From the NCBI RefSeq assembly GCF_000230715.2, contig NC_019792.1, positions 2,852,001 through 2,916,000 of the forward strand: a stretch of 64,000 bases of DNA, given 5' to 3'. Positions 1-64,000 of the stretch are shown here, in pieces. Each line of letters begins with the position of its first letter. Positions within the stretch are counted from its first letter, which is position 1. The notes below the pieces were generated by a model. The model was not told the origin of the DNA, searched no databases, and saw only the letters and a list, made by a program, of their open reading frames with translations. The stretch comes from Natronobacterium gregoryi SP2. GTDB lineage: Archaea; Halobacteriota; Halobacteria; Halobacteriales; Natrialbaceae. The position numbers were made by a program, and so were the translations under genes.

Positions 1-468
1 GACCGATCGTGCGTCCCAGACGGCCCGGTTCGAGCGCCGCCCGAGTTCGACGAGATCGGCGTCGTCGATCGGCTCAGCCGTCGTCAGGTCGATCCGTACT
101 TTCTCCTCGCCGATGTCGAACCCGGCGTAGCCGAGGCCGTCGAACAGCCGTCGGCCGGCCCCGTAGACGACGTGGCTCGCGGTGTGGGCGCGCATGCAGT
201 AGGTTCGGAACGCATCGTCGACCGTGCAGTCGACCTCGCTGCCGGGCTCGAGTGACGGCTCGGATGCGAGCGTGTGAACGACCGCGCCGTCGCGTTTCTG
301 GACTGTCTCGGTCCCGATCCCGCCGATCGTGCCGCGGTCGGCCGGCTGACCGCCGCCTTCGGGATAGAAGTACGTCTCCTCGAGTTCCACGTCGCGGCCG
401 TCGACTGCCGCGATCGTCGTCTCGAACTCCCGAACGGTGGGTGACTTCGATGCGCGTGACAGCGTCAT
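1..468 (-). CDS. alaX: Alanyl-tRNA editing protein (AlaX-like), partial
   Basis: The frame reads open from an ATG at 468 down to base 1, giving 156 codons with the C-terminus beyond the window. The product contains YFYPEGGGQPADRG (about residues 32-45) and RAHTASHVVYGAG, where HTASH is the HxxxH half of the zinc site. Both are hallmarks of the AlaRS second additional (editing) domain. AlaX proteins hydrolyse mischarged Ser- or Gly-tRNA(Ala) in the cytoplasm. There is no aminoacylation domain upstream, so this is a free-standing editing protein rather than AlaRS. The start is the first in-frame ATG; the DNA before it becomes AT-rich. Family assignment is firm, substrate choice is inference. 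Confidence 0.85.
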   Translation of the reverse strand, partial: MTLSRASKSPTVREFETTIAAVDGRDVELEETYFYPEGGGQPADRGTIGGIGTETVQKRDGAVVHTLASEPSLEPGSEVDCTVDDAFRTYCMRAHTASHVVYGAGRRLFDGLGYAGFDIGEEKVRIDLTTAEPIDDADLVELGRRSNRAVWDARSV

Positions 469-872
469 GCACACGAGTCGGTTACGGCGACATAAAAACC
501 TCTCCGGTTCCGGACCGACCGTGCTGGTACGAGGAAACTATTCCAGTCTCATCCCCGAGAGGTTGTGATCGCGGCGTTTACACATGTACTCCTGTAATAC
601 TGGGTGTCGGGCCTGTACGGGAGAGGCCGACGACAAGTGGCGATATAGCTAGTACAAAATAAGTTTGATATGACATTCTAATGTTATTTTTACTCGATTT
701 GTGGACACGATCGAATAAAGAATATACTTGCTTTACTCTGCATACTGAATGTATAATCACAGATACGCGCTATATATTTGGTTTTTCGTATTTTGTAGAA
801 TGATAGACATACTAATACAATTCTATATACTTGTCTGCATAGCGTACGGAAATGAATCGTGTCGGGAAAATA
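469..872. other. Intergenic region, AT-rich
   Basis: This stretch lies between the start of the alaX-like gene and the end of the aldehyde oxidoreductase gene. About 640-850 is much richer in A and T than the genes on either side. No ORF here has haloarchaeal codon use, and no RNA gene or known repeat is recognisable. Promoter elements for the leftward alaX-like gene probably lie just above 468. Confidence 0.5.
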
Positions 873-2666
873 CTATTCGATCGATCGGTCGAACACCGTC
901 CCCACTGGCGTCGCTTCGTCGCGGACGGCCGCGAGCGCGAGTCGCTCGAGTGTGTCCTCGGTCGGTCGTCCGTCGGTCCCCCAGCCGCGCGTCCGGTAGT
1001 AGGCGTCGAGGAGTCGCTCGAAGGCGTCCGGATCGACTCTGTCGTCGATGCCGAGCAGCGACTCGGGAAGCCGATCGTCGCTCCGATCGACTCCCTCACG
1101 GACGTTGAACAGTCTGACGAGCGTCCAGATCCGTTCGCCGGTCCGATATAGCCTCAAGGCGTCGGTCGGGTACGACAGGTCACTGGCTTCGTCCAGTGCC
1201 TCGAGAAAAGTCGCACCACAGTCGTGCCACATCGTCTCGCCAGCGAAGTCGTCGGCGACGAGGCTCCACAGCACGGAGCGGACATCCTGGGCGGTTTTGA
1301 CGGCCGTGATCCGTTCGTCGCGGTCCCACGCCTCGAAGACCTCCGCTTCGATGGGGCGGGCACGGCGATGACAGCCACCCCGGTCGCTGGTCGCGTACGC
1401 AAGCGCCATCCCGGCCGCACCACGAGGGTCGTACGCCGGCAGTTCCATCGACTTTACCGTAGGGATCTGTTCCGTCCCAAACCGGGCCGCAGCCGCGTCG
1501 ACACCCTCCCGGAGCGTCTCGACGACTTCCTGGTCGCAGGGTGGGTCGGCTCCCACCGCGATCGCCTCGACGAGCGCCCGCGCCGCGTCGCCATCACCGA
1601 ACTCGAGATCGGCGTCGATCGCATCCGTCTGACTCGCGCGGACGGCCCACGCGACGACGTTACCTGCGGAGATCACGTCGACGCCGAGTCTGTCACAGCG
1701 TTCGCCAAGCATCGCGACGACATCGAAGTCGTCGATGCCGAGCCCCGCGCCCAGGCTCATCTGGGTCGCTCCACGTGGGACGGTCTCGCCGCCCTCGGTC
1801 TCGACGCGAAAGCCGCCCGGAACCGACTCGTCGGGGTACTCGCGGCCACTCGCGGCCTCCCGGACGGCGTCGACGCCGATTTCCGGGGTTCCCTCGAACG
1901 CGCTTTCCTGCCAGCCTTCCGTCGCGAGGGCGTCGACTTCGTCGGCGAAGTCGACCGACTCGAGGGTCCCACTGGCGGCCTGCCAGATCCCGGTGTCGTC
2001 GCTCGCGTATCGCTCGGTGTACTCCTCGCGGAGTCGGGCCAGTTCGGCCGTCGGTGGTTCGGCTGGTGGCCCTGCCGCGACCACAGCCTTGAGCCGTTTC
2101 GAACCCATGACCGCGCCGGCACCGCCGCGTCCGGCGTGGTGGTCGCCAGCGTCGGAAGCGATCGTCGCGTACCGGACCTCGTTCTCTCCAGCGGGGCCGA
2201 TGCACGCGATAGCCGCGTCGGAGTACGCTTCGGCCGTCTCGACGGTATCGTGACTCCACGTCTCCGCGGGCTCGATCGCGGCCGTCCCACCCTCGAGGAC
2301 GACGTGAACTGGTTCGTCGCTCTCGCCAGTTACGAGCAGGGCCAGACAGTCCTCGAGCGAGCCGGCGAGCCGTTCGGCGAACGTGCCGCCAGCATAGGAG
2401 TCGAGAAACAGTCCCGTCAGCGGCGACTTCGTCACTGCCGCGTATCGGGACTCGCCAGGGAGCGTCCCGGCAAGCGGTCCGACACAGAACGCGAGCACGT
2501 TCTCCGGTCCCAGCGGATCGACACCCGCGTCTAGCTCTGCATAGAGGTACCGGCCACCGATCCCCTTCCCGCCGAGAAACTGGCGTCGCCACCGTTCGGG
2601 AACCCGTTCTTTCCGGACGGTTCCCGCAGTGAGATCCACACGTAGGACGTAAGAGCGGCCGACCAT
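873..2666 (-). CDS. Aldehyde:ferredoxin oxidoreductase family protein lacking Fe-S cysteines
   Basis: The 597-residue product is full length for the tungstopterin AOR family, which oxidises aldehydes to acids with ferredoxin. Family landmarks are GGKGIGGRYLYAEL (32-45), HHAGRGGAGAVMGSK (176-190), GIDDFD (310-315), CDRLGVDVISAGN (324-336), YDPRG (412-416) and ATSDRGGCH (425-433). The family normally binds a [4Fe-4S] cluster through C-x2-C-x3-C ahead of the GIDD segment plus a fourth Cys near residue 470. Here the corresponding stretches (about 276-288 and 464-474) contain no cysteine; the only cysteines are at 61, 107, 155, 324, 377, 432 and 483. The pterin-binding fold therefore looks kept but the usual electron path looks lost. 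It is either a divergent paralogue with another redox partner or no longer an AOR in function. The ATG at 2666 opens directly into the conserved N-terminus. Confidence 0.85.
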   Translation of the reverse strand: MVGRSYVLRVDLTAGTVRKERVPERWRRQFLGGKGIGGRYLYAELDAGVDPLGPENVLAFCVGPLAGTLPGESRYAAVTKSPLTGLFLDSYAGGTFAERLAGSLEDCLALLVTGESDEPVHVVLEGGTAAIEPAETWSHDTVETAEAYSDAAIACIGPAGENEVRYATIASDAGDHHAGRGGAGAVMGSKRLKAVVAAGPPAEPPTAELARLREEYTERYASDDTGIWQAASGTLESVDFADEVDALATEGWQESAFEGTPEIGVDAVREAASGREYPDESVPGGFRVETEGGETVPRGATQMSLGAGLGIDDFDVVAMLGERCDRLGVDVISAGNVVAWAVRASQTDAIDADLEFGDGDAARALVEAIAVGADPPCDQEVVETLREGVDAAAARFGTEQIPTVKSMELPAYDPRGAAGMALAYATSDRGGCHRRARPIEAEVFEAWDRDERITAVKTAQDVRSVLWSLVADDFAGETMWHDCGATFLEALDEASDLSYPTDALRLYRTGERIWTLVRLFNVREGVDRSDDRLPESLLGIDDRVDPDAFERLLDAYYRTRGWGTDGRPTEDTLERLALAAVRDEATPVGTVFDRSIE

Positions 2667-2858
2667 CGTCCACTCTTACTGGCTCGAGAGTCATATGTGT
2701 GCCTGTGAGTGACGGACATCCGATCCGACGTGGTTCGTGGCTGGCTCGTCGCGAGACGATAGTTTTCTTCGTCGCTCGAGCGACTCGATAGCCGGGCCCG
2801 ATTCCCGTCGGCGTGTAATCGGCGGAGGATCTTTCGAGGAGGAGATGCTAGAACTGGT

Positions 2859-3113
2859 ATGGCTCGCCTCAGCTACTACGACAAGCTGCTGGTCGCTATC
2901 GCGGGCAGCCTCGCGCTCGGGATGGCGATCGGACTCGCGACGCCGGTCGCGTTCCTGTCGGGGCTCGCGGCAGGTGCGATCGTCGCGACGATCTTCGTCT
3001 ACGAGGCGATGTTCCGGAATCCACCAATCCCGACGGAATCGGTACAGTACAAAGCAGCGGCGATCGCTTGGCACGCGTTTCTCGGACTGACGATCGTCGC
3101 AGCCGCTGTCTGA
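2859..3113 (+). CDS. Small membrane protein, two helices
   Basis: The 84-residue product has two hydrophobic helices, about residues 10-46 (possibly a hairpin) and 66-84, joined by a polar loop. Codon use matches neighbouring genes. Its TGA ends at 3113, 57 nt before the helicase start, so co-transcription with lhr is likely. I do not recognise a named family. Nothing in the sequence points to a catalytic role; a small inner-membrane protein of unknown function is all that can be said. Confidence 0.6.
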   Translation: MARLSYYDKLLVAIAGSLALGMAIGLATPVAFLSGLAAGAIVATIFVYEAMFRNPPIPTESVQYKAAAIAWHAFLGLTIVAAAV

Positions 3114-3170
3114 GTGACGTTCACTTCGGTAGCCAAACCCTCTTACGCGCACGCTCCCCAGACGACGACA

Positions 3171-6035
3171 ATGGACGGGATCGCGGATCTCGAGTTGTCC
3201 ACCGACGGCGAGTTGCCGTTCGATCCAGACGCCGTCACGATCGAAGACGGTGACGTCTTCGAACTCCTCGAGCCCGCAGTACAGGAGTGGTGGCTCGAGG
3301 AGTTCGGCGAGTACGTCCCCGAAAACGAGGGGTTCTTCACACCGCCACAGCGGGGGGCCATCCCAAACGTCCACGACGGCGAGAACACGCTGATCTGTGC
3401 GCCGACGGGCAGTGGGAAGACGCAAGCCAGTTTCTGTGCGATCATCGACGAACTCTACAGGCGTGATCGAGAGTCGGCGAGCGGCGACGGACAGCGCCCG
3501 TCTGCCCGGGAGACGGACCCTTCCACTGGCCTGGAAAACTCCGTCTACTGTCTCTACGTCTCCCCGCTGAAATCGCTCGCCAACGACATCCACCGCAACC
3601 TCGCGGTCCCACTCGAAGGCATCGACGAAATCGCCGAGCGTCGCGGTGAAAAACTGGGCGAGATCCGTCACGCCATCCGCCACGGCGACACCTCCTCGAG
3701 CGACCGCCAGCAGATGCTCGAAGAGACACCCCACATCCTGAACACGACGCCCGAGACGCTGGCCATCCTGCTGAACGCACCGAAGTTCCGCGAGAAGCTC
3801 CGGACGGTAGAGTACGTCATCGTCGACGAGATCCACTCGCTTGCCGCCGGCAAGCGCGGCACCCACCTCTCGGTGAGTCTCGAGCGACTCGAGGCGATGA
3901 CCGACCACGAAATCACGCGGATCGGCTGTTCGGCGACGATCGAACCGGTCGAGGACGTAGCGGAGTTTCTGGTGGGGCGCGAGACGCCACGCGTCTCGGA
4001 ACGGTCGACCGGGGAGCGAAGCGACACGGGAGGCGGCGACGAACCAGGCGGGAAACCGCGCGAGTACGACATCGTCGACGCCCGCTTTGCCCGCGAGTTC
4101 GACCTCGAACTCGAGTGTCCGACCGACGACCTGATCAACACGTCCCGCGAGGTCGTCCAGGAGCGATTCTACCGGATGCTCCACGAGCACGTCCAGGAGC
4201 ACACGAACACGCTCGTGTTCACCAACACTCGATCGGGAGCAGAACGCGTCCTGCACAACCTCCGCGAGCGGTTCGACGACTACGACGAGGAAAACTCCGC
4301 CTGCCACCACGGCAGCCTCTCGAAGGAGGTCCGCCAGGACGTCGAGGCACGGCTCAAGGAGGGGAGTCTCGACGTGGTGACCTCTTCTACCTCGCTGGAA
4401 CTGGGTATCGACATGCCCCACGTCGACCTGGTCGTGCAGGTCGGTTCGCCCAAATCCGTCGCCGCGCTCCTCCAGCGGGTCGGCCGTGCAGGACATCGCG
4501 TCGGCCAGACCGTCACTGGGCGAGTAATCGCGCTCGACCGGGACGAACTGCTCGAGTGTGCCGTGATGCTGCAGAAGGCCGCAGACGGGTTCGTCGACTC
4601 GGTGTCGATCCCCGAGAACGCCCAGGATGTCGCAGCCCAGCACGTCTACGGGATGGCGATCGCCGAGATTCGGCCGGAATCGGCGGTCAAACAAATTCTG
4701 CGACGAGCCTACCCCTACCGGAACTACTCCGAAGCGGAGTGGGAGTCACTCGTGCGCTATCTCACCGCCGACTACGCCGGTTTAGAGGACAAGAACGTCT
4801 ACGCGAAGATCTGGTGTGACGAGAACGATCCGCCGGACGGCCAGCACCACCACGAGGAGTACCCCGTCGGCCAGCCCCTGATCGGCAAACGGGGACGGCT
4901 GGCGCGGGTGATCTACATGACGAACATCGGCACCATCCCTGACTCCTTTACCTGCGACGTCTACACCCGCGCGAGCGACGAGTGGGTCGGCCAGTTAGAC
5001 GAAAGCTACCTCGACACCTTAGAGAAAGGCGACGTCTTCGTCCTCGGGGGCGACCACTTCGAGTACCAGTACCGCCGGGGCTCGAAGGTCTACGTCGACC
5101 GGACGAGCGCGCGGCCGACCGTCCCCTCGTGGTACTCCGAACGGCTGCCGCTGTCGTACGACCTCGGCTGCGAGATGCTGGCCTTCCAACAGCAACTGCT
5201 CGAACACTACGCGGAGGGTGGGCCGCCGCGAGTTCGCGCCTGGCTCCGGGAGTTTCCGCTGGACGACGACAGCGTGCGCGCCATCGCACGTCTGTTCGAC
5301 CACCAGCTACGGTATGCAGGCACAGAGAGCGTGAGCACGCCGAATCGGCTCACGATCGAGGTCGAACGCGACCGCGACGAGTACGAACGCCACTACTACG
5401 TCCACTCGGCGTACGGCCGGCAGTTCAACGACGGCCTCTCGCGGCTGCTTGCCTACCACTGTGCACAGGAGGCCACCGCCAACGTCCGCGTCGCCGTCGC
5501 CGACAACGGCTTCGTCCTCTCGATGCCGCTGAACCGCAAAGTCGACCTTGCGGGGATCGTCGAGGACCTCGACCCCGATCAGGTACGAGCGGACCTGCGC
5601 GCGGCACTCGACGGCACCGACCTCCTGCAGCGGTACTTCCGGATCAACGCTACCCGGTCGCTGCTGATCCTCAAACGCTACAAGGGCTACGAGAAATCCG
5701 CGAGCGAACAGCAAGTCTCGAGCGAGATGCTGCTTGGGTTCGCGGAAGACCTCGAGAACTTCGCCGTCATCGAGGAAACCTACCGCGAAATTCTCGAGGA
5801 CAAACTCAACGTCGAGGAGATCGGGGAGGTCGTCGCCGGCCTCGAGTCGGGCGAGATCGACCTCGAGCGCCAACTCGTCGACTCGCCGACGCCGCGTGCG
5901 TTCGGTCTCGCGACGCTGTCGGCAAGCGACGTCGTCCTCGCGGAAGACGAGAGTGCAGCCCTGCAGGCGTTTCACGACCATGTGTTAGAGGAGATCGGCG
6001 ACGAGTCGCTGCGAGGCCTTTCCTCTGGAGAGTAA
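3171..6035 (+). CDS. lhr: Lhr-type DEAD/DEAH-box helicase
   Basis: This is a superfamily 2 nucleic-acid helicase of the archaeal Lhr group (954 residues from the ATG at 3171). Visible motifs are Walker A APTGSGKT (77-84), DEIH box (219-222), motif III GCSATIEP, and in RecA domain 2 TNTRSGAE, HHGSLS, SSTSLELGIDMPHVDLVV and QRVGRAGHR. These are followed by the long Lhr-core winged-helix and beta-barrel C-terminal region. Lhr proteins act on forked or hybrid DNA in repair. An ATG at 3114 is also in frame and abuts the upstream TGA, but the 19 residues it adds are unlike the family start, so 3171 is preferred. The product is complete, with no frameshift. Confidence 0.92.
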   Translation: MDGIADLELSTDGELPFDPDAVTIEDGDVFELLEPAVQEWWLEEFGEYVPENEGFFTPPQRGAIPNVHDGENTLICAPTGSGKTQASFCAIIDELYRRDRESASGDGQRPSARETDPSTGLENSVYCLYVSPLKSLANDIHRNLAVPLEGIDEIAERRGEKLGEIRHAIRHGDTSSSDRQQMLEETPHILNTTPETLAILLNAPKFREKLRTVEYVIVDEIHSLAAGKRGTHLSVSLERLEAMTDHEITRIGCSATIEPVEDVAEFLVGRETPRVSERSTGERSDTGGGDEPGGKPREYDIVDARFAREFDLELECPTDDLINTSREVVQERFYRMLHEHVQEHTNTLVFTNTRSGAERVLHNLRERFDDYDEENSACHHGSLSKEVRQDVEARLKEGSLDVVTSSTSLELGIDMPHVDLVVQVGSPKSVAALLQRVGRAGHRVGQTVTGRVIALDRDELLECAVMLQKAADGFVDSVSIPENAQDVAAQHVYGMAIAEIRPESAVKQILRRAYPYRNYSEAEWESLVRYLTADYAGLEDKNVYAKIWCDENDPPDGQHHHEEYPVGQPLIGKRGRLARVIYMTNIGTIPDSFTCDVYTRASDEWVGQLDESYLDTLEKGDVFVLGGDHFEYQYRRGSKVYVDRTSARPTVPSWYSERLPLSYDLGCEMLAFQQQLLEHYAEGGPPRVRAWLREFPLDDDSVRAIARLFDHQLRYAGTESVSTPNRLTIEVERDRDEYERHYYVHSAYGRQFNDGLSRLLAYHCAQEATANVRVAVADNGFVLSMPLNRKVDLAGIVEDLDPDQVRADLRAALDGTDLLQRYFRINATRSLLILKRYKGYEKSASEQQVSSEMLLGFAEDLENFAVIEETYREILEDKLNVEEIGEVVAGLESGEIDLERQLVDSPTPRAFGLATLSASDVVLAEDESAALQAFHDHVLEEIGDESLRGLSSGE

Positions 6036-6080
6036 CGTTCGAACTCGAGCAGTCGGCCAGTACGGCTGGGCAGACAGTTT

Positions 6081-6190
6081 CTAGTAGCGTCCCAAGTCTA
6101 CTCTGACTAGTGCGCTCTACTCCTGATCGAGAATCGTGATTGGTTTGGGCCAACTCTCAACTAGTCGGTCCACGCTTGGGATGGTACTAG
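6081..6190. repeat. MITE-like repeat, family A (copy A1, 110 bp)
   Basis: A 110-bp non-coding unit bounded by CTAG on both sides. The ends are imperfect inverted repeats (left TAGCGTCCCAAG, right complement TACCATCCCAAG). An inner conserved block contains GATCGAGAATCGTGAT. Related copies lie at 7258-7368, 28694-28803 and 49121-49230. Its right CTAG is also the left CTAG of the next element. Confidence 0.85.
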
Positions 6191-6274
6191 TACTGTCCCA
6201 ACCGTCGACCGACGAGTCGAACCGGCCCACGTGGCCGGGTTCGACTCATCAGTGCAGGCTTGGCCCGCCACTAG
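6187..6274. repeat. MITE-like repeat, family B (copy B1, 88 bp)
   Basis: An 88-bp CTAG-bounded unit with ends TACTGTCCCAACCGTCGAC and CAGGCTTGGCCCGCCA and an internal palindrome GGTTCGACTC / GAGTCGAACC. Other 88-bp copies lie near 12338, 32751-33006, 49037 and 49227. It shares CTAG with A1. The rest of this intergenic space (6275-6631) shows no ORF with gene-like codon use and no further copy of the repeats. Confidence 0.85.
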
Positions 6275-6631
6275 AGTGAGGGCGACGAGTGATGGCCCCA
6301 ACAGCCGTCATCCCACAACAGAGCTTACGCGATTCACTCCCGCCCTGTTCGCTCCTCGGTTCCGACTGATACTGCCGGACAGAACGACGTGACGATCGGT
6401 CGATCTGCTGGGGCCGTCACTGGTGGAGACGGCCGCGAATCTGCGACCGACTTCGTATTGACTTCTGTCCGACAGTATGAGCGTCGGAACACTCGTCACT
6501 CACGGGAAAGGCGGGATTCTCTCGCTGAAGCAGGATAGTGGCGGGCAGCCCGTTCACTGGGGGATGCAACTCGTGTGACAGACCGCACGCGAGGCGTAAC
6601 GCTTGCATAGGCCCACGAGAGTTTTCGTAGT

Positions 6632-7159
6632 ATGACCACCGGCGATCCACCGAACTGGGACTTCAAAGATCGTGACATCGCGATCCTCTGTGAACTCTCG
6701 AACGACCCACAGCTATCCTCTCGCGAGCTAACGGACATTCTGGCGGACCAGTACGACATCGACGTCTCTCACGTCACCGTCAGCGAGTCGATCAGACGGA
6801 TGCGAGACGAGGGCGTCTTCCGTGAAGCGATCATTCCCAACGAAGAGTACTACACGTTCGCACTGTTCGAGTTCAAGTTCAACCCCGAGAACTTCGCCGA
6901 CAGCTGGCGCGAGGCGATGGAACACGTCCAGTCGGACAAACACACGCTGTTTTTCTTCCTCTCTGATGGGGAGTACCAGTGGAAGACCGTGATGATGTTC
7001 CGAAACGCCGAGGAGATTTCGAAGTGGATTCACGACTGCTACAAGGAATACGGCGACGTTATCGCGAATATTCGCAACTCTGCGGTCCACAACGTCCTCA
7101 AATTCCGAACCGATCCCGAGATCTACGGCGATCTGCGCGATGAGACCGACCGCGAGTGA
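6632..7159 (+). CDS. Winged helix-turn-helix transcriptional regulator
   Basis: The 175-residue product has an N-terminal winged-helix domain (about 10-65) of the Lrp/AsnC-like haloarchaeal type: a KDRDIAILCELSNDPQ helix, then SRELTDILADQY, then the recognition helix VSHVTVSESIRRMRDEGVF. The remaining ~110 residues have an alternating strand/helix pattern but no motif I can tie to a ligand. It is probably a cytoplasmic DNA-binding regulator with an unknown target. It stands alone on this strand between two repeat clusters. Its TGA stop (7157-7159) is the first triplet of a family C repeat. Confidence 0.8.
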   Translation: MTTGDPPNWDFKDRDIAILCELSNDPQLSSRELTDILADQYDIDVSHVTVSESIRRMRDEGVFREAIIPNEEYYTFALFEFKFNPENFADSWREAMEHVQSDKHTLFFFLSDGEYQWKTVMMFRNAEEISKWIHDCYKEYGDVIANIRNSAVHNVLKFRTDPEIYGDLRDETDRE

Positions 7160-7242
7160 GACGGATTGCTGTAACGATTTACCGGCGCAACCGCCGCCCG
7201 GGTCGCGGTTGTGCCGGAAATGACTTACAGTAAACCGTCTGA
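7157..7242. repeat. MITE-like repeat, family C (copy C1)
   Basis: An 86-bp unit flanked by direct TGA triplets (7157-7159 and 7240-7242). The inverted ends are GACGGATTGCTGTAA and TTACAGTAAACCGTC, with a GC-rich hairpin in the middle (GGCGCAACCGC / GCGGTTGTGCC). The left TGA is the stop codon of the upstream regulator gene. Near-identical centres occur at 9136-9221 and 12500-12585. Confidence 0.88.
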
Positions 7243-7431
7243 GACGGATTGCTGTACCTAGTACCGTCCCAACCGTCGACCGTCTAGTTGAGAGTTGGTC
7301 AAAACCGATCACGACTCTCGATCAGAAGTACAGCGCACTAGTCAGAGTTGACGGTTGGGCCGGTACTGTTCCCGTAGATCGCCAGAACGGGGTCAGCGAT
7401 CGGCGGTGATTGACTACAGGAAACTGCCTCA
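7240..7431. repeat. Family C repeat interrupted by a family A element
   Basis: The left piece (7240-7257) and right piece (7369-7431) together make one family C unit of about 81 bp, starting TGAGACGG and ending in TCA. Between them lies a family A copy. The next C unit starts at the same TCA (7429-7431). Confidence 0.65.
7258..7368. repeat. MITE-like repeat, family A (copy A2), nested
   Basis: Begins with CTAG and carries the family A inner block in the opposite orientation to A1 (AAAACCGATCACGA...CTCGATCAGAAG). The ends TACCGTCCCAACCGTCGAC and GTTGACGGTTGGGCCGGTA form a good inverted repeat. The right CTAG is decayed to CTGT. It sits inside a family C unit. Confidence 0.8.
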
Positions 7432-7512
7432 GACGGTTTCCTGTCCGTCAGCTTCGATGTAATCGCGCCCCGAAGCGGTTGCACCGGGACAGCGGTACGG
7501 CAATCCGTCCGA
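7429..7512. repeat. MITE-like repeat, family C (diverged copy)
   Basis: Starts TCAGACGGTTTCCTGT and ends GGACAGCGGTACGGCAATCC followed by GTCCGA, about 84 bp. The centre differs from C1 but resembles the copy at 33069-33152 (shared CCCGAAGCGGTTGCACCG). From 7513 to 7749 I see no gene and no other repeat; the promoter of the downstream flavoprotein must lie in its last ~60 bp. Confidence 0.7.
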
Positions 7513-7749
7513 GGCCGGACCCGGGCTCCTGTGGCGACGGCATCACACCCCGTAGGAGCACTGCATTTCGACGACCGATCGGACTGTCGCCGCGCGGGCG
7601 GTGGCAGGTACGGGAAAAGCAGGTCCGTGACGGCTGTCCGCCTGCAACTACTGTCGACCCTCTGTTCGTCGATCATCGACATTCCCGACAAATGAAGACG
7701 AGTTATTAGTCGGGAGGTCTGTGGGTGTGATAGCGACTCGAAGATAACC

Positions 7750-9138
7750 ATGTCTGGAAAGTACGACCTCGTCATCGTCGGCGGCGGGATCAGTGGCGCG
7801 TCCCTGCTGTATACGACCGCGACGTTTACTGATCTCGACTCGATCGCGCTGATCGAAAAAGAATCGGAGATCGCAGCGATCAACTCACACTGCACGAACA
7901 ACTCACAAACGCTTCACTTCGGCGACATCGAGACCAACTACACCCTCGAGAAAGCCGAAGACGTAAAAGAGGGGGCGGAACTGCTTGCGGGCTATCTCGA
8001 GCACTACGACCCGGACCGCGAGATGCACGACAAGCGCAGCAAGATGGTTCTCGGGGTCGGCGAGGAGGAAGTCACACAACTCGAGCACCGATACGAAGCG
8101 GAAGGGTTCGGCGATCTCTTCCCGAAACTCGAGCCGATCGATCGCGAGGAGATCGCCGAACTCGAGCCGAAGGTCGTCGAGGGACGCGATCCGGGGACGG
8201 AGATGCTCGCGCTTCAGACGCCCGACGGCTACGTCGTCGACTACGGCGAGGTGGCGAAGTCACTCGTCGACCGCGCCAGCGAAGAAGACGGCGTCGACAT
8301 CTACACTGGGACGGAAGTCGAGGATATCACGGAGACGACCGATGGGTACACGCTCTCGACGGACGACGGGCCGTTCGATTGTGCTGCCACCGTCGTCGCC
8401 GCCGGTTCACACAGCCTCCAGATGGCGAAGGAACTCGGCTACGGCGAGGACAAGGTGTTGCTCCCCGTCGCCGGGAGTTTCTTCCTTGCGGAGGACTTCC
8501 TGAACGGGAAGGTGTACACCCTCCAGATGAAGAAACTCCCGTTCGCCGCGGTCCACGGCGACGCGGACGTTCACGACGCCGGGAGTACGCGGTTCGGACC
8601 GACCGCAAAACTCGTGCCGACTCTCGAGCGTGGTCGTCTCTCGACCGTAAGCGATTTCTTCGACGTGTTCGGCCTGAACCCGTCCGCGTTTCTCAGCTAC
8701 GCCAACATCCTGGCTGACCGCATCCTCCTGCCGTACGTGCTGAAGAACCTCGTCTACGATCTTCCCGCGGTCGGGCCACGAGCGTTCCTCCCGCACGTCC
8801 AGAAAGTCGTCCCGAGCGCAACCCTCGAGGACATCGAACGGGCGAACGGGTACGGTGGCGTTCGCCCACAGATCGTCGACACCGAGAACCGCTCGCTCGA
8901 CATGGGTGAGGCGAAGATCGTCGGCGACGACATCATCTTCAACATCACGCCCTCACCGGGTGCCTCGACGTGTCTCAAAAACGCCATGCAGGACACGCAC
9001 ACGTTACTCGAGTTCTTCGACGAAGAGTACGCGTTCGACGAGGCGGCGTTCCGCGAGGACACTATCGAGAACTTCCCGCGGGCAAACGACGACGGCGTCG
9101 AGACGACGGCTGCCGATGCCGTCGCCACAGACGACTGA
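7750..9138 (+). CDS. FAD-dependent oxidoreductase, malate:quinone oxidoreductase-like
   Basis: The 462-residue flavoprotein opens with a Rossmann FAD motif, LVIVGGGISGASLL (about 7-20), with acidic E37 closing the adenine site (ALIEKESE). The stretch SHCTNNSQTLHFGDIETNYT (about 46-65) resembles the NN..GH..CE.NYT signature of malate:quinone oxidoreductases. A late segment, NITPSPGASTCLKNAMQDT, fits the C-terminal FAD-contact region. Likely role: membrane-peripheral oxidation of malate (or a similar 2-hydroxy acid) to feed quinone. L-2-hydroxyglutarate oxidase-like activity is the alternative. There are no transmembrane helices. Its TGA stop (9136-9138) is the first triplet of a family C repeat. 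Confidence 0.75.
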   Translation: MSGKYDLVIVGGGISGASLLYTTATFTDLDSIALIEKESEIAAINSHCTNNSQTLHFGDIETNYTLEKAEDVKEGAELLAGYLEHYDPDREMHDKRSKMVLGVGEEEVTQLEHRYEAEGFGDLFPKLEPIDREEIAELEPKVVEGRDPGTEMLALQTPDGYVVDYGEVAKSLVDRASEEDGVDIYTGTEVEDITETTDGYTLSTDDGPFDCAATVVAAGSHSLQMAKELGYGEDKVLLPVAGSFFLAEDFLNGKVYTLQMKKLPFAAVHGDADVHDAGSTRFGPTAKLVPTLERGRLSTVSDFFDVFGLNPSAFLSYANILADRILLPYVLKNLVYDLPAVGPRAFLPHVQKVVPSATLEDIERANGYGGVRPQIVDTENRSLDMGEAKIVGDDIIFNITPSPGASTCLKNAMQDTHTLLEFFDEEYAFDEAAFREDTIENFPRANDDGVETTAADAVATDD

Positions 9139-9295
9139 TACGGATTACTGTAACGATTTACCGGCGCAACCGCCGCCCGGGTCGCGGTTGTGCCGGAAAT
9201 GACTTACAGGAAACCGTCTGAGACGGTTTGCTGTAACTAGTTATCGCCGGTCGCCGACTCCGGGCGGCGGTCATTGACGACAGGAAACCGTCTGA
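9136..9295. repeat. Tandem pair of family C repeats
   Basis: Unit 1 is 9136-9221 and unit 2 is 9219-9295, sharing the TGA at 9219-9221; a further TGA lies at 9293-9295. Unit 1 has the same centre as C1. Unit 2 has a different centre (CGCCGGTCGCCGACTCCGG) but the same ends. A diverged half unit follows to about 9370. The first TGA is the stop codon of the flavoprotein gene. Confidence 0.85.
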
Positions 9296-9374
9296 GACGG
9301 GGTGGTGCGTCGTTTCCGGTGCAACCGCGACCAGTGCTGTTGCGGCGTCACCGACACACAGTCGTTCGTGTGAG

Positions 9375-9974
9375 TTACAACCGAAACGCACGGACGGTAT
9401 CGCGTTTCCCGGACTCGACTGTGACCTGGTCGAACCCTGTTTCCGTGAAGACGCGGCCCCAGTCGCGGTAGTAGAGGGGGAGGCCGTCGTCGACGTAGGT
9501 CTCGTCCGTCTGCTTTTCGTCTCCCTCGTTTTCGACAGTAACGAGGAGGTCAGCCGTGACGCGGGAGAGTTCGTCGAACAACCACTCTACCTCCGGATGG
9601 AGGTGTTGCAGCGTCTCGACCGAATAGATCGCGTCGAACCGATCCTCGTCGAACTCCGTGACGACGTCTTCGATCGCCCGGGCGTAGAACGTACCTTCGG
9701 CGGCGAGGTCCGGGTACGTCCGTTCCATGACGTCGAACGCGTCGTCGTTGATCTCGATTCCCGCCAACTCGTCGAACCCGTGGTCACAGAGGTGCGCGAG
9801 GTGTCGGCCCGAGCTACAGCCCAGTTCCAGAACCGCGGCATCTCGCCCGACGAACCGCTCGAGGAGTCGTCGCACCGTCTCGCTCGTCTCGTCGGGACCG
9901 TAGTAGGCGTAGTACTCCGGCGAGTACTCCCCCGACCGCTTTGCCCACTCGTGGCGGGTGTCAGTAGAATCCAC
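9375..9974 (-). CDS. Class I SAM-dependent methyltransferase
   Basis: The 199-residue product has the class I methyltransferase order: motif I VLELGCSSGRHLAHL (about 48-62), the acidic end of strand 2 in AGIEIND, motif II/III region DRFDAIYSVETLQHLHPE, and a C-terminal DWGRVFTETGFDQV strand-helix. Short N-terminal cap, no membrane segment, cytoplasmic. The methyl acceptor cannot be told; the ...VETLQHLHPE pattern is typical of small-molecule or protein methylases of the UbiE/Methyltransf_11 type. It is a single gene ending close to the family C array. Confidence 0.8.
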   Translation of the reverse strand: MDSTDTRHEWAKRSGEYSPEYYAYYGPDETSETVRRLLERFVGRDAAVLELGCSSGRHLAHLCDHGFDELAGIEINDDAFDVMERTYPDLAAEGTFYARAIEDVVTEFDEDRFDAIYSVETLQHLHPEVEWLFDELSRVTADLLVTVENEGDEKQTDETYVDDGLPLYYRDWGRVFTETGFDQVTVESGKRDTVRAFRL

Positions 9975-10208
9975 GTTCGTCGTCGACCGCGGAACCGTAA
10001 AGTATCGCTGGTTCCGTCCCCGGACCCGGGTTACTCTCGAGCGGCCACCGACCGCGAGCCGCGATCGGAATGTATAATCCTGCCGTTAATTACGCTCTCG
10101 TGCAAATAAACGATATTATATCCACCAAAACAGGTTTTGTGGGCGGCATCTCGAGAAATCTACTATCGGAAGACAGGTATCGAACAAAACACACGGCAGA
10201 TATAAATT

Positions 10209-10223
10209 CGAAATGCTTAATGG
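10209..10223 (+). promoter_or_regulatory. Probable cspA promoter (BRE/TATA)
   Basis: CGAAATGCTTAAT fits the haloarchaeal BRE plus AT-rich TATA pattern. It lies about 30 nt before the cspA ATG at 10249, which predicts a very short leader. The surrounding 10070-10210 is unusually AT-rich and has no gene. Confidence 0.4.
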
Positions 10224-10248
10224 TGTGGTGGCTCTCGGAAGAGATACA

Positions 10249-10443
10249 ATGGCAACCGGAACGGTTGACTTCTTCAACGACACGGGCGGTTACGGATTCA
10301 TCGACACCGAGGACGCGGACGAGGACGTTTTCTTCCACATGGAAGACGTTGGCGGCGAGGACCTCACCGAGGGAACCGAGATCGAGTTCGAAATCGAAGA
10401 GGCCGAGAAAGGACCACGAGCGACGAACGTCGTTCGTCTGTAA
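10249..10443 (+). CDS. cspA: Cold shock protein, CspA family
   Basis: A 64-residue single cold-shock domain: ATGTVDFFNDTGGYGFIDT carries RNP1 (GYGFI) and DVFFHM carries RNP2, followed by a strongly acidic second half as expected for halophiles. It binds single-stranded RNA or DNA and acts as an RNA chaperone. An in-frame ATG exists 12 codons upstream (10213), but it overlaps the TATA-like element and adds non-family residues, so 10249 is chosen. Confidence 0.93.
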   Translation: MATGTVDFFNDTGGYGFIDTEDADEDVFFHMEDVGGEDLTEGTEIEFEIEEAEKGPRATNVVRL

Positions 10444-10522
10444 ACGCACATCTCGCCACGCGGCGAGTCACAACCGGCTTTTCTGACAGTTCACTCGAGA
10501 GCGACAGCAAGACGCCAACCGA

Positions 10523-12124
10523 TCACACCGGCGGCGAGATTTCCGCCGGGTCGTGGTCGCCACAGCCGTGTTCGTAAACCCGCTCTACGTCTCTGCTTCG
10601 GTCGGACGGTTCGTCGATCGTCTCGAGTGTGACGTCCTCGACGACGTAGTATACGTTGACGTGGGTGATCGTGGCGTCGCGGTCGTTCTCCCAGTTCGAA
10701 CAGAGGTGTTCGGCCAGCGACGCTGCGACGGTGTCGCTGCTTCGGACGCTACTCATGTAGAACCGCTCTCTGTACGTGTCGAACTGTTTTTGTAACTCTT
10801 CGTACGGTCTATCGTAGGACAGTTCCCGATCGTTGTAGACGTCGATCCGTTCGCCGTCCCGGGTCTCCGCGGGGAAGACGTAGTACTGGTCCGATGTCCG
10901 GGGATGCGGAGCGAAGACGCTCCAGTCAGGTTGATCGACGGAGACGACTTCGGCTCGCTGTTCGATCCGGTCGGCGGGACCGTCTTCCTCGTCGACGAAG
11001 TCGGCGAGTGGCACGTACGTGAGAGCGGGAACGATCAGAATCGAAACGACTGCGATAGCCAGGGCGACGCTGTAGACACTCCTCGTGAGCCAGTTTGGGA
11101 CCGCAGGGGCCGAACGCTCGAGTCGGAACGACGGGAACAGGCGGGCAACTTGCTCCAGTCTGGGGCGGACCTCGGTGGACTGGATCTGCTCGAGCGACGC
11201 GGACCGTGCGATCGTCTTCGCGTCCGCCCAGAACGACGCTTGCAGGAACAAGAGCAGGCCCGCAATCGCGACGTAGGGGAACGCGCCGATCCGGACGGTG
11301 ATCGCGAAGGAGGCGTGGCCGCCGACGAACATCGCGACCAGCGCCGTCCGCGCTCTCCCCCGAAGCAAAAAGAGCAGCCAGGAGAAAAGCAGCATATAGT
11401 ACCACGTTAGGCCGCCGTACTGGAGCATCGTGGGGAAGTTCCGCATGACGTCTCCGAGGAGGAACGTCGTGTTGTCGAGCCCCATGATGAGCGGCGTCGC
11501 CTCCCCGCCGATCCACAGCTCGGATTCGGTCTTGTGGTAGCCGTTGAGGAAGTACATGAACACGATCTGTGCCAGTATCGCGGCGGAGGCGACGCTCGTG
11601 ATGCTCTCTCGAGGAGCGCGGTCGGCGTGGACGGCGTCGACCGACCACCGTTCCCCGAGCGGGAGGAAGATGGCCCAGAACAGCAAGAGCCGAAAGAGGA
11701 CGTCCGCGTAGCTCAACACCAGCGGGTTGTGGTGGTCCAGCGAGACGACCAGCAGGAAAGCGAGTATCGTCGCAACTCGCGTTCGGTAGCCGACGGCGAG
11801 CTGGAAGCCCACTAGCGCGGTGAGGGCGAAGAGTGCCGCGATGGCAGTCGAACTCGTCGTGAAATAGTAAATCGAGAACGCGCCGTCGGCCGACGCCTCC
11901 ATCGCCAGCGACTGTGGGACGACACCGTCTTCGGTGTACATGAACTCGAAATTTCGGGCACGAAGCAACACGTCGGCGGCGACGAGGAGCCCGGCACCGA
12001 TCCGAAAGGCCGCGAGCGAACGCGTATCGATCCGTACCGACGCAGGATCGAGGTGTGTCGGGTTCGCCGTGCGCTCTCTGACTCGTGTCGGTAGTGTCGT
12101 GAGATAGTGGCTGATCAGGCCCAT
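10523..12124 (-). CDS. HTTM domain (vitamin K-dependent carboxylase-like) membrane protein
   Basis: The 533-residue integral membrane protein matches the HTTM (horizontally transferred transmembrane) family, which shares a helical core with gamma-carboxylases. After an ~35-residue soluble start come DTRSLAAFRIGAGLLVAADVL (38-58), the FMYTEDGVVP turn, and a series of helices to about residue 380, including the family-like segment LDHHNPLVLSYADVLFRLLLFW. A soluble C-terminal domain (~380-533) with WSVFAPHPRTSDQYYVFPAE is likely extracytoplasmic. Function is unknown in archaea; carboxylase activity should not be assumed. It is not in an operon. Confidence 0.85.
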   Translation of the reverse strand: MGLISHYLTTLPTRVRERTANPTHLDPASVRIDTRSLAAFRIGAGLLVAADVLLRARNFEFMYTEDGVVPQSLAMEASADGAFSIYYFTTSSTAIAALFALTALVGFQLAVGYRTRVATILAFLLVVSLDHHNPLVLSYADVLFRLLLFWAIFLPLGERWSVDAVHADRAPRESITSVASAAILAQIVFMYFLNGYHKTESELWIGGEATPLIMGLDNTTFLLGDVMRNFPTMLQYGGLTWYYMLLFSWLLFLLRGRARTALVAMFVGGHASFAITVRIGAFPYVAIAGLLLFLQASFWADAKTIARSASLEQIQSTEVRPRLEQVARLFPSFRLERSAPAVPNWLTRSVYSVALAIAVVSILIVPALTYVPLADFVDEEDGPADRIEQRAEVVSVDQPDWSVFAPHPRTSDQYYVFPAETRDGERIDVYNDRELSYDRPYEELQKQFDTYRERFYMSSVRSSDTVAASLAEHLCSNWENDRDATITHVNVYYVVEDVTLETIDEPSDRSRDVERVYEHGCGDHDPAEISPPV

Positions 12125-12337
12125 TATGTTGCGGTCCGTCGATCGGTCGTCCTCGTAGCAGTCTCAGCTTGCTGGCGCGTGTGCGTTCCCGTCACGAACG
12201 AGTACAGCGCTACGTGACGCTCCAACGTAGCTGTTCGGATCGCCACAGTAGCTCATACGAGTAATCCGACGGGTTCCTCGAGAGCCGGCGGATCGAAACC
12301 GGTACGCGTCGACGCTCGATCGCTCGAATTTCACAGC

Positions 12338-12425
12338 CGAATACCGTCCCAACTGTCGACCACTGGGTCGAACCCGGTCGTGTGTGCCGGTTCGACCCCT
12401 CAGTCGACGGTTGGGACGGTACTGG
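12338..12425. repeat. MITE-like repeat, family B (copy B2, 88 bp)
   Basis: Exactly 88 bp, a near-perfect palindrome with ends ACCGTCCCAACTGTCGAC and GTCGACGGTTGGGACGGT. The flanking CTAGs have decayed to CGAA and CTGG. It lies in the long gap 12125-12780, where the parts outside repeats hold no recognisable gene. Confidence 0.85.
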
Positions 12426-12499
12426 ATCGGAAGCGCCGTCTGCAGCAATAAACGCAGAACGGGACCGACGCGGCCGACCGTCACTCAGGCGGGTTGCTG

Positions 12500-12651
12500 T
12501 CATACGGATTACTGTAACGATTTACCGGCGCAACCGCCGCCCGGGTCGCGGTTGTGCCGAAAATGACTTACAGTAAACCGTATCAGTCAGTTCCGGCGCG
12601 ACCGCAGGAGCGCGCGGTCGCGCCGGGACATCGGGACAGCATTCCGTATCA
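12500..12651. repeat. Tandem family C repeats
   Basis: The first unit (12500-12585) is flanked by TCA/TCA and has the same centre as C1. The second, diverged unit (12583-12651) shares the middle TCA and has the centre GGCGCGACCGCAGGAGCGCG, also seen at 48730-48813. Both can form strong hairpins. Confidence 0.85.
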
Positions 12652-12780
12652 GTGGTGCCGTGAGAGTCCTCGCCATCTACAGCCGAATCAGAACGAGTGT
12701 CCCCGGATCGGAGGGAATAGTGCTTTTCGCCCAAGAAAGTCACCACCGACACTTTTGCCGCTAGAACGTGATGACCTCGC

Positions 12781-12954
12781 ATGCTCCGTTCGCTGCTCGA
12801 CCGGCTCCGAAAGTGGTGGTCGGTCGACGACCCCGAGGAACGAATCGAGGGTTCCGGCGAACCGATCGTCTCCCCGAAACACCGGCGAGCACCCGAAGCC
12901 GAACAGGCGCTCGATCCCGAAAATCACCAGGGGGAAGACGACCGGAACCCGTAG
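12781..12954 (+). CDS. Small protein of unknown function (57 aa)
   Basis: ATG at 12781 to TAG at 12952-12954 gives a 57-residue product. It has an amphipathic basic start (LRSLLDRLRKWW) followed by an acidic, proline-containing tail. GC-rich third positions match real neighbours and the frame is uninterrupted. No domain is recognisable. The start resembles a membrane-surface helix, but this is inference. Being shorter than usual gene cut-offs, it may be missed by automatic calling. Confidence 0.5.
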   Translation: MLRSLLDRLRKWWSVDDPEERIEGSGEPIVSPKHRRAPEAEQALDPENHQGEDDRNP

Positions 12955-13030
12955 CCGACCCAAAGGAGGGCGTTGCGACTACCGGGGCTCCCGATCGTTC
13001 TCGAGGAAAGTGCGGAGAAACGAACTCCAG

Positions 13031-13510
13031 TTACGCTTCGGCCAGGGTGTCGTCGAACTCGCCGTCGTCGACCATCTGTTTGAACTCGCGCGCGTCCTCA
13101 CCTTCGATGGTAACGCCGAGCGAGGCACAGGTTCCGACGACCTCTTTTGCGGCGTTTTTGGTGTCGTAGGCGAGCAGATCGGGCTTTTTCTGTTCGGCGA
13201 TCTGTTTGACCTGGTCGATCGAGAGGTCAGCGACGAAATCGTCCTGGGGTTCGCCGCTGCCAGTCTCGAAGCCAGCCTCGTCTTTGATCAGTTCCGCCGT
13301 CGGCGGGACGCCGACGTCGATTTCGAAGGACCCGTCGTCTTCGTACTCGACCGTGATGGGGACTTCGGTTCCGTCGAAGGCCTCGGTCTGATCGTTGATC
13401 TCCTGTACGACTGCCTGCACGTCCACGGGCGTCGGTCCGAGCTCGGGACCGAGCGGCGGGCCAGGATCAGCCTGGCCACCCGGAACGAGCACTTCGATGG
13501 TTCCAGCCAT
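13031..13510 (-). CDS. rpl11: 50S ribosomal protein L11
   Basis: Archaeal-type uL11 (159 residues) of the large-subunit GTPase-associated centre, where it binds 23S rRNA helices 43/44. The start MAGTIEVLVPGGQADPGPPL and the GPELGPTPVDVQAVV stretch are the conserved rRNA- and factor-contact region. The C-terminal RNA-binding domain carries KKPDLLAYDTKNAAKEVVGT. An ATG at 13519 is also in frame, but the TATA box centred near 13535 places transcription start at about 13510, supporting the shorter form and a leaderless mRNA. Confidence 0.96.
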   Translation of the reverse strand: MAGTIEVLVPGGQADPGPPLGPELGPTPVDVQAVVQEINDQTEAFDGTEVPITVEYEDDGSFEIDVGVPPTAELIKDEAGFETGSGEPQDDFVADLSIDQVKQIAEQKKPDLLAYDTKNAAKEVVGTCASLGVTIEGEDAREFKQMVDDGEFDDTLAEA

Positions 13511-13527
13511 ATCCGTCACAACCCGTG

Positions 13528-13553
13528 CGCGAGTTTTAAGGGTTGCTTTTTCG
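13528..13553 (-). promoter_or_regulatory. rpl11 promoter
   Basis: Read on the minus strand, CGAAAAAGCAACC followed by CTTAAAAC gives a purine-rich BRE-like stretch and a TATA box (13531-13540). The box is centred about 25 nt upstream of the ATG at 13510, the distance expected for a leaderless haloarchaeal transcript. Confidence 0.55.
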
Positions 13554-13592
13554 GGCAGTCATCGTCTGTGACCGACTGACGTATGCGAGCAG

Positions 13593-13901
13593 TTACTCCG
13601 CCGAGATGCTTTCCGCCCGCCACTCCACGAACGACTCGAGGACGTGACTCTCGTCGAACCGTTCGAGACACGGAACGTCGTAGGGATGGATTTCTTCGAC
13701 GAAATCGACGAGGTCGGCATAGGCGTCATCGGTCGTCTTCACCAGCAGTGCGACTTCCTCGTCGTGGTGGACCTCACCCTCCCAGCGGTAGGTCGAGGTG
13801 ATCGGGAACCGGTTGACGCAGGCCGCGAGTCGTTCCTCGACGAGTCGTTCGGCGATGGCGTCCGCTTCGTCGGCCGGTGCAGTGATGTAGGCGGTTGGCA
13901 T
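13593..13901 (-). CDS. cutA: Divalent-cation tolerance protein CutA
   Basis: The 102-residue CutA1 family protein is full length. Conserved pieces are TAYITAPADEADAIAERLVEE, LAACVNRFPITSTYRWEGEV, the EEVALLVKT strand, and HPYDVPCLERF near the end. CutA1 proteins form tight cytoplasmic trimers with a PII-like fold and have been linked to metal tolerance in bacteria; the role in archaea is not settled. It is a monocistronic gene after rpl11 on the same strand. Confidence 0.92.
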   Translation of the reverse strand: MPTAYITAPADEADAIAERLVEERLAACVNRFPITSTYRWEGEVHHDEEVALLVKTTDDAYADLVDFVEEIHPYDVPCLERFDESHVLESFVEWRAESISAE

Positions 13902-13988
13902 CGATGGGATAGTTCGACCGACGAGGCAAAAGAGCCATGCACTCCGGGCACGGCGGTAGAACGTCCCAGGATCGTACAGCAGTCCGTA

Positions 13989-14180
13989 TCAGGCGTCGTC
14001 TTCCACCACAGGGTTGAACGTCCCGTTGATGTCCCACTCGTGGAGGCAATGCGGGTTGCCGACCCGTTTCTCGGTACCGTCGCGATCGAGTTGCCACGTC
14101 TCGCAGTCGTCGTCCCACCGTTCGGCCCGGCCGCAGCGTTCACAACTGCGGGCGGTCGGCGTTCGTACCTGTGCAGCCAT
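13989..14180 (-). CDS. HEWD family protein (small zinc-ribbon-like)
   Basis: A 63-residue haloarchaeal protein containing the name-giving HEWD (CLHEWDINGTF) near the C-terminus and a CERCGRAERW knuckle near the start. Together with a later Cys-His these could bind one zinc ion. Function is unknown. The longer in-frame start at 14207 adds nine residues with no family match, so 14180 is used. Its TGA stop (13989-13991 on the plus strand as TCA) is also the end triplet of a solo family C half-repeat (GTACAGCAGTCCGTATCA). Confidence 0.75.
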   Translation of the reverse strand: MAAQVRTPTARSCERCGRAERWDDDCETWQLDRDGTEKRVGNPHCLHEWDINGTFNPVVEDDA

Positions 14181-14352
14181 TGCCGGACGTGTGCACTGGA
14201 CACACATAACGGTGTCTCCTGCGGCAGACGCTGGCTTTCGTCACGAGAGCGACAAGACCACGGCTCGGAAGCAACAGCCGTTGTGAGTGCCACGGCTACG
14301 ATCATACAGCCATCGTCGCCGCCGTTCGAAAGACGAGACAGACGACGACCGA

Positions 14353-15873
14353 TCAGTACACCGCGTTTCTGATCTCCTCGCGGAGGTCGTCGAACTCTTC
14401 GAGATACTCGCGACGCTCTGCGCGAAGGTCGGCGACGGCCTCGTCGTACTCCGCGACGTGATCAGGCGGGTAATAGTCGTCTATCGAGAGGCCAGGGACG
14501 ATCTCGGGGATCGTCAGCCCGACCCGATCGTCGTCGGTCCACTCGATCCGGCCGCGAGCGGTTTCGGTGAGAATCGTCACCGATTCCTCGACGCCGACGT
14601 CTTTGGACTTCTCACCGAGAGAACCCGTGTTGATGACGTAACAGTCGACCTCGAGCGACGAGACGAGGTCGTAGAAGAGATTCCCTTCTTCGCCCTCGGG
14701 GCCGACGATGAAGGGATTCGTCCCGACCACGCGGATAGATTCGCCCGCACGCGAGGGATCGCCAGCGCTGGTCTCGATCGACTCGCCGAGCATGAATGCG
14801 ACGGCAGCCTGTTCGTCGGTGAGTTTCGCGATCGGCGGCATCAACGGGTTGCGCGTGATGAAAAAGACTTGATCAATCCGCTCGAGGTCGATGTCTTTGC
14901 CGGCACTTGCCAGTTGTTCGCGCTGAACGATCGCCCTCGAGTTTGCGGTGTGGCGGTCGTCGTCGAAGTCGACGGTGCCGTCGTCGTCGTCGACGGCGAC
15001 GTTTTCCAGGATTGCCGACTCGTGGGTCGCGGCCTCGTAGAGTTCCGGCTGTTCGTCGGCGTCGAGGCCGATGGTCTTGATGAATAGTCCCTCACCTTCG
15101 CTGCCAGCGACGGCACCGTCAGGCAAGAGCCCACAGACATCGTCCTGTAACATCGTGGCGTCTTCGGGCTCCTCGAGCCAGCAACCGTGGGAGGTAAGTG
15201 TCGACTTTCCGGTCGCGGACAGCCCCATGAACACCTGCCCGACTGTGTGCAGTTTGCCGTCCCCATCGCGGACGCGAACGCGTTTGCTACCGGCGTGGAG
15301 GCCGAGACCACCCTGTTCTTTGAGTCGGTACATGAACAGCCGGAGAAACGACTTCTTCGCTTCTCCGGTGTAGTCACTCCCGAGGACGGCGGTAAAGCCC
15401 TCGTCGGGACGGACCCGGATCTCGGTTTCGTCGTGGTCGGGTAACTGGACGGTGTACAGATCGGGCTTGCGGCCGTCGGTGGGCTCGAACAGGTTTGCCC
15501 AGGCCAGCGCGATCCGGGCGTGCTCCGCCGGGACGAACAGCCGACAGCACAACGTCGCGTCCGAGTGTCGTCCCAGCAACCGATCGAGACAGAGCATCTC
15601 GCGGTCGTCGTCGCCGGCCGCTGCGATAGCCTCGTCGACGAGGTCGTGATCGCGGGTGTTGAACCCGTGATCGACGGCGTTTTTCGTCCGGTCGGCGCTT
15701 CGCGATCGGAACTCACTGACGTAGGAGGGAGAACCGAACTCGGTGGTCGTCTCTTCGTGAGCGGCGAGATCGCGAAGTTCCTCGAGTGAAGGATTGTACT
15801 GAACGTGTGACGCGGCTTCGGGGTCGGGAAGAGTCCGGACGAGCGGACGTGGCTCCGTCCCGGTTTCGGACAT
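14353..15873 (-). CDS. pckA: Phosphoenolpyruvate carboxykinase (ATP)
   Basis: The 506-residue product converts oxaloacetate plus ATP to PEP in gluconeogenesis. The kinase-1a P-loop is GLSATGKSTLTSHGC, a variant of the usual GLSGTGKTTL. The metal-binding kinase-2 region is MLQDDVCGL. Further landmarks are FITRNPLMPPIAKLT and a C-terminal TNPFIVGPEGEEGN. An in-frame ATG at 15933 exists, but a TATA box at 15897-15907 lies between it and the ATG at 15873, so the latter is the true start. It stands alone, transcribed leftward. Confidence 0.9.
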   Translation of the reverse strand: MSETGTEPRPLVRTLPDPEAASHVQYNPSLEELRDLAAHEETTTEFGSPSYVSEFRSRSADRTKNAVDHGFNTRDHDLVDEAIAAAGDDDREMLCLDRLLGRHSDATLCCRLFVPAEHARIALAWANLFEPTDGRKPDLYTVQLPDHDETEIRVRPDEGFTAVLGSDYTGEAKKSFLRLFMYRLKEQGGLGLHAGSKRVRVRDGDGKLHTVGQVFMGLSATGKSTLTSHGCWLEEPEDATMLQDDVCGLLPDGAVAGSEGEGLFIKTIGLDADEQPELYEAATHESAILENVAVDDDDGTVDFDDDRHTANSRAIVQREQLASAGKDIDLERIDQVFFITRNPLMPPIAKLTDEQAAVAFMLGESIETSAGDPSRAGESIRVVGTNPFIVGPEGEEGNLFYDLVSSLEVDCYVINTGSLGEKSKDVGVEESVTILTETARGRIEWTDDDRVGLTIPEIVPGLSIDDYYPPDHVAEYDEAVADLRAERREYLEEFDDLREEIRNAVY

Positions 15874-15894
15874 ACACGTAAACGCCATCTCCCT

Positions 15895-15908
15895 GCTGTA
15901 TAAAGACA
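15895..15908 (-). promoter_or_regulatory. pckA promoter TATA box
   Basis: The minus-strand sequence TGTCTTTATACAGC has a clear TTTATA box centred about 28 nt before the pckA ATG at 15873. It predicts a leaderless or near-leaderless transcript and decides the start codon. Confidence 0.5.
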
Positions 15909-15979
15909 GAGGTTTCCCCTCAGTACGTGTCATTACCTATCCGAGACTTACTCGAGTACCAGTATTCTCCTCTGTTGTC

Positions 15980-16078
15980 CTAAAGCATACCAACACGTTC
16001 GCCGTTCGACCACTCTCCGACACCGGAAAGCAACTGCGACGGGACCTGCTGGACAGTTTCGCCGCTCTCTGGACCGAC
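15980..16078 (+). pseudogene. TnpB N-terminal remnant (IS200/IS605-type)
   Basis: Read in one frame, 33 codons give LKHTNTFAVRPLSDTGKQ then LRRDLLDSFAALWTD. From memory of the family, this closely resembles the first ~35 residues of a common haloarchaeal TnpB group (TNTFAVRPLSDT...LLRDLLDASAALWNEL). No start codon, no nuclease core and no zinc finger follow; the frame stays open to a TAG near 16214 but no longer looks like TnpB. It is a short fossil of an RNA-guided-nuclease transposon gene in the pckA-DUF6517 gap (15874-16231), which holds nothing else I can name. Confidence 0.5.
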
Positions 16079-16231
16079 AGTACACAGCGGAAGTCGATGC
16101 TCCAGCGGACGCGGTCGACGGAGATCGTTCCCGCGACCAGCGCCGACAGTAACTGGCGCGTCCACAGCAACCCGCAAAGCGGAGAGACTCGAGTCGCTAA
16201 AATCCCGGAGTAGTCGACCGATTCAGGCTGG

Positions 16232-16897
16232 TCAGACGGGATGTTCGACCGACTGTAGCAACCGTTCGACGTTCTCGTCTTCGTCGGTCATCACTCCGGG
16301 ATCGTCGTCGAAATCCGGATAACTCCCGAGCAACACGAGCAGGTCGTCGTCGTGGCCAAACGACGTCAGGACGACCTCGATGTCGACCTCGAGGCCGTCG
16401 TACTCCGTCGTCCCGGCGAACGTCTCAACATCGCGTTTCTCGTCTAAGATCTCGAGTTCGGTACTGTCCTCGTACTCGAGGTCCTCTATCCCGCTGTCGA
16501 ACTCGATCTCGTCGAGAAACTCTGCGAGCAACTCTCTACTCGAGAGGTCTGTCAACGGGTTGATCGTACGGCTGCCGATCTCCATTGCGGGGGCCGAGAT
16601 GCTGGCGAAGACGCTCGCGTCGTGTGACTGGTCTCGCAACTCCTTCGCGTAGACCGACACCCACAGTGAGGCCCGGACCTCTCGGTCGACGCCGATGTCG
16701 ACTGTCTCCTCGACGGACCGTTCGTCGACGTCGTCTTTCTCGTAACCGGTTTCTGCGAGTGCCGTGTCGATCGGCGCGACGCGGTCGGCGGTGAACTCGA
16801 GGGGGCTGTTTCCGAGGACAAAATCGAGACAGCCAGCGGTCAACGCGACGGTACCGGTCGCACCCGCGGCGAGCAACGATCGACGAGAGGTCGTCAT
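16232..16897 (-). CDS. DUF6517-like Tat lipoprotein
   Basis: The 221-residue secreted protein starts MTTSRRSLLAAGATGTVALTAGC: a twin-arginine RR, a short hydrophobic stretch and a lipobox (LTAGC) ending at Cys23. It is therefore expected to be exported by Tat and lipid-anchored outside the membrane. The mature part is acidic, beginning LDFVLGNSPLEFTADRVAP, a pattern I associate with haloarchaeal DUF6517. A longer frame start at 16957 precedes a TATA-like element (16921-16934), so 16897 is preferred. Function unknown. Confidence 0.72.
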   Translation of the reverse strand: MTTSRRSLLAAGATGTVALTAGCLDFVLGNSPLEFTADRVAPIDTALAETGYEKDDVDERSVEETVDIGVDREVRASLWVSVYAKELRDQSHDASVFASISAPAMEIGSRTINPLTDLSSRELLAEFLDEIEFDSGIEDLEYEDSTELEILDEKRDVETFAGTTEYDGLEVDIEVVLTSFGHDDDLLVLLGSYPDFDDDPGVMTDEDENVERLLQSVEHPV

Positions 16898-17038
16898 CAC
16901 CACACTTCTGTGGCGGTGGGCGTATATTAGTTCCGACTTGGCTAGTTTCGGTGTCAAGACACGTTCGGTGGTTGGAGGGGGCTCTCGAGAGTGACAAACA
17001 CATCAAGAGTTATCGGCATCGATCCCGCCAATTCAGGC

Positions 17039-18169
17039 ATGACTGAATTCGCCTCCCGGGTCGAACAGGTGTCGATCAGTGGTATCCGAGAAGTGTTCGA
17101 GGCAGCGACCGAAGACGCGATCAATCTCGGGATCGGCCAGCCGGACTTCCCGACGCCGGCCCACGCCCGCCGGAGCGCAATCGAGGCGATCGAGGCGGGG
17201 CGAACCGATGCCTACACCTCAAACAAGGGAACTCACCAGCTTCGGGAAGCTATCTGTGCGACGTACGAGCGCGACTACGGGATCGACCTCGATCCCGCCG
17301 ACGTCATCGCGACCTCGGGTGGCAGCGAGGCGCTCCACCTCGCGCTCGAGGCGCACGTCGATCGGGGTGAGGAAGTGATCTTCCCCGATCCGGGCTTTGT
17401 CTCCTACGACGCCCTGACGAAAATCGCCGGCGGGACGCCGAAACCGGTTCCCCTCCGGGCAGACCTCACTCTCGACCCGGCGACCGTCGAGGAAGCGATC
17501 ACCGACGAGACTGCGGCTTTCGTCGTCAACAGTCCTGCGAATCCGACTGGAGCCGTCCAGAGCGAGGCTGACATGCGCGAGTTCGCCCGCATCGCCGACG
17601 AGCACGACGTGCTCTGTCTCTCCGACGAGGTCTACGAGAAAATCGTCTTCGAGGGCGAGCATCGCTCGCCGATGGAGTTCGCCGAGACAGACAACGTCGT
17701 CGTCGTCAGTGCCTGCTCGAAGACCTACTCGATGACTGGCTGGCGACTCGGCTGGGTGATCGGCTCGAACCGCCGTATCGAACGCATGCTTCGGGTCCAC
17801 CAGTACGCCCAAGCCTGTGCCTCCGCACCCGCACAGTACGCCGCCGAAGCCGCGCTGACGGGGCCACAGGAACCGGTCGGAGAGATGGTCGACGCCTTCG
17901 AAAACCGCCGCGACATCGTACTCGACGGCCTCGAAGACGCCGGCCTCGAGGTTCCCACTCCCGAGGGCGCGTTCTACGTCATGCCGAAAGTACCCGGGGG
18001 CTGGTGTGACGAAGTGCTCGACCGCGACGTGATCGTCGTCCCCGGCGACGCCTTCGGCGACAACGGCGAGGGGTATGCCCGCATCTCGTATGCGACCGGA
18101 ATGGAAGAGTTGAAGCAGGCGCTCGAGATAATCGACGACGCGACGACAGCAGTGCGCCGACAGCTGTAA
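17039..18169 (+). CDS. Pyridoxal-phosphate aminotransferase, class I/II
   Basis: The 376-residue fold-type I aminotransferase transfers an amino group from an amino acid to a 2-oxo acid. It shows GIGQPDFPTP (substrate-side loop), TSGGSEALHLAL (cofactor phosphate), VNSPANPTGAV, SDEVYEKIVF (Asp contacting the pyridine N), SCSKTYSMTGWRLGW with the Schiff-base Lys, and a C-terminal YARISYA arginine. The nearest families are aspartate/aromatic aminotransferases; substrate is not decided. ATG 17039 matches the usual family start; a GTG at 16991 in the same frame is less likely. An IS element sits 8 bp after the stop. Confidence 0.9.
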   Translation: MTEFASRVEQVSISGIREVFEAATEDAINLGIGQPDFPTPAHARRSAIEAIEAGRTDAYTSNKGTHQLREAICATYERDYGIDLDPADVIATSGGSEALHLALEAHVDRGEEVIFPDPGFVSYDALTKIAGGTPKPVPLRADLTLDPATVEEAITDETAAFVVNSPANPTGAVQSEADMREFARIADEHDVLCLSDEVYEKIVFEGEHRSPMEFAETDNVVVVSACSKTYSMTGWRLGWVIGSNRRIERMLRVHQYAQACASAPAQYAAEAALTGPQEPVGEMVDAFENRRDIVLDGLEDAGLEVPTPEGAFYVMPKVPGGWCDEVLDRDVIVVPGDAFGDNGEGYARISYATGMEELKQALEIIDDATTAVRRQL

Positions 18170-18177
18170 CGTCATAC

Positions 18178-19245
18178 AAGGGTGTCATAGAAGAGTTCTC
18201 ACACCGTGATCACGGTGCTTCCCGGATTGTCTCCACGTTCGTAGTTGGTAATTGCGATGACGAGACGAAGGCACAGAGCGAGGAACACCTGCGATCGTGC
18301 GTGAACGCGGCCTCGGGCGTGCGTTCGCCCGAGGCCGCAGTCCTTCACTGATTCGTTGGTTCGTTCGACTCCAGTACGGCGGTTGTACGTCTCATCCAAC
18401 GTGGACTGCTTCAACTGAACGTCCTCGCTGTGTTGTTCGATACGGTCTTCGACCCTATACTCGATATCTTTCGGGTCGTCGGTGTTTCGCGCGTTGTACG
18501 GGGCGACTGGCACGACCCCTGCAGCCAGCAGGTGGTCGTGCCAGTCCAGCGTGTCGTAGGCACTGTCACCGACCATCCAAATCGGCTTGGCGACGGCGAG
18601 CGCGTCACGGGTGACGCGCATCGCCGTCTCCTCTGTCGCTTGTTTACTCTCTGTGAACTCCGCCGCAATCGGGATCTTTTGCCCGGTCGAGACGATTGTA
18701 CAGCCGTAGCCGTGGTAGTACTCGTCGTTGGTTGGATCGTAGCACTTCGACGCGTCTTGATCGGCAGGCATCGCCCTCACGTCAGTTGAATCAATGGAGT
18801 AGGTCAAGTCGAGCAGGCCCCGCAAGGCGGCCTGCTCGACGAGGTGGTCGAAAACCTCGTCAACGACGTGTTCGAGATCGGTGAGGAAGCGATCGACCGC
18901 GTCTCTCGACGGCGGTCGATCGAACCCACAGCTCAGCCAGACAACTGTATTCCGTAGCTCTCGTTCAACGGGGCGAATGCCGTAGATGTCCTTGTAGTAG
19001 CAGTGGAGAAAGCCACGCATCAGCTCTGGAGGTTCGTGGTCTCGTGTTCGCCCCGTCTCCGCCGGGGCGAACACGTCGAACTCTTCGAGAAACTCGAAGG
19101 AAAGGTGCTCGAACAGCGCTAGCGTCTCGGTCTCCACGACATTGAAAAACGAGTCTACCGAAGGGTCATCTTGCAGGGTCGCTGAACTCATCCACCTCAG
19201 CGTTCACCCTGCTCTTTAGTGTGCTACTCGTTCTATGACACCCTC
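18178..19245. mobile_element. IS5-type insertion sequence, copy 1
   Basis: A 1068-bp element with terminal inverted repeats GGGTGTCATAGAA / TTCTATGACACCC and one transposase gene. It is flanked by a direct repeat ACGTCATAC (18169-18177 and 19246-19254). Removing the element and one repeat restores the edge of the family C repeat at 19249. A second copy, which looks identical, is at 60676-61743. Confidence 0.9.
18199..19191 (-). CDS. DDE transposase (IS5/IS4 superfamily), copy 1
   Basis: The 330-residue transposase has an N-terminal domain (to ~100) and a DDE catalytic core: first Asp in SIDSTDVRAMP, a second in VGDSAYDTLDW, and the Glu in TGVERTNESVKD, which is the Y/R-x3-E-like signature of IS4/IS5 enzymes. 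It catalyses cut-and-paste movement of its element. The product is intact and identical to the copy at 60697-61689, suggesting recent movement. The subgroup is uncertain; an 8-9 bp target duplication would fit the ISH1-like branch. Confidence 0.85.
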   Translation of the reverse strand: MSSATLQDDPSVDSFFNVVETETLALFEHLSFEFLEEFDVFAPAETGRTRDHEPPELMRGFLHCYYKDIYGIRPVERELRNTVVWLSCGFDRPPSRDAVDRFLTDLEHVVDEVFDHLVEQAALRGLLDLTYSIDSTDVRAMPADQDASKCYDPTNDEYYHGYGCTIVSTGQKIPIAAEFTESKQATEETAMRVTRDALAVAKPIWMVGDSAYDTLDWHDHLLAAGVVPVAPYNARNTDDPKDIEYRVEDRIEQHSEDVQLKQSTLDETYNRRTGVERTNESVKDCGLGRTHARGRVHARSQVFLALCLRLVIAITNYERGDNPGSTVITV

Positions 19246-19248
19246 ACG

Positions 19249-19332
19249 TCATACGGTTTCCTGCAGTCACTTATCGACGATCGCCGGCCCGTTCTGGTGG
19301 TCGGCGGTAACTAGTTACAGCAATCCGTCTCA
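19249..19332. repeat. MITE-like repeat, family C
   Basis: An 84-bp unit flanked by direct TCA triplets. The ends are TACGGTTTCCTGCAG and TTACAGCAATCCGTC and the centre is GATCGCCGGCCCGTTCTGG. IS copy 1 inserted across its left edge. Without the IS the repeat would start 2 nt after the aminotransferase TAA. Confidence 0.82.
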
Positions 19333-19381
19333 GTCAGGCCGGTGGAGTGTCGTTCAGGAGACGCCGTCGACGATCACCCGC

Positions 19382-19756
19382 TCACTCTTCACCTCGGTCG
19401 GACGCGTGCTCGGCTGCCCTTCGAATCCCGTACGACGTCGGATCGGTGGCCGAGCCGAAGACGATGAGGACAGTAATTGCTTCTTCGATCGCGAAGAAGT
19501 CGTGCTCCATCTCCGGCTCGACGTAGACGAGGTCGCCGCCTTCGACGTCGTATGTTTCGTCGCCGACGCGAAGCTTGCCCGCACCGGAGAGCACGTAGTA
19601 GAGTTCGTCCTCGTTGTGCGGGTTCTTCGATGCAGCCGTCGAAGAGGGATAGCGCCCGACATCGACCGTCATCGAGTGCGTTTCGAGGACCTCCCGGTGG
19701 GTACCGTCCGTCGCCTCGAGTTCCTCGCACAGGTCGGTAATGGAAACGTGTGTCAT
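19382..19756 (-). CDS. Cupin domain protein
   Basis: A 124-residue single-domain cupin. Motif 1 is KNPHNEDELYYVLSGAGKLRVG, a variant of G(x)5HxH(x)3,4E(x)6G, with metal ligands H, E and possibly the earlier acidic residues. Motif 2 is GDLVYVEPEMEHDF with its His. It probably binds a metal ion in a beta-barrel; substrate unknown. ATG 19756 is chosen because the family starts just ahead of the barrel and the 150 residues upstream in the same frame are arginine-rich and unlike protein. It is a single gene. Confidence 0.8.
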   Translation of the reverse strand: MTHVSITDLCEELEATDGTHREVLETHSMTVDVGRYPSSTAASKNPHNEDELYYVLSGAGKLRVGDETYDVEGGDLVYVEPEMEHDFFAIEEAITVLIVFGSATDPTSYGIRRAAEHASDRGEE

Positions 19757-20045
19757 CGAGACGGTACTCACGGCCGTGGGACGCTTAACGCTTGGACCGA
19801 TCCTGTTTGGCATCGCTTTTCGGGGCGTTCGGCAGTCCCTGTGACCACACGCGTTGGCTGTTCGCGTCGCCAGCCTGCGGTTCCGGACCAGTGCCGTGTC
19901 GTTCTCTCGAGGACGAGCGATCGTCTCTCTCTCTCCAGTTCGACGCGGACGTCGCGTCGTCGGCGTCGGCGAGAACAGCTCCGACACGAGAGTCACGAAC
20001 GACGGCACTGCGCGCTCGAAAGAGGACTCATACCAGTCCACGAGC

Positions 20046-20216
20046 ATGTTCAACACGACTGGCGTTCTGGCTCCGCTTTGCGGAGTTGCCCGTCCCCTGG
20101 CTACCAACGAGTTCCCGATCGACGTGGCACGCAACGACGACCTGACGGAGGCTGCCGAGGCCCGGCGTGCGGCCACGGAAGCGATCGTCCTCGAAAAACT
20201 CGTCATCGAGCCGTAA
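20046..20216 (+). CDS. Possible small protein (56 aa)
   Basis: ATG 20046 to TAA gives 56 residues. There is a short start (MFNTTGVLAPLCGVARP) and an acidic, alanine-rich helix (DDLTEAAEARRAATEAIVLEK). Composition and third-position GC are like real haloarchaeal genes, unlike the arginine-rich frame before it. No domain is known. It lies divergently between the cupin and the deoxyribosyltransferase; the remaining DNA at 19757-20045 shows no gene. Confidence 0.4.
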   Translation: MFNTTGVLAPLCGVARPLATNEFPIDVARNDDLTEAAEARRAATEAIVLEKLVIEP

Positions 20217-20259
20217 CCGTCACGAGAGCGTTCGAGAGAGTCGTCGATTCACGACCAGG

Positions 20260-20679
20260 TCAGTGGCGATGCAGGAACGCCTCGAGGTCGGCTTTGACAC
20301 CCGCGACAGTCTCGTACTCGAGGAGGTCGACGGTATCGTTGCCGCGAATCATTGCAGACAGGTCGTGCTCGCTGCTGGGCCGATAGAGACAACAGATCGG
20401 TTTCTCCCAGGCGACCGCCCGGCCGAGTTCGTAGCCGACGCCGAGACTGGGCGTGGTCACTTCGGCGACCACGACGTCGGCCTGCCGGAGCCAGGCGAGA
20501 TCCTGTTCGTAGATGTCGACGTCTGTCAGGCCTGCTACTGCTTCTTTCTTCTCGACGGCATCCGTCCCGACGTGTTCGGTCAGCACCGTGCCGTGGTTCT
20601 CGAGCACGTCGATCAGGTCCGCGTAGAGAGCGGTGTCCGACCGGCCGCCGCGAATAGAGCCGGCGAAGTAGATGTCCAT
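20260..20679 (-). CDS. Nucleoside 2-deoxyribosyltransferase family protein
   Basis: A 139-residue single-domain protein of the NDT/DNPH1 superfamily. The start MDIYFAGSIRGGR is the deoxynucleotide-binding loop typical of DNPH1 (Rcl) type N-glycosidases. The catalytic Glu is probably in VAEVTTPSLGVGYELGRAVA, and KPICCLYRP follows the central strand. Such enzymes cleave or swap bases on deoxynucleosides or their 5'-monophosphates, acting in nucleotide salvage or sanitation. Whether it is a transferase or a hydrolase cannot be told from sequence. Confidence 0.82.
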   Translation of the reverse strand: MDIYFAGSIRGGRSDTALYADLIDVLENHGTVLTEHVGTDAVEKKEAVAGLTDVDIYEQDLAWLRQADVVVAEVTTPSLGVGYELGRAVAWEKPICCLYRPSSEHDLSAMIRGNDTVDLLEYETVAGVKADLEAFLHRH

Positions 20680-20749
20680 ACTCGCGCTGTTCCAATCGCT
20701 CCCGTATCAACATTCTCATCCGCTCCACCCGGTGTTTCCCCCGGTCTGA

Positions 20750-21757
20750 CTACGCAGCGTCGACGATCGCTTCCATCGTCGTTCGTTTCTCCTCCTCGGT
20801 CATCCGGTCGACGAACCCGACGCGGACGGCGTCGACGCTGTCGATCGTGGCGTACTCTGCGACCCACTCGCGGACCTCGGCGGGCGTCCCGGCGGGCGAC
20901 AGTTCGTCCAGGAGTTCGTCTGGCAGCGCAGCCGCCATCGCGTTCGTGTCGCGGTCGTCCCACGCGGCTCGGATCTCTTCGACGACGCCCGGATACCCCT
21001 GCTCGGCGACCGAATTTCCGTAGTACGGGCCGTAGGCACCCAGCATGAACGCAGTCGTCTTGCGGGCTTTCCGGCGAGCCACCTCGCGGTCCTCGCTTGC
21101 GATACCGCGAACGATCGGTGCAATCCGCAAGTCAGAGAGGTCCGTCCCACCAAGCTCGGCACCGCGCTCTAAGTCCTCGAGTCTGTCTTCGAGGCCGTCT
21201 TTCGTGAACAGTTGAGGTGCCCAGCCGTCACCGAAGCGTCCGGCCATCTCGGTGGCCTTGGGACCGAGCGTTCCGAGGTCGATTGGCGGCGGCGTCTCGG
21301 GCACGTCGCGCTCGTAGTCGAGTCCGCCGATCTCGAATATCTCGCCGTCGTACGAGGGGGTTCCGTTCTCGTAGACCGTCCGGATGACCTCGATCGTCTC
21401 CCGCGTGCGCCGGAGCGGCCGGTCGAACTCCTGGCCGTGCCAGCGCTCGGTGATGGCTGGCGAACTCGGGCCGAGACCGAGCCGGAAGCGGCCGTCGGCG
21501 GCGTCCTGGAGCGTCATCGCCGTCTGGGCGAGCATCGCCGGTGAGCGGCCGTACGGCGAGATGACGTCGTTCGAGAGACCGAGCTCCTCGGTCCGGTCAG
21601 CAGCCAGCGTCAGCGGCGGCACGACGTTCCAGCCGGTCGTTTCGCCGGTGGTAATGCGGTCGAAACCGAGTTCTTCGGCCTCGACGGCTCGTTTGGCGAC
21701 GCCCTGTGGCCGATCGTAGTCCGTCAGTCGTACCAGCAGATCCAGCTCGGCGTTCAC
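20750..21757 (-). CDS. F420-dependent LLM-class oxidoreductase (NP1902A type)
   Basis: A 335-residue TIM-barrel luciferase-like monooxygenase family member that uses reduced or oxidised coenzyme F420. Family features are GFDRITTGETTGWN, RTEELGLSNDVISPYGRSPAMLAQTA, GRFRLGLGPSSP, and a C-terminal GTPAEVREWVAEY. The nearest family I recall is the haloarchaeal NP1902A-type F420 oxidoreductase; substrate unknown. The start is GTG 21757, overlapping the TGA of a 15-codon upstream reading frame, with GGGGTGAG as a ribosome-binding site 5 nt ahead. Confidence 0.85.
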   Translation of the reverse strand: MNAELDLLVRLTDYDRPQGVAKRAVEAEELGFDRITTGETTGWNVVPPLTLAADRTEELGLSNDVISPYGRSPAMLAQTAMTLQDAADGRFRLGLGPSSPAITERWHGQEFDRPLRRTRETIEVIRTVYENGTPSYDGEIFEIGGLDYERDVPETPPPIDLGTLGPKATEMAGRFGDGWAPQLFTKDGLEDRLEDLERGAELGGTDLSDLRIAPIVRGIASEDREVARRKARKTTAFMLGAYGPYYGNSVAEQGYPGVVEEIRAAWDDRDTNAMAAALPDELLDELSPAGTPAEVREWVAEYATIDSVDAVRVGFVDRMTEEEKRTTMEAIVDAA

Positions 21758-21801
21758 GGCTTCTCACCCCGGGTCGGTCCTCGCGTGGTTCGTCCTGTCA
21801 T
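21754..21801 (-). CDS. Possible leader peptide coupled to the F420 oxidoreductase gene
   Basis: ATG at 21801 opens a 15-codon frame (MTGRTTRGPTRGEKP) whose TGA overlaps the GTG start of the next gene as GTGA. A TATA-like AATATACATA lies at 21821-21830, about 25 nt above the ATG, so the peptide start would coincide with transcription start (leaderless). It may serve to bring ribosomes to the internal start. The peptide itself has no known relatives that I can name. Confidence 0.35.
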   Translation of the reverse strand: MTGRTTRGPTRGEKP

Positions 21802-21886
21802 CAGCAATCACCCCAGTAGCAATATACATAAGACTGACCAATCTTCTGTCTTCGGGCGTCGCCACTCGAGACGATTGGCCGTTCGT

Positions 21887-22243
21887 CTACGACGACTCCG
21901 ATAAGAGTGTCTCGCAGTGGTCTGTCGCCGCGTCGACGTGCTTGCGCGCCTCGTCGTGATCGACAGTTTCGATCTCCGCGAGTAGCTCCCGGACTGTCTC
22001 GACACGATCTTGGCGGATGTCTCGCTCGAGGTCGTCGGCTGCAGCGTCGCGTGCAACCGCTTTGGCCTCGCCGAGCAGTCGACTCGTCGCCCGCTCGAGT
22101 GGCAACTCGGCGGTTGCCTCGAGGTGTGTTGCGATCGCCGAGACGTGGGCGTCTGCAGAATCGCCAGTCACGAACGCCAGTACGAGCGGCGAACACGTTA
22201 CGGTTTCGGCGACTCGCCCGACCGGCGGGAGCCGTCGGAGCAA
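21887..22243 (-). CDS. Haloarchaeal protein of unknown function, helical
   Basis: A 118-residue acidic, mostly alpha-helical protein with no transmembrane segment. Long amphipathic helices run from about residue 33 to 118, rich in Ala, Glu, Asp and Arg (for example TSRLLGEAKAVARDAAADDLERD). Codon use is gene-like throughout. No motif or named domain is recognised. It sits between the F420 oxidoreductase and a tiny zinc-finger gene, all leftward, with gaps over 100 bp. Confidence 0.55.
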   Translation of the reverse strand: MLRRLPPVGRVAETVTCSPLVLAFVTGDSADAHVSAIATHLEATAELPLERATSRLLGEAKAVARDAAADDLERDIRQDRVETVRELLAEIETVDHDEARKHVDAATDHCETLLSESS

Positions 22244-22360
22244 CCGTGGCTGCTGTATCTCTGTGACAGTCGACGCTCGCTTCTCGCGGAGCTGCCTCTC
22301 ACGACCAGCTTTCGTTCGCAGTGAGACGACCGGGATCGAATCGCGGTCGGCTGGTCCGAG

Positions 22361-22477
22361 TTACGATCGTCGCGACGGCAACGTCTCGAGACAGTTTCGA
22401 CAGTACGTGTAGAAGACATCGTTCTCGGTTCGGCAGTGCCGACACTGGATGGCGCGGGAGGAGTCGGTCGTACCCAT
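22361..22477 (-). CDS. Tiny zinc-finger protein (38 aa)
   Basis: ATG 22477 to stop gives a 38-residue product with paired knuckles CRHC and CRNC separated by 12 residues (TENDVFYTYCRNC). That is a classic single zinc ribbon of the kind common among haloarchaeal small proteins. It is likely cytoplasmic; the role is unknown. The longer frame above it is not protein-like, so the short start is chosen. Confidence 0.6.
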   Translation of the reverse strand: MGTTDSSRAIQCRHCRTENDVFYTYCRNCLETLPSRRS

Positions 22478-22626
22478 TGTCCATCCTCCGATAGCTCGGT
22501 GCATATCGGCTTGGCTCACTTTCGCAAGCACTCGGCTTCGATTCGAGTCGGACGGGCTGCTGGACGGCAGTGTCAGTGTGACAGATAGTGGCACAGAGAC
22601 GCCGGTACACCGTGATACCACCCCTC

Positions 22627-22995
22627 TCATTCGGCGAGTCCCTCGATCAGGTACGTGGCGGACTCGAGGTTCGTCGCTAGCGCGGTGTCGTGGACGTCAC
22701 AGATCCGCAAGAGTGCGGAGATGTCTGGCTCGTGTGGCTGGGCACGAAGGGGGTCTCGGAGAAAGACGATTCCGTCGAGGTTCCCTGCGGCTACCTCCGC
22801 ACCGATCATCAGGTCACCACCGAGTGGTCCCGACTCTTTCCGACCGACATCGAGGTCGGTCTCCTCGAGCAGCCGTTTCCCGGTCGTCCCGGTCGCGATC
22901 AGGTCGTAGTCCCGGAGTTGGCTCTCGTGTGTCCGTGCGAACTCGACGAGGTCTGGTTTCTTCTCGTCGTGGGCGATGAGTGCGATGCGAGTCAT
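22627..22995 (-). CDS. mgsA: Methylglyoxal synthase
   Basis: The 122-residue product converts dihydroxyacetone phosphate to methylglyoxal plus phosphate. Family signatures are IALIAHDEKKPDLVEF (catalytic region start), the phosphate-binding ATGTTGKRL, SGPLGGDLMIGAEVA with the catalytic Asp, and FLRDPLRAQPHEPDI. ATG 22995 gives the standard family length. The frame extends upstream but into arginine-rich non-family sequence. It is divergent from a decayed glyoxalase-fold gene. Confidence 0.93.
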   Translation of the reverse strand: MTRIALIAHDEKKPDLVEFARTHESQLRDYDLIATGTTGKRLLEETDLDVGRKESGPLGGDLMIGAEVAAGNLDGIVFLRDPLRAQPHEPDISALLRICDVHDTALATNLESATYLIEGLAE

Positions 22996-23080
22996 ACCGA
23001 GCGGACGAGAGCCAGCGGAAAAACGGTGGGACCGGAACGTGCCGACCGCGCGAAACCGAAGGGGTTTGCCACTCCTCGGC

Positions 23081-23396
23081 ACATCGACAGACGAGACGAC
23101 CCAACCTCTCGACGCTCACCACGTCGGCATCACGGTCAGCGACCTCGAAACCGTTCTCCCGTTCTACTGGGACAGCCCCGGGCTCGAGGTGACCGATCGG
23201 TTCGGGGTGGCCGGCGAGGCGTTCGCCGAAGCGGTCGATGTCGACGACGCGAGGGGGCGATTCGCCCATCTCGAGGCCGACGGAGCTCGGATCGAACTCG
23301 TCGAGTACGACTCGAACGCGGATCGCCGGCTGCGGGGCGCAACCAGCCCGGTGCGATCCACGTCGACCTGGCGGTCGCGGAACTCGAGCCGCCTCG
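23081..23396 (+). pseudogene. VOC/glyoxalase-fold protein, frameshifted and truncated
   Basis: From 23081 the frame reads TSTDETTQPLDAHHVGITVS and on through DLETVLPFYW, GLEVTDRFGVAGEAF, GARIELVEYDS, a vicinal-oxygen-chelate domain. Near 23335-23340 the coding sense shifts to another frame (NQPGAIHVDLAVAELE) and stops resembling the family after about 23396. The codon where ATG would be expected is ACA. Start loss, frameshift and missing C-terminus make this a pseudogene. The original may have been a lactoylglutathione-lyase-like or antibiotic-resistance-like protein. Confidence 0.7.
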
Positions 23397-23443
23397 ACAG
23401 AAATACAGTGAGAGTACCTCGGATCGGACGGAAATCATAATGA

Positions 23444-23596
23444 TCAAGATAACTTTTGCAAATATGGACTGAGGAACTGGTCGATCCAAGACTTGGCGAA
23501 TCCAAGTCGATCGGTGAGGGTGTTGAAGAGACGGCGAGCGAGAGTGCGGAACGCGCTCTCGCTCGCCACGACGATTGGTGAAGCATTCCGTTTGAG
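23444..23596 (-). pseudogene. C-terminal ORF remnant of unknown origin
   Basis: Downstream of the IS boundary at 23598 a frame stays open, with gene-like codon use, for about 50 codons (ASPIVVASESAFRTLARRL, then FNTLTDRLGFAKSW) to a stop at 23444-23446. It has no start and is cut by the IS. I cannot name a family. Confidence 0.3.
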
Positions 23597-23597
23597 C

Positions 23598-24537
23598 GGC
23601 TCTGTTGAATCGCTGTAAGGCGGTGGATTTCACTGTTTGACGGCACGTTTGATGTTGTAGACGACACACATCAGAGCGATTTCACGGAACTCTCGATACC
23701 AGCTACGCGCTCGCACGGCGTAGCCGAGCGAGCGCTTGACGGCGGAGTTGACGGTTTCGGTCATTGACCGCTGAGCGTACCGATCTTCGTCAATACGGGC
23801 GTTGTGTGCGTGATCGTACGGCACGAAGATCCGGTATTTGATCAGCGGGCGAATGTCGAGTTCACGGAGTCGGTCGCGGAGTTGTTGCTTGTCATAGCCC
23901 TTGTCAGCGGCTAGAGACCGCAGATCGCCCGCATTTCGGCGGGCAATCTGCTCACAGAGGTCTGCGTCGCTACCTTCTAACGTTGTCGAGCAGTGAAGAT
24001 CAAGCACAGCTTGCGTTGCTGTGTCTACGAGCTTTGTCACTTTGAGCGTCTGAACGCGATAATTCGTTCGTTGGCAGTGGTGACGACTGGCACGATCTCG
24101 TTCATAGAATGTTGCATCGATTGCAGCATGTTCAGAGAGGTCGTGCAGCTGCGCCGACTGGCGCAGCAGCACTCGACAGACGCTCATCTCGATCCGATCA
24201 AACGCCTTACACAGCGTGGAAGGTGCGGGGAGATCGGCCTCGTCAAAGCCGATCTCCCCTGTTATTTGCGTCATTTCCTTCAGCAGATCGATCGTCATTC
24301 GGTAGGAGGTATCGAGGTAAATTCGGAGACAATGCAGCGAAACGAGGGCATAGTCGGCGAACCCGCCGCCACCCTTCGGGGCGGCGGATTCGTCTCGTTC
24401 ACCCGTAACTCTTTGAGCAATCGAGACACAACGCTCGGTGAAGCGGGAGATTTGTGTTATGGACAACCAAATTTTCCCGCTTCAACTCCTTCGATTTACT
24501 GACCTTCCCCGACACCGTCTAGTGATTCAACACAGCC
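23598..24537. mobile_element. IS5-family insertion sequence
   Basis: About 940 bp with imperfect inverted ends GGCTCTGTTGAATCGCTG (left) and GGCTGTGTTGAATCACTA (complement of the right), enclosing one transposase gene. No matching direct repeat is visible at the two boundaries, so the flanks have probably been rearranged. Confidence 0.75.
23630..24466 (-). CDS. IS5-family transposase
   Basis: A 278-residue DDE transposase. The N-terminal region has FADYALVSLHCLRIYLDTSYR. The catalytic core has AIDATFYERDRASRHH (first Asp), SLAADKGYDKQQLRDRLRE (second Asp) and the Glu in RSMTETVNSAVKRSLGYAVRAR. The order and spacing fit the haloarchaeal IS5 group. It is apparently intact. A truncated relative ([17 protein letters not shown]) lies just beyond its right end. 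Confidence 0.82.
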   Translation of the reverse strand: MSITQISRFTERCVSIAQRVTGERDESAAPKGGGGFADYALVSLHCLRIYLDTSYRMTIDLLKEMTQITGEIGFDEADLPAPSTLCKAFDRIEMSVCRVLLRQSAQLHDLSEHAAIDATFYERDRASRHHCQRTNYRVQTLKVTKLVDTATQAVLDLHCSTTLEGSDADLCEQIARRNAGDLRSLAADKGYDKQQLRDRLRELDIRPLIKYRIFVPYDHAHNARIDEDRYAQRSMTETVNSAVKRSLGYAVRARSWYREFREIALMCVVYNIKRAVKQ

Positions 24538-24584
24538 GATATCACTAGCTTAGAAGGATGAAGCCGAGGAATTCGACTCTGCCT

Positions 24585-24647
24585 ATGGAAATCGATATCC
24601 TCGACTTCGTTGAGCAGTGTCGTGACCTAGCTAAACTCCACCGTTGA
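24585..24647 (+). pseudogene. IS5-family transposase N-terminal stub
   Basis: ATG 24585 begins [17 protein letters not shown], which from memory is the start of a widespread haloarchaeal IS5-type transposase. After 17 codons the sequence changes abruptly to LHR and a stop, at a CCTAGCTA junction shared with the antisense TnpB fragment. Only the first ~6% of the gene remains. Confidence 0.45.
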
Positions 24648-24846
24648 AGTCGTCGGTTTTCTCGCGTACGTCGTCGGAGGTTTCGTCGTCCAGTGTGGTC
24701 TTGCTGGTGGTGATGTACTCGCCTTTGAAAGCGTGGTCTACGACGTACTGTGCCGACCAGAGGAAGGTGTCTACGGTGTCTTCGAGGAGTGCGACGTCGT
24801 CACTGTCCACGTCAAGTGCAACGAGGACGGTACGCCGCACCTCCAT
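24631..24846 (-). pseudogene. TnpB (IS1341-type) N-terminal fragment
   Basis: The 71 codons from ATG 24846 read [60 protein letters not shown]. These match the N-terminal, RNA-binding part of haloarchaeal TnpB/IS1341 proteins. A TAG follows at the junction 24631-24633; the RuvC core and zinc finger are absent. It cannot be active. The DNA from 24847 to 25168 holds no gene I can name. Confidence 0.72.
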
Positions 24847-25168
24847 CCTTCATATGTAAGGCTAGTGAGTGTTAAATATTGGGAGTGGGTCTGCTACTGT
24901 AGCGTGGCTCGATTCCCAGTTGTCGGCTTCATCCACACGGCTAACGCCGTTGGTTTTCGCCTCGTACTTTCTATAACTGACAACGTGCGAAACGACACGT
25001 CGTGAAGACGCCGTCTCGAACGTCGTCGGCAGCGAGGGAACGAAACCACCGGTCGTAACAAAACGGTGGTCGCTCGACAGGCGAACTCCCACGGTCGATC
25101 ATCGGATCGCATCGAGAGGACAACGCATAATGCCCTCTTACACGAAGGGAGAGACCAACACTCCTCTG

Positions 25169-26971
25169 ATGAGTGAAATCGCCCTTGCGGCCGATTTCGC
25201 GATCATCGTCGTCGTGGCGACGATCATCGGGCTAATCGCCCGACAGACGGGCCAGCCGACGATCATCGCGTACATCATCACGGGGATCATCCTCGGGCCG
25301 GTCGCGTTCGACATCGTGACCGACGAGGGGCTGGTCGAGTTGATGGGCAATCTCGGCTTTGCATTCCTGCTGTTCCTGCTTGGCCTGAAGATGCGCTTCG
25401 AGGACATCCGTGAGATTCTCCCGGCCGTGACAAACGTCGCCATCGGTCAGACCGTACTCCAGACTGCGCTTGCGTTCACCGTGGCGTGGGCACTCGGGTT
25501 CGGCACCGAGGAGATCCTCGTCATCGCGCTGGCCACCGTCTTCGGCGCGACGCCGATCATCGTCAAGATCCTCACCGACAAAGACGAGATCACGAGCCTG
25601 CCGGGGAAGATCGACGTCGGCGTCCTCATCGTCCAGGACATCTACCTCGTCGTCGTCCTCGCGCTGTTTGCGACCGACGAACTCGGCGGCGCGGCCGACA
25701 TCGCGTCGACGCTCGGCGTCATCCTCGTGATGATGTCCTTTATCGCCATCTTCTCGCTGTTTTCCTCTCGGTACGTTCTCCCCGGACTCTTCCGGCGCAT
25801 CGCGGACAACAAGGACGTCTTCCTCGTCGTCGCCATCGCCTGGGCATTCCTGTTCGTCGCCATCGCCGAAGCCACCAACCTCGATCCGAAGGTCGGCGCG
25901 TTCCTCGCCGGCCTAAGCATCGCCCAGCTCCCCTACAGCAAGGAACTTGAGGATCGGGTCACCCCGATCACGGACTTTTTCATCCTCGTGTTCTTCGCCA
26001 CCATCGGCCTCCAGATCGACGGGCTCTCGAGTCTGCTGGCCCACTGGTGGGAGGCAATCGTCGCCTCGACCGTCCTGATGGTCGGTAACTTCTGGATCAT
26101 GTTCTACCTGATCGATCGCGAAGGGTTCGACGTCGAGACGTCGTTTCTGGCCTCGATCAACATGGTGCAGGTCAGCGAGTTCTCGCTGATCGTCGGCGCG
26201 CTCGCGATCGAACAGGGCCTCATCGGATCGGACGTACTGGGCTATTTGAGTCTGATGGCACTGTTGACGATGGGGCTCTCGACGTACATCATCTCGTACA
26301 ACTACGCGATCTACGCACGGCTCGAGCCGTGGTTCCGTCGGTTCGAGTCCGACGAGAGAAAAGACGCCGAGATCAGCACCTACGACGGCCACGCCATTGC
26401 GATCGGCTACGACGAGATCACCGAGCGGGCCCTGCCGCGACTCGAGGCGGAGTTCGACGACGTCGTCATCATCGACCGTCGAACTGACCACATCGAGGAA
26501 CTCGAGGAGGAAGGCCGGTACGAGTACGTTTTCGGCGACTTCCGCCACACCGAGGTTCGGAAGGAGGCGAACCTGAACGCGGCCGACTTCGTGTTGAGTT
26601 CGAGCGTCGAACGGGAGGTCAACGAGGCGTTGCTCAGGGAGGTCGACGACGAGGCGACGGTGTTCGTCGAGGCCGAGCGGATCGACGACGCTCGCGCGCT
26701 GTACGACCGCGGTGCCACCTACGTGATCATGAGTACGCATCTGGCCGCCGAGAAGGTAAGCGAGTACGTCGAACTGTACGTCACCGATCGCGACCGGTTC
26801 GACGACGCTGTCGCCAGCGATGTCGACGTGATCGAGGCGCGGCGACGCCGCGGCCGACGGCGATTCGGGGAGGACGAGCCCGGCTCGAGTCCGGGTGTCG
26901 ACGGGGACCCGATCGGTCCCAGTCCCGACTCGCTCGAGGATCGCCGCTCCGGAGGTGAGTTCCGTGACTGA
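25169..26971 (+). CDS. Cation/proton antiporter, CPA2 (KefB-like), subunit with degenerate RCK
   Basis: A 600-residue product from ATG 25169: about 12 transmembrane helices (residues ~3-400) starting IALAADFAIIVVVATIIGLI, then a cytoplasmic RCK/TrkA-N-like domain (~408-560) and a polar tail. The TM part has the CPA2 pattern RQTGQPTIIAYIITGIILGP and TDKDEITSLPGKI. The nucleotide-binding GYGxxG of RCK domains is replaced by GYDEIT (413-418), so NAD(H) binding is doubtful. Likely Na+ or K+ for H+ exchange. The next antiporter starts inside its last codons with its own strong ribosome site, implying joint production. An ATG 13 codons upstream is less likely. Confidence 0.88.
   Translation: MSEIALAADFAIIVVVATIIGLIARQTGQPTIIAYIITGIILGPVAFDIVTDEGLVELMGNLGFAFLLFLLGLKMRFEDIREILPAVTNVAIGQTVLQTALAFTVAWALGFGTEEILVIALATVFGATPIIVKILTDKDEITSLPGKIDVGVLIVQDIYLVVVLALFATDELGGAADIASTLGVILVMMSFIAIFSLFSSRYVLPGLFRRIADNKDVFLVVAIAWAFLFVAIAEATNLDPKVGAFLAGLSIAQLPYSKELEDRVTPITDFFILVFFATIGLQIDGLSSLLAHWWEAIVASTVLMVGNFWIMFYLIDREGFDVETSFLASINMVQVSEFSLIVGALAIEQGLIGSDVLGYLSLMALLTMGLSTYIISYNYAIYARLEPWFRRFESDERKDAEISTYDGHAIAIGYDEITERALPRLEAEFDDVVIIDRRTDHIEELEEEGRYEYVFGDFRHTEVRKEANLNAADFVLSSSVEREVNEALLREVDDEATVFVEAERIDDARALYDRGATYVIMSTHLAAEKVSEYVELYVTDRDRFDDAVASDVDVIEARRRRGRRRFGEDEPGSSPGVDGDPIGPSPDSLEDRRSGGEFRD
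26950..26966 (+). promoter_or_regulatory. Shine-Dalgarno and GTG start for the second antiporter
   Basis: GGAGGTGA (26951-26958) lies five bases before GTG 26964, inside the end of the first antiporter gene (stop 26969-26971). The match to anti-SD is near perfect, which is unusual among the mostly leaderless genes here and marks translational coupling. The mirror gene pair at 30796 uses the same arrangement. Confidence 0.75.
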
Positions 26972-28697
26972 ACAGCTCGTCGTCACGCTGGCCGTCGTCT
27001 TCGTGGCCGCGGGACTGCTGTCTTTGGTCGCCAACCAGTTTGGGCTCTCCCCGATTCCGTTTTATATCATCGCCGGGTTGATCGCCGGGAGCTTCGAGAC
27101 GGTTACCCAGGAGGAAATCATCGTCCTCGCTCAGTGGGGCATCGCCTTCCTCGTGTTCGTCTTCGCCATCCGGATCGACTTCGGTGACCTCGAGTCGATC
27201 CTTCGTGACGCGGAACTCGCGGCGGTCACGCAACTGATCGTCGTCGCACCGCTCGCGTTCGCCGTCGGCTACGTGTTCGGGGACCTCTTCGGGTTCGAAA
27301 ATCAGGTCCGCAACGCCGTCTACTTCAGTGCGGCCGTCGTGTTGAGTTCCTCGCTGGTCGGTGGCGTCGTGCTCGGTTCGGAGATCCGTCAAAATCTCGT
27401 CCACGGACGACTGGCGTCGTCGGTCCACTTCTTCGACGACCTCGTCGCGATTACGTTGCTGTTGATCCTCAGTACGGAGGTCGTGACGGCCGACGCGATC
27501 GCAGCCCAGATCGGGTACGGCGTCTTGTTCGTCGTCGCCGGCTTGCTCATCTACCGTCACGGATTCCGACTGCTGGTTCGACTCGCCGACGGCGACGGCG
27601 AACTCGTGTTGGTGGGCAGCATCTCGATCCTGATCACGTTCATTGCGGCGGCGGAGTACGTCGGCCTCTCGATCGTCGTCGGCGCGTTCGCGGCTGGGAT
27701 TGCCATCCGGAGCGACGGCACCCAGGCTCTCGACGTACAGAACGGGATCGACTCGATTACGGACTTCTTCGTCGCTATCTTCTTCGTCACCGTCGGCGCG
27801 CTCGTCGTCGTCCCGTTCGTCGACCTCGACTGGAGCGCGTCCATCGAGGTTCTGTCGATCGCAGCCGCACTCGCGGTACTCGTACTCGTCTTGAACCCGG
27901 TCGTTCACACTCTCTCGTTCGTGTCCGAAGGATACGACGCTCGAACGGCGTTTCTGGCTAGCTCGAGTCTCAACCAGGTCAGTGAGTTTGCGCTGATCAT
28001 CGCGATCCAGGCGCTAATCCTGACGGAGACGATCGCAGCGCCGATGTTCGACGCGATCATCCTCGCAGCCGCAGCGACGATGGTGCTGACGTTCCTGGCC
28101 CGACGGACCGAAGACGCCGTCTACGAGACTATCGTCGCCAGGCTCTTCCGCGGACAACGGACCCGGAAGGTCGACGATCGAAGCAGCGTCGACGACCTCG
28201 CCGACCACGTCGTCGTGGTCGGCTACGGCCGGATCGGCCGCCGCGTCGTCGAGACACTCGAGGAATTAGACTGTCCGTACGTCGTCCTCGAGAACGATCC
28301 GGTGCTGTGGGACGAGCTCGACGTCGAATGCCGAAACTACGTCCTCGGGGACGCACTGTCGGCGTATCCGTGGGAGAAAGCACAGCCCGAAGACGCGGCG
28401 CTGATCCTCTCGACCGTCGATCACCGACCGGTGTCGGAGGCGGTCCTCGAGCGCGATCACGAGACCGACGCCGACATCCTGTTGCGATCCGAATCCGCCG
28501 AGATTGCGGGCGAACTGCTCGAGTCCGGCGCGACCCACGTCGCCGTCCCGAACGTCCTCGCGGGCGAGCAGTTGCTCGCCACCGTCGACGCCCTCGCCGC
28601 GGGGGAGACAGACCCCGAGACGCTCGAGCGCGAGCAACGGGAGTACTTCCAGGCGCTCGAGCGGTACGGGTTCGCGACGCGGAACGAACGGGTCTAG
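26964..28697 (+). CDS. Cation/proton antiporter, CPA2, subunit with intact RCK
   Basis: A 577-residue product from GTG 26964. About 12 membrane helices (to ~390) include PIPFYIIAGLIAGSFETV and a conserved SSSLNQVSEFALIIAIQALI. A TrkA-N/RCK domain follows with an intact dinucleotide motif VVVGYGRIGRRVVE (GxGxxG at 420-425) and acidic VLEND. It is probably the nucleotide-sensing partner of the upstream subunit. The stop TAG (28695-28697) lies within the CTAG border of repeat A3. Confidence 0.88.
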   Translation: MTEQLVVTLAVVFVAAGLLSLVANQFGLSPIPFYIIAGLIAGSFETVTQEEIIVLAQWGIAFLVFVFAIRIDFGDLESILRDAELAAVTQLIVVAPLAFAVGYVFGDLFGFENQVRNAVYFSAAVVLSSSLVGGVVLGSEIRQNLVHGRLASSVHFFDDLVAITLLLILSTEVVTADAIAAQIGYGVLFVVAGLLIYRHGFRLLVRLADGDGELVLVGSISILITFIAAAEYVGLSIVVGAFAAGIAIRSDGTQALDVQNGIDSITDFFVAIFFVTVGALVVVPFVDLDWSASIEVLSIAAALAVLVLVLNPVVHTLSFVSEGYDARTAFLASSSLNQVSEFALIIAIQALILTETIAAPMFDAIILAAAATMVLTFLARRTEDAVYETIVARLFRGQRTRKVDDRSSVDDLADHVVVVGYGRIGRRVVETLEELDCPYVVLENDPVLWDELDVECRNYVLGDALSAYPWEKAQPEDAALILSTVDHRPVSEAVLERDHETDADILLRSESAEIAGELLESGATHVAVPNVLAGEQLLATVDALAAGETDPETLEREQREYFQALERYGFATRNERV

Positions 28698-28803
28698 TAC
28701 TATCCCAAGCATGGACCGACTAGTTGAGAGTTGGCCAAAACCGATCACGATTCTCGATCAGAAGTGGAGTGCACTAGTCAGAGTAGACTTGGGACGCTAC
28801 TAG
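28694..28803. repeat. MITE-like repeat, family A (copy A3), supplies two stop codons
   Basis: A 110-bp CTAG-to-CTAG unit that exactly fills the space between two convergent genes. The left CTAG contains the TAG of the rightward antiporter; the right CTAG, read on the minus strand, gives the TAG of the leftward small membrane gene. Inner block as in A2. Confidence 0.88.
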
Positions 28804-29009
28804 AGCGACAATCCCGACACTGGGCCGCCGAAGTACTCGTGGACGCCAACGACGAGTATCAGTCCGGCGACGAACAGCGGACCGGCGACGATCGTCGAGA
28901 GGTCGATCGCGCCCGCCACCCCGAGTGCGCCGACGACCAGCAGTCCGACGCCGGCCGCGTAGACGAGCAGGTTTCGACCGAAGGCGAGTAGCCTGTTGAT
29001 TTCGAGCAC
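28800..29009 (-). CDS. Small membrane protein, two helices
   Basis: About 69 residues from GTG 29009 (an earlier GTG at 29054 is in frame). There are two hydrophobic helices, RNLLVYAAGVGLLVVGALGV and TIVAGPLFVAGLILVVGV, with the end EYFGGPVSGLSL. It follows the leftward antiporter pair on the same strand with an 89-bp gap, so it could be a small accessory of that transporter, though this is only context. Its TAG lies in repeat A3. Confidence 0.55.
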   Translation of the reverse strand: MLEINRLLAFGRNLLVYAAGVGLLVVGALGVAGAIDLSTIVAGPLFVAGLILVVGVHEYFGGPVSGLSL

Positions 29010-29098
29010 GATCGAACGAACACACAGGAAGCGAAAAGGGCTGCTGATCCGCACCGATCGAAACCCGCCGCCGTCGAACCTGTAGTGGCGCGAGAGTG

Positions 29099-30796
29099 TC
29101 AGCGGAGGTGAAGCGGTACGTAGTCGGCTCGTCGCTCGAGTTCGGCTCGCTGCTGTTCCCGGAGGTCTTTGCGGGTCAGGTCCCCGTCGAGCAGTTCGCG
29201 AACCTGCTGGGTCAACTGCTGGCCCGCGAGCAGATCGGGCTGGCCGACGTAGAGCGCGCCCTCGTCGAGTAGTTCCAGGGCTGTCGCCCGATCGGACGCT
29301 CGCAGCGTCGCCTCGGCGTCGGTATCAAGCGAGAGGATACGCCGCGAAACCGGCTGAGAGTTGACTGTCGAGACGACGAGTTTTGCGTCGGCAGCGTTCG
29401 CTTTCTCCCAGGTGTAGGTTTCCATGGCGTCGCCGACGACGACGGCCTCGCACTCCCTGGTGATCTCCTCCCGTCGGGCAGGGTCGTTCTCGATGACCAC
29501 GTAGGGGTGACCCATCTCCTCGCAGGCCTCGACGAGGGTTCGTCCCTGTCGACCGTAGCCGACGATGATAACGTGATCGGCGAGGTCCGCGGGCACGTCG
29601 CTCCACTTGTCGATCCGGTCGTGGCGGCCGGTGATTACGCCACGGTCGGCGAGCGTGCGGTAGATTTGCTCGTCGTACCGGTGGGTCAGACTCGAGGTTA
29701 CCATCGTTATCGCGGCCGCGAGGATGATCGCGTCGAAGACCGCTTGGCTCACGGCATCGAGCACGACGGCCTGGATTGCGATGATCAGCGCGAACTCGCT
29801 GACCTGATCGGTGTGGAGACTGGCAAGCGTCGCCGAACGGGCCTCGTAGCCGCGGGCGACGAGGATCACCGTGGTGAGAACTGGCTTTACGACTGCGGTC
29901 AGAACGACGAGACCGACGACGAGCACCAGTTTCTCGATGGACGCAGCCCACGTGATGTCGCCGACAAAGGGGAAGACGACGAGTGCACCGATCGTCACGA
30001 AGAAGATAGCGACGAAGAAGTCCCTGATCGACTGGAGGCCGTTGAACAGCCCGAGGTAGTCGACGGGATCGTACCGGACGGCGAGCCCGGCGGCGAACGC
30101 ACCGACGACGATCGAGATGCCGGCGAACTCGGCCGCACCGACGAACACCGTGAGCAACGCGACGACTCCCAGAATCATGAGTTCGTCCGAGTCACCGGCC
30201 AACTGGCCGATGAAGTCGAACAGGTACCGATTGACGAACACGGCACCCAACAGCAACGCCACCCCGGCTGCAAGCGCCGGTCCGACGTAGCCAATCTCGA
30301 GCGAACCCGCCCCCAGAAGTAGGATAAAGAGAATAGCAAGCAGGTCCTGGACGAACTGGATCGATCGGACGAGTCGGCCGCGAACGGGATCGGAGTTGAC
30401 GGTGCGTTGCAACAAGGCGGTTCCGACAATCGTCGACGAGAGTGCAGCCGCGATCCCAAGGTAGACTGCTTCCATCGGGGGGACGCCGAGGACGATGCCG
30501 AACCCGACACCGAGCGACCCGACGACCAGAATTTGGCCGAGCGCCGCGAATTCACCGTCGGCAAGCACCGTTCTCACACCCGAGAGATCGATTCGGGTTC
30601 CGAAGGTAAACACCAGCAACGCGATCCCGTAGTATGCGAGCTCGAGCAGAAGGTTCGTGTCGTCGATGAACCCTCCGGCGACGATCCCTGCGAGGACCAG
30701 AAACGGCACCGTCGGGAGCTCGAGCCGGTTCGCCACGAGCAGGAACGGCCCCGCGGCCAGGAAGATGATCGCGACTGCCGTAAGCAGGTCAGTCAT
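29099..30796 (-). CDS. Cation/proton antiporter, CPA2, subunit with intact RCK (second pair)
   Basis: A 565-residue product from ATG 30796, preceded by GGAGGTGAG seven bases upstream, inside the end of the gene before it (overlap 8 nt). It has membrane helices to ~385 with LHTDQVSEFALIIAIQAVVL, closely parallel to the gene at 26964, then an RCK domain with HVIIVGYGRQGRTLVEACEE (GxGxxG from 413). It is the second member of the leftward antiporter pair, mirror image of the rightward pair. Confidence 0.88.
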   Translation of the reverse strand: MTDLLTAVAIIFLAAGPFLLVANRLELPTVPFLVLAGIVAGGFIDDTNLLLELAYYGIALLVFTFGTRIDLSGVRTVLADGEFAALGQILVVGSLGVGFGIVLGVPPMEAVYLGIAAALSSTIVGTALLQRTVNSDPVRGRLVRSIQFVQDLLAILFILLLGAGSLEIGYVGPALAAGVALLLGAVFVNRYLFDFIGQLAGDSDELMILGVVALLTVFVGAAEFAGISIVVGAFAAGLAVRYDPVDYLGLFNGLQSIRDFFVAIFFVTIGALVVFPFVGDITWAASIEKLVLVVGLVVLTAVVKPVLTTVILVARGYEARSATLASLHTDQVSEFALIIAIQAVVLDAVSQAVFDAIILAAAITMVTSSLTHRYDEQIYRTLADRGVITGRHDRIDKWSDVPADLADHVIIVGYGRQGRTLVEACEEMGHPYVVIENDPARREEITRECEAVVVGDAMETYTWEKANAADAKLVVSTVNSQPVSRRILSLDTDAEATLRASDRATALELLDEGALYVGQPDLLAGQQLTQQVRELLDGDLTRKDLREQQRAELERRADYVPLHLR

Positions 30797-32546
30797 CGAG
30801 CTCACCTCCGAGGCGGTCCCGATCGGACGGGATCGGGTCCGGCTTCTCGAGCAGTTTGACGTCGCTGTCCATCGCTTTCACCAGGGTGTCTTCCTCGTCC
30901 TCGAGGTATGCCCGGAGGTATGTTGCGAGTCTGTCGGCTGCGAGATGTGGGGTCATGATGACACAGTGGGCACCGTTCGCGTAGAGGTCGCGCGCGTGTT
31001 CGATCTGTTCGGCCTCAACGAAGACGGTTGCGTCCTCGCTCACTTCCCTGAGCAACGCCTTGTTCACTGCTACTTGGACCGACCAGGAGAGGACGAAATC
31101 GGCCTTTTTGACGGCCGCGTCTTTCCGTATCGTCGAGTTTCGGAAGTCACCGTAGATCGCGTCGTATCCCTCCTCCTCGAGCGTTTCGACGTGGTTTACC
31201 GTCCGATCGACGACGACGACATCTTCGTATCGGTCGGCGAGTAGTGGGAGCGCGTTTTTCGTCACGTCGTCGTAGCCGATGACGACGGCGTGGTCGCGAT
31301 ACTCCTGCTTGCCGCCCTCGAACTCGCCGTCACCAGTCCACCGTTCGAGTGTCGGCTCGAACCGGTCGAACAGCGCGTGGTTGAATTCGACGAAGTAGAC
31401 GGAGACACTCATCGTGAAGATTGCGAGGAGAGTCATGAACCCGAGCACTTCTGGCTCGATGAATCCGCCCTCGAAAGCGACGGCCGCAACGATGATGCCG
31501 AACTCGCTGACCTGGATCATGTTGATCGAACCGAGGAAGGTCGTCTCGGTATCGAACCCTTGCCAGTCGATCAGATAGAAGAAGATGACGAACTTCACCG
31601 GCATCAAGATCAGCGCGGCGACGATCGCCTCCTGCCAGTACTCGAGCAACTGGGCGGCCTCGAGGTCGAGCGCGACCGAGACGAAAAACACCATGACGAA
31701 CAGGTCGGTCAGCGGGTTGACCCGGTCTTGGAGTTCCTTGCTGTAGGGGAGCTGGGCGATGGCCAGGCCCGCCATGAACGCGCCCATCTCGATCGAGAGG
31801 TATGCTTCGATGCCGAAGGGGGCAAGGAAGAGGTTGATGTTATCGGAGACGAAGACGAACAGGAACGCCCACGAGAGAGCGACGAGGAAGAAGACGTCTT
31901 TGTCGTCGGCGATGCGTCTGAAGATTGTCGGCAGCACGGATCGGGAGGCCCCGATGGCTGCGATCGTGATGATTGCGACGAGGACGAGCACGACGCCAAG
32001 GGTCGTGGCAACCTCGGCAAGATCGTCCGGGCGGCCGGCCGCGAGCACTGCCAGGATGATGACGACGACGATGTCCTGGACCAGCAAGACGCCGACGTCG
32101 ATCTTCCCGTGTAACGAGGTCGCCTCGTCTTTGTCCGTGAGCATCTTGATGACGACTGCCGTCGAACTGTACATCACCGCGAGCCCGATGAGAAACGCCT
32201 CGAGAAGACCGAAATCGAGCGCCAGTGCCACGCCCATCCCGGCGAGGAAGACCGCGGTCATCTGCGGAATCGAGATCTTGACGATCGGCGAGAGGACGTG
32301 ACGCACCTCGTCGAGGCGCATCTTGATTCCAAGCAAGAACAGCAAGAACGCGAGTCCGAGTTCCGAGAGCAACTCTGTGAGTTCGCTGACCTCGACGACA
32401 CCCAGGACTGCCGGTCCGAGCACCACCCCCGCCAGGATGTAGGCGATGATCGTCGGTTGGCCGGTTCGCTTCGCGAGGAATCCAGCTAGCGTCGCACCGA
32501 GGACGATGACAGCGAGATCGACGGTGAGTACTACCTCGGAGACCAT
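30789..32546 (-). CDS. Cation/proton antiporter, CPA2 (KefB-like), subunit with degenerate RCK (second pair)
   Basis: A 585-residue product with the same plan as the gene at 25169: KRTGQPTIIAYILAGVVLGP, LLFLLGIKMRLDEVRH, LTDKDEATSLHGKIDVGVLL, and a C-terminal RCK-like domain in which the Gly-rich loop is GYDDVT (from 424) instead of GYGxxG. A minus-strand TATA-like CGTTAATTCG (32571-32580) is about 29 nt above ATG 32546, giving the promoter of the leftward operon. Ion preference (Na+ or K+) is not visible in sequence. Confidence 0.88.
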   Translation of the reverse strand: MVSEVVLTVDLAVIVLGATLAGFLAKRTGQPTIIAYILAGVVLGPAVLGVVEVSELTELLSELGLAFLLFLLGIKMRLDEVRHVLSPIVKISIPQMTAVFLAGMGVALALDFGLLEAFLIGLAVMYSSTAVVIKMLTDKDEATSLHGKIDVGVLLVQDIVVVIILAVLAAGRPDDLAEVATTLGVVLVLVAIITIAAIGASRSVLPTIFRRIADDKDVFFLVALSWAFLFVFVSDNINLFLAPFGIEAYLSIEMGAFMAGLAIAQLPYSKELQDRVNPLTDLFVMVFFVSVALDLEAAQLLEYWQEAIVAALILMPVKFVIFFYLIDWQGFDTETTFLGSINMIQVSEFGIIVAAVAFEGGFIEPEVLGFMTLLAIFTMSVSVYFVEFNHALFDRFEPTLERWTGDGEFEGGKQEYRDHAVVIGYDDVTKNALPLLADRYEDVVVVDRTVNHVETLEEEGYDAIYGDFRNSTIRKDAAVKKADFVLSWSVQVAVNKALLREVSEDATVFVEAEQIEHARDLYANGAHCVIMTPHLAADRLATYLRAYLEDEEDTLVKAMDSDVKLLEKPDPIPSDRDRLGGELDD

Positions 32547-32750
32547 GCTATTCTGTTCGTTCAGTTGGGGCGAATTAACGGTGTCGAAAGCGGGCGTCGC
32601 TGAACGGCGACTCTCCCACCGAAGTTATCTTCTCAATATCACTTTGGGAGGGACGACGACCCGCTGACGGGTTCGTCGTTCGGAAGAAAAATCGACGTTA
32701 CCGCGGTCGCAGGATTCTTCGTAGGCTTGGCGTTTCTCTGTACTCGGTCG

Positions 32751-33006
32751 TCAATGGCTGGCTACGCCTGCACTGCTGGATCGAACCCGGTCGTGTCGGC
32801 CGATTCGGTGCAGCAGTCGACGCTTGGCGGAGTACTAGTACCGTCCCAACCGTCGACTGACGGGTCGAATCGAGCCACACCGCCAGATTCGACCGATCAG
32901 TTCAGGCTTGGCCCGCCACTAGTGCTTTGGCAAGCCTTAACGGATGAGTGAAACCGAATGCGGTCGTCTGGGTTCACTCAGCAGTCGACGCTTGGCGGAG
33001 TACTAG
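32751..33006. repeat. Tandem array of three 88-bp family B repeats
   Basis: Units at 32751-32838, 32835-32922 and 32919-33006 share CTAG at each junction. The middle unit is nearly identical to those at 49037 and 49227. The outer two share the end CAGTCGACGCTTGGCGGAGTA but have different centres. No gene is seen in 32547-33149 outside the repeats. Confidence 0.82.
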
Positions 33007-33068
33007 AGCGTGCTACACCGTACAGCAGGACTGGTTACGGGCATCCTGCCGTCGGCGGAGTTCGGGGC

Positions 33069-33152
33069 TCGGACGGGTTGCTGTCCGTCAGTGCCGGCAC
33101 ACTCGCGACCCGAAGCGGTTGCACCGAGACGTCGGGACAGTCATCCGTATCA
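33069..33152. repeat. MITE-like repeat, family C
   Basis: An ~84-bp unit with ends GACGGGTTGCTGTCCGTCAG and CGGGACAGTCATCCGTA, bounded by TCG (decayed) and TCA. The right TCA (33150-33152) read on the minus strand is the TGA stop of the FnIII-repeat gene. Confidence 0.78.
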
Positions 33153-35339
33153 GCATCCGCTCCGGTTCTTCTCTGCTTTCTTCGCCCACTTTTGGGCCTT
33201 CCTCGTCTGCTTTTTCCGTTTGCGCTTCGCGCGCTTTGCCGCCGGTTTCGCGCGCTTCTTTCGCAGCCGCTTCTTGTCCGGCGGTCGAATGACTGGTTCC
33301 GGCTCGGGCACAGGTTCCGGCACCGGATCGGGCTCGGGTATCGGCTCGGGCTCGTCCTTGGTGAACGCGAGAATGTCGCCAGCGACCGCGATACCGTCGG
33401 CGACGACGACGGCCCGGAACTCGTATCGCAGACCCGTCTGGAGGCCAGCGATCACCGCGTCGAACGCGGTCGGCGCTGCGAGCGGCTGGAACTCCGTCTC
33501 GAGCCACTCGTCGGTTCCAGCAACCCGATACTGGAAGAAGGCGTTGACCTCGTCGAAGTCACCGAGGTCGACGAGTTCGCCGTTGAGGGTGGCCGTCGAC
33601 TCGTTGACATCCGTCGCGGGCTCGGTGACGACAGTCGGGAGATCGACGTCGGGTGCCTCTTTCGTGAACGTCAGCGTCTCGCCGGTCGCTACCACGTCGT
33701 TGGCGACGGCGACGGCCCGGAACTCGTACTGGAAGCCTTCCTCGAGACCCGATATCTCCGCGCTGAACGCGGTCGGTCCCGTTACCGTCGTCGGAGCAGT
33801 CCCGAGCCACTCGTCGGCGCTGACGACCCGATACTGGAAGAAGACGTCCGCGTCGTCGAAGCCACCGAGGTCGACGAGTTCGCCGTTGAGGGTGGCAGTC
33901 GACTCGTTGACGTCAGTCGCGGGTTCGGTGACGACCGTCGGCAGGTCTACTGGCGGCTCTTCTTTCGTGAACCGCTGGGTCGGGCCGACGACGACCGACT
34001 CGTTGGCGACGGCGACGGCCCGGAACTCGTACTCGACGCCGGGCGTCAGCCCGACTGCCTCGGCGCTGAATGGGCCGGGTGCGGTGAGCGTCTGGGACGC
34101 CGTCGTCGTCCAGTCCTCGGCCATCCCAGCGATCCGGAATTGGAAGAAGACCTCGACCTCGTCGAACGTCCCGAGGTCGACGAGTTCGCCGTTGAGCGTC
34201 GCACTCGCCTCGTTTATCTCGGTCGCGGGCTCGGTACCGACCGTCGGGAGCGTCACCTCCGGATCGGGATCTTCCTTCGTGAACGTCTGGACCTCGCCGA
34301 CCGTCCGGACGCCGTTTGCGACCGCGACCGCACGATACTCGTAGTCGTTGCCCGGAACGACGTCTATCTCCGCGCTGAACGGACCAGTTCCGGGGAGTAC
34401 CTGTGGAGCGGTCTCGAGCCACTCTTCGCTCCCGACGATACGGTACTCGAAGAAGACCTGGATGTCGTCGGCAGCGAAGTCACCGAGGTCGACGAGCATA
34501 CCGTTGAGCGTGGCGGTCGACTCGTTGACGTCGGTCGCTGGCCCCGTCATGACGGTCGGCTGGACGACGGGCTCGAGTTCCTTTCTAAACGTTCGTATCG
34601 AACCAGTTACCGTCGTAGTATCCGGCGCGACGGCGACGGCCCGGAACTCGTACTCGAGACCGCTCTCGAGTTCCGGGACGGTGGCGCTGAACGGTCCGGG
34701 AGCGGAGAGGTCCAGGGGTTCGGTCGGCAACCACTCAGTCGTTCCGGCGACCCGATACTCGAAGAAGACGTCGACAGTTTCGAAACCGCCCAGACTGGTC
34801 AGTTCGCCGTTGAGCGTCGCACTCCCGTCGTCGACCTCGGTCGCCGGGTCAGTGATGACCGTCGGGCGCTCCGGCGGATCGGGGTCTTCGACGCAGTCGC
34901 CTTCGCTGATCGTCAGTATCGGATTCGCACCGCCGCCGTTGAACTCGACGAACGCGGACTCGACGGTGCCACCACCCGGTTTGAACACTTCGAACTGGAT
35001 CGTCCCCTGGGGACCGCCGGGGAAGAATCCCTGGACCGTCTGGGTCGTCCCGTCAGTAAAGGTGACGGTGAGCTGGGCGGGCAACTCGAGGGGTGGCGCA
35101 GGTTCGCCTGGCTCTAGCGCGCCGCCGGGCGTGAGTACCCACTTCCAGAATCCCAGTTCGCCCGGGCAGTCCTGTGTCGCGTTTTCGCTTCCCTGTCCGC
35201 CCCACTGGAGGATGCGATCGAAGCCCTCTCCTGGTTCCTGCTGAGCGCCGGCCGTACCGGCACCGAACAGGCCGCCCAGTCCGATGACAGTTCCACCACT
35301 CGCAGCGAGGAATCGGCGTCTGTTGGTCGAATCGACCAT
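33150..35339 (-). CDS. Tat-secreted protein with five FnIII-like repeats and a basic tail
   Basis: The 729-residue product from ATG 35339 starts MVDSTNRRRFLAASGGTVIG, a Tat signal with RRRF and cleavage near AGAQQ (~33). Residues ~34-150 form a novel N-terminal domain (GFFPGGPQGTIQFEVFKPGG). Then come five ~100-residue repeats (from ~159, 263, 365, 465 and 562), each starting PTVxTxPATxVxxxxATLNG and containing VFFxYR and YEFRAVAVA, a fibronectin type III-like surface fold. The tail is a Pro-Glu linker followed by about 45 residues rich in Lys and Arg (KKRLRKKRAKPAAKRAKRKR), ending GC. It is likely a cell-surface adhesin or binding protein. The basic tail is very unusual for a haloarchaeal exported protein. 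Confidence 0.85.
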   Translation of the reverse strand: MVDSTNRRRFLAASGGTVIGLGGLFGAGTAGAQQEPGEGFDRILQWGGQGSENATQDCPGELGFWKWVLTPGGALEPGEPAPPLELPAQLTVTFTDGTTQTVQGFFPGGPQGTIQFEVFKPGGGTVESAFVEFNGGGANPILTISEGDCVEDPDPPERPTVITDPATEVDDGSATLNGELTSLGGFETVDVFFEYRVAGTTEWLPTEPLDLSAPGPFSATVPELESGLEYEFRAVAVAPDTTTVTGSIRTFRKELEPVVQPTVMTGPATDVNESTATLNGMLVDLGDFAADDIQVFFEYRIVGSEEWLETAPQVLPGTGPFSAEIDVVPGNDYEYRAVAVANGVRTVGEVQTFTKEDPDPEVTLPTVGTEPATEINEASATLNGELVDLGTFDEVEVFFQFRIAGMAEDWTTTASQTLTAPGPFSAEAVGLTPGVEYEFRAVAVANESVVVGPTQRFTKEEPPVDLPTVVTEPATDVNESTATLNGELVDLGGFDDADVFFQYRVVSADEWLGTAPTTVTGPTAFSAEISGLEEGFQYEFRAVAVANDVVATGETLTFTKEAPDVDLPTVVTEPATDVNESTATLNGELVDLGDFDEVNAFFQYRVAGTDEWLETEFQPLAAPTAFDAVIAGLQTGLRYEFRAVVVADGIAVAGDILAFTKDEPEPIPEPDPVPEPVPEPEPVIRPPDKKRLRKKRAKPAAKRAKRKRKKQTRKAQKWAKKAEKNRSGC

Positions 35340-35933
35340 ACGCGAACGGCGACAGGAGGGAGTATTGTTATCTGTCTTATGTGAATCGAACGGTGGCTGA
35401 TACGTTCCTGTATCCCGATATTTCGGTCGTATCGACGCCGAGCCGTGACCGGCCGATGCGGACGTCGGTTCTCGGCCGTCATTGAGTCGCGTCGGGCGCG
35501 CGACGGTCGCTCGCCGCCCGAGGTCACAGTCGGCACCGACGGCTCGAGTCACTCACACTCCTGTCGGGAATCGAACGGCGTTCTGTCCAGCGGCTGTGGC
35601 CGAACGGTCCGGTTTCCATCGGGTCAGCGACGACTGTCGAGATGGAGTCGGCCCGCTCGAGGTGGTCGCCTGCGTGGTGCTGTACGCTCGGCTTTCTTCT
35701 CGCCCGGCGACAGAAAGACGACCGTAGCCGTTCATAGACCCTCGTTTCCGGACTGGATCGAGGCGATAGCCGGTGCCTGCAATACGTCTGTTCTCGTGAC
35801 TATTTTCACTCGCTGACGGTCAGCACGGTAGTATCGTCGTGAGAAGCGGTAGTTCACCGATTACAAACCGTCAGTGTATTGGAGGCTTCCTCACTCACCG
35901 GAGCCGGCGATGGCCGGTGGCCGGGAGACCACC
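35340..35933. other. Intergenic region between two divergent secreted-protein genes
   Basis: It must hold both promoters. The minus-strand AT-rich stretch around 35365-35385 (CACATAAGACAGATAACAAT) is a candidate for the leftward gene. Small frames here are arginine-rich or interrupted and look like chance. No repeat of families A-C is seen. Confidence 0.4.
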
Positions 35934-37346
35934 ATGACCGACGAACGTACCCTCTCGCGACGGGACAGTCTCAGGAGTATCGCCACGACAGGCACACTGG
36001 TCGGCGGTGCCGGGTTCGGACTCGGTACCGCGAGCGCACACGAAGACAAGAAGAAAGAACAGGGCGACAAAGACGGCAAGAAAGGGAAAGACGAGAAGGG
36101 CAAGAAAGGGAAAGACGAGAAGGGCGACTACGACGAGAGGCTCGTCGACTTCCAGGCGTGCGATGCCGCCTTCGTGCGCTTCGAGACGGAAGACGAACTA
36201 CCGGCTGCCGTCCGCATCGTGACGTACAACGCCGTCGACGAACGGATCGAACACGTCGCCGTGACGGTGACCGCAGATCGAGTCCGCCAGTTCGCCCGCT
36301 ACGGGACGGACCTGGTCTACGAGTTCAACGTCTCCCAGTTCTACGACCGGCCCGCGGACTCGAGCGACCGGGTTCTCGCGGTCGCGATCGACGGCCAGCG
36401 CGTGCTCAACCCGAACGACTGCGCTACGGCACCAGTCGACGCCAAGAACGACGAGGACGCGACGATCGACCTCGACGCGCTCTCGTACGACGGTATCTGC
36501 GTCGACACGACGCGTGACACCGCACGGTTCCGCGTCGCTAACGACAACGAGCGGACGGTCACCATCGATTACGTCGTCGCCGGCGGCGAGGAAGGGAGCG
36601 TCACCATCGCAGGCAAGAGCGCGACGTACTTCGAAGTCGGGACGACCAGCTCCGACGGTGCGGCGACGGTGTATTTCTACTACGGCGACTCACAACTCGC
36701 CGTCGAGGGAAGCAACCAGGATCGAGAGTGCATCCCCCGCGACCGCCTGCGTCTCACCGCCCGGTGTATCGAAATCTGCGAGGGCCGTTCCCGGTTCCGG
36801 GTGACCAACTACGAGAGCAGGCCGCTGACGCCGACCATGCGCGTCGCCGGCACCGAAGGCGACGCCGCAGTGACCGTCCCCGGCAACCAGGCGGTCGACC
36901 TCTGGGTGGAGACGATCGATCCCAACGCGGTCGTCCAGCTATTCTACGAGGGCGAACTCGTCGACAGCGAGGGCGTCCCCGACGAACGCTGCGAGAACGA
37001 CGTGGACGTCGACGCCGACGACATCGAACTGAAGGCCGTCAAGTACGACGACAAGAGTCACGACGTTCCGTACGGCAAGTTCCGTGCGACCAACGCAGGC
37101 AAGACGAACGCTCCGCTCGAGTGGCGACTCGAGGACGACGACGCGTACGGCTACGTCTGCGTCCCCGCGGAGGGAGCCGCGGAGTTCTGGGTGCGACTCG
37201 GCGAGAAGGCAAAAGACGGCGTCACCGTCGGCCTCTACCACGACGACGAACGCGTTGCGGAGGCGAAGGTCGACGACACGGTGAAGAAGAGCCGCAAGGA
37301 CGGCAAGGAGAAAAAGAAAGAGAAGAAAGAACAGAAGGGACACTGA
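35934..37346 (+). CDS. Tat-secreted protein with lysine-rich ends and three repeated domains
   Basis: The 470-residue product from ATG 35934 has a Tat signal LSRRDSLRSIATTGTLVGGA with cleavage near TASAHE (~35). Next is a low-complexity segment with GKKGKDEK repeated (~36-65). After a first domain (~66-180), three related ~90-residue units begin near 183, 271 and 363, each with a pattern RFRVxNxxxxxxxxxxxV and a later ATVYFYYG or VVQLFYEG strand, suggesting beta-sandwich folds. Paired Cys near unit ends may form disulfides. The C-terminus is again Lys-rich (KKSRKDGKEKKKEKKEQKGH). Divergent from the FnIII-repeat gene; related cell-surface roles are inferred. Confidence 0.8.
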   Translation: MTDERTLSRRDSLRSIATTGTLVGGAGFGLGTASAHEDKKKEQGDKDGKKGKDEKGKKGKDEKGDYDERLVDFQACDAAFVRFETEDELPAAVRIVTYNAVDERIEHVAVTVTADRVRQFARYGTDLVYEFNVSQFYDRPADSSDRVLAVAIDGQRVLNPNDCATAPVDAKNDEDATIDLDALSYDGICVDTTRDTARFRVANDNERTVTIDYVVAGGEEGSVTIAGKSATYFEVGTTSSDGAATVYFYYGDSQLAVEGSNQDRECIPRDRLRLTARCIEICEGRSRFRVTNYESRPLTPTMRVAGTEGDAAVTVPGNQAVDLWVETIDPNAVVQLFYEGELVDSEGVPDERCENDVDVDADDIELKAVKYDDKSHDVPYGKFRATNAGKTNAPLEWRLEDDDAYGYVCVPAEGAAEFWVRLGEKAKDGVTVGLYHDDERVAEAKVDDTVKKSRKDGKEKKKEKKEQKGH

Positions 37347-37602
37347 TCGCGATCGTCGGCTGACTGACGCGGTTCGCGTCCGTTCCTTTCCGTCGACGAG
37401 CGTTCGTGGAGCCGTGGTGCGTCGATCCGTCTCGATTCGGACGGTCTGCCGTGACGTGTGGGTTCTTCCGGCAGGTCGCAGGTGTGTCGGCAGCGGTTGC
37501 TCTCGAGGAGTCGTTACGTCCGGTGGGGCCGTCACGAGAGCACTCCCACGGCGACGAGCAACACCGTTTAGCCTGTGATTTCTCAGAACGGCGGCTGTTT
37601 TA

Positions 37603-40068
37603 ATGTGCTCGGCGGTGCACGAGGCGGTAGTGAGCGAACGACGACCAGAATCGAGCGCAGAGACCGAGCGCGGGGAGCGAACGTGTTCCGTCTGTGATAC
37701 CGCGTTCGAGCAATCGGCCACCGAGATGGCGGCCGATGCGTTCTGTTCGGTCGGCTGCCGGGAGATCGATCGAACGCTCGAGGACGGGCCGTCGAACGCG
37801 GACGCAGACGAGCGGGGCCCGAACGTTGGGAACGGTGTCACTACCCACTTCCGCGTCGACGGTATGCACTCGGCGATCTGCGAGTCGTTTCTCGAGTCGA
37901 CGGTTACCGACCGCGACGGAGTCGCCGACGTCGCCGCGAGCTACGTCACCGAGACGGTTCGCGTGGACCACGATCCCGACCGCATCTCGAAAGCCGATCT
38001 CAGGGACTCGCTGAGTCGGCTGGGGTACACTGCCTACCTTCGCGAGGAGACATCGGAGACTGCCGACGACGTGACCCGGCGCTCTCGAGAGATGGCCGGT
38101 CTCCGGAAGCGCCGGACCGAAGACATGCTCGAGATGCGGTACGTCGTGGGGATCGTCTTCGGGTCGTTCTTGCTGGTCCCTTACCTCGCGGTGCTGTACC
38201 CGGTCTATCTCTCGTCGTTCACCGACTACGGGATGATACACCGCTACGGACAGGCGTTCGCCGAGTTCGACGGCTTTCTGTTCTTTCCGTTTTTCACTGT
38301 CGTCACCGGGGCCGTCCTCTACCTGACTGGGCTCCCGCTCTTACGGGGTGCCTACGTCAGTCTGACACTCCGGCGACCGAACACGCACCTGCTCGCCGCG
38401 CTGACGATCGTCGCGGCGTACGCATACGGTTCGCTGGCGATCACCACCGGACAGGTCGAACTCTACTACGACCTCACCATCGCCGTCGCCGCGCTGGTGA
38501 TGGCCGCGGTCTTCTACGAGGCGACGATCAAACGCCGCGCGCGAAACCGGCTGACCGAACTGACGATCTCGCAGGTCGAGACGGCCCGCGTCTACGACCC
38601 TGGCAGCGACGAGACGGTGCGGGAAATTCCCGTGGACGAAGTCGACTCCGGCGACCGTCTCCTCGTCAGAGAGGGCGAACGCATCCCCGTCGACGGTACC
38701 GTAGAGAGCGCGTGTACGGTCGACGAGGCGGTCGTCACCGGCGAGTCACTGCCCGTCTCGAAGAAACCTGGCGATTCGGTCGTCGGCGGCTCGGTCGTCC
38801 AGGCCGACGCGGCAATCGTCGACGTCGGCGAGGAGACGACGAGCAGCATCGACCGGATCACCGAGTCTGTTTGGAACCTCCAGAGCGCGACCCACGGCAC
38901 GCAGCGTCGTGCCGACGCCGTCGCCGCCGTTCTCGCGCCGCTCGTGCTCGGAGTCGCCGCCGTCGCTGGCATCGTCGCGTACTTCCAGACCGGAACTGGC
39001 CTGGGGGTCGCCTCGGCCGTCCTCGTGACCGTCATCGTTGCGAGCCCGTGGGCACTCGGCTTCGCAACCCCCGTCTCAGTCGGCGCTGGCCTCCGTGAAG
39101 CCCTCGAGCACGGCATCGTCGTCTTCGACGAGAGCGTCCTCGAGCGCTTGCGGGGCGTCGATGTCGTCGTCTTCGACAAGACGGGGACGCTGACGACCGG
39201 CGAGATGTCGGTGCTCGAGACCGACGCACCGGCGGAGTTACTAGCGGCTGCAGGCGACCTCGAGAGACACGCTGTGCATCCGGTCGCGGAGCCGATCACG
39301 GCGGCCGTCGGGAGTGACGACGGAGAAGTCGGACGCGTCGACGAGTTCCGGAGCCACCCGAAGGGCGTCTCTGGAACGGTCGATGGGAAGCGCGTTCTCG
39401 TCGGCCACCCAGACCTGTTTCGAAGCGAGGGCTGGACGCTCGAGGACGATCTCGCCGAGCGCGTCGAGACCCAGCGGGGGTTCGGCCGGCTCCCGATCGT
39501 CGTCGGCCGAGACGGCCGTGCCGAGGGTGTCGTCGTGGTCGGCGACGAACCCCGTGACGACTGGGACGAGACGCTCTCGAGTCTCGGAGAACGTGACATC
39601 GCGGTCGTGGTGTTGACTGGCGACGACGAGACGGCGACGGAGTACTTTGCGGCTCACGCGGCGGTCGAACACGTTTTCGCGGCCGTGCCGCCGGCCGGAA
39701 AGACCGAAGCCGTCAGACGGCTGCGAGCCGATGGCCGCGTGGCGATGGTCGGCGACGGAACGAACGACGCGCCCGCGCTCGCCGAGGCGGACCTGGGCAT
39801 CTCGCTGGGCAGTGCGACCGCGCTCGCGGCCGACGCAGCCGACCTCGCCATCGTCGACGACGATCTCCGAGCGGTCGAGCGTGCCTTCGAACTGGCCAGT
39901 GCGTCTCGACAGCGACTCGAGAGCACGCTCGGACTGGCGCTCGTCTACAACGCGATCGTGCTCCCCACGGCCCTGTTGGGCGCGTTGAATCCGCTCGTCG
40001 CGGCCGTGGCCGTCGCAGTGTGTAGTCTGCTCGTCGTCGGTAACGCGGCGCGGCCGTTGCTGTCTTGA
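37603..40068 (+). CDS. P1B-type heavy-metal ATPase with non-canonical metal motifs
   Basis: An 821-residue metal-transporting P-type ATPase. N-terminal Cys pairs CSVC (28-31) and CSVGC (48-52) suggest a TRASH-like metal site. A heavy-metal-associated domain follows (GMHSAIC, 87-93), with the first family Cys changed to Ser. Catalytic parts are intact: TGESLPVSKK actuator loop, phosphorylated Asp525 in DKTGTLT, HAVHPVAEPI replacing SEHPLA, and MVGDGTNDAPAL. The membrane metal-binding CPC is SPW (481-483, VIVASPWALGFATPV), so the usual Cu/Cd/Zn ligand set is lost. Transport probably occurs but specificity cannot be inferred from CPx rules. It is a single gene. Confidence 0.88.
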   Translation: MCSAVHEAVVSERRPESSAETERGERTCSVCDTAFEQSATEMAADAFCSVGCREIDRTLEDGPSNADADERGPNVGNGVTTHFRVDGMHSAICESFLESTVTDRDGVADVAASYVTETVRVDHDPDRISKADLRDSLSRLGYTAYLREETSETADDVTRRSREMAGLRKRRTEDMLEMRYVVGIVFGSFLLVPYLAVLYPVYLSSFTDYGMIHRYGQAFAEFDGFLFFPFFTVVTGAVLYLTGLPLLRGAYVSLTLRRPNTHLLAALTIVAAYAYGSLAITTGQVELYYDLTIAVAALVMAAVFYEATIKRRARNRLTELTISQVETARVYDPGSDETVREIPVDEVDSGDRLLVREGERIPVDGTVESACTVDEAVVTGESLPVSKKPGDSVVGGSVVQADAAIVDVGEETTSSIDRITESVWNLQSATHGTQRRADAVAAVLAPLVLGVAAVAGIVAYFQTGTGLGVASAVLVTVIVASPWALGFATPVSVGAGLREALEHGIVVFDESVLERLRGVDVVVFDKTGTLTTGEMSVLETDAPAELLAAAGDLERHAVHPVAEPITAAVGSDDGEVGRVDEFRSHPKGVSGTVDGKRVLVGHPDLFRSEGWTLEDDLAERVETQRGFGRLPIVVGRDGRAEGVVVVGDEPRDDWDETLSSLGERDIAVVVLTGDDETATEYFAAHAAVEHVFAAVPPAGKTEAVRRLRADGRVAMVGDGTNDAPALAEADLGISLGSATALAADAADLAIVDDDLRAVERAFELASASRQRLESTLGLALVYNAIVLPTALLGALNPLVAAVAVAVCSLLVVGNAARPLLS

Positions 40069-40098
40069 CGGTGCACGTCGGGACGAAAGCCGTGTTCG

Positions 40099-40797
40099 TT
40101 AGTCGTCTGCCAGCGTCCACTTCCCGTCCTCGGTCGACTCGACGACGCCTCGTCGTTCCATCTCCGTGAGCACCTCGGAGAGTCGATCTGGCTGGGCGAT
40201 CTCCATCTCGATACGGTTGATTCCGTGCACTTCCGAGAGGGAGTGGCGGATCTCCTCTTGGGTGAACGACGCTTCTGTCGCCTGGTCCATCGTGCCGGAG
40301 ACGAGATCGACCATGTCTTCGATGAAGTTCCAAGGGTAGACGACCCAGGTCCAGTCCTCGAGCCGTTCGCCGACGTAGTCGGGCTCGTACTCGCTGGTGC
40401 CGAGCAGTTGCAGCGTCGCGGTGCGGACCTCGCCGGCGTCACGGTCGTCGACGTACTCGTGAGCGCGTTCGATCGAGCCGCCGGTGTCTGCGATGTCGTC
40501 GATGATCAGCACGTCTTTCCCCTCGACGCTGCCTTCCGGCATCGGGTAGCGGACGGTCGGCTCACCGGACTTCTCGGCGGTACCGACGTAGTGTTCCATC
40601 TTCAGACTCGTCAGATCGTCCAGCCCGAGGAAGTCACAGAGACACCGACCAGCGAACCAACCGCCACGGGCGAGCGCGACGACGACGTCAGGTTCGAACT
40701 CGTCGGAACGGACGTCGTCGCTGACGTCCCGACAGAGGCTGTAAATGTACTCCCAGTTCGTTATCGTGCAGTCGAAGTCGTCCGGTAAGTCGGACAT
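40099..40797 (-). CDS. Phosphoribosyltransferase family protein
   Basis: A 232-residue product with an N-terminal type I PRTase fold: VVVALARGGWFAGR (the PPi loop) and the PRPP-binding signature DVLIIDDIADTGGS (about 93-106). It is followed by an added ~80-residue C-terminal domain with winged-helix-like helices (SFTQEEIRHSLSEVHGINR ... LTEMERRGVVE). Likely a purine (xanthine/hypoxanthine-guanine) salvage enzyme or a PRPP-sensing regulator. The extra domain suggests nucleic-acid or partner binding. It is convergent with the P-type ATPase, 30 bp apart. Confidence 0.8.
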   Translation of the reverse strand: MSDLPDDFDCTITNWEYIYSLCRDVSDDVRSDEFEPDVVVALARGGWFAGRCLCDFLGLDDLTSLKMEHYVGTAEKSGEPTVRYPMPEGSVEGKDVLIIDDIADTGGSIERAHEYVDDRDAGEVRTATLQLLGTSEYEPDYVGERLEDWTWVVYPWNFIEDMVDLVSGTMDQATEASFTQEEIRHSLSEVHGINRIEMEIAQPDRLSEVLTEMERRGVVESTEDGKWTLADD

Positions 40798-41217
40798 CTG
40801 GTGGCCACCTGTCGGAAATTGAAGCGGCGATCCCCATAAGTGGGCTGAAACGCACCTCGTTCTCGCGACCCGTATAATAGTTCCTAGCTATGACTGTTAG
40901 ACCGTCGAACGGTTTGGCGTACCGATGTCCTCTACGCGGGAGTCCGAGTACCCCCTCGAGTGTGAGAATGTGATGGGCGTCGACTACGACGAAAGCGAAA
41001 GCGGACGACGGTGTCGATCGACGAGGACGACGGGGCGAGGGAACGTTCTCGGTGTTGAGTCCCGACGGTGCGCCGACATCGACGGCACGTCGAATCCGCG
41101 GTGGGCCGACGGGGGCTCGAGTAGCACAGCGCCCTCGAGGAGTTTCAACTGTGTTGGTACATCGGTAAAATGTTTCTCTCAAAATACTTTTCTATCGCGG
41201 TTTCGTGGTCGATACTG
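40798..41217. other. Intergenic region, possible decayed small gene
   Basis: A frame from ATG 40925 begins acidic and plausible (MSSTRESEYPLECENVMGVD) but turns arginine-rich after ~25 codons, so at most a decayed small gene is present. AT-rich DNA at 41150-41215 probably carries the promoter for the next gene. Confidence 0.35.
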
Positions 41218-41625
41218 ATGCCCATCGATCGCTGGCAGTCAGTTCGAACGCTGGTTAGATCGCGCGGTGAGGGATCTCCTCCCGGTGATATCGTCGGTAT
41301 CGCCGCCGCCCTGGTGGGTGTCGGCGGATACGCGTTCGTCCTCGGCTATCTCGTCCAGTTCAGCGGTCCCGTCGTCGAGGGAGGAACATCGCCGCAGACG
41401 GCCGCGAGCGTTCGGTTTCTTCTCTTCGGTGCTGTCTTGCTCGCGCTCGCCGTCGGCCTGTACCAGCGGCGGCCGATCGCGTGGTTCGGCGCGGTCGGCG
41501 GCACTGTCCTCTCGCTCGCCGCATCACTCGCCGCGAGTCACGTGGCCCGCCCGATCGCGCTCGTTTCCTGTCTTTTCCTGCTCGGACTCCTTCTCGCCAG
41601 ACGGAACCTGTACGTCGAGTTCTGA
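41218..41625 (+). CDS. Membrane protein, four helices
   Basis: A 135-residue product from ATG 41218: a short basic N-terminus (RWQSVRTLVRSRGEG), then four hydrophobic segments at about 23-46, 60-80, 85-105 and 108-127, ending ARRNLYVEF. No named domain is recognised. The in-frame ATG at 41170 would add an odd hydrophobic start and is less likely. Its TGA stop (41623-41625) is the first triplet of a solo family C half-repeat TGATACGGTTTCCTGTAAC. Confidence 0.6.
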   Translation: MPIDRWQSVRTLVRSRGEGSPPGDIVGIAAALVGVGGYAFVLGYLVQFSGPVVEGGTSPQTAASVRFLLFGAVLLALAVGLYQRRPIAWFGAVGGTVLSLAASLAASHVARPIALVSCLFLLGLLLARRNLYVEF

Positions 41626-41641
41626 TACGGTTTCCTGTAAC
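41623..41641. repeat. Solo end of a family C repeat
   Basis: TGATACGGTTTCCTGTAAC matches the family C terminus, with the stop codon of the membrane-protein gene as its TGA. The other end is missing; the following ~70 bp up to the ISH8 element are unassigned. Confidence 0.6.
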
Positions 41642-41713
41642 TGAGACTGTCATAGAACTCTTCACAAGGGCAGTTCTCGCGCTGAATAGCGTCAAATAAC
41701 CGTTCGGTCTATC

Positions 41714-50483: not shown

Positions 50484-51418
50484 GCGACGGACCGACCGTT
50501 CGCACGGCGACAGCCGACGACGGACGAGGCCGATGGCTTCCGGACCTCGACCGACGAGTGGCGATGCTCGAGCGGCCAGTCGCCACGTTGCTCGAGGACG
50601 GACTGGCGGCGTTCGCCGACGCCGAACGGCTCACGATCGTTCCCGACGCTCACTACCCGTTTCACCCGTCGACGGGGATGGTGACCGATCCGGCGGTCGT
50701 CGGCGCGATCCTCGAGGTGATCGAATCCACCGGGACGGACGTCGCGGTCGCCGGCGCGAGCGACGAGTACCTCCCGTTCGAGCGGACGGCGGCGTACCTC
50801 GGCTACGGAGAGTTGCTCGAGCGGTTCGACGCCGACCTGGTCGATCTCGCCGAGGAGTCGGCCGTGACAGAGACCGTCTCGGTCGGCGAGCGTTCGGTCG
50901 AGAAACGGATTCCCGACCGGCTCCGTGACGGAATCGTCGTTCTCGTGCCGACGCTGCGGCCGGACGAGACAGGACGTGTCGCTGGCGGCATCCGGACGCT
51001 CGCCAGCGTCGTCGACACCGAGAACGCGACCGGGGACGACACAGCGTCCGTCGTCGCCCCGATGCGAGCGATCTCGCCCGATCTCTCGGTTCTCGACGCG
51101 ACGAGAGTCTACGCCGGTCGACCGTACGCGGCCGACACGCTGCTCGTGGGGCCGGCGGCTGCAGTCGACGCGATCGCGACGGTCCTGCTCGAGCGCGACC
51201 TCGGTGACGACGAGGCACTCGAAGCGCTTGTGGGCGAGCCGTCGGTCCACATCGCCCGGGTCGGCGACGCGCCTCACATCGAGACGCTCCGGGAGGAACT
51301 CCCTGCCGGCGAGTTGCCACCGGCGGACGCGACGCATCCGGTCGTCTCGGCCGCCTACCGGCTTTACGCGGCCGTCGGTAGCGACGCCGTCCCGCCACAG
51401 CTCGAGGTGAGACGATGA
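50480..51418 (+). CDS. DUF362 domain protein
   Basis: A 312-residue product. Typical DUF362 features are the early loop RLTIVPDAHYPFHPSTGMVTDP, then DVAVAGASDEYLPFERTAAYLGY, and the end region YAADTLLVGPAAAVDAIATVLL. DUF362 proteins often bind Fe-S clusters, but there is no cysteine motif here. It overlaps genes on both sides by 4 nt, so the three are surely one translation unit. The molecular role is unknown; a link to surface-glycan or cofactor metabolism follows only from neighbours. Confidence 0.8.
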   Translation: MSDGPTVRTATADDGRGRWLPDLDRRVAMLERPVATLLEDGLAAFADAERLTIVPDAHYPFHPSTGMVTDPAVVGAILEVIESTGTDVAVAGASDEYLPFERTAAYLGYGELLERFDADLVDLAEESAVTETVSVGERSVEKRIPDRLRDGIVVLVPTLRPDETGRVAGGIRTLASVVDTENATGDDTASVVAPMRAISPDLSVLDATRVYAGRPYAADTLLVGPAAAVDAIATVLLERDLGDDEALEALVGEPSVHIARVGDAPHIETLREELPAGELPPADATHPVVSAAYRLYAAVGSDAVPPQLEVRR

Positions 51419-52389
51419 CGAAGACAGCTGCCGTCACCGGCGCGACGGGCTTTCTCGGAACGCATCTCTGCGAGCGACTGCTCGAGGACGGCTGGGACGT
51501 ACGCGGATTGAGCCGCCCTAATTCGGATCGGGGGCGGCTCGCGCCGAGAGACGTCGAGTGGCACGTCGGTGATCTCTTCGACGAGCCGACGCTTCGCTCG
51601 CTCGTCGACGGCGCGGACGCGGTCTTTCACCTCGCGGGCATCGGTCTCTGGAACGCCGACCCCGACGCGGTCGAGCGAGTCAACCGCGACGGGACGGCAA
51701 ACGTCGTCTCAGCCTGCCGTGGCGCTACCGTCGGTCGCCTCGTGTTCACTAGTACGGCGGGGACCAGACGCCCGCCAGAGGAGGGTGTGGTCGCGGACGA
51801 AACCGACGTCGCGGAACCGATCGGTGCCTACCAGAAGGGAAAAGCCGCCGCAGAAGAACTGGTCGATCGCTACGCGGCCGACGGTGGTGACGCCGTGACT
51901 GTCCACCCGACGTCCGTCTTCGGTCCCGGTGACGACTCCTTTACGGCGCAGTTGCTGACGATGGGACTCGAGCGGACGATGCCGGCCCACCTCCCGGGCG
52001 GACTCAGCATCGTCGGCGTCGACGACGTGGTCGACGGGCTGGTGCTCGCCTACGAGGAGGGCGAGCCTGGCGAACACTACATTCTGGGCGGAGAGAATCT
52101 CACCTACGAGCAGGCGGTTTCGCGGATCGCGTCCCACGCCGACGGCTCTCCCGCCCGAATCCAGGTGCCGGCCACGGCGATCCACGCGGCGGGTCCCGTC
52201 GCCGAGACCGTCGGCGCGGTGACGAACCGCCACGTCTTCCCGTTCAGTCGCGGGATGGCCCGGCTGGCGACCAGTCGGCTCTTCTACTCCTCGCGGAAAG
52301 CCCACGAAGAACTCGGCTACGAGTACGAACCCCTAGAAGCGCACCTGCCGGAGACCCTCGAGTGGTACCGGACGACCGTCCGGGGGTAG
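51415..52389 (+). CDS. NAD-dependent epimerase/dehydratase (extended SDR)
   Basis: A 324-residue extended short-chain dehydrogenase with TGATGFLGTHLCERL (GxxGxxG, 8-22), the acidic LSRPNSDRG cofactor strand, DAVFHLAGIGLWN, VFTSTAGTRRPP and the catalytic YQKGKAAAEE (Y-x3-K). It acts on a nucleotide sugar or similar hydroxy compound, with 4-reductase or epimerase the likely chemistry. Third gene of the rightward run; the next gene starts 78 bp later. Confidence 0.88.
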   Translation: MTKTAAVTGATGFLGTHLCERLLEDGWDVRGLSRPNSDRGRLAPRDVEWHVGDLFDEPTLRSLVDGADAVFHLAGIGLWNADPDAVERVNRDGTANVVSACRGATVGRLVFTSTAGTRRPPEEGVVADETDVAEPIGAYQKGKAAAEELVDRYAADGGDAVTVHPTSVFGPGDDSFTAQLLTMGLERTMPAHLPGGLSIVGVDDVVDGLVLAYEEGEPGEHYILGGENLTYEQAVSRIASHADGSPARIQVPATAIHAAGPVAETVGAVTNRHVFPFSRGMARLATSRLFYSSRKAHEELGYEYEPLEAHLPETLEWYRTTVRG

Positions 52390-52467
52390 GAGTTTCGCTC
52401 GGCCGACTACCGGGTCCGGGCTGTACGGTTCCGATTACAAAGCCCGCGTCGCTCGTTTAGTCGCCCG

Positions 52468-53565
52468 ATGCGGATTCTCGTCTTCGCGAACACACCTGCA
52501 CACGTCCACCTGTATCGTCACGCCGTCGACCGACTCGAGGAGGCAGGTCACGACGTGCTCGTCCTGACCCGCGAGTACGCCTGTACGACGGACCTACTCG
52601 AGTTCTTCGGCCTTCCATACCGGCGGTACGGCGAACACGACGTGACCTCGTCCTCGAAACTCACGCTCGCCCGCCAGCTCGGCGGACAGATCGGGAGCAT
52701 CGTCGGCAAAGCAGTTCGATTCCGGCCGGACGTCGTCTTCGGGCGCGGGCCGTACGCCGCCGTCGCCGGGACGGTCGCTCGCGCACCGGTTGTCCTCGTC
52801 CTCGACGACGAACCCGGCGACTTCAACCACAGCGTCTCCCGGCCGTTCGCGGACTGTATTCTTTCCCCCCGGGTGACGCGCCGGAACCTCGGCGGCGACC
52901 ACTACACCTTCGACGGCTTCAAGGAGTGTGCCTACCTCCACCCCGAAGTCTTCGCGGCCGACGATGCCGTCCGCGAGTACCTCGGCGTCGGCCCGGACGA
53001 ATCGTACGCGCTCGCTCGGTTCAACGCCCTCGACGCGCTCCACGACGCCGGGATCGAGGGATTCACCCGGGAACAGCGCCGGGACCTGCTCCAACGGTTG
53101 AGCGGGCACGCGACCGTCTTCGTCTCCGACGAAGGCGGCGAGATGGACCTCCACGAACTGCCGGCAGAACCGTACGACCTCCACCCCGCGTTGATCCACG
53201 ACGCGATGGCCGAGGCCGACCTGCTGGTGGCCGACACCGGGACGATGGTCACCGAAGCCGGCCTGCTCGGGACGCCGGCGCTGCGGTACCGGGGAACCGA
53301 CGACCACGAGTACGGCGAGTTCCGGGAACTCGAGCGCGTCGGCCTCGTCGAACAGTTCGACGGCTACGACGCCGTCCGGAGTCGAGCACTCGAGTTGCTG
53401 GCCGACGACGAGTCGACCGACCGCTGGGCACAACGACGGCAGAGCTACGTCGGCGACCTCGCGAACCTCACCGACCTGCTGGTCGACGTCGCGGAGACGC
53501 GAGGAACTATCGACGACCTCGATCGCTCGTCGCAAAAAGCGATCCAGCAGGATACCCCCCAGTGA
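52468..53565 (+). CDS. DUF354 domain protein (glycosyltransferase-like)
   Basis: A 365-residue product of the DUF354 family, related to GT-B fold glycosyltransferases. It begins MRILVFANTPAHVHLYRHAV, has VFGRGPYAAVAGTVARAPVV in the N-domain, and C-domain loops DEGGEMDLHELPAEPYDLHP and DTGTMVTEAGLLGTPALRYR typical of a UDP-sugar pocket. No transmembrane helix. It probably transfers or remodels a sugar in the same pathway as the three genes before it. It converges on the glycosyltransferase 2 gene, 11 bp apart. Confidence 0.84.
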   Translation: MRILVFANTPAHVHLYRHAVDRLEEAGHDVLVLTREYACTTDLLEFFGLPYRRYGEHDVTSSSKLTLARQLGGQIGSIVGKAVRFRPDVVFGRGPYAAVAGTVARAPVVLVLDDEPGDFNHSVSRPFADCILSPRVTRRNLGGDHYTFDGFKECAYLHPEVFAADDAVREYLGVGPDESYALARFNALDALHDAGIEGFTREQRRDLLQRLSGHATVFVSDEGGEMDLHELPAEPYDLHPALIHDAMAEADLLVADTGTMVTEAGLLGTPALRYRGTDDHEYGEFRELERVGLVEQFDGYDAVRSRALELLADDESTDRWAQRRQSYVGDLANLTDLLVDVAETRGTIDDLDRSSQKAIQQDTPQ

Positions 53566-53576
53566 AAGCGCCGCCG

Positions 53577-54653
53577 TCAGTCGAGCGAGTGGCGCTGCTC
53601 TGACTGCCGTTCGATCTCCGCCGCTGCCGTCGTCGCCTCGGTGTCGTCGTACTCGTAGCGGGTTATCTCGAGGTCTGCGCTCTCTTCGGCATCCATCCAG
53701 ATTGCAGCGCCGAGCGAGACGACCCCGAGCAACAGCGTGGCAAACGAGGCGGCGGTCCCGGCGAACGCGTCCTCGCCGTGGACGCGTCGGCGGAGTGAGC
53801 CTGCCAGTCCCGTCGAACCGCTCGCTATCCCGGCTGTGCCAGCGCCGTAGAAAACCACCGCCGGGTGGAACCCTTCGACGACGTATCGGCGCTTGAGCCG
53901 CCACAGAAAGCTCCGCAACAAGAGAAGGGAGACGAACCGGACGAACGGAACGTACCGAATGCTGCTCTCCTCCTCGCCGTAGACCGCCGACATGGCAACG
54001 TCTGCGACGCGAAAGCCCGCGACGTTCAGATGCGTGAGAACGTGATTGAGGAAGCCGTACTGGTCCGTGATCGCCTCGAGATCGAGTTCCTCGATGGCCT
54101 CCCTCGAGATGGCGGTGTAGCCGTTCTGCGGGTCGCCGATCGTCCAGTAGCCCGAGGCGAACTTCGAGAGCCCGGTGAGCATGGCGTTGCCGACGAAGCG
54201 AAACGTCGACATCCCCTCGCGGTCCTCGGGAGACAGCAGGCGGTTCCCCTTCGCGTAGTCGGCCTCGCCGGAGACGACGGGGTCGACGATCCGATCTAAG
54301 ATCTCGGGGTCCATCTGGCCGTCGCCGTTCATCACTGCGACGACGTCGATGCCGTCAGCCCCAGCGCGGCGGTAGCCGGTCTTGACGGCCGCACCGTAAC
54401 CGCGGTTCTCGTCGTGACGGATGGGGACGACACGTCGCGCGTCGCCACCGTCGGCAATCGCCATGTCGGGCTCGGTCGATTCGTTGATCCGGTCGGCGAC
54501 GCGGGTGATCACCTCCCAGCTGTCGTCGGGGGAGGCGTCGTCGACCGCGTAAATCCGATCGACGAACTCCGGCACCGTCTCGATCACCCGTCCGACGAAC
54601 GACGCTTCCTCGTAGGCCGTGACCACGACCGCGATGGAGTTACCCTTGTACAT
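53577..54653 (-). CDS. Glycosyltransferase family 2 (dolichol-phosphate sugar synthase-like)
   Basis: A 358-residue product: GT-A catalytic domain with VVVTAYEEASFVGRVIETVP, DDASPDDSW, NRGYGAAVKTGYRRA and the metal-binding DxD-like VMNGDGQMDPE, followed by IGDPQNGYTAISREAIEEL. Two amphipathic or membrane helices lie near 245-275 and a further hydrophobic segment (AGTAASFATLLLGVVSLGAA) near 300-320. It probably moves a sugar from a nucleotide to dolichol phosphate at the membrane. ATG 54653 overlaps the dehydrogenase gene by 14 nt. Last gene of the leftward operon. Confidence 0.87.
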   Translation of the reverse strand: MYKGNSIAVVVTAYEEASFVGRVIETVPEFVDRIYAVDDASPDDSWEVITRVADRINESTEPDMAIADGGDARRVVPIRHDENRGYGAAVKTGYRRAGADGIDVVAVMNGDGQMDPEILDRIVDPVVSGEADYAKGNRLLSPEDREGMSTFRFVGNAMLTGLSKFASGYWTIGDPQNGYTAISREAIEELDLEAITDQYGFLNHVLTHLNVAGFRVADVAMSAVYGEEESSIRYVPFVRFVSLLLLRSFLWRLKRRYVVEGFHPAVVFYGAGTAGIASGSTGLAGSLRRRVHGEDAFAGTAASFATLLLGVVSLGAAIWMDAEESADLEITRYEYDDTEATTAAAEIERQSEQRHSLD

Positions 54654-56130
54654 CGTTTCCTCCGTCGGTTCTGCTGGCTTCGACTTCGGTCGGCTCGGCG
54701 CTCGGGGCCCGTCTCTCGCGTCGATCGTCGCCATCGGTTCCCGTTCCGGAGCCCGGCCGCGGGGGACGACCCGACGCCGATCCCGCGAGTGTGTACTCGC
54801 GGTGTGAGGTCTCGGAGAGGTCGAGGGCGTCCCTGCCGTCGACGACCACCATCGGCTCGAGGTCCGTCCACTCGATACGGTCGAACGCCTCGTGAGGGGT
54901 GACGACGACCGCGGCGTCGAACGATTCCGACTCGAGGTCGTCGATCCCGACCGGGCGGGCACAGTAGTCGGCCGGATCGACCAGGGGGTCGACGCCTGCC
55001 ACGTCCGCGCGTCTGTCGTGCAGTTCGTCGATCACGTCGAGCGCGGGCGACGCACGGGTTTCCTCGACACCCGGCCGATAGGTGAGCCCGAGGACGACGA
55101 CGGAGGCGTCCGCCAGGTCGATCCCCTCGGCCGCGAGTTCGCGCTCGAGGCGATCGACGACGACCGTCGGCATCGCGTCGTTGCGCTCTCGGGCGGTCCG
55201 AACAACGTCCATCGGCTCTTGCGATTGCGACAGCAGGAAGTGCGGATAGTACGGAATGCAGTGACCGCCGACGCCCGGGCCGGGGTCGTGAAGGTGACAC
55301 ATCGGCAGATCGTTTGCCGTCCCGATCGCCTCGCGGACCGAAATCTCGAGGCCGTCCGCGAGGCGACCGAGTTCGTTCGCCAGCGCGATGTTGACGTCGC
55401 GGTAGACGCCCTCGAAAACCTTGACGGCCTCCGCGGTGGTCGCGTCGGAGACGGGGTGGACCTCGTTGTCCGTGATCTCGTCGTAGAGCAGGCCCGCGGC
55501 CCGGGTGCTCTCGTCGTCGATCCCGCCGACGACCTTCGGATACTCGCCGCGGATGTCCCGCAGCGCCGTCCCAGACGAAGTGCGTTCGGGACAGAACGCG
55601 AGCCCGAACTCGTCGGATGCGAGCCCGCTCTCGGCAACCAGGTGAGGCTCGAGGACATCGCGGCAGGTGCCCGGCGGCAGCGTCGACTCGGCGATCACCA
55701 GGTCGCCCGACGAGAGCCCTGCAGCGATGTCGTCGGCGACGGATTCGACGGTCGCGAGGTTCGGCTCGTTCTCGTCGTCGAGCAGCGTCGGAACGATGAT
55801 CACGTGAACCCGGGCTCGTTCGGCCGCCGCCGGGCCGTCCGTGGTCGCCTCGAGGCGTCCCCGCTCGACCTGATCGGCGACGAGGTCGTCCAGGCCGATC
55901 TCACCGACGACGTGGCTCTCGCCGGCGTTGACGGTCTCGACCACGTCGGGATCGACGTCGACGCCGGTCGCGTTGCCCGTCGTCTCGGCGTAGACGGCCG
56001 CGAGCGGCAGCCCCATCTTGCCGAGGCCGTAGATTGCGACCGGCACGTCGCCCGCGAGCAGGCGGTCGCGCTGTCGGTCAGCGGAGTGCGACGAGTCATA
56101 GATCGAGATGGGGTCTGACGCACCGCTCAT
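54640..56130 (-). CDS. UDP-N-acetyl sugar 6-dehydrogenase (WbpA/WecC-like)
   Basis: A 496-residue nucleotide-sugar dehydrogenase that oxidises C6 of UDP-GlcNAc or UDP-ManNAc to the uronic acid with two NAD+. It shows AIYGLGKMGLPLAAVYAE (33-50), ESTLPPGTC, VFEGVYRDVNIALANEL and the catalytic Cys291 in PGVGGHCIPYYP. The C-terminal UDP-binding part has LGLTYRPGVEETRASPALDV. Beyond ~440 there is a 55-residue disordered Gly/Asp-rich tail that the family lacks. ATG 56130 overlaps the oxidoreductase stop by 4 nt. Confidence 0.88.
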   Translation of the reverse strand: MSGASDPISIYDSSHSADRQRDRLLAGDVPVAIYGLGKMGLPLAAVYAETTGNATGVDVDPDVVETVNAGESHVVGEIGLDDLVADQVERGRLEATTDGPAAAERARVHVIIVPTLLDDENEPNLATVESVADDIAAGLSSGDLVIAESTLPPGTCRDVLEPHLVAESGLASDEFGLAFCPERTSSGTALRDIRGEYPKVVGGIDDESTRAAGLLYDEITDNEVHPVSDATTAEAVKVFEGVYRDVNIALANELGRLADGLEISVREAIGTANDLPMCHLHDPGPGVGGHCIPYYPHFLLSQSQEPMDVVRTARERNDAMPTVVVDRLERELAAEGIDLADASVVVLGLTYRPGVEETRASPALDVIDELHDRRADVAGVDPLVDPADYCARPVGIDDLESESFDAAVVVTPHEAFDRIEWTDLEPMVVVDGRDALDLSETSHREYTLAGSASGRPPRPGSGTGTDGDDRRERRAPSAEPTEVEASRTDGGNDVQG

Positions 56131-57131
56131 CGGATTTCCACCTCCGGTTCCTGCTCCTGCGTTCGGTCGCCGTCGACCAGCGAGTCGATCGTCAACACCG
56201 TCTCGAGCGCGCCGATTCCATCCTCGGGCGTCACGTCGGGTTCGGTACCCGTCCGAACGGACTCGACGAACGACTCGAGTTCGTGGCGCAACGGTTCTCC
56301 GTTGTCGATCCGCGGACGTTCGACGACGCTCTCGTGTCGATACCGGTTCTGCCCTTCGTCGTTGACGTACTCGGGGTAGGAGTCGCGGTGGATCAGCACG
56401 GATTGCTCGAGGAAGTCCACCTCGACGAAACACTCCCGTGCAGTGACCGAGAGCTTCCGGACTTTCTTCTGGGTGACGCGACTCGCCGTCAGCGTGGCGA
56501 CGACGTCGTCGTAGGCCATCGTCGCAGTCGCGTACCGGCCGTCGCCCGTCCCCATCGCCGCGACCGAGTCCGGCGACGCACCCAGTAGCGAGCCGACGAT
56601 ATCGACGTCGTGGACCATCAGGTCGAAGACGACGTTACCGGGCGCAGTGCGATCGATCGGCGGCCCCAGCCGTTCGGCCTCGACGCTGATCACCTCAAGG
56701 TCGTCGAGCAACTCGGCCATCGTCCGCACGGCCGGGTTGAACCGCTCGATGTGGCCGACCTGGAAAACGAGGTCGCGTTCGCGGGCCAGCCGGGCTAACT
56801 CCCGCCCCTGCTCGACCGTCTCTGCGATCGGTTTCTCGACCAGGACGTGGACGTCCGCCTCGAGACACTGCGAGACGACCTCGTGGTGGGCTGGCGTCGG
56901 CACCGCGACCGTGACGACGTCACAGCGATCGAGCAGCGCCTCGAGTCCGAACGACTCGGTGCCGTACTCGGCTGTGATCCGCTCCGCGACTTCGGCGTCG
57001 CGGTCGGTGACGCCGGCAAGTACGACCCCAGGAAGTTCGCTGTAGACGCGTGCGTGGTTCTCGCCCATCGCACCGACGCCGACGACGCCGGCACGAATCG
57101 ATCGTGACCTCGTGAAAGCGCGTTCCGTCAT
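56127..57131 (-). CDS. UDP-sugar 3-dehydrogenase-like (Gfo/Idh/MocA, WbpB-like)
   Basis: A 334-residue Gfo/Idh/MocA enzyme with AGVVGVGAMGENHARVYSE (14-32) and VLVEKPIAETVEQGRELARL. The block VQVGHIERFNPAVRTM and the catalytic MVHDVDIVGSLLG His are typical of the WbpB/Gfo branch acting on UDP-GlcNAc-uronate C3. It would generate the 3-keto sugar for the aminotransferase encoded upstream. Four-nt overlaps (ATGA type) on both sides couple its translation to the operon. Confidence 0.86.
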   Translation of the reverse strand: MTERAFTRSRSIRAGVVGVGAMGENHARVYSELPGVVLAGVTDRDAEVAERITAEYGTESFGLEALLDRCDVVTVAVPTPAHHEVVSQCLEADVHVLVEKPIAETVEQGRELARLARERDLVFQVGHIERFNPAVRTMAELLDDLEVISVEAERLGPPIDRTAPGNVVFDLMVHDVDIVGSLLGASPDSVAAMGTGDGRYATATMAYDDVVATLTASRVTQKKVRKLSVTARECFVEVDFLEQSVLIHRDSYPEYVNDEGQNRYRHESVVERPRIDNGEPLRHELESFVESVRTGTEPDVTPEDGIGALETVLTIDSLVDGDRTQEQEPEVEIR

Positions 57132-58288
57132 GTGTAGTGATCGTGGATCGCTTCGGCGACAGTTCGCCTGTCACCCGCCGAGAGTGCTGGATGGACCGGC
57201 ACCGAGAGTACCGTCTCGGCCGCCCGCTCGGCTTCCGGAAATCGCGGCGCAGCCGTGCTGACACTCTCGTAGGCCGGCTGGCGATGGATCGGCGTCTCGT
57301 AATAGACGGCAGTGCCGACACCTCGATCCGCAAGCGTCGACGCGAGCGCGTCCCGGTCGTCCGCCCTGATCGTGTACTGGTGGTAGACGTGTCGATAGCC
57401 GGACGGCTCTGTCGGCGTCTCGACCGGCAGTGCAGACAGACGTTCGTCGTAGTAGGCCGCGTTCTCCCGTCTAGCCTCGTTGAACGCCGGCAGCCGCTCG
57501 AGCTGGCGGCGGCCGATCGCCGCGGCGGGGCTTGGCAGCCGGTAGTTGTGGCCGAGCGAGACGTGGTCGTAGCCGCCGGTTCCCGTCTCGGCTCTCCCGT
57601 GGTTAACGTACTGTTCGACCCGGTCCGCGATGTCGTCTCGATCTGTCGTGATCGCACCGCCCTCGCCGGTCGTCATGTTCTTCGTCGGATAGAAAGAGAA
57701 GCAGGCAGCGTCGCCGAAACTCCCGACGCGCTCGCCTTCGACCTCGGCCCCGTGGGCCTGACAGGCGTCCTCGAGGACGAACAGGTCGTGGTCGTCGGCG
57801 AGATCACACAACGTCGGCATCTCGGCGGGAAGCCCGTAGAGGTGGACAGGGAGGAGTCCGACCACGTCCTCGCGTTCCTGCAGCACCGCCTCGACGGCCT
57901 CGGGATCGAGTGCGTACGTCTCGGGATCGACATCCGCGAAGACGGGCTTGCCGCCCGCGAGCCTGATCGCGTTCGCGCTCGCAACGAACGAGAACGGCGA
58001 GGTGATAACGGCGTCGCCATCCTCGACGCCGAGCGCCTCGAGTGCGGCGTGTAGCGCCGTCGTCCCGTTCGACGTTGCGACGGCACGATCGGCCCCGCAG
58101 TAGGCAGCGAACTCTTCCTCGAAGGTTCTAACAACGGGCCCATCCGCAAGCGTTCCCTGCTCGAGTAACTCACCCACGCGATCGATGGTCGCGTCGTCGA
58201 TCGACGGGTTCGCGACCGAGACACCACCTTGCTCCGGTTCTGCATCCGACTCGAACTCCGTCTCGGTGTTGTAACTCGTGTCAGTCAT
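57128..58288 (-). CDS. DegT/DnrJ/EryC1/StrS aminotransferase (WbpE-like)
   Basis: A 386-residue PLP sugar aminotransferase. It has ATSNGTTALHAALEALGV, the cofactor-Asp region VLEDACQAHGAEV (D174), Schiff-base Lys203 in SFYPTKNMTTGEGG, and HGRAETGTGGYDHVSLGHNYR, the family loop that contacts the sugar nucleotide. Beside a WbpB-like oxidase and a WbpD-like acyltransferase, its likely job is amination at C3 of UDP-GlcNAcA, using glutamate. The first ~25 residues are a divergent acidic extension. Confidence 0.88.
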   Translation of the reverse strand: MTDTSYNTETEFESDAEPEQGGVSVANPSIDDATIDRVGELLEQGTLADGPVVRTFEEEFAAYCGADRAVATSNGTTALHAALEALGVEDGDAVITSPFSFVASANAIRLAGGKPVFADVDPETYALDPEAVEAVLQEREDVVGLLPVHLYGLPAEMPTLCDLADDHDLFVLEDACQAHGAEVEGERVGSFGDAACFSFYPTKNMTTGEGGAITTDRDDIADRVEQYVNHGRAETGTGGYDHVSLGHNYRLPSPAAAIGRRQLERLPAFNEARRENAAYYDERLSALPVETPTEPSGYRHVYHQYTIRADDRDALASTLADRGVGTAVYYETPIHRQPAYESVSTAAPRFPEAERAAETVLSVPVHPALSAGDRRTVAEAIHDHYT

Positions 58289-58872
58289 GCAATCTGATTC
58301 GGTCCCTCGAGGTTGTCGGGAAGCTTCTGGACGGTCGCCGGCGCGCCGACGGCGAGGCTGTCGCCCGGCACATCGTCCGTGACGACGGCACCAGCGGCGA
58401 CAAACGCGTTCTCACCGATCGTCACACCCGGCAACAGCGTCGCGTTCGCTCCGATCGATGCACCCGACTCGATCGTCGGTCCCTCGAGGTCGGCGTCGGT
58501 CCGGATCGGATACTCGTCGTTCGTCAGGACCGCACCGGGACCGACGAAGACGTTGCTCTCGATCGTCGTCTGGGTCGGAACGTAGACGTTCGTCTGGAGG
58601 CTGACGTGAGAGCCGATCGACGTCTGGCCGTCGATGACGGTCTTGGTACCGACGAGGACATCGTCACCGATCGTCGTCCCTTCTCGCACCAGAACGTCGT
58701 GGCCGGTCGTGAACCCGTCGCCAATCGTCACGTCTCCGTAGACGATCGACCCCGACCTGATCGTGGCTCCATCCCCGATTCGCGTCGGCTCGTCGAACTC
58801 GCCGTGGCCGACCGTCGCATCGTCGGCGATCGTACACGCTTGTCCACGAACGACCGGACGCTGGCTACTCAT
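58285..58872 (-). CDS. Left-handed beta-helix N-acetyltransferase (WbpD-like)
   Basis: A 195-residue hexapeptide-repeat acyltransferase. Imperfect [LIV]-G-x4 coils run through ~20-175 (TIGDGFTTGHDVLVREGTTI, TIGDDVLVGTKTV). The end SIGANATLLPGVTIGENAFV then AAGAVVTDDVPGDSLAVGAP matches WbpD-type UDP-3-amino sugar N-acetyltransferases. It would acetylate the 3-amino group with acetyl-CoA. ATG 58872 is used; an ATG seven codons upstream is possible. First gene of the operon. Confidence 0.88.
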   Translation of the reverse strand: MSSQRPVVRGQACTIADDATVGHGEFDEPTRIGDGATIRSGSIVYGDVTIGDGFTTGHDVLVREGTTIGDDVLVGTKTVIDGQTSIGSHVSLQTNVYVPTQTTIESNVFVGPGAVLTNDEYPIRTDADLEGPTIESGASIGANATLLPGVTIGENAFVAAGAVVTDDVPGDSLAVGAPATVQKLPDNLEGPNQIA

Positions 58873-59315
58873 CGGCCACCTCCGTTCGGTCACAACTCGG
58901 TCGCTGCAAGCGATACGGCGGCGAGGCTGCCGTCGTCCGCCCCTGAACTCGTAATCGTCGTCGTAGTTGAAGCTGTGTCATCGGTTACTCGATACCCGCG
59001 TGGGAATCGTCCTGATACAGCCGGTAACGAGGTTTTGTTATCCTCGACCTGACGGCTTTGTAGCCCAGAACTACAGTCGCTCGTAGTCATCGCCGTCAAT
59101 CCACCCCCACCAGTCGGTATCTACGGGAGCGAACAGCCACTCGAACGCCTCTCTGCTAAATCGTTGCTTGAGGCGTCATTCACCGGCGCTAACGGGTATA
59201 ACTGGATTTCGGTGAGGTAGCCGAGTGATAGTAAAGGGAGATGGTATGCCAGTCGGTGGTGTGAGGTATCCGAACACCCCCGATCGACGTTCGACTCGGG
59301 ACCGCGAGGGCATCC
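58873..59315. other. Divergent regulatory region
   Basis: 443 bp between the leftward sugar operon and the rightward DUF7344 gene. Candidate AT-rich boxes lie near 59027-59045 (GAGGTTTTGTTATCC, minus operon side) and 59150-59235. No repeat of families A-C and no coding sequence is recognised. The DUF7344 regulator is the obvious candidate to act here. Confidence 0.4.
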
Positions 59316-59846
59316 ATGTCTGAACACGAACTCACCCAGGCCGAACTGTTCGACGTGTTCAGTAACGCCCGCAGGCGACGAACGGTCCAGTACCTGAAAC
59401 GACAGGGCGGTGACTGCGATCTCGCACCACTCGTCGAGCAGGTCGCCGCCTGGGAGAACGATACCGAGCCGGACGACGTCACGCGGACGCAACGACGGCG
59501 AGTCTACATCTCCCTGTACCAGACCCACCTGCCGATGCTCGAGGAACACGGAATTGTCGACTGGGATCCCGACGGTCACTACATCAAACTCCTCCCAAGC
59601 GAGGAGGTCTTCGAGCCATACCTCGACCGGCAACTCGGCGCGGACAGGGCCTGGCACCTGGCGTACCTGACAGCTACGACACTCGGCGCAGTCGCACTCA
59701 CCACAGCCTGGCTCTCGCTGCGCTCGACGGCAGCCGCCGCCTCACTCGTCGTCGCTGTTTGCATCGTCGTCTTTGCAATCGCAGTGGCACAGCACGTCTC
59801 GCGGCGGCCCAGCCTGGCGCTACCGTTTGGAATCACGAGCAAGTAA
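59316..59846 (+). CDS. DUF7344 winged-helix regulator with membrane anchor
   Basis: A 176-residue product. The N-terminal ~95 residues are a winged-helix DNA-binding domain of the haloarchaeal DUF7344 type (LFDVFSNARRRRTVQYLKRQG, YISLYQTHLPMLEEHGIVDW). Two hydrophobic helices follow (~114-132 and 137-157), so it is a membrane-tethered transcription factor. It is divergent from the sugar operon and probably controls it, by position only. Intact, start ATG 59316. Confidence 0.82.
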   Translation: MSEHELTQAELFDVFSNARRRRTVQYLKRQGGDCDLAPLVEQVAAWENDTEPDDVTRTQRRRVYISLYQTHLPMLEEHGIVDWDPDGHYIKLLPSEEVFEPYLDRQLGADRAWHLAYLTATTLGAVALTTAWLSLRSTAAAASLVVAVCIVVFAIAVAQHVSRRPSLALPFGITSK

Positions 59847-59992
59847 CAGTTCAGTCACCTGCCCTCCAACAGTAGTTGAAAGCGGGTCAAATCCGGAAGT
59901 TGGTTCGGTTGCATTCGTGTCATCTTGAACCATTTTGTTACGTTTTGATTATCGGCTTAGAAGACTCTCCTGACAGATTTAATACCGTTCTA

Positions 59993-60667
59993 TCATCCTG
60001 GGTGCGTGGCCGTAGAGTTGTTCTCCTTGTCTTGGACGTTCATCTCGGTACCGCCTTCTTCAGGGACGGTGATGTTTCAGGGCCAGACGATCTCCCCGTC
60101 GGCACTCGTTACGACTACCTTCACCGTCATGCCGCCCTTCTGACCGCCGATTCGGTTCTGAATCTCTTCCACCTCAGACAGCGTGAGGAACGCGTAGATG
60201 GGGGTCCGCCCCCTTGACGAGTGTGACGTCGCCGCTTTCAGAGTTCACGAACGCCGTGTAGATGACGCCCGTCCCGCTCTTGGGGACGACCCTCACGTGC
60301 CAGTAGAGAGTATCGTCCTTCACGCCTGGCACCAGAGCGATAGCCTCTGCGTTCGATAGGCGGTTGACTTGCGGTCACTGCTCAACGAGTCCACGGCCTT
60401 CTGCGGGCCAATCTGCGACTCGCTGTACTTTTGAACACCTATCTCTCTGGTCTGCCCGTTGATCGTCCAGACCTCGTAGACACCGTTATTACTCCCGGTC
60501 GGCTCGACGGCAATGAAGTAGGTCAACTCGGGGTCGTTCGCCTCTATCGAGACGGAAACCGGCTAACTGTTCCCCTCTCGGGGCTGTCTGCGATAGCCAG
60601 CACGCCCTCCTTCCAGAACGACTTGTTCAGGGCACCGTGGACATACTGCATCGATTCTACCTTAGAC
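59993..60667 (-). pseudogene. Decayed gene of unknown function, truncated by an IS
   Basis: On the minus strand, fragments in alternating frames can be joined into one protein: VESMQYVHGALNKSFWKEG, then ANDPELTYFIAVEPTGSNNG, then NAEAIALVPGVKDDTLYWHV, then FLTLSEVEEIQNRIGGQKGG and TVKVVVTSADGEIVW, stop, NITVPEEGGTEMNVQDKENN. At least two frameshifts and one in-frame stop are present, and the 5' end is cut by IS copy 2 at 60668-60675. The strand pattern suggests a membrane-linked beta-rich protein, perhaps from a plasmid or provirus. GC is lower than in the chromosome core. 59847-59992 is AT-richer and empty. Confidence 0.6.
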
Positions 60668-60675
60668 ACGAGGGT

Positions 60676-61743
60676 AAGGGTGTCATAGAAGAGTTCTCAC
60701 ACCGTGATCACGGTGCTTCCCGGATTGTCTCCACGTTCGTAGTTGGTAATTGCGATGACGAGACGAAGGCACAGAGCGAGGAACACCTGCGATCGTGCGT
60801 GAACGCGGCCTCGGGCGTGCGTTCGCCCGAGGCCGCAGTCCTTCACTGATTCGTTGGTTCGTTCGACTCCAGTACGGCGGTTGTACGTCTCATCCAACGT
60901 GGACTGCTTCAACTGAACGTCCTCGCTGTGTTGTTCGATACGGTCTTCGACCCTATACTCGATATCTTTCGGGTCGTCGGTGTTTCGCGCGTTGTACGGG
61001 GCGACTGGCACGACCCCTGCAGCCAGCAGGTGGTCGTGCCAGTCCAGCGTGTCGTAGGCACTGTCACCGACCATCCAAATCGGCTTGGCGACGGCGAGCG
61101 CGTCACGGGTGACGCGCATCGCCGTCTCCTCTGTCGCTTGTTTACTCTCTGTGAACTCCGCCGCAATCGGGATCTTTTGCCCGGTCGAGACGATTGTACA
61201 GCCGTAGCCGTGGTAGTACTCGTCGTTGGTTGGATCGTAGCACTTCGACGCGTCTTGATCGGCAGGCATCGCCCTCACGTCAGTTGAATCAATGGAGTAG
61301 GTCAAGTCGAGCAGGCCCCGCAAGGCGGCCTGCTCGACGAGGTGGTCGAAAACCTCGTCAACGACGTGTTCGAGATCGGTGAGGAAGCGATCGACCGCGT
61401 CTCTCGACGGCGGTCGATCGAACCCACAGCTCAGCCAGACAACTGTATTCCGTAGCTCTCGTTCAACGGGGCGAATGCCGTAGATGTCCTTGTAGTAGCA
61501 GTGGAGAAAGCCACGCATCAGCTCTGGAGGTTCGTGGTCTCGTGTTCGCCCCGTCTCCGCCGGGGCGAACACGTCGAACTCTTCGAGAAACTCGAAGGAA
61601 AGGTGCTCGAACAGCGCTAGCGTCTCGGTCTCCACGACATTGAAAAACGAGTCTACCGAAGGGTCATCTTGCAGGGTCGCTGAACTCATCCACCTCAGCG
61701 TTCACCCTGCTCTTTAGTGTGCTACTCGTTCTATGACACCCTC
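60676..61743. mobile_element. IS5-type insertion sequence, copy 2
   Basis: Apparently identical in sequence to 18178-19245 (same ends, same transposase). It is flanked by the direct repeat ACGAGGGT (60668-60675 and 61744-61751), showing recent insertion into the decayed gene beside it. Confidence 0.92.
60697..61689 (-). CDS. DDE transposase (IS5/IS4 superfamily), copy 2
   Basis: The 330-residue product is identical residue for residue to the copy at 18199-19191, with the same DDE motifs (SIDSTDVRAMP, VGDSAYDTLDW, TGVERTNESVKD). Because neither copy has diverged, at least one move within this genome is recent, and recombination between the two (about 42.5 kb apart, same orientation) could delete or circularise the segment between them. 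Confidence 0.88.
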   Translation of the reverse strand: MSSATLQDDPSVDSFFNVVETETLALFEHLSFEFLEEFDVFAPAETGRTRDHEPPELMRGFLHCYYKDIYGIRPVERELRNTVVWLSCGFDRPPSRDAVDRFLTDLEHVVDEVFDHLVEQAALRGLLDLTYSIDSTDVRAMPADQDASKCYDPTNDEYYHGYGCTIVSTGQKIPIAAEFTESKQATEETAMRVTRDALAVAKPIWMVGDSAYDTLDWHDHLLAAGVVPVAPYNARNTDDPKDIEYRVEDRIEQHSEDVQLKQSTLDETYNRRTGVERTNESVKDCGLGRTHARGRVHARSQVFLALCLRLVIAITNYERGDNPGSTVITV

Positions 61744-62081
61744 ACGAGGGTGCCAAAGAACGATTACCATGGAGCTATTTTCACTCTGGCCTTCGATGAA
61801 CTGACTGTTGAGTAGGTATGCGTACTAGCCGCTGGATATTCTAGCAACAAAGAAATTCTCGCTGCTGTGTAAGATACAAGGCACGATGTGGCACGAGTGG
61901 AGGGCCGATTATCAAGGAACAGTGATTGCTCACCTATGGAAACGCGTCTATCGGCATCAGTATTGGTTTCTCAGTTTCATCAGAAAGTAGATGTATAGCG
62001 CCCACCCACAGCCATATCCGTTGGATATTCTCTCCCATAGGATGATAACTATTTTATACATTTGTTCATATGTAGGCCTTA
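61744..62081. other. AT-rich intergenic region with ABC operon promoter
   Basis: Right flank of IS copy 2. The first ~60 bp may be the lost 5' part of the decayed gene (minus strand SFFGTLV adjoining VSKVESMQ). The rest has low GC and no gene. At 62050-62060 ATTTTATACAT is a clear TATA box about 26 nt above ATG 62082, predicting a leaderless ABC transporter transcript. Confidence 0.5.
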
Positions 62082-62957
62082 ATGGTCCTCCAATTAGAGT
62101 CAATCGGTAAACAGTACGGCGACAATGCCTGGGGGGTTCGTGATGTTACCATTGAACTTGATCCCGGAATCCATGGTCTCCTCGGACCGAATGGGTCAGG
62201 GAAATCAACGTTGATGCGCATCATCACCACTGTGATGGACCCCAGTACAGGAACTGCCTACTGGAACGGAACTGACATTACGGAGTCTCCGAGCGCGGTT
62301 CGTGACGTTCTCGGGTATCTGCCGCAGGACTTCGGTGTGTATCCCAATCTTACTGCCAGAGAGTTCCTTGAGTACATGGCTTCACTCCGGGGATTAAATA
62401 AAGAGACGGCAAACGCACGAATTGACGAGTTGCTGACGCTCATGAACCTGCAAACGGACCAAGACCGTAGACTTCACACCTTTTCCGGGGGAATGCGACA
62501 GAGTGTCGGGATCGCACAGGCGCTCCTGAACGATCCGGACTTGCTCGTAGTTGACGAACCGACCGTCGGTCTTGACCCAGAAAAACGCACGCAGGTGCGG
62601 AATCTTCTCTCCTCTGCCGCTAGTGATCGGGTTGTATTGCTCTCGACACACATCGTCCCCGACGTTGAAGCAACGGCAAACAAAGTCGCACTCCTGCATG
62701 ATGGCGATCTACTCACCCACACTGATCCGGAGTCGCTCGTTAAGGCGACAGAAGGTAAGGTGTACGAGTATGTCGCCACTCGTGATGAGATGGACCAGCT
62801 TCGCCAGCAGTATCAAGTGACGGGTACGGTCCAGCGGTCTGACGGCATCAAAGTTCGAGTCGTCGCCGATGAGCGTCCGTCACCTGAGGCCGAAACGGTC
62901 ACGCCGACGCTAGAAGACGCATACCTTGAACATATCGGTCAGCGGGAATCCAACTGA
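62082..62957 (+). CDS. ABC transporter ATP-binding protein
   Basis: A 291-residue ATPase subunit: Walker A GPNGSGKST (~35-43), Q-loop YLPQDFGVYPNLTA, signature TFSGGMRQSVGIAQAL, Walker B LLVVDEPTVGLDPE, and H-loop STHIVPD, then a ~70-residue C-terminal extension. It is of the DrrA/CcmA/NatA exporter type. GC is clearly lower than in the window's core genes, suggesting a recently acquired operon. It overlaps the permease gene (TGATG). Confidence 0.92.
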   Translation: MVLQLESIGKQYGDNAWGVRDVTIELDPGIHGLLGPNGSGKSTLMRIITTVMDPSTGTAYWNGTDITESPSAVRDVLGYLPQDFGVYPNLTAREFLEYMASLRGLNKETANARIDELLTLMNLQTDQDRRLHTFSGGMRQSVGIAQALLNDPDLLVVDEPTVGLDPEKRTQVRNLLSSAASDRVVLLSTHIVPDVEATANKVALLHDGDLLTHTDPESLVKATEGKVYEYVATRDEMDQLRQQYQVTGTVQRSDGIKVRVVADERPSPEAETVTPTLEDAYLEHIGQRESN

Positions 62958-64000
62958 TGGTTCCGGACAGATTCACCACCATTGGCCGGATCGCTTGGGC
63001 CGACTTTCTTCAGCGAGTTCGGTCACGCCAGTTACTAGTTATTCTTGCAGTGATTGCTTACATCGGCTACCAACTCAACGTTGGGGCGTTCGAACTCCTT
63101 TATATTGACACCGTAGACGGGCAGACAGTGAACTACAGGGGCGAGCCAACGTCCGCATACGTTGGTCTCACGTCTGGAGTATTGATAGCCAGTATCCTCT
63201 TCTTTTTTGGCTATTATATCCTCAGTGGCTCAATCCGGCGAGACCGATCAACTGGTGTCAACGAACTCGTCGCCAGCACACCGGTCACCGACCGTTCATA
63301 TCTCCTCGGGAAGTGGTTCAGCCACGTCGTGCTAGTCTTCGTCCTGCTGGCAATTCTGGGGTTCGCTGCACTCCTCAATCACTGGATACACGGCGTCGGC
63401 GTGACCAACCCGCTCTGGATTTTTGGTGCTATCTTCCTCATTGGAGCTCCCGTTGGCTGTCTTGTCGCCGGTGTAACTATCTTTTTCCAGTCTATTAATC
63501 GATTAACTTCAACCTTGGGAAATATATTGTACTTACTGGTAGCTGTCTCCCTCTTTTCAATGATTTACGCGGTAGCTTTCGAACAGGATACGATACCGAC
63601 TGGACTCCGACTCGGAGATCTGGTCGGGTTGTTCGTGGCGGGTGATATGACCTTTGAGGCTCTCTTGAGTGCCGCCGACGATTATAGCGGACCAGCAGTT
63701 GCGAATTTCGGCGCGGGTGCTGACGACGCCGAAATCGTCCAGTATCTCTGGGATGGTTCCGCGTGGCCCAACTGGTTCTACGCCAACCGCGTCGGACTGA
63801 TCCTTGGTGGGATCGGATTCGCTGTGGCTGCAGCCTATCCGTTTGAGAGGTTCGACTCAAGCGGTAACCGTGACCGTCGATCCTTCGTCAAACGGGTCGT
63901 GCAGGCGCTCCCCGCTCGCTTCCCAGGGACCGAGAAGTCTGAGCCCTCCGAGACAACCGTTCAGTCTCCCGCTGAGGTGTCGTTGACGCCGGTAACGGAC
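62957..64000 (+). CDS. ABC transporter permease (ABC-2 type), partial
   Basis: ATG 62957 overlaps the ATPase stop, and the frame stays open for 348 codons to the window end. The N-terminal cytoplasmic helix DRFTTIGRIAWADFLQRVRS leads to TM1 (QLLVILAVIAYIGYQL). A long outside loop and TM2-TM6 follow (AYVGLTSGVLIASILFFFGY, HVVLVFVLLAILGFAALL, WIFGAIFLIGAPVGCLVAGV, ILYLLVAVSLFSMIYAVAF, VGLILGGIGFAVAAAYP). SGSIRRDRSTGVNELVASTP is typical of ABC-2 permeases. The C-terminus is outside the window. Cargo unknown. Confidence 0.85.
   Translation, partial: MVPDRFTTIGRIAWADFLQRVRSRQLLVILAVIAYIGYQLNVGAFELLYIDTVDGQTVNYRGEPTSAYVGLTSGVLIASILFFFGYYILSGSIRRDRSTGVNELVASTPVTDRSYLLGKWFSHVVLVFVLLAILGFAALLNHWIHGVGVTNPLWIFGAIFLIGAPVGCLVAGVTIFFQSINRLTSTLGNILYLLVAVSLFSMIYAVAFEQDTIPTGLRLGDLVGLFVAGDMTFEALLSAADDYSGPAVANFGAGADDAEIVQYLWDGSAWPNWFYANRVGLILGGIGFAVAAAYPFERFDSSGNRDRRSFVKRVVQALPARFPGTEKSEPSETTVQSPAEVSLTPVTD

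Follow-up and report, generated by a model that had tools for sequence, protein, structure and literature searches.

Characterized relatives of the antiporter pair

The closest described systems are the E. coli antiporters KefC and KefB. KefC is encoded by a single gene and forms a homodimer that binds AMP in both of its RCK domains, with R409, D429, H430, D449, D472, and R496 as ligands (PMC11150392), and the glutathione adduct of methylglyoxal acts as an activator of KefB (PMC10224563). As the structurally characterized RCK antiporters, e.g., KefC, are homodimeric, the roles that their two RCK domains play in gating are inseparable. RosB/YbaL-like CPA2 antiporters are likewise described as single-gene transporters, and NapA is a one-gene homodimer without an RCK domain. 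The Mrp/Pha (CPA3) systems, which occur in haloalkaliphiles and contain paralogous antiporter-like subunits, provide a precedent for hetero-oligomeric cation/H+ antiport.

We analyzed a stretch of 64,000 nucleotides (the window) of the Natronobacterium gregoryi SP2 chromosome, a single haloarchaeal contig of 3,788,356 bases, in which two operons each encode an upstream (A) and a downstream (B) antiporter subunit. Both subunits have the domain order of KefC/KefB; A keeps the residues of the K+ site and B most of the AMP pocket. In contrast to KefC, however, two obligately linked genes are involved and one of the two pockets is charge-inverted. Like RosB/YbaL-like proteins, the pair has a shorter C-terminal part behind the RCK domain and an AMP-type pocket; with NapA it shares the antiporter-domain fold and, in many B subunits, the DD motif. 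The Mrp/Pha subunits are unrelated to A and B, are encoded in operons of six to nine genes and are not known to contain a PF00999 or an RCK domain. Genome papers label the genes studied here merely as Kef-type or cation:proton antiporters, and a literature search of incomplete coverage found such an A-B pair nowhere described. With one pocket rewritten and the other kept, this natural pair would allow the role of each RCK domain to be tested alone.

Two convergent A-B operons in the N. gregoryi window

Open reading frames and sequence features confirmed the predicted layout of two convergent operons, A1-B1 on the plus and A2-B2 on the minus strand, in which A precedes B, the two genes overlap by 8 nt and the ribosome site of B lies inside the upstream gene. 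Likewise, the Rossmann loop reads GYDxxT in both upstream and GYGRxGR in both downstream subunits, as originally predicted. The features are:

25169..26971, plus strand: A1, upstream subunit with Na_H_Exchanger and TrkA_N (RCK) domains (open reading frame, Pfam, AlphaFold2 model, PDB match KefC 8bxg)
26405..26422, plus strand: altered Rossmann loop GYDEIT of A1 (sequence; relative to KefC G408 to D, R409 to E, G411 to T)
26951..26958, plus strand: GGAGGTGA, ribosome site of B1 within A1 (read from sequence)
26964..26971, plus strand: 8-nt A1/B1 overlap GTGACTGA (sequence)
26964..28697, plus strand: B1, downstream subunit with Na_H_Exchanger and TrkA_N (RCK) domains and FDD ion motif (open reading frame, Pfam, AlphaFold2 model, PDB match KefC)
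28221..28241, plus strand: intact Rossmann loop GYGRIGR of B1 (sequence, KefC alignment)
29099..30796, minus strand: B2, downstream subunit of the second pair, QD ion motif (open reading frame, Pfam, alignment)
29540..29560, minus strand: intact Rossmann loop GYGRQGR of B2 (sequence, KefC alignment)
30789..30796, minus strand: 8-nt A2/B2 overlap ATGACTGA (sequence)
30802..30809, minus strand: GGAGGTGA, ribosome site of B2 within A2 (sequence)
30789..32546, minus strand: A2, upstream subunit of the second pair (open reading frame, Pfam)
31260..31277, minus strand: altered Rossmann loop GYDDVT of A2 (sequence, KefC alignment)

The spacing between GGAGGTGA and the start of B is 5 nt in both operons. 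Across 93 distinct pairs, 77 show the 8-nt overlap, and an SD-like sequence accompanies it in 69 of these. Six of the nine PF00999 genes of the genome form three A-B pairs, and the third pair, located elsewhere (L010), shares both the overlap and the asymmetry (GYDEIT / GYGRQGR). A scan of the window against Rfam gave no match.

The convergent double-pair arrangement is kept across several genera of the family (L090, L091, L092, L096 at 1061-11951, L097, L099, and L105), and three A-B pairs follow each other in a row in L096 (1061-11951). Beside the operons, at 33150-35552 on the minus strand, the window encodes a protein of about 800 aa that contains several fn3-like domains in repeat and ends in a tail rich in Lys and Arg.

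All four proteins match PF00999 with 98-183 bits (cut-off 26.2) and PF02254 (TrkA_N) with 51-60 bits (cut-off 23.8). For the curated CPA2 subfamily TIGR00932, scores of 151-166 bits (A) and 68-78 bits (B) stay below the cut-off of 238.3; A and B are CPA2 relatives below this curated line. The KefB/KefC equivalogs NF002973/NF002924 gave 73-132 bits for A1, A2, and B2, compared to cut-offs of 804/752, and no hit for B1, and the RosB/YbaL-type equivalog NF007950 (84-129 bits, cut-off 700) was not reached either. AlphaFold2 monomer models (A1, pLDDT 79.6 and pTM 0.65; B1, pLDDT 88.7 and pTM 0.85) have KefC as their best PDB match, with E-values of 1.7e-20 for A1 and 7.7e-17 for B1, and the B RCK domain matches the YbaL TrkA-N structure 3fwz.

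A and B belong to separate ancient clades

Identity of A1 to the other two A proteins of the genome amounts to 73% and 50%, compared to only 24-27% to the B proteins; between B1 and the other two B proteins it amounts to 61% and 44%. In a tree of 40 non-redundant pairs together with KefB, KefC, and methanogen relatives, all A subunits form one clade (SH-aLRT 100) and all B subunits a second (99), and the branching within the two is largely alike. Thus, like subunits group across operons, A with A and B with B, which settles a question raised by the original prediction. The distance matrices of A and B are correlated (Mantel r 0.82; the maximum of 1000 permutations was 0.27). By this phylogeny the A-B pair is ancient and both clades are monophyletic. 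Recent tandem duplication of one antiporter was considered as the origin of the pair and is ruled out by the ancient separate clades in the tree.

One partner exchange is supported: A69 and A79 belong to the ST (ST/QD) clade and B69 and B79 to the DD clade, and the order is still A-B (loci L043 and L112). Of the solo relatives, a methanogen antiporter comes closest; its loop (GMGRFG) is intact, no further antiporter gene adjoins it, and it matches A with 290 bits, compared to 84-192 bits for the others, but its long branch makes its position in the tree unsure.

The A-B pair at the gene level

Among 145 Halobacteria genomes, 24 carry A, with 47 A genes in total, and 46 of these have an adjacent B gene on the same strand. 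The 47th (G129) lies at a contig end, where the start of B is present as a fragment. A survey of 391 genomes, in which the best three candidates per genome were scored, found A and B signals in the same 65 genomes. The constant co-occurrence expected from the original prediction is thus borne out, and upstream subunits on their own, which would speak against it if frequent, are limited to contig or fetch ends and one chimera. Within the named contigs, the A genes for which no B was detected all run up to the end of a contig or of the fetched stretch. The chimera is the sole solo case among the 391 genomes and belongs to one of the 65 (G387); it joins the N-terminal half of A to the C-terminal half of B and is probably a deletion relic. 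It lies at L150 5877-7247 (plus strand), has the loop GYDREGQ, and the long match contains a stop. As judged from these genomes, the pair is effectively obligate at the gene level. That the pairing is a local accident of one genome is ruled out by the two surveys.

Co-inheritance could also arise if the pair were a mobile or niche cassette, passed on by linkage and transfer for alkaline life, with A and B functionally independent. The patchy distribution (65/391 genomes), the several copies per genome and the plasmid copies would fit such a cassette, as would host names that mostly refer to soda-lake or alkaline habitats. Linkage alone, however, leaves unexplained the near-absence of solo A or B genes across deep divergence, the conserved coupling geometry, and the fact that the supported partner exchange again produced an A-B pair, and we regard this explanation as very improbable. 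The hosts are mostly soda-lake or haloalkaliphilic species as judged from the names of the carriers, with Halobium salinum and Natrinema versiforme as exceptions. Pairs or fragments were also seen on contigs binned as Salinibacteraceae, Bacteroidetes, an uncultured euryarchaeote, Nanohaloarchaea, and Halobacteroidaceae (L049, L050, L060, L068, and L069), reflecting either transfer or mis-binning.

The RCK nucleotide pocket is kept in most B subunits and rewritten in A

We aligned the 93 A-B pairs to KefC, whose residue numbers serve as reference. Both later glycines of the Rossmann loop are lost in every A subunit: G408 is replaced by D in 85, S in 5, and N in 3 of the 93, and G411 by T in 84. 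Taken together with the overlap in 77/93 pairs, this loss in 93/93 A subunits indicates that neither the layout nor the asymmetry is due to chance. Position 409 is acidic in 73/93 A subunits, position 496 is Glu in 81/93, and position 430 is Arg in 84/93, where KefC has R409, R496, and H430. In contrast, B keeps G408 in 80, G411 in 91, R409 in 76, R496 in 89, and D449 in 92 of the 93 pairs. Counting four features (G408, G411, R409, and R496), all four are present in 73/93 B subunits and none in 84/93 A subunits, and 71/93 pairs combine zero in A with four in B. The KefC glutathione-contact residues R416, R498, and R516 are conserved in neither A nor B of the 93 pairs.

All five pocket positions of A are acidic in 71/93 subunits and four or more of them in 82/93, whereas the same positions hold two acidic residues in KefC and most B subunits. 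Neutral decay of the A loop was considered and is ruled out, as the replacements are themselves conserved (D408 in 85/93, T411 in 84/93, and E496 in 81/93). As the replacement residues are conserved, the term "dead", used in the original prediction for the A domain, understates the A pocket, whose charge is inverted and kept so. The predicted contrast between the subunits stands in so far as B retains the nucleotide site and A has other residues in its place, and the RCK domain of A may be a changed sensor that is not simply dead.

The asymmetry itself, predicted to be conserved, is not universal, since both pockets are degenerate in about a tenth of pairs. These comprise one divergent clade with an E-D ion motif in B (e.g., L014 684-4032, L024 1299-4737, L028 1388-4883, L031 1418-4856, L118, L120, L121, L122, and L123) as well as L060.

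Ion-binding sites of both membrane domains

The ion-binding Asp equivalent to D156 is present in 92/93 A and 93/93 B subunits; both subunits therefore look transport-competent, and both probably are. Essentially all A subunits keep the KefC K+ ligands Q155, D156, T127, and S336, so that their site is Q-D with Thr, like the K+ site of KefC. Position 155 of B is D, Q, or E, giving D-D, Q-D, or E-D sites. At the position of Lys307 in TM11, A carries Asn in 59 and Lys in 33 cases, and in B the D-D sites go with Asn and the Q-D sites with Lys; the position of the NapA TM11 lysine is Asn in 39/44 B subunits with D at position 155. Ion-site types are mostly matched between A and B, but not strictly: a few A partners are of another type, indicating that A-B coupling is not residue-strict.

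These sites bear on whether A and B could be two separate homodimeric antiporters that are needed together, for instance because one carries K+ and the other Na+, or because nucleotide controls just one of them. A and B alike possess a full antiporter domain with an RCK domain and keep the ion-binding Asp, the ion-site chemistry differs between A and B in many pairs (QD versus DD), and the characterized relatives KefC and NapA are homodimeric (PMC11150392). However, near-absolute pairing without solo copies would be unusual for transporters that can be regulated from separate loci, and a KefC-like A:A dimer of RCK domains would place E409/E412 near E498 of the other chain. Checking the inter-protomer contacts of KefC, we found that 65/93 pairs have an acidic A498 facing a basic B409, a suggestive pattern that one ancestral event could explain; the general acidity of haloarchaeal proteins makes this charge argument weak. 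Mutual information across the two subunits (92 pairs, Neff 39) gave scattered top column pairs and is too shallow to inform on this point. Overall, we consider two homodimers unlikely, though a serious alternative.

A putative heteromeric antiporter

The most economical reading of the gene-level data, and one that we consider probable, is that A and B form one A:B heteromer. Gene architecture, pairing, residue replacement, and co-inheritance are observed directly, and from them we infer a physical heteromer, its ligands, its ion, and its physiology. A and B would be two diverged subunits of a KefC/NapA-type cation/H+ antiporter, most likely joined in one A:B heteromer. Translational coupling, through the ribosome site of B in the last codons of A and the gene overlap, would supply the subunits in equal amounts, and both membrane domains probably transport. 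On the cytoplasmic side, the two RCK domains of the pair would differ, with the B pocket and its KefC AMP residues as the probable nucleotide site, whereas the acidic cluster of A would not support KefC-style phosphate binding and could be structural or bind cations or protons. The likely job of such a heteromer would be regulated efflux of K+ or Na+ with entry of H+, which would acidify the cell interior in response to alkaline stress or to the electrophile methylglyoxal.

In a more speculative version, which we put forward tentatively and think unlikely as a whole, the A:B pair would be an obligate heterodimer with two sensors: the B RCK domain for nucleotide, and the acidic pocket of A, with up to five Asp/Glu compared to two in KefC, for cations or pH. 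Gating of cytoplasmic acidification would then integrate the energy state with stress from alkali or electrophiles.

Genomic context of the A-B pairs

Three further features of the window lie beside or between the two pairs:

22627..22995, minus strand: methylglyoxal synthase gene mgsA (TIGR00160/NF003559 above cut-off)
23630..24466, minus strand: DDE transposase between mgsA and A1
28800..29054, minus strand: probable two-TM protein of 84 aa, start uncertain, between the two pairs (tblastn matches near pairs)

The mgsA gene is the only PF02142 match of the genome and lies 2.2 kb from A1. In 19/93 pairs, which span three pair types (DD, ED, and QD), mgsA precedes A in the same orientation, usually no more than 0.2 kb and in no case more than about 0.8 kb away. 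Part of this linkage is due to a gene order inherited from common ancestors. Anywhere in the fetched stretch, mgsA occurs at about 27 loci, the window included (L015, L018, L021-L026, L028-L037, L040, L041, L055, L095, L096, L099, L101, and L105).

Methylglyoxal synthase homologues are present in most haloarchaea, glyoxalase activity was detected in all eight haloarchaeal species examined, and in Haloferax extracts the glyoxalase works with gamma-glutamylcysteine (PMC7278568). As an alternative role, mgsA may serve aromatic amino-acid synthesis (PMC4162585). The position of mgsA beside many A-B pairs parallels the activation of KefB by a methylglyoxal adduct (PMC10224563), and together with the haloarchaeal glyoxalase it makes a Kef-like acidification role for the pair plausible by analogy. 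If true, the pair would be a candidate for cytoplasmic acidification in haloalkaliphilic archaea that is tied to methylglyoxal metabolism. No KefF/KefG-type ancillary oxidoreductase was recognized among the neighbour families found at four or more loci, as judged from this recurrent-neighbour list alone.

The gene of the 84-aa protein follows B2 and is oriented towards B1. It reached no Pfam or NCBIfam family above cut-off, and tblastn located homologues between or beside pairs at many related loci, making it a possible accessory protein. On the Natrinema versiforme plasmid pNVE500 (L151), the pair is found among genes for TrkA-C, a universal stress protein, an MscS mechanosensitive channel, and diadenylate cyclase, a neighbourhood that points to K+ homeostasis.
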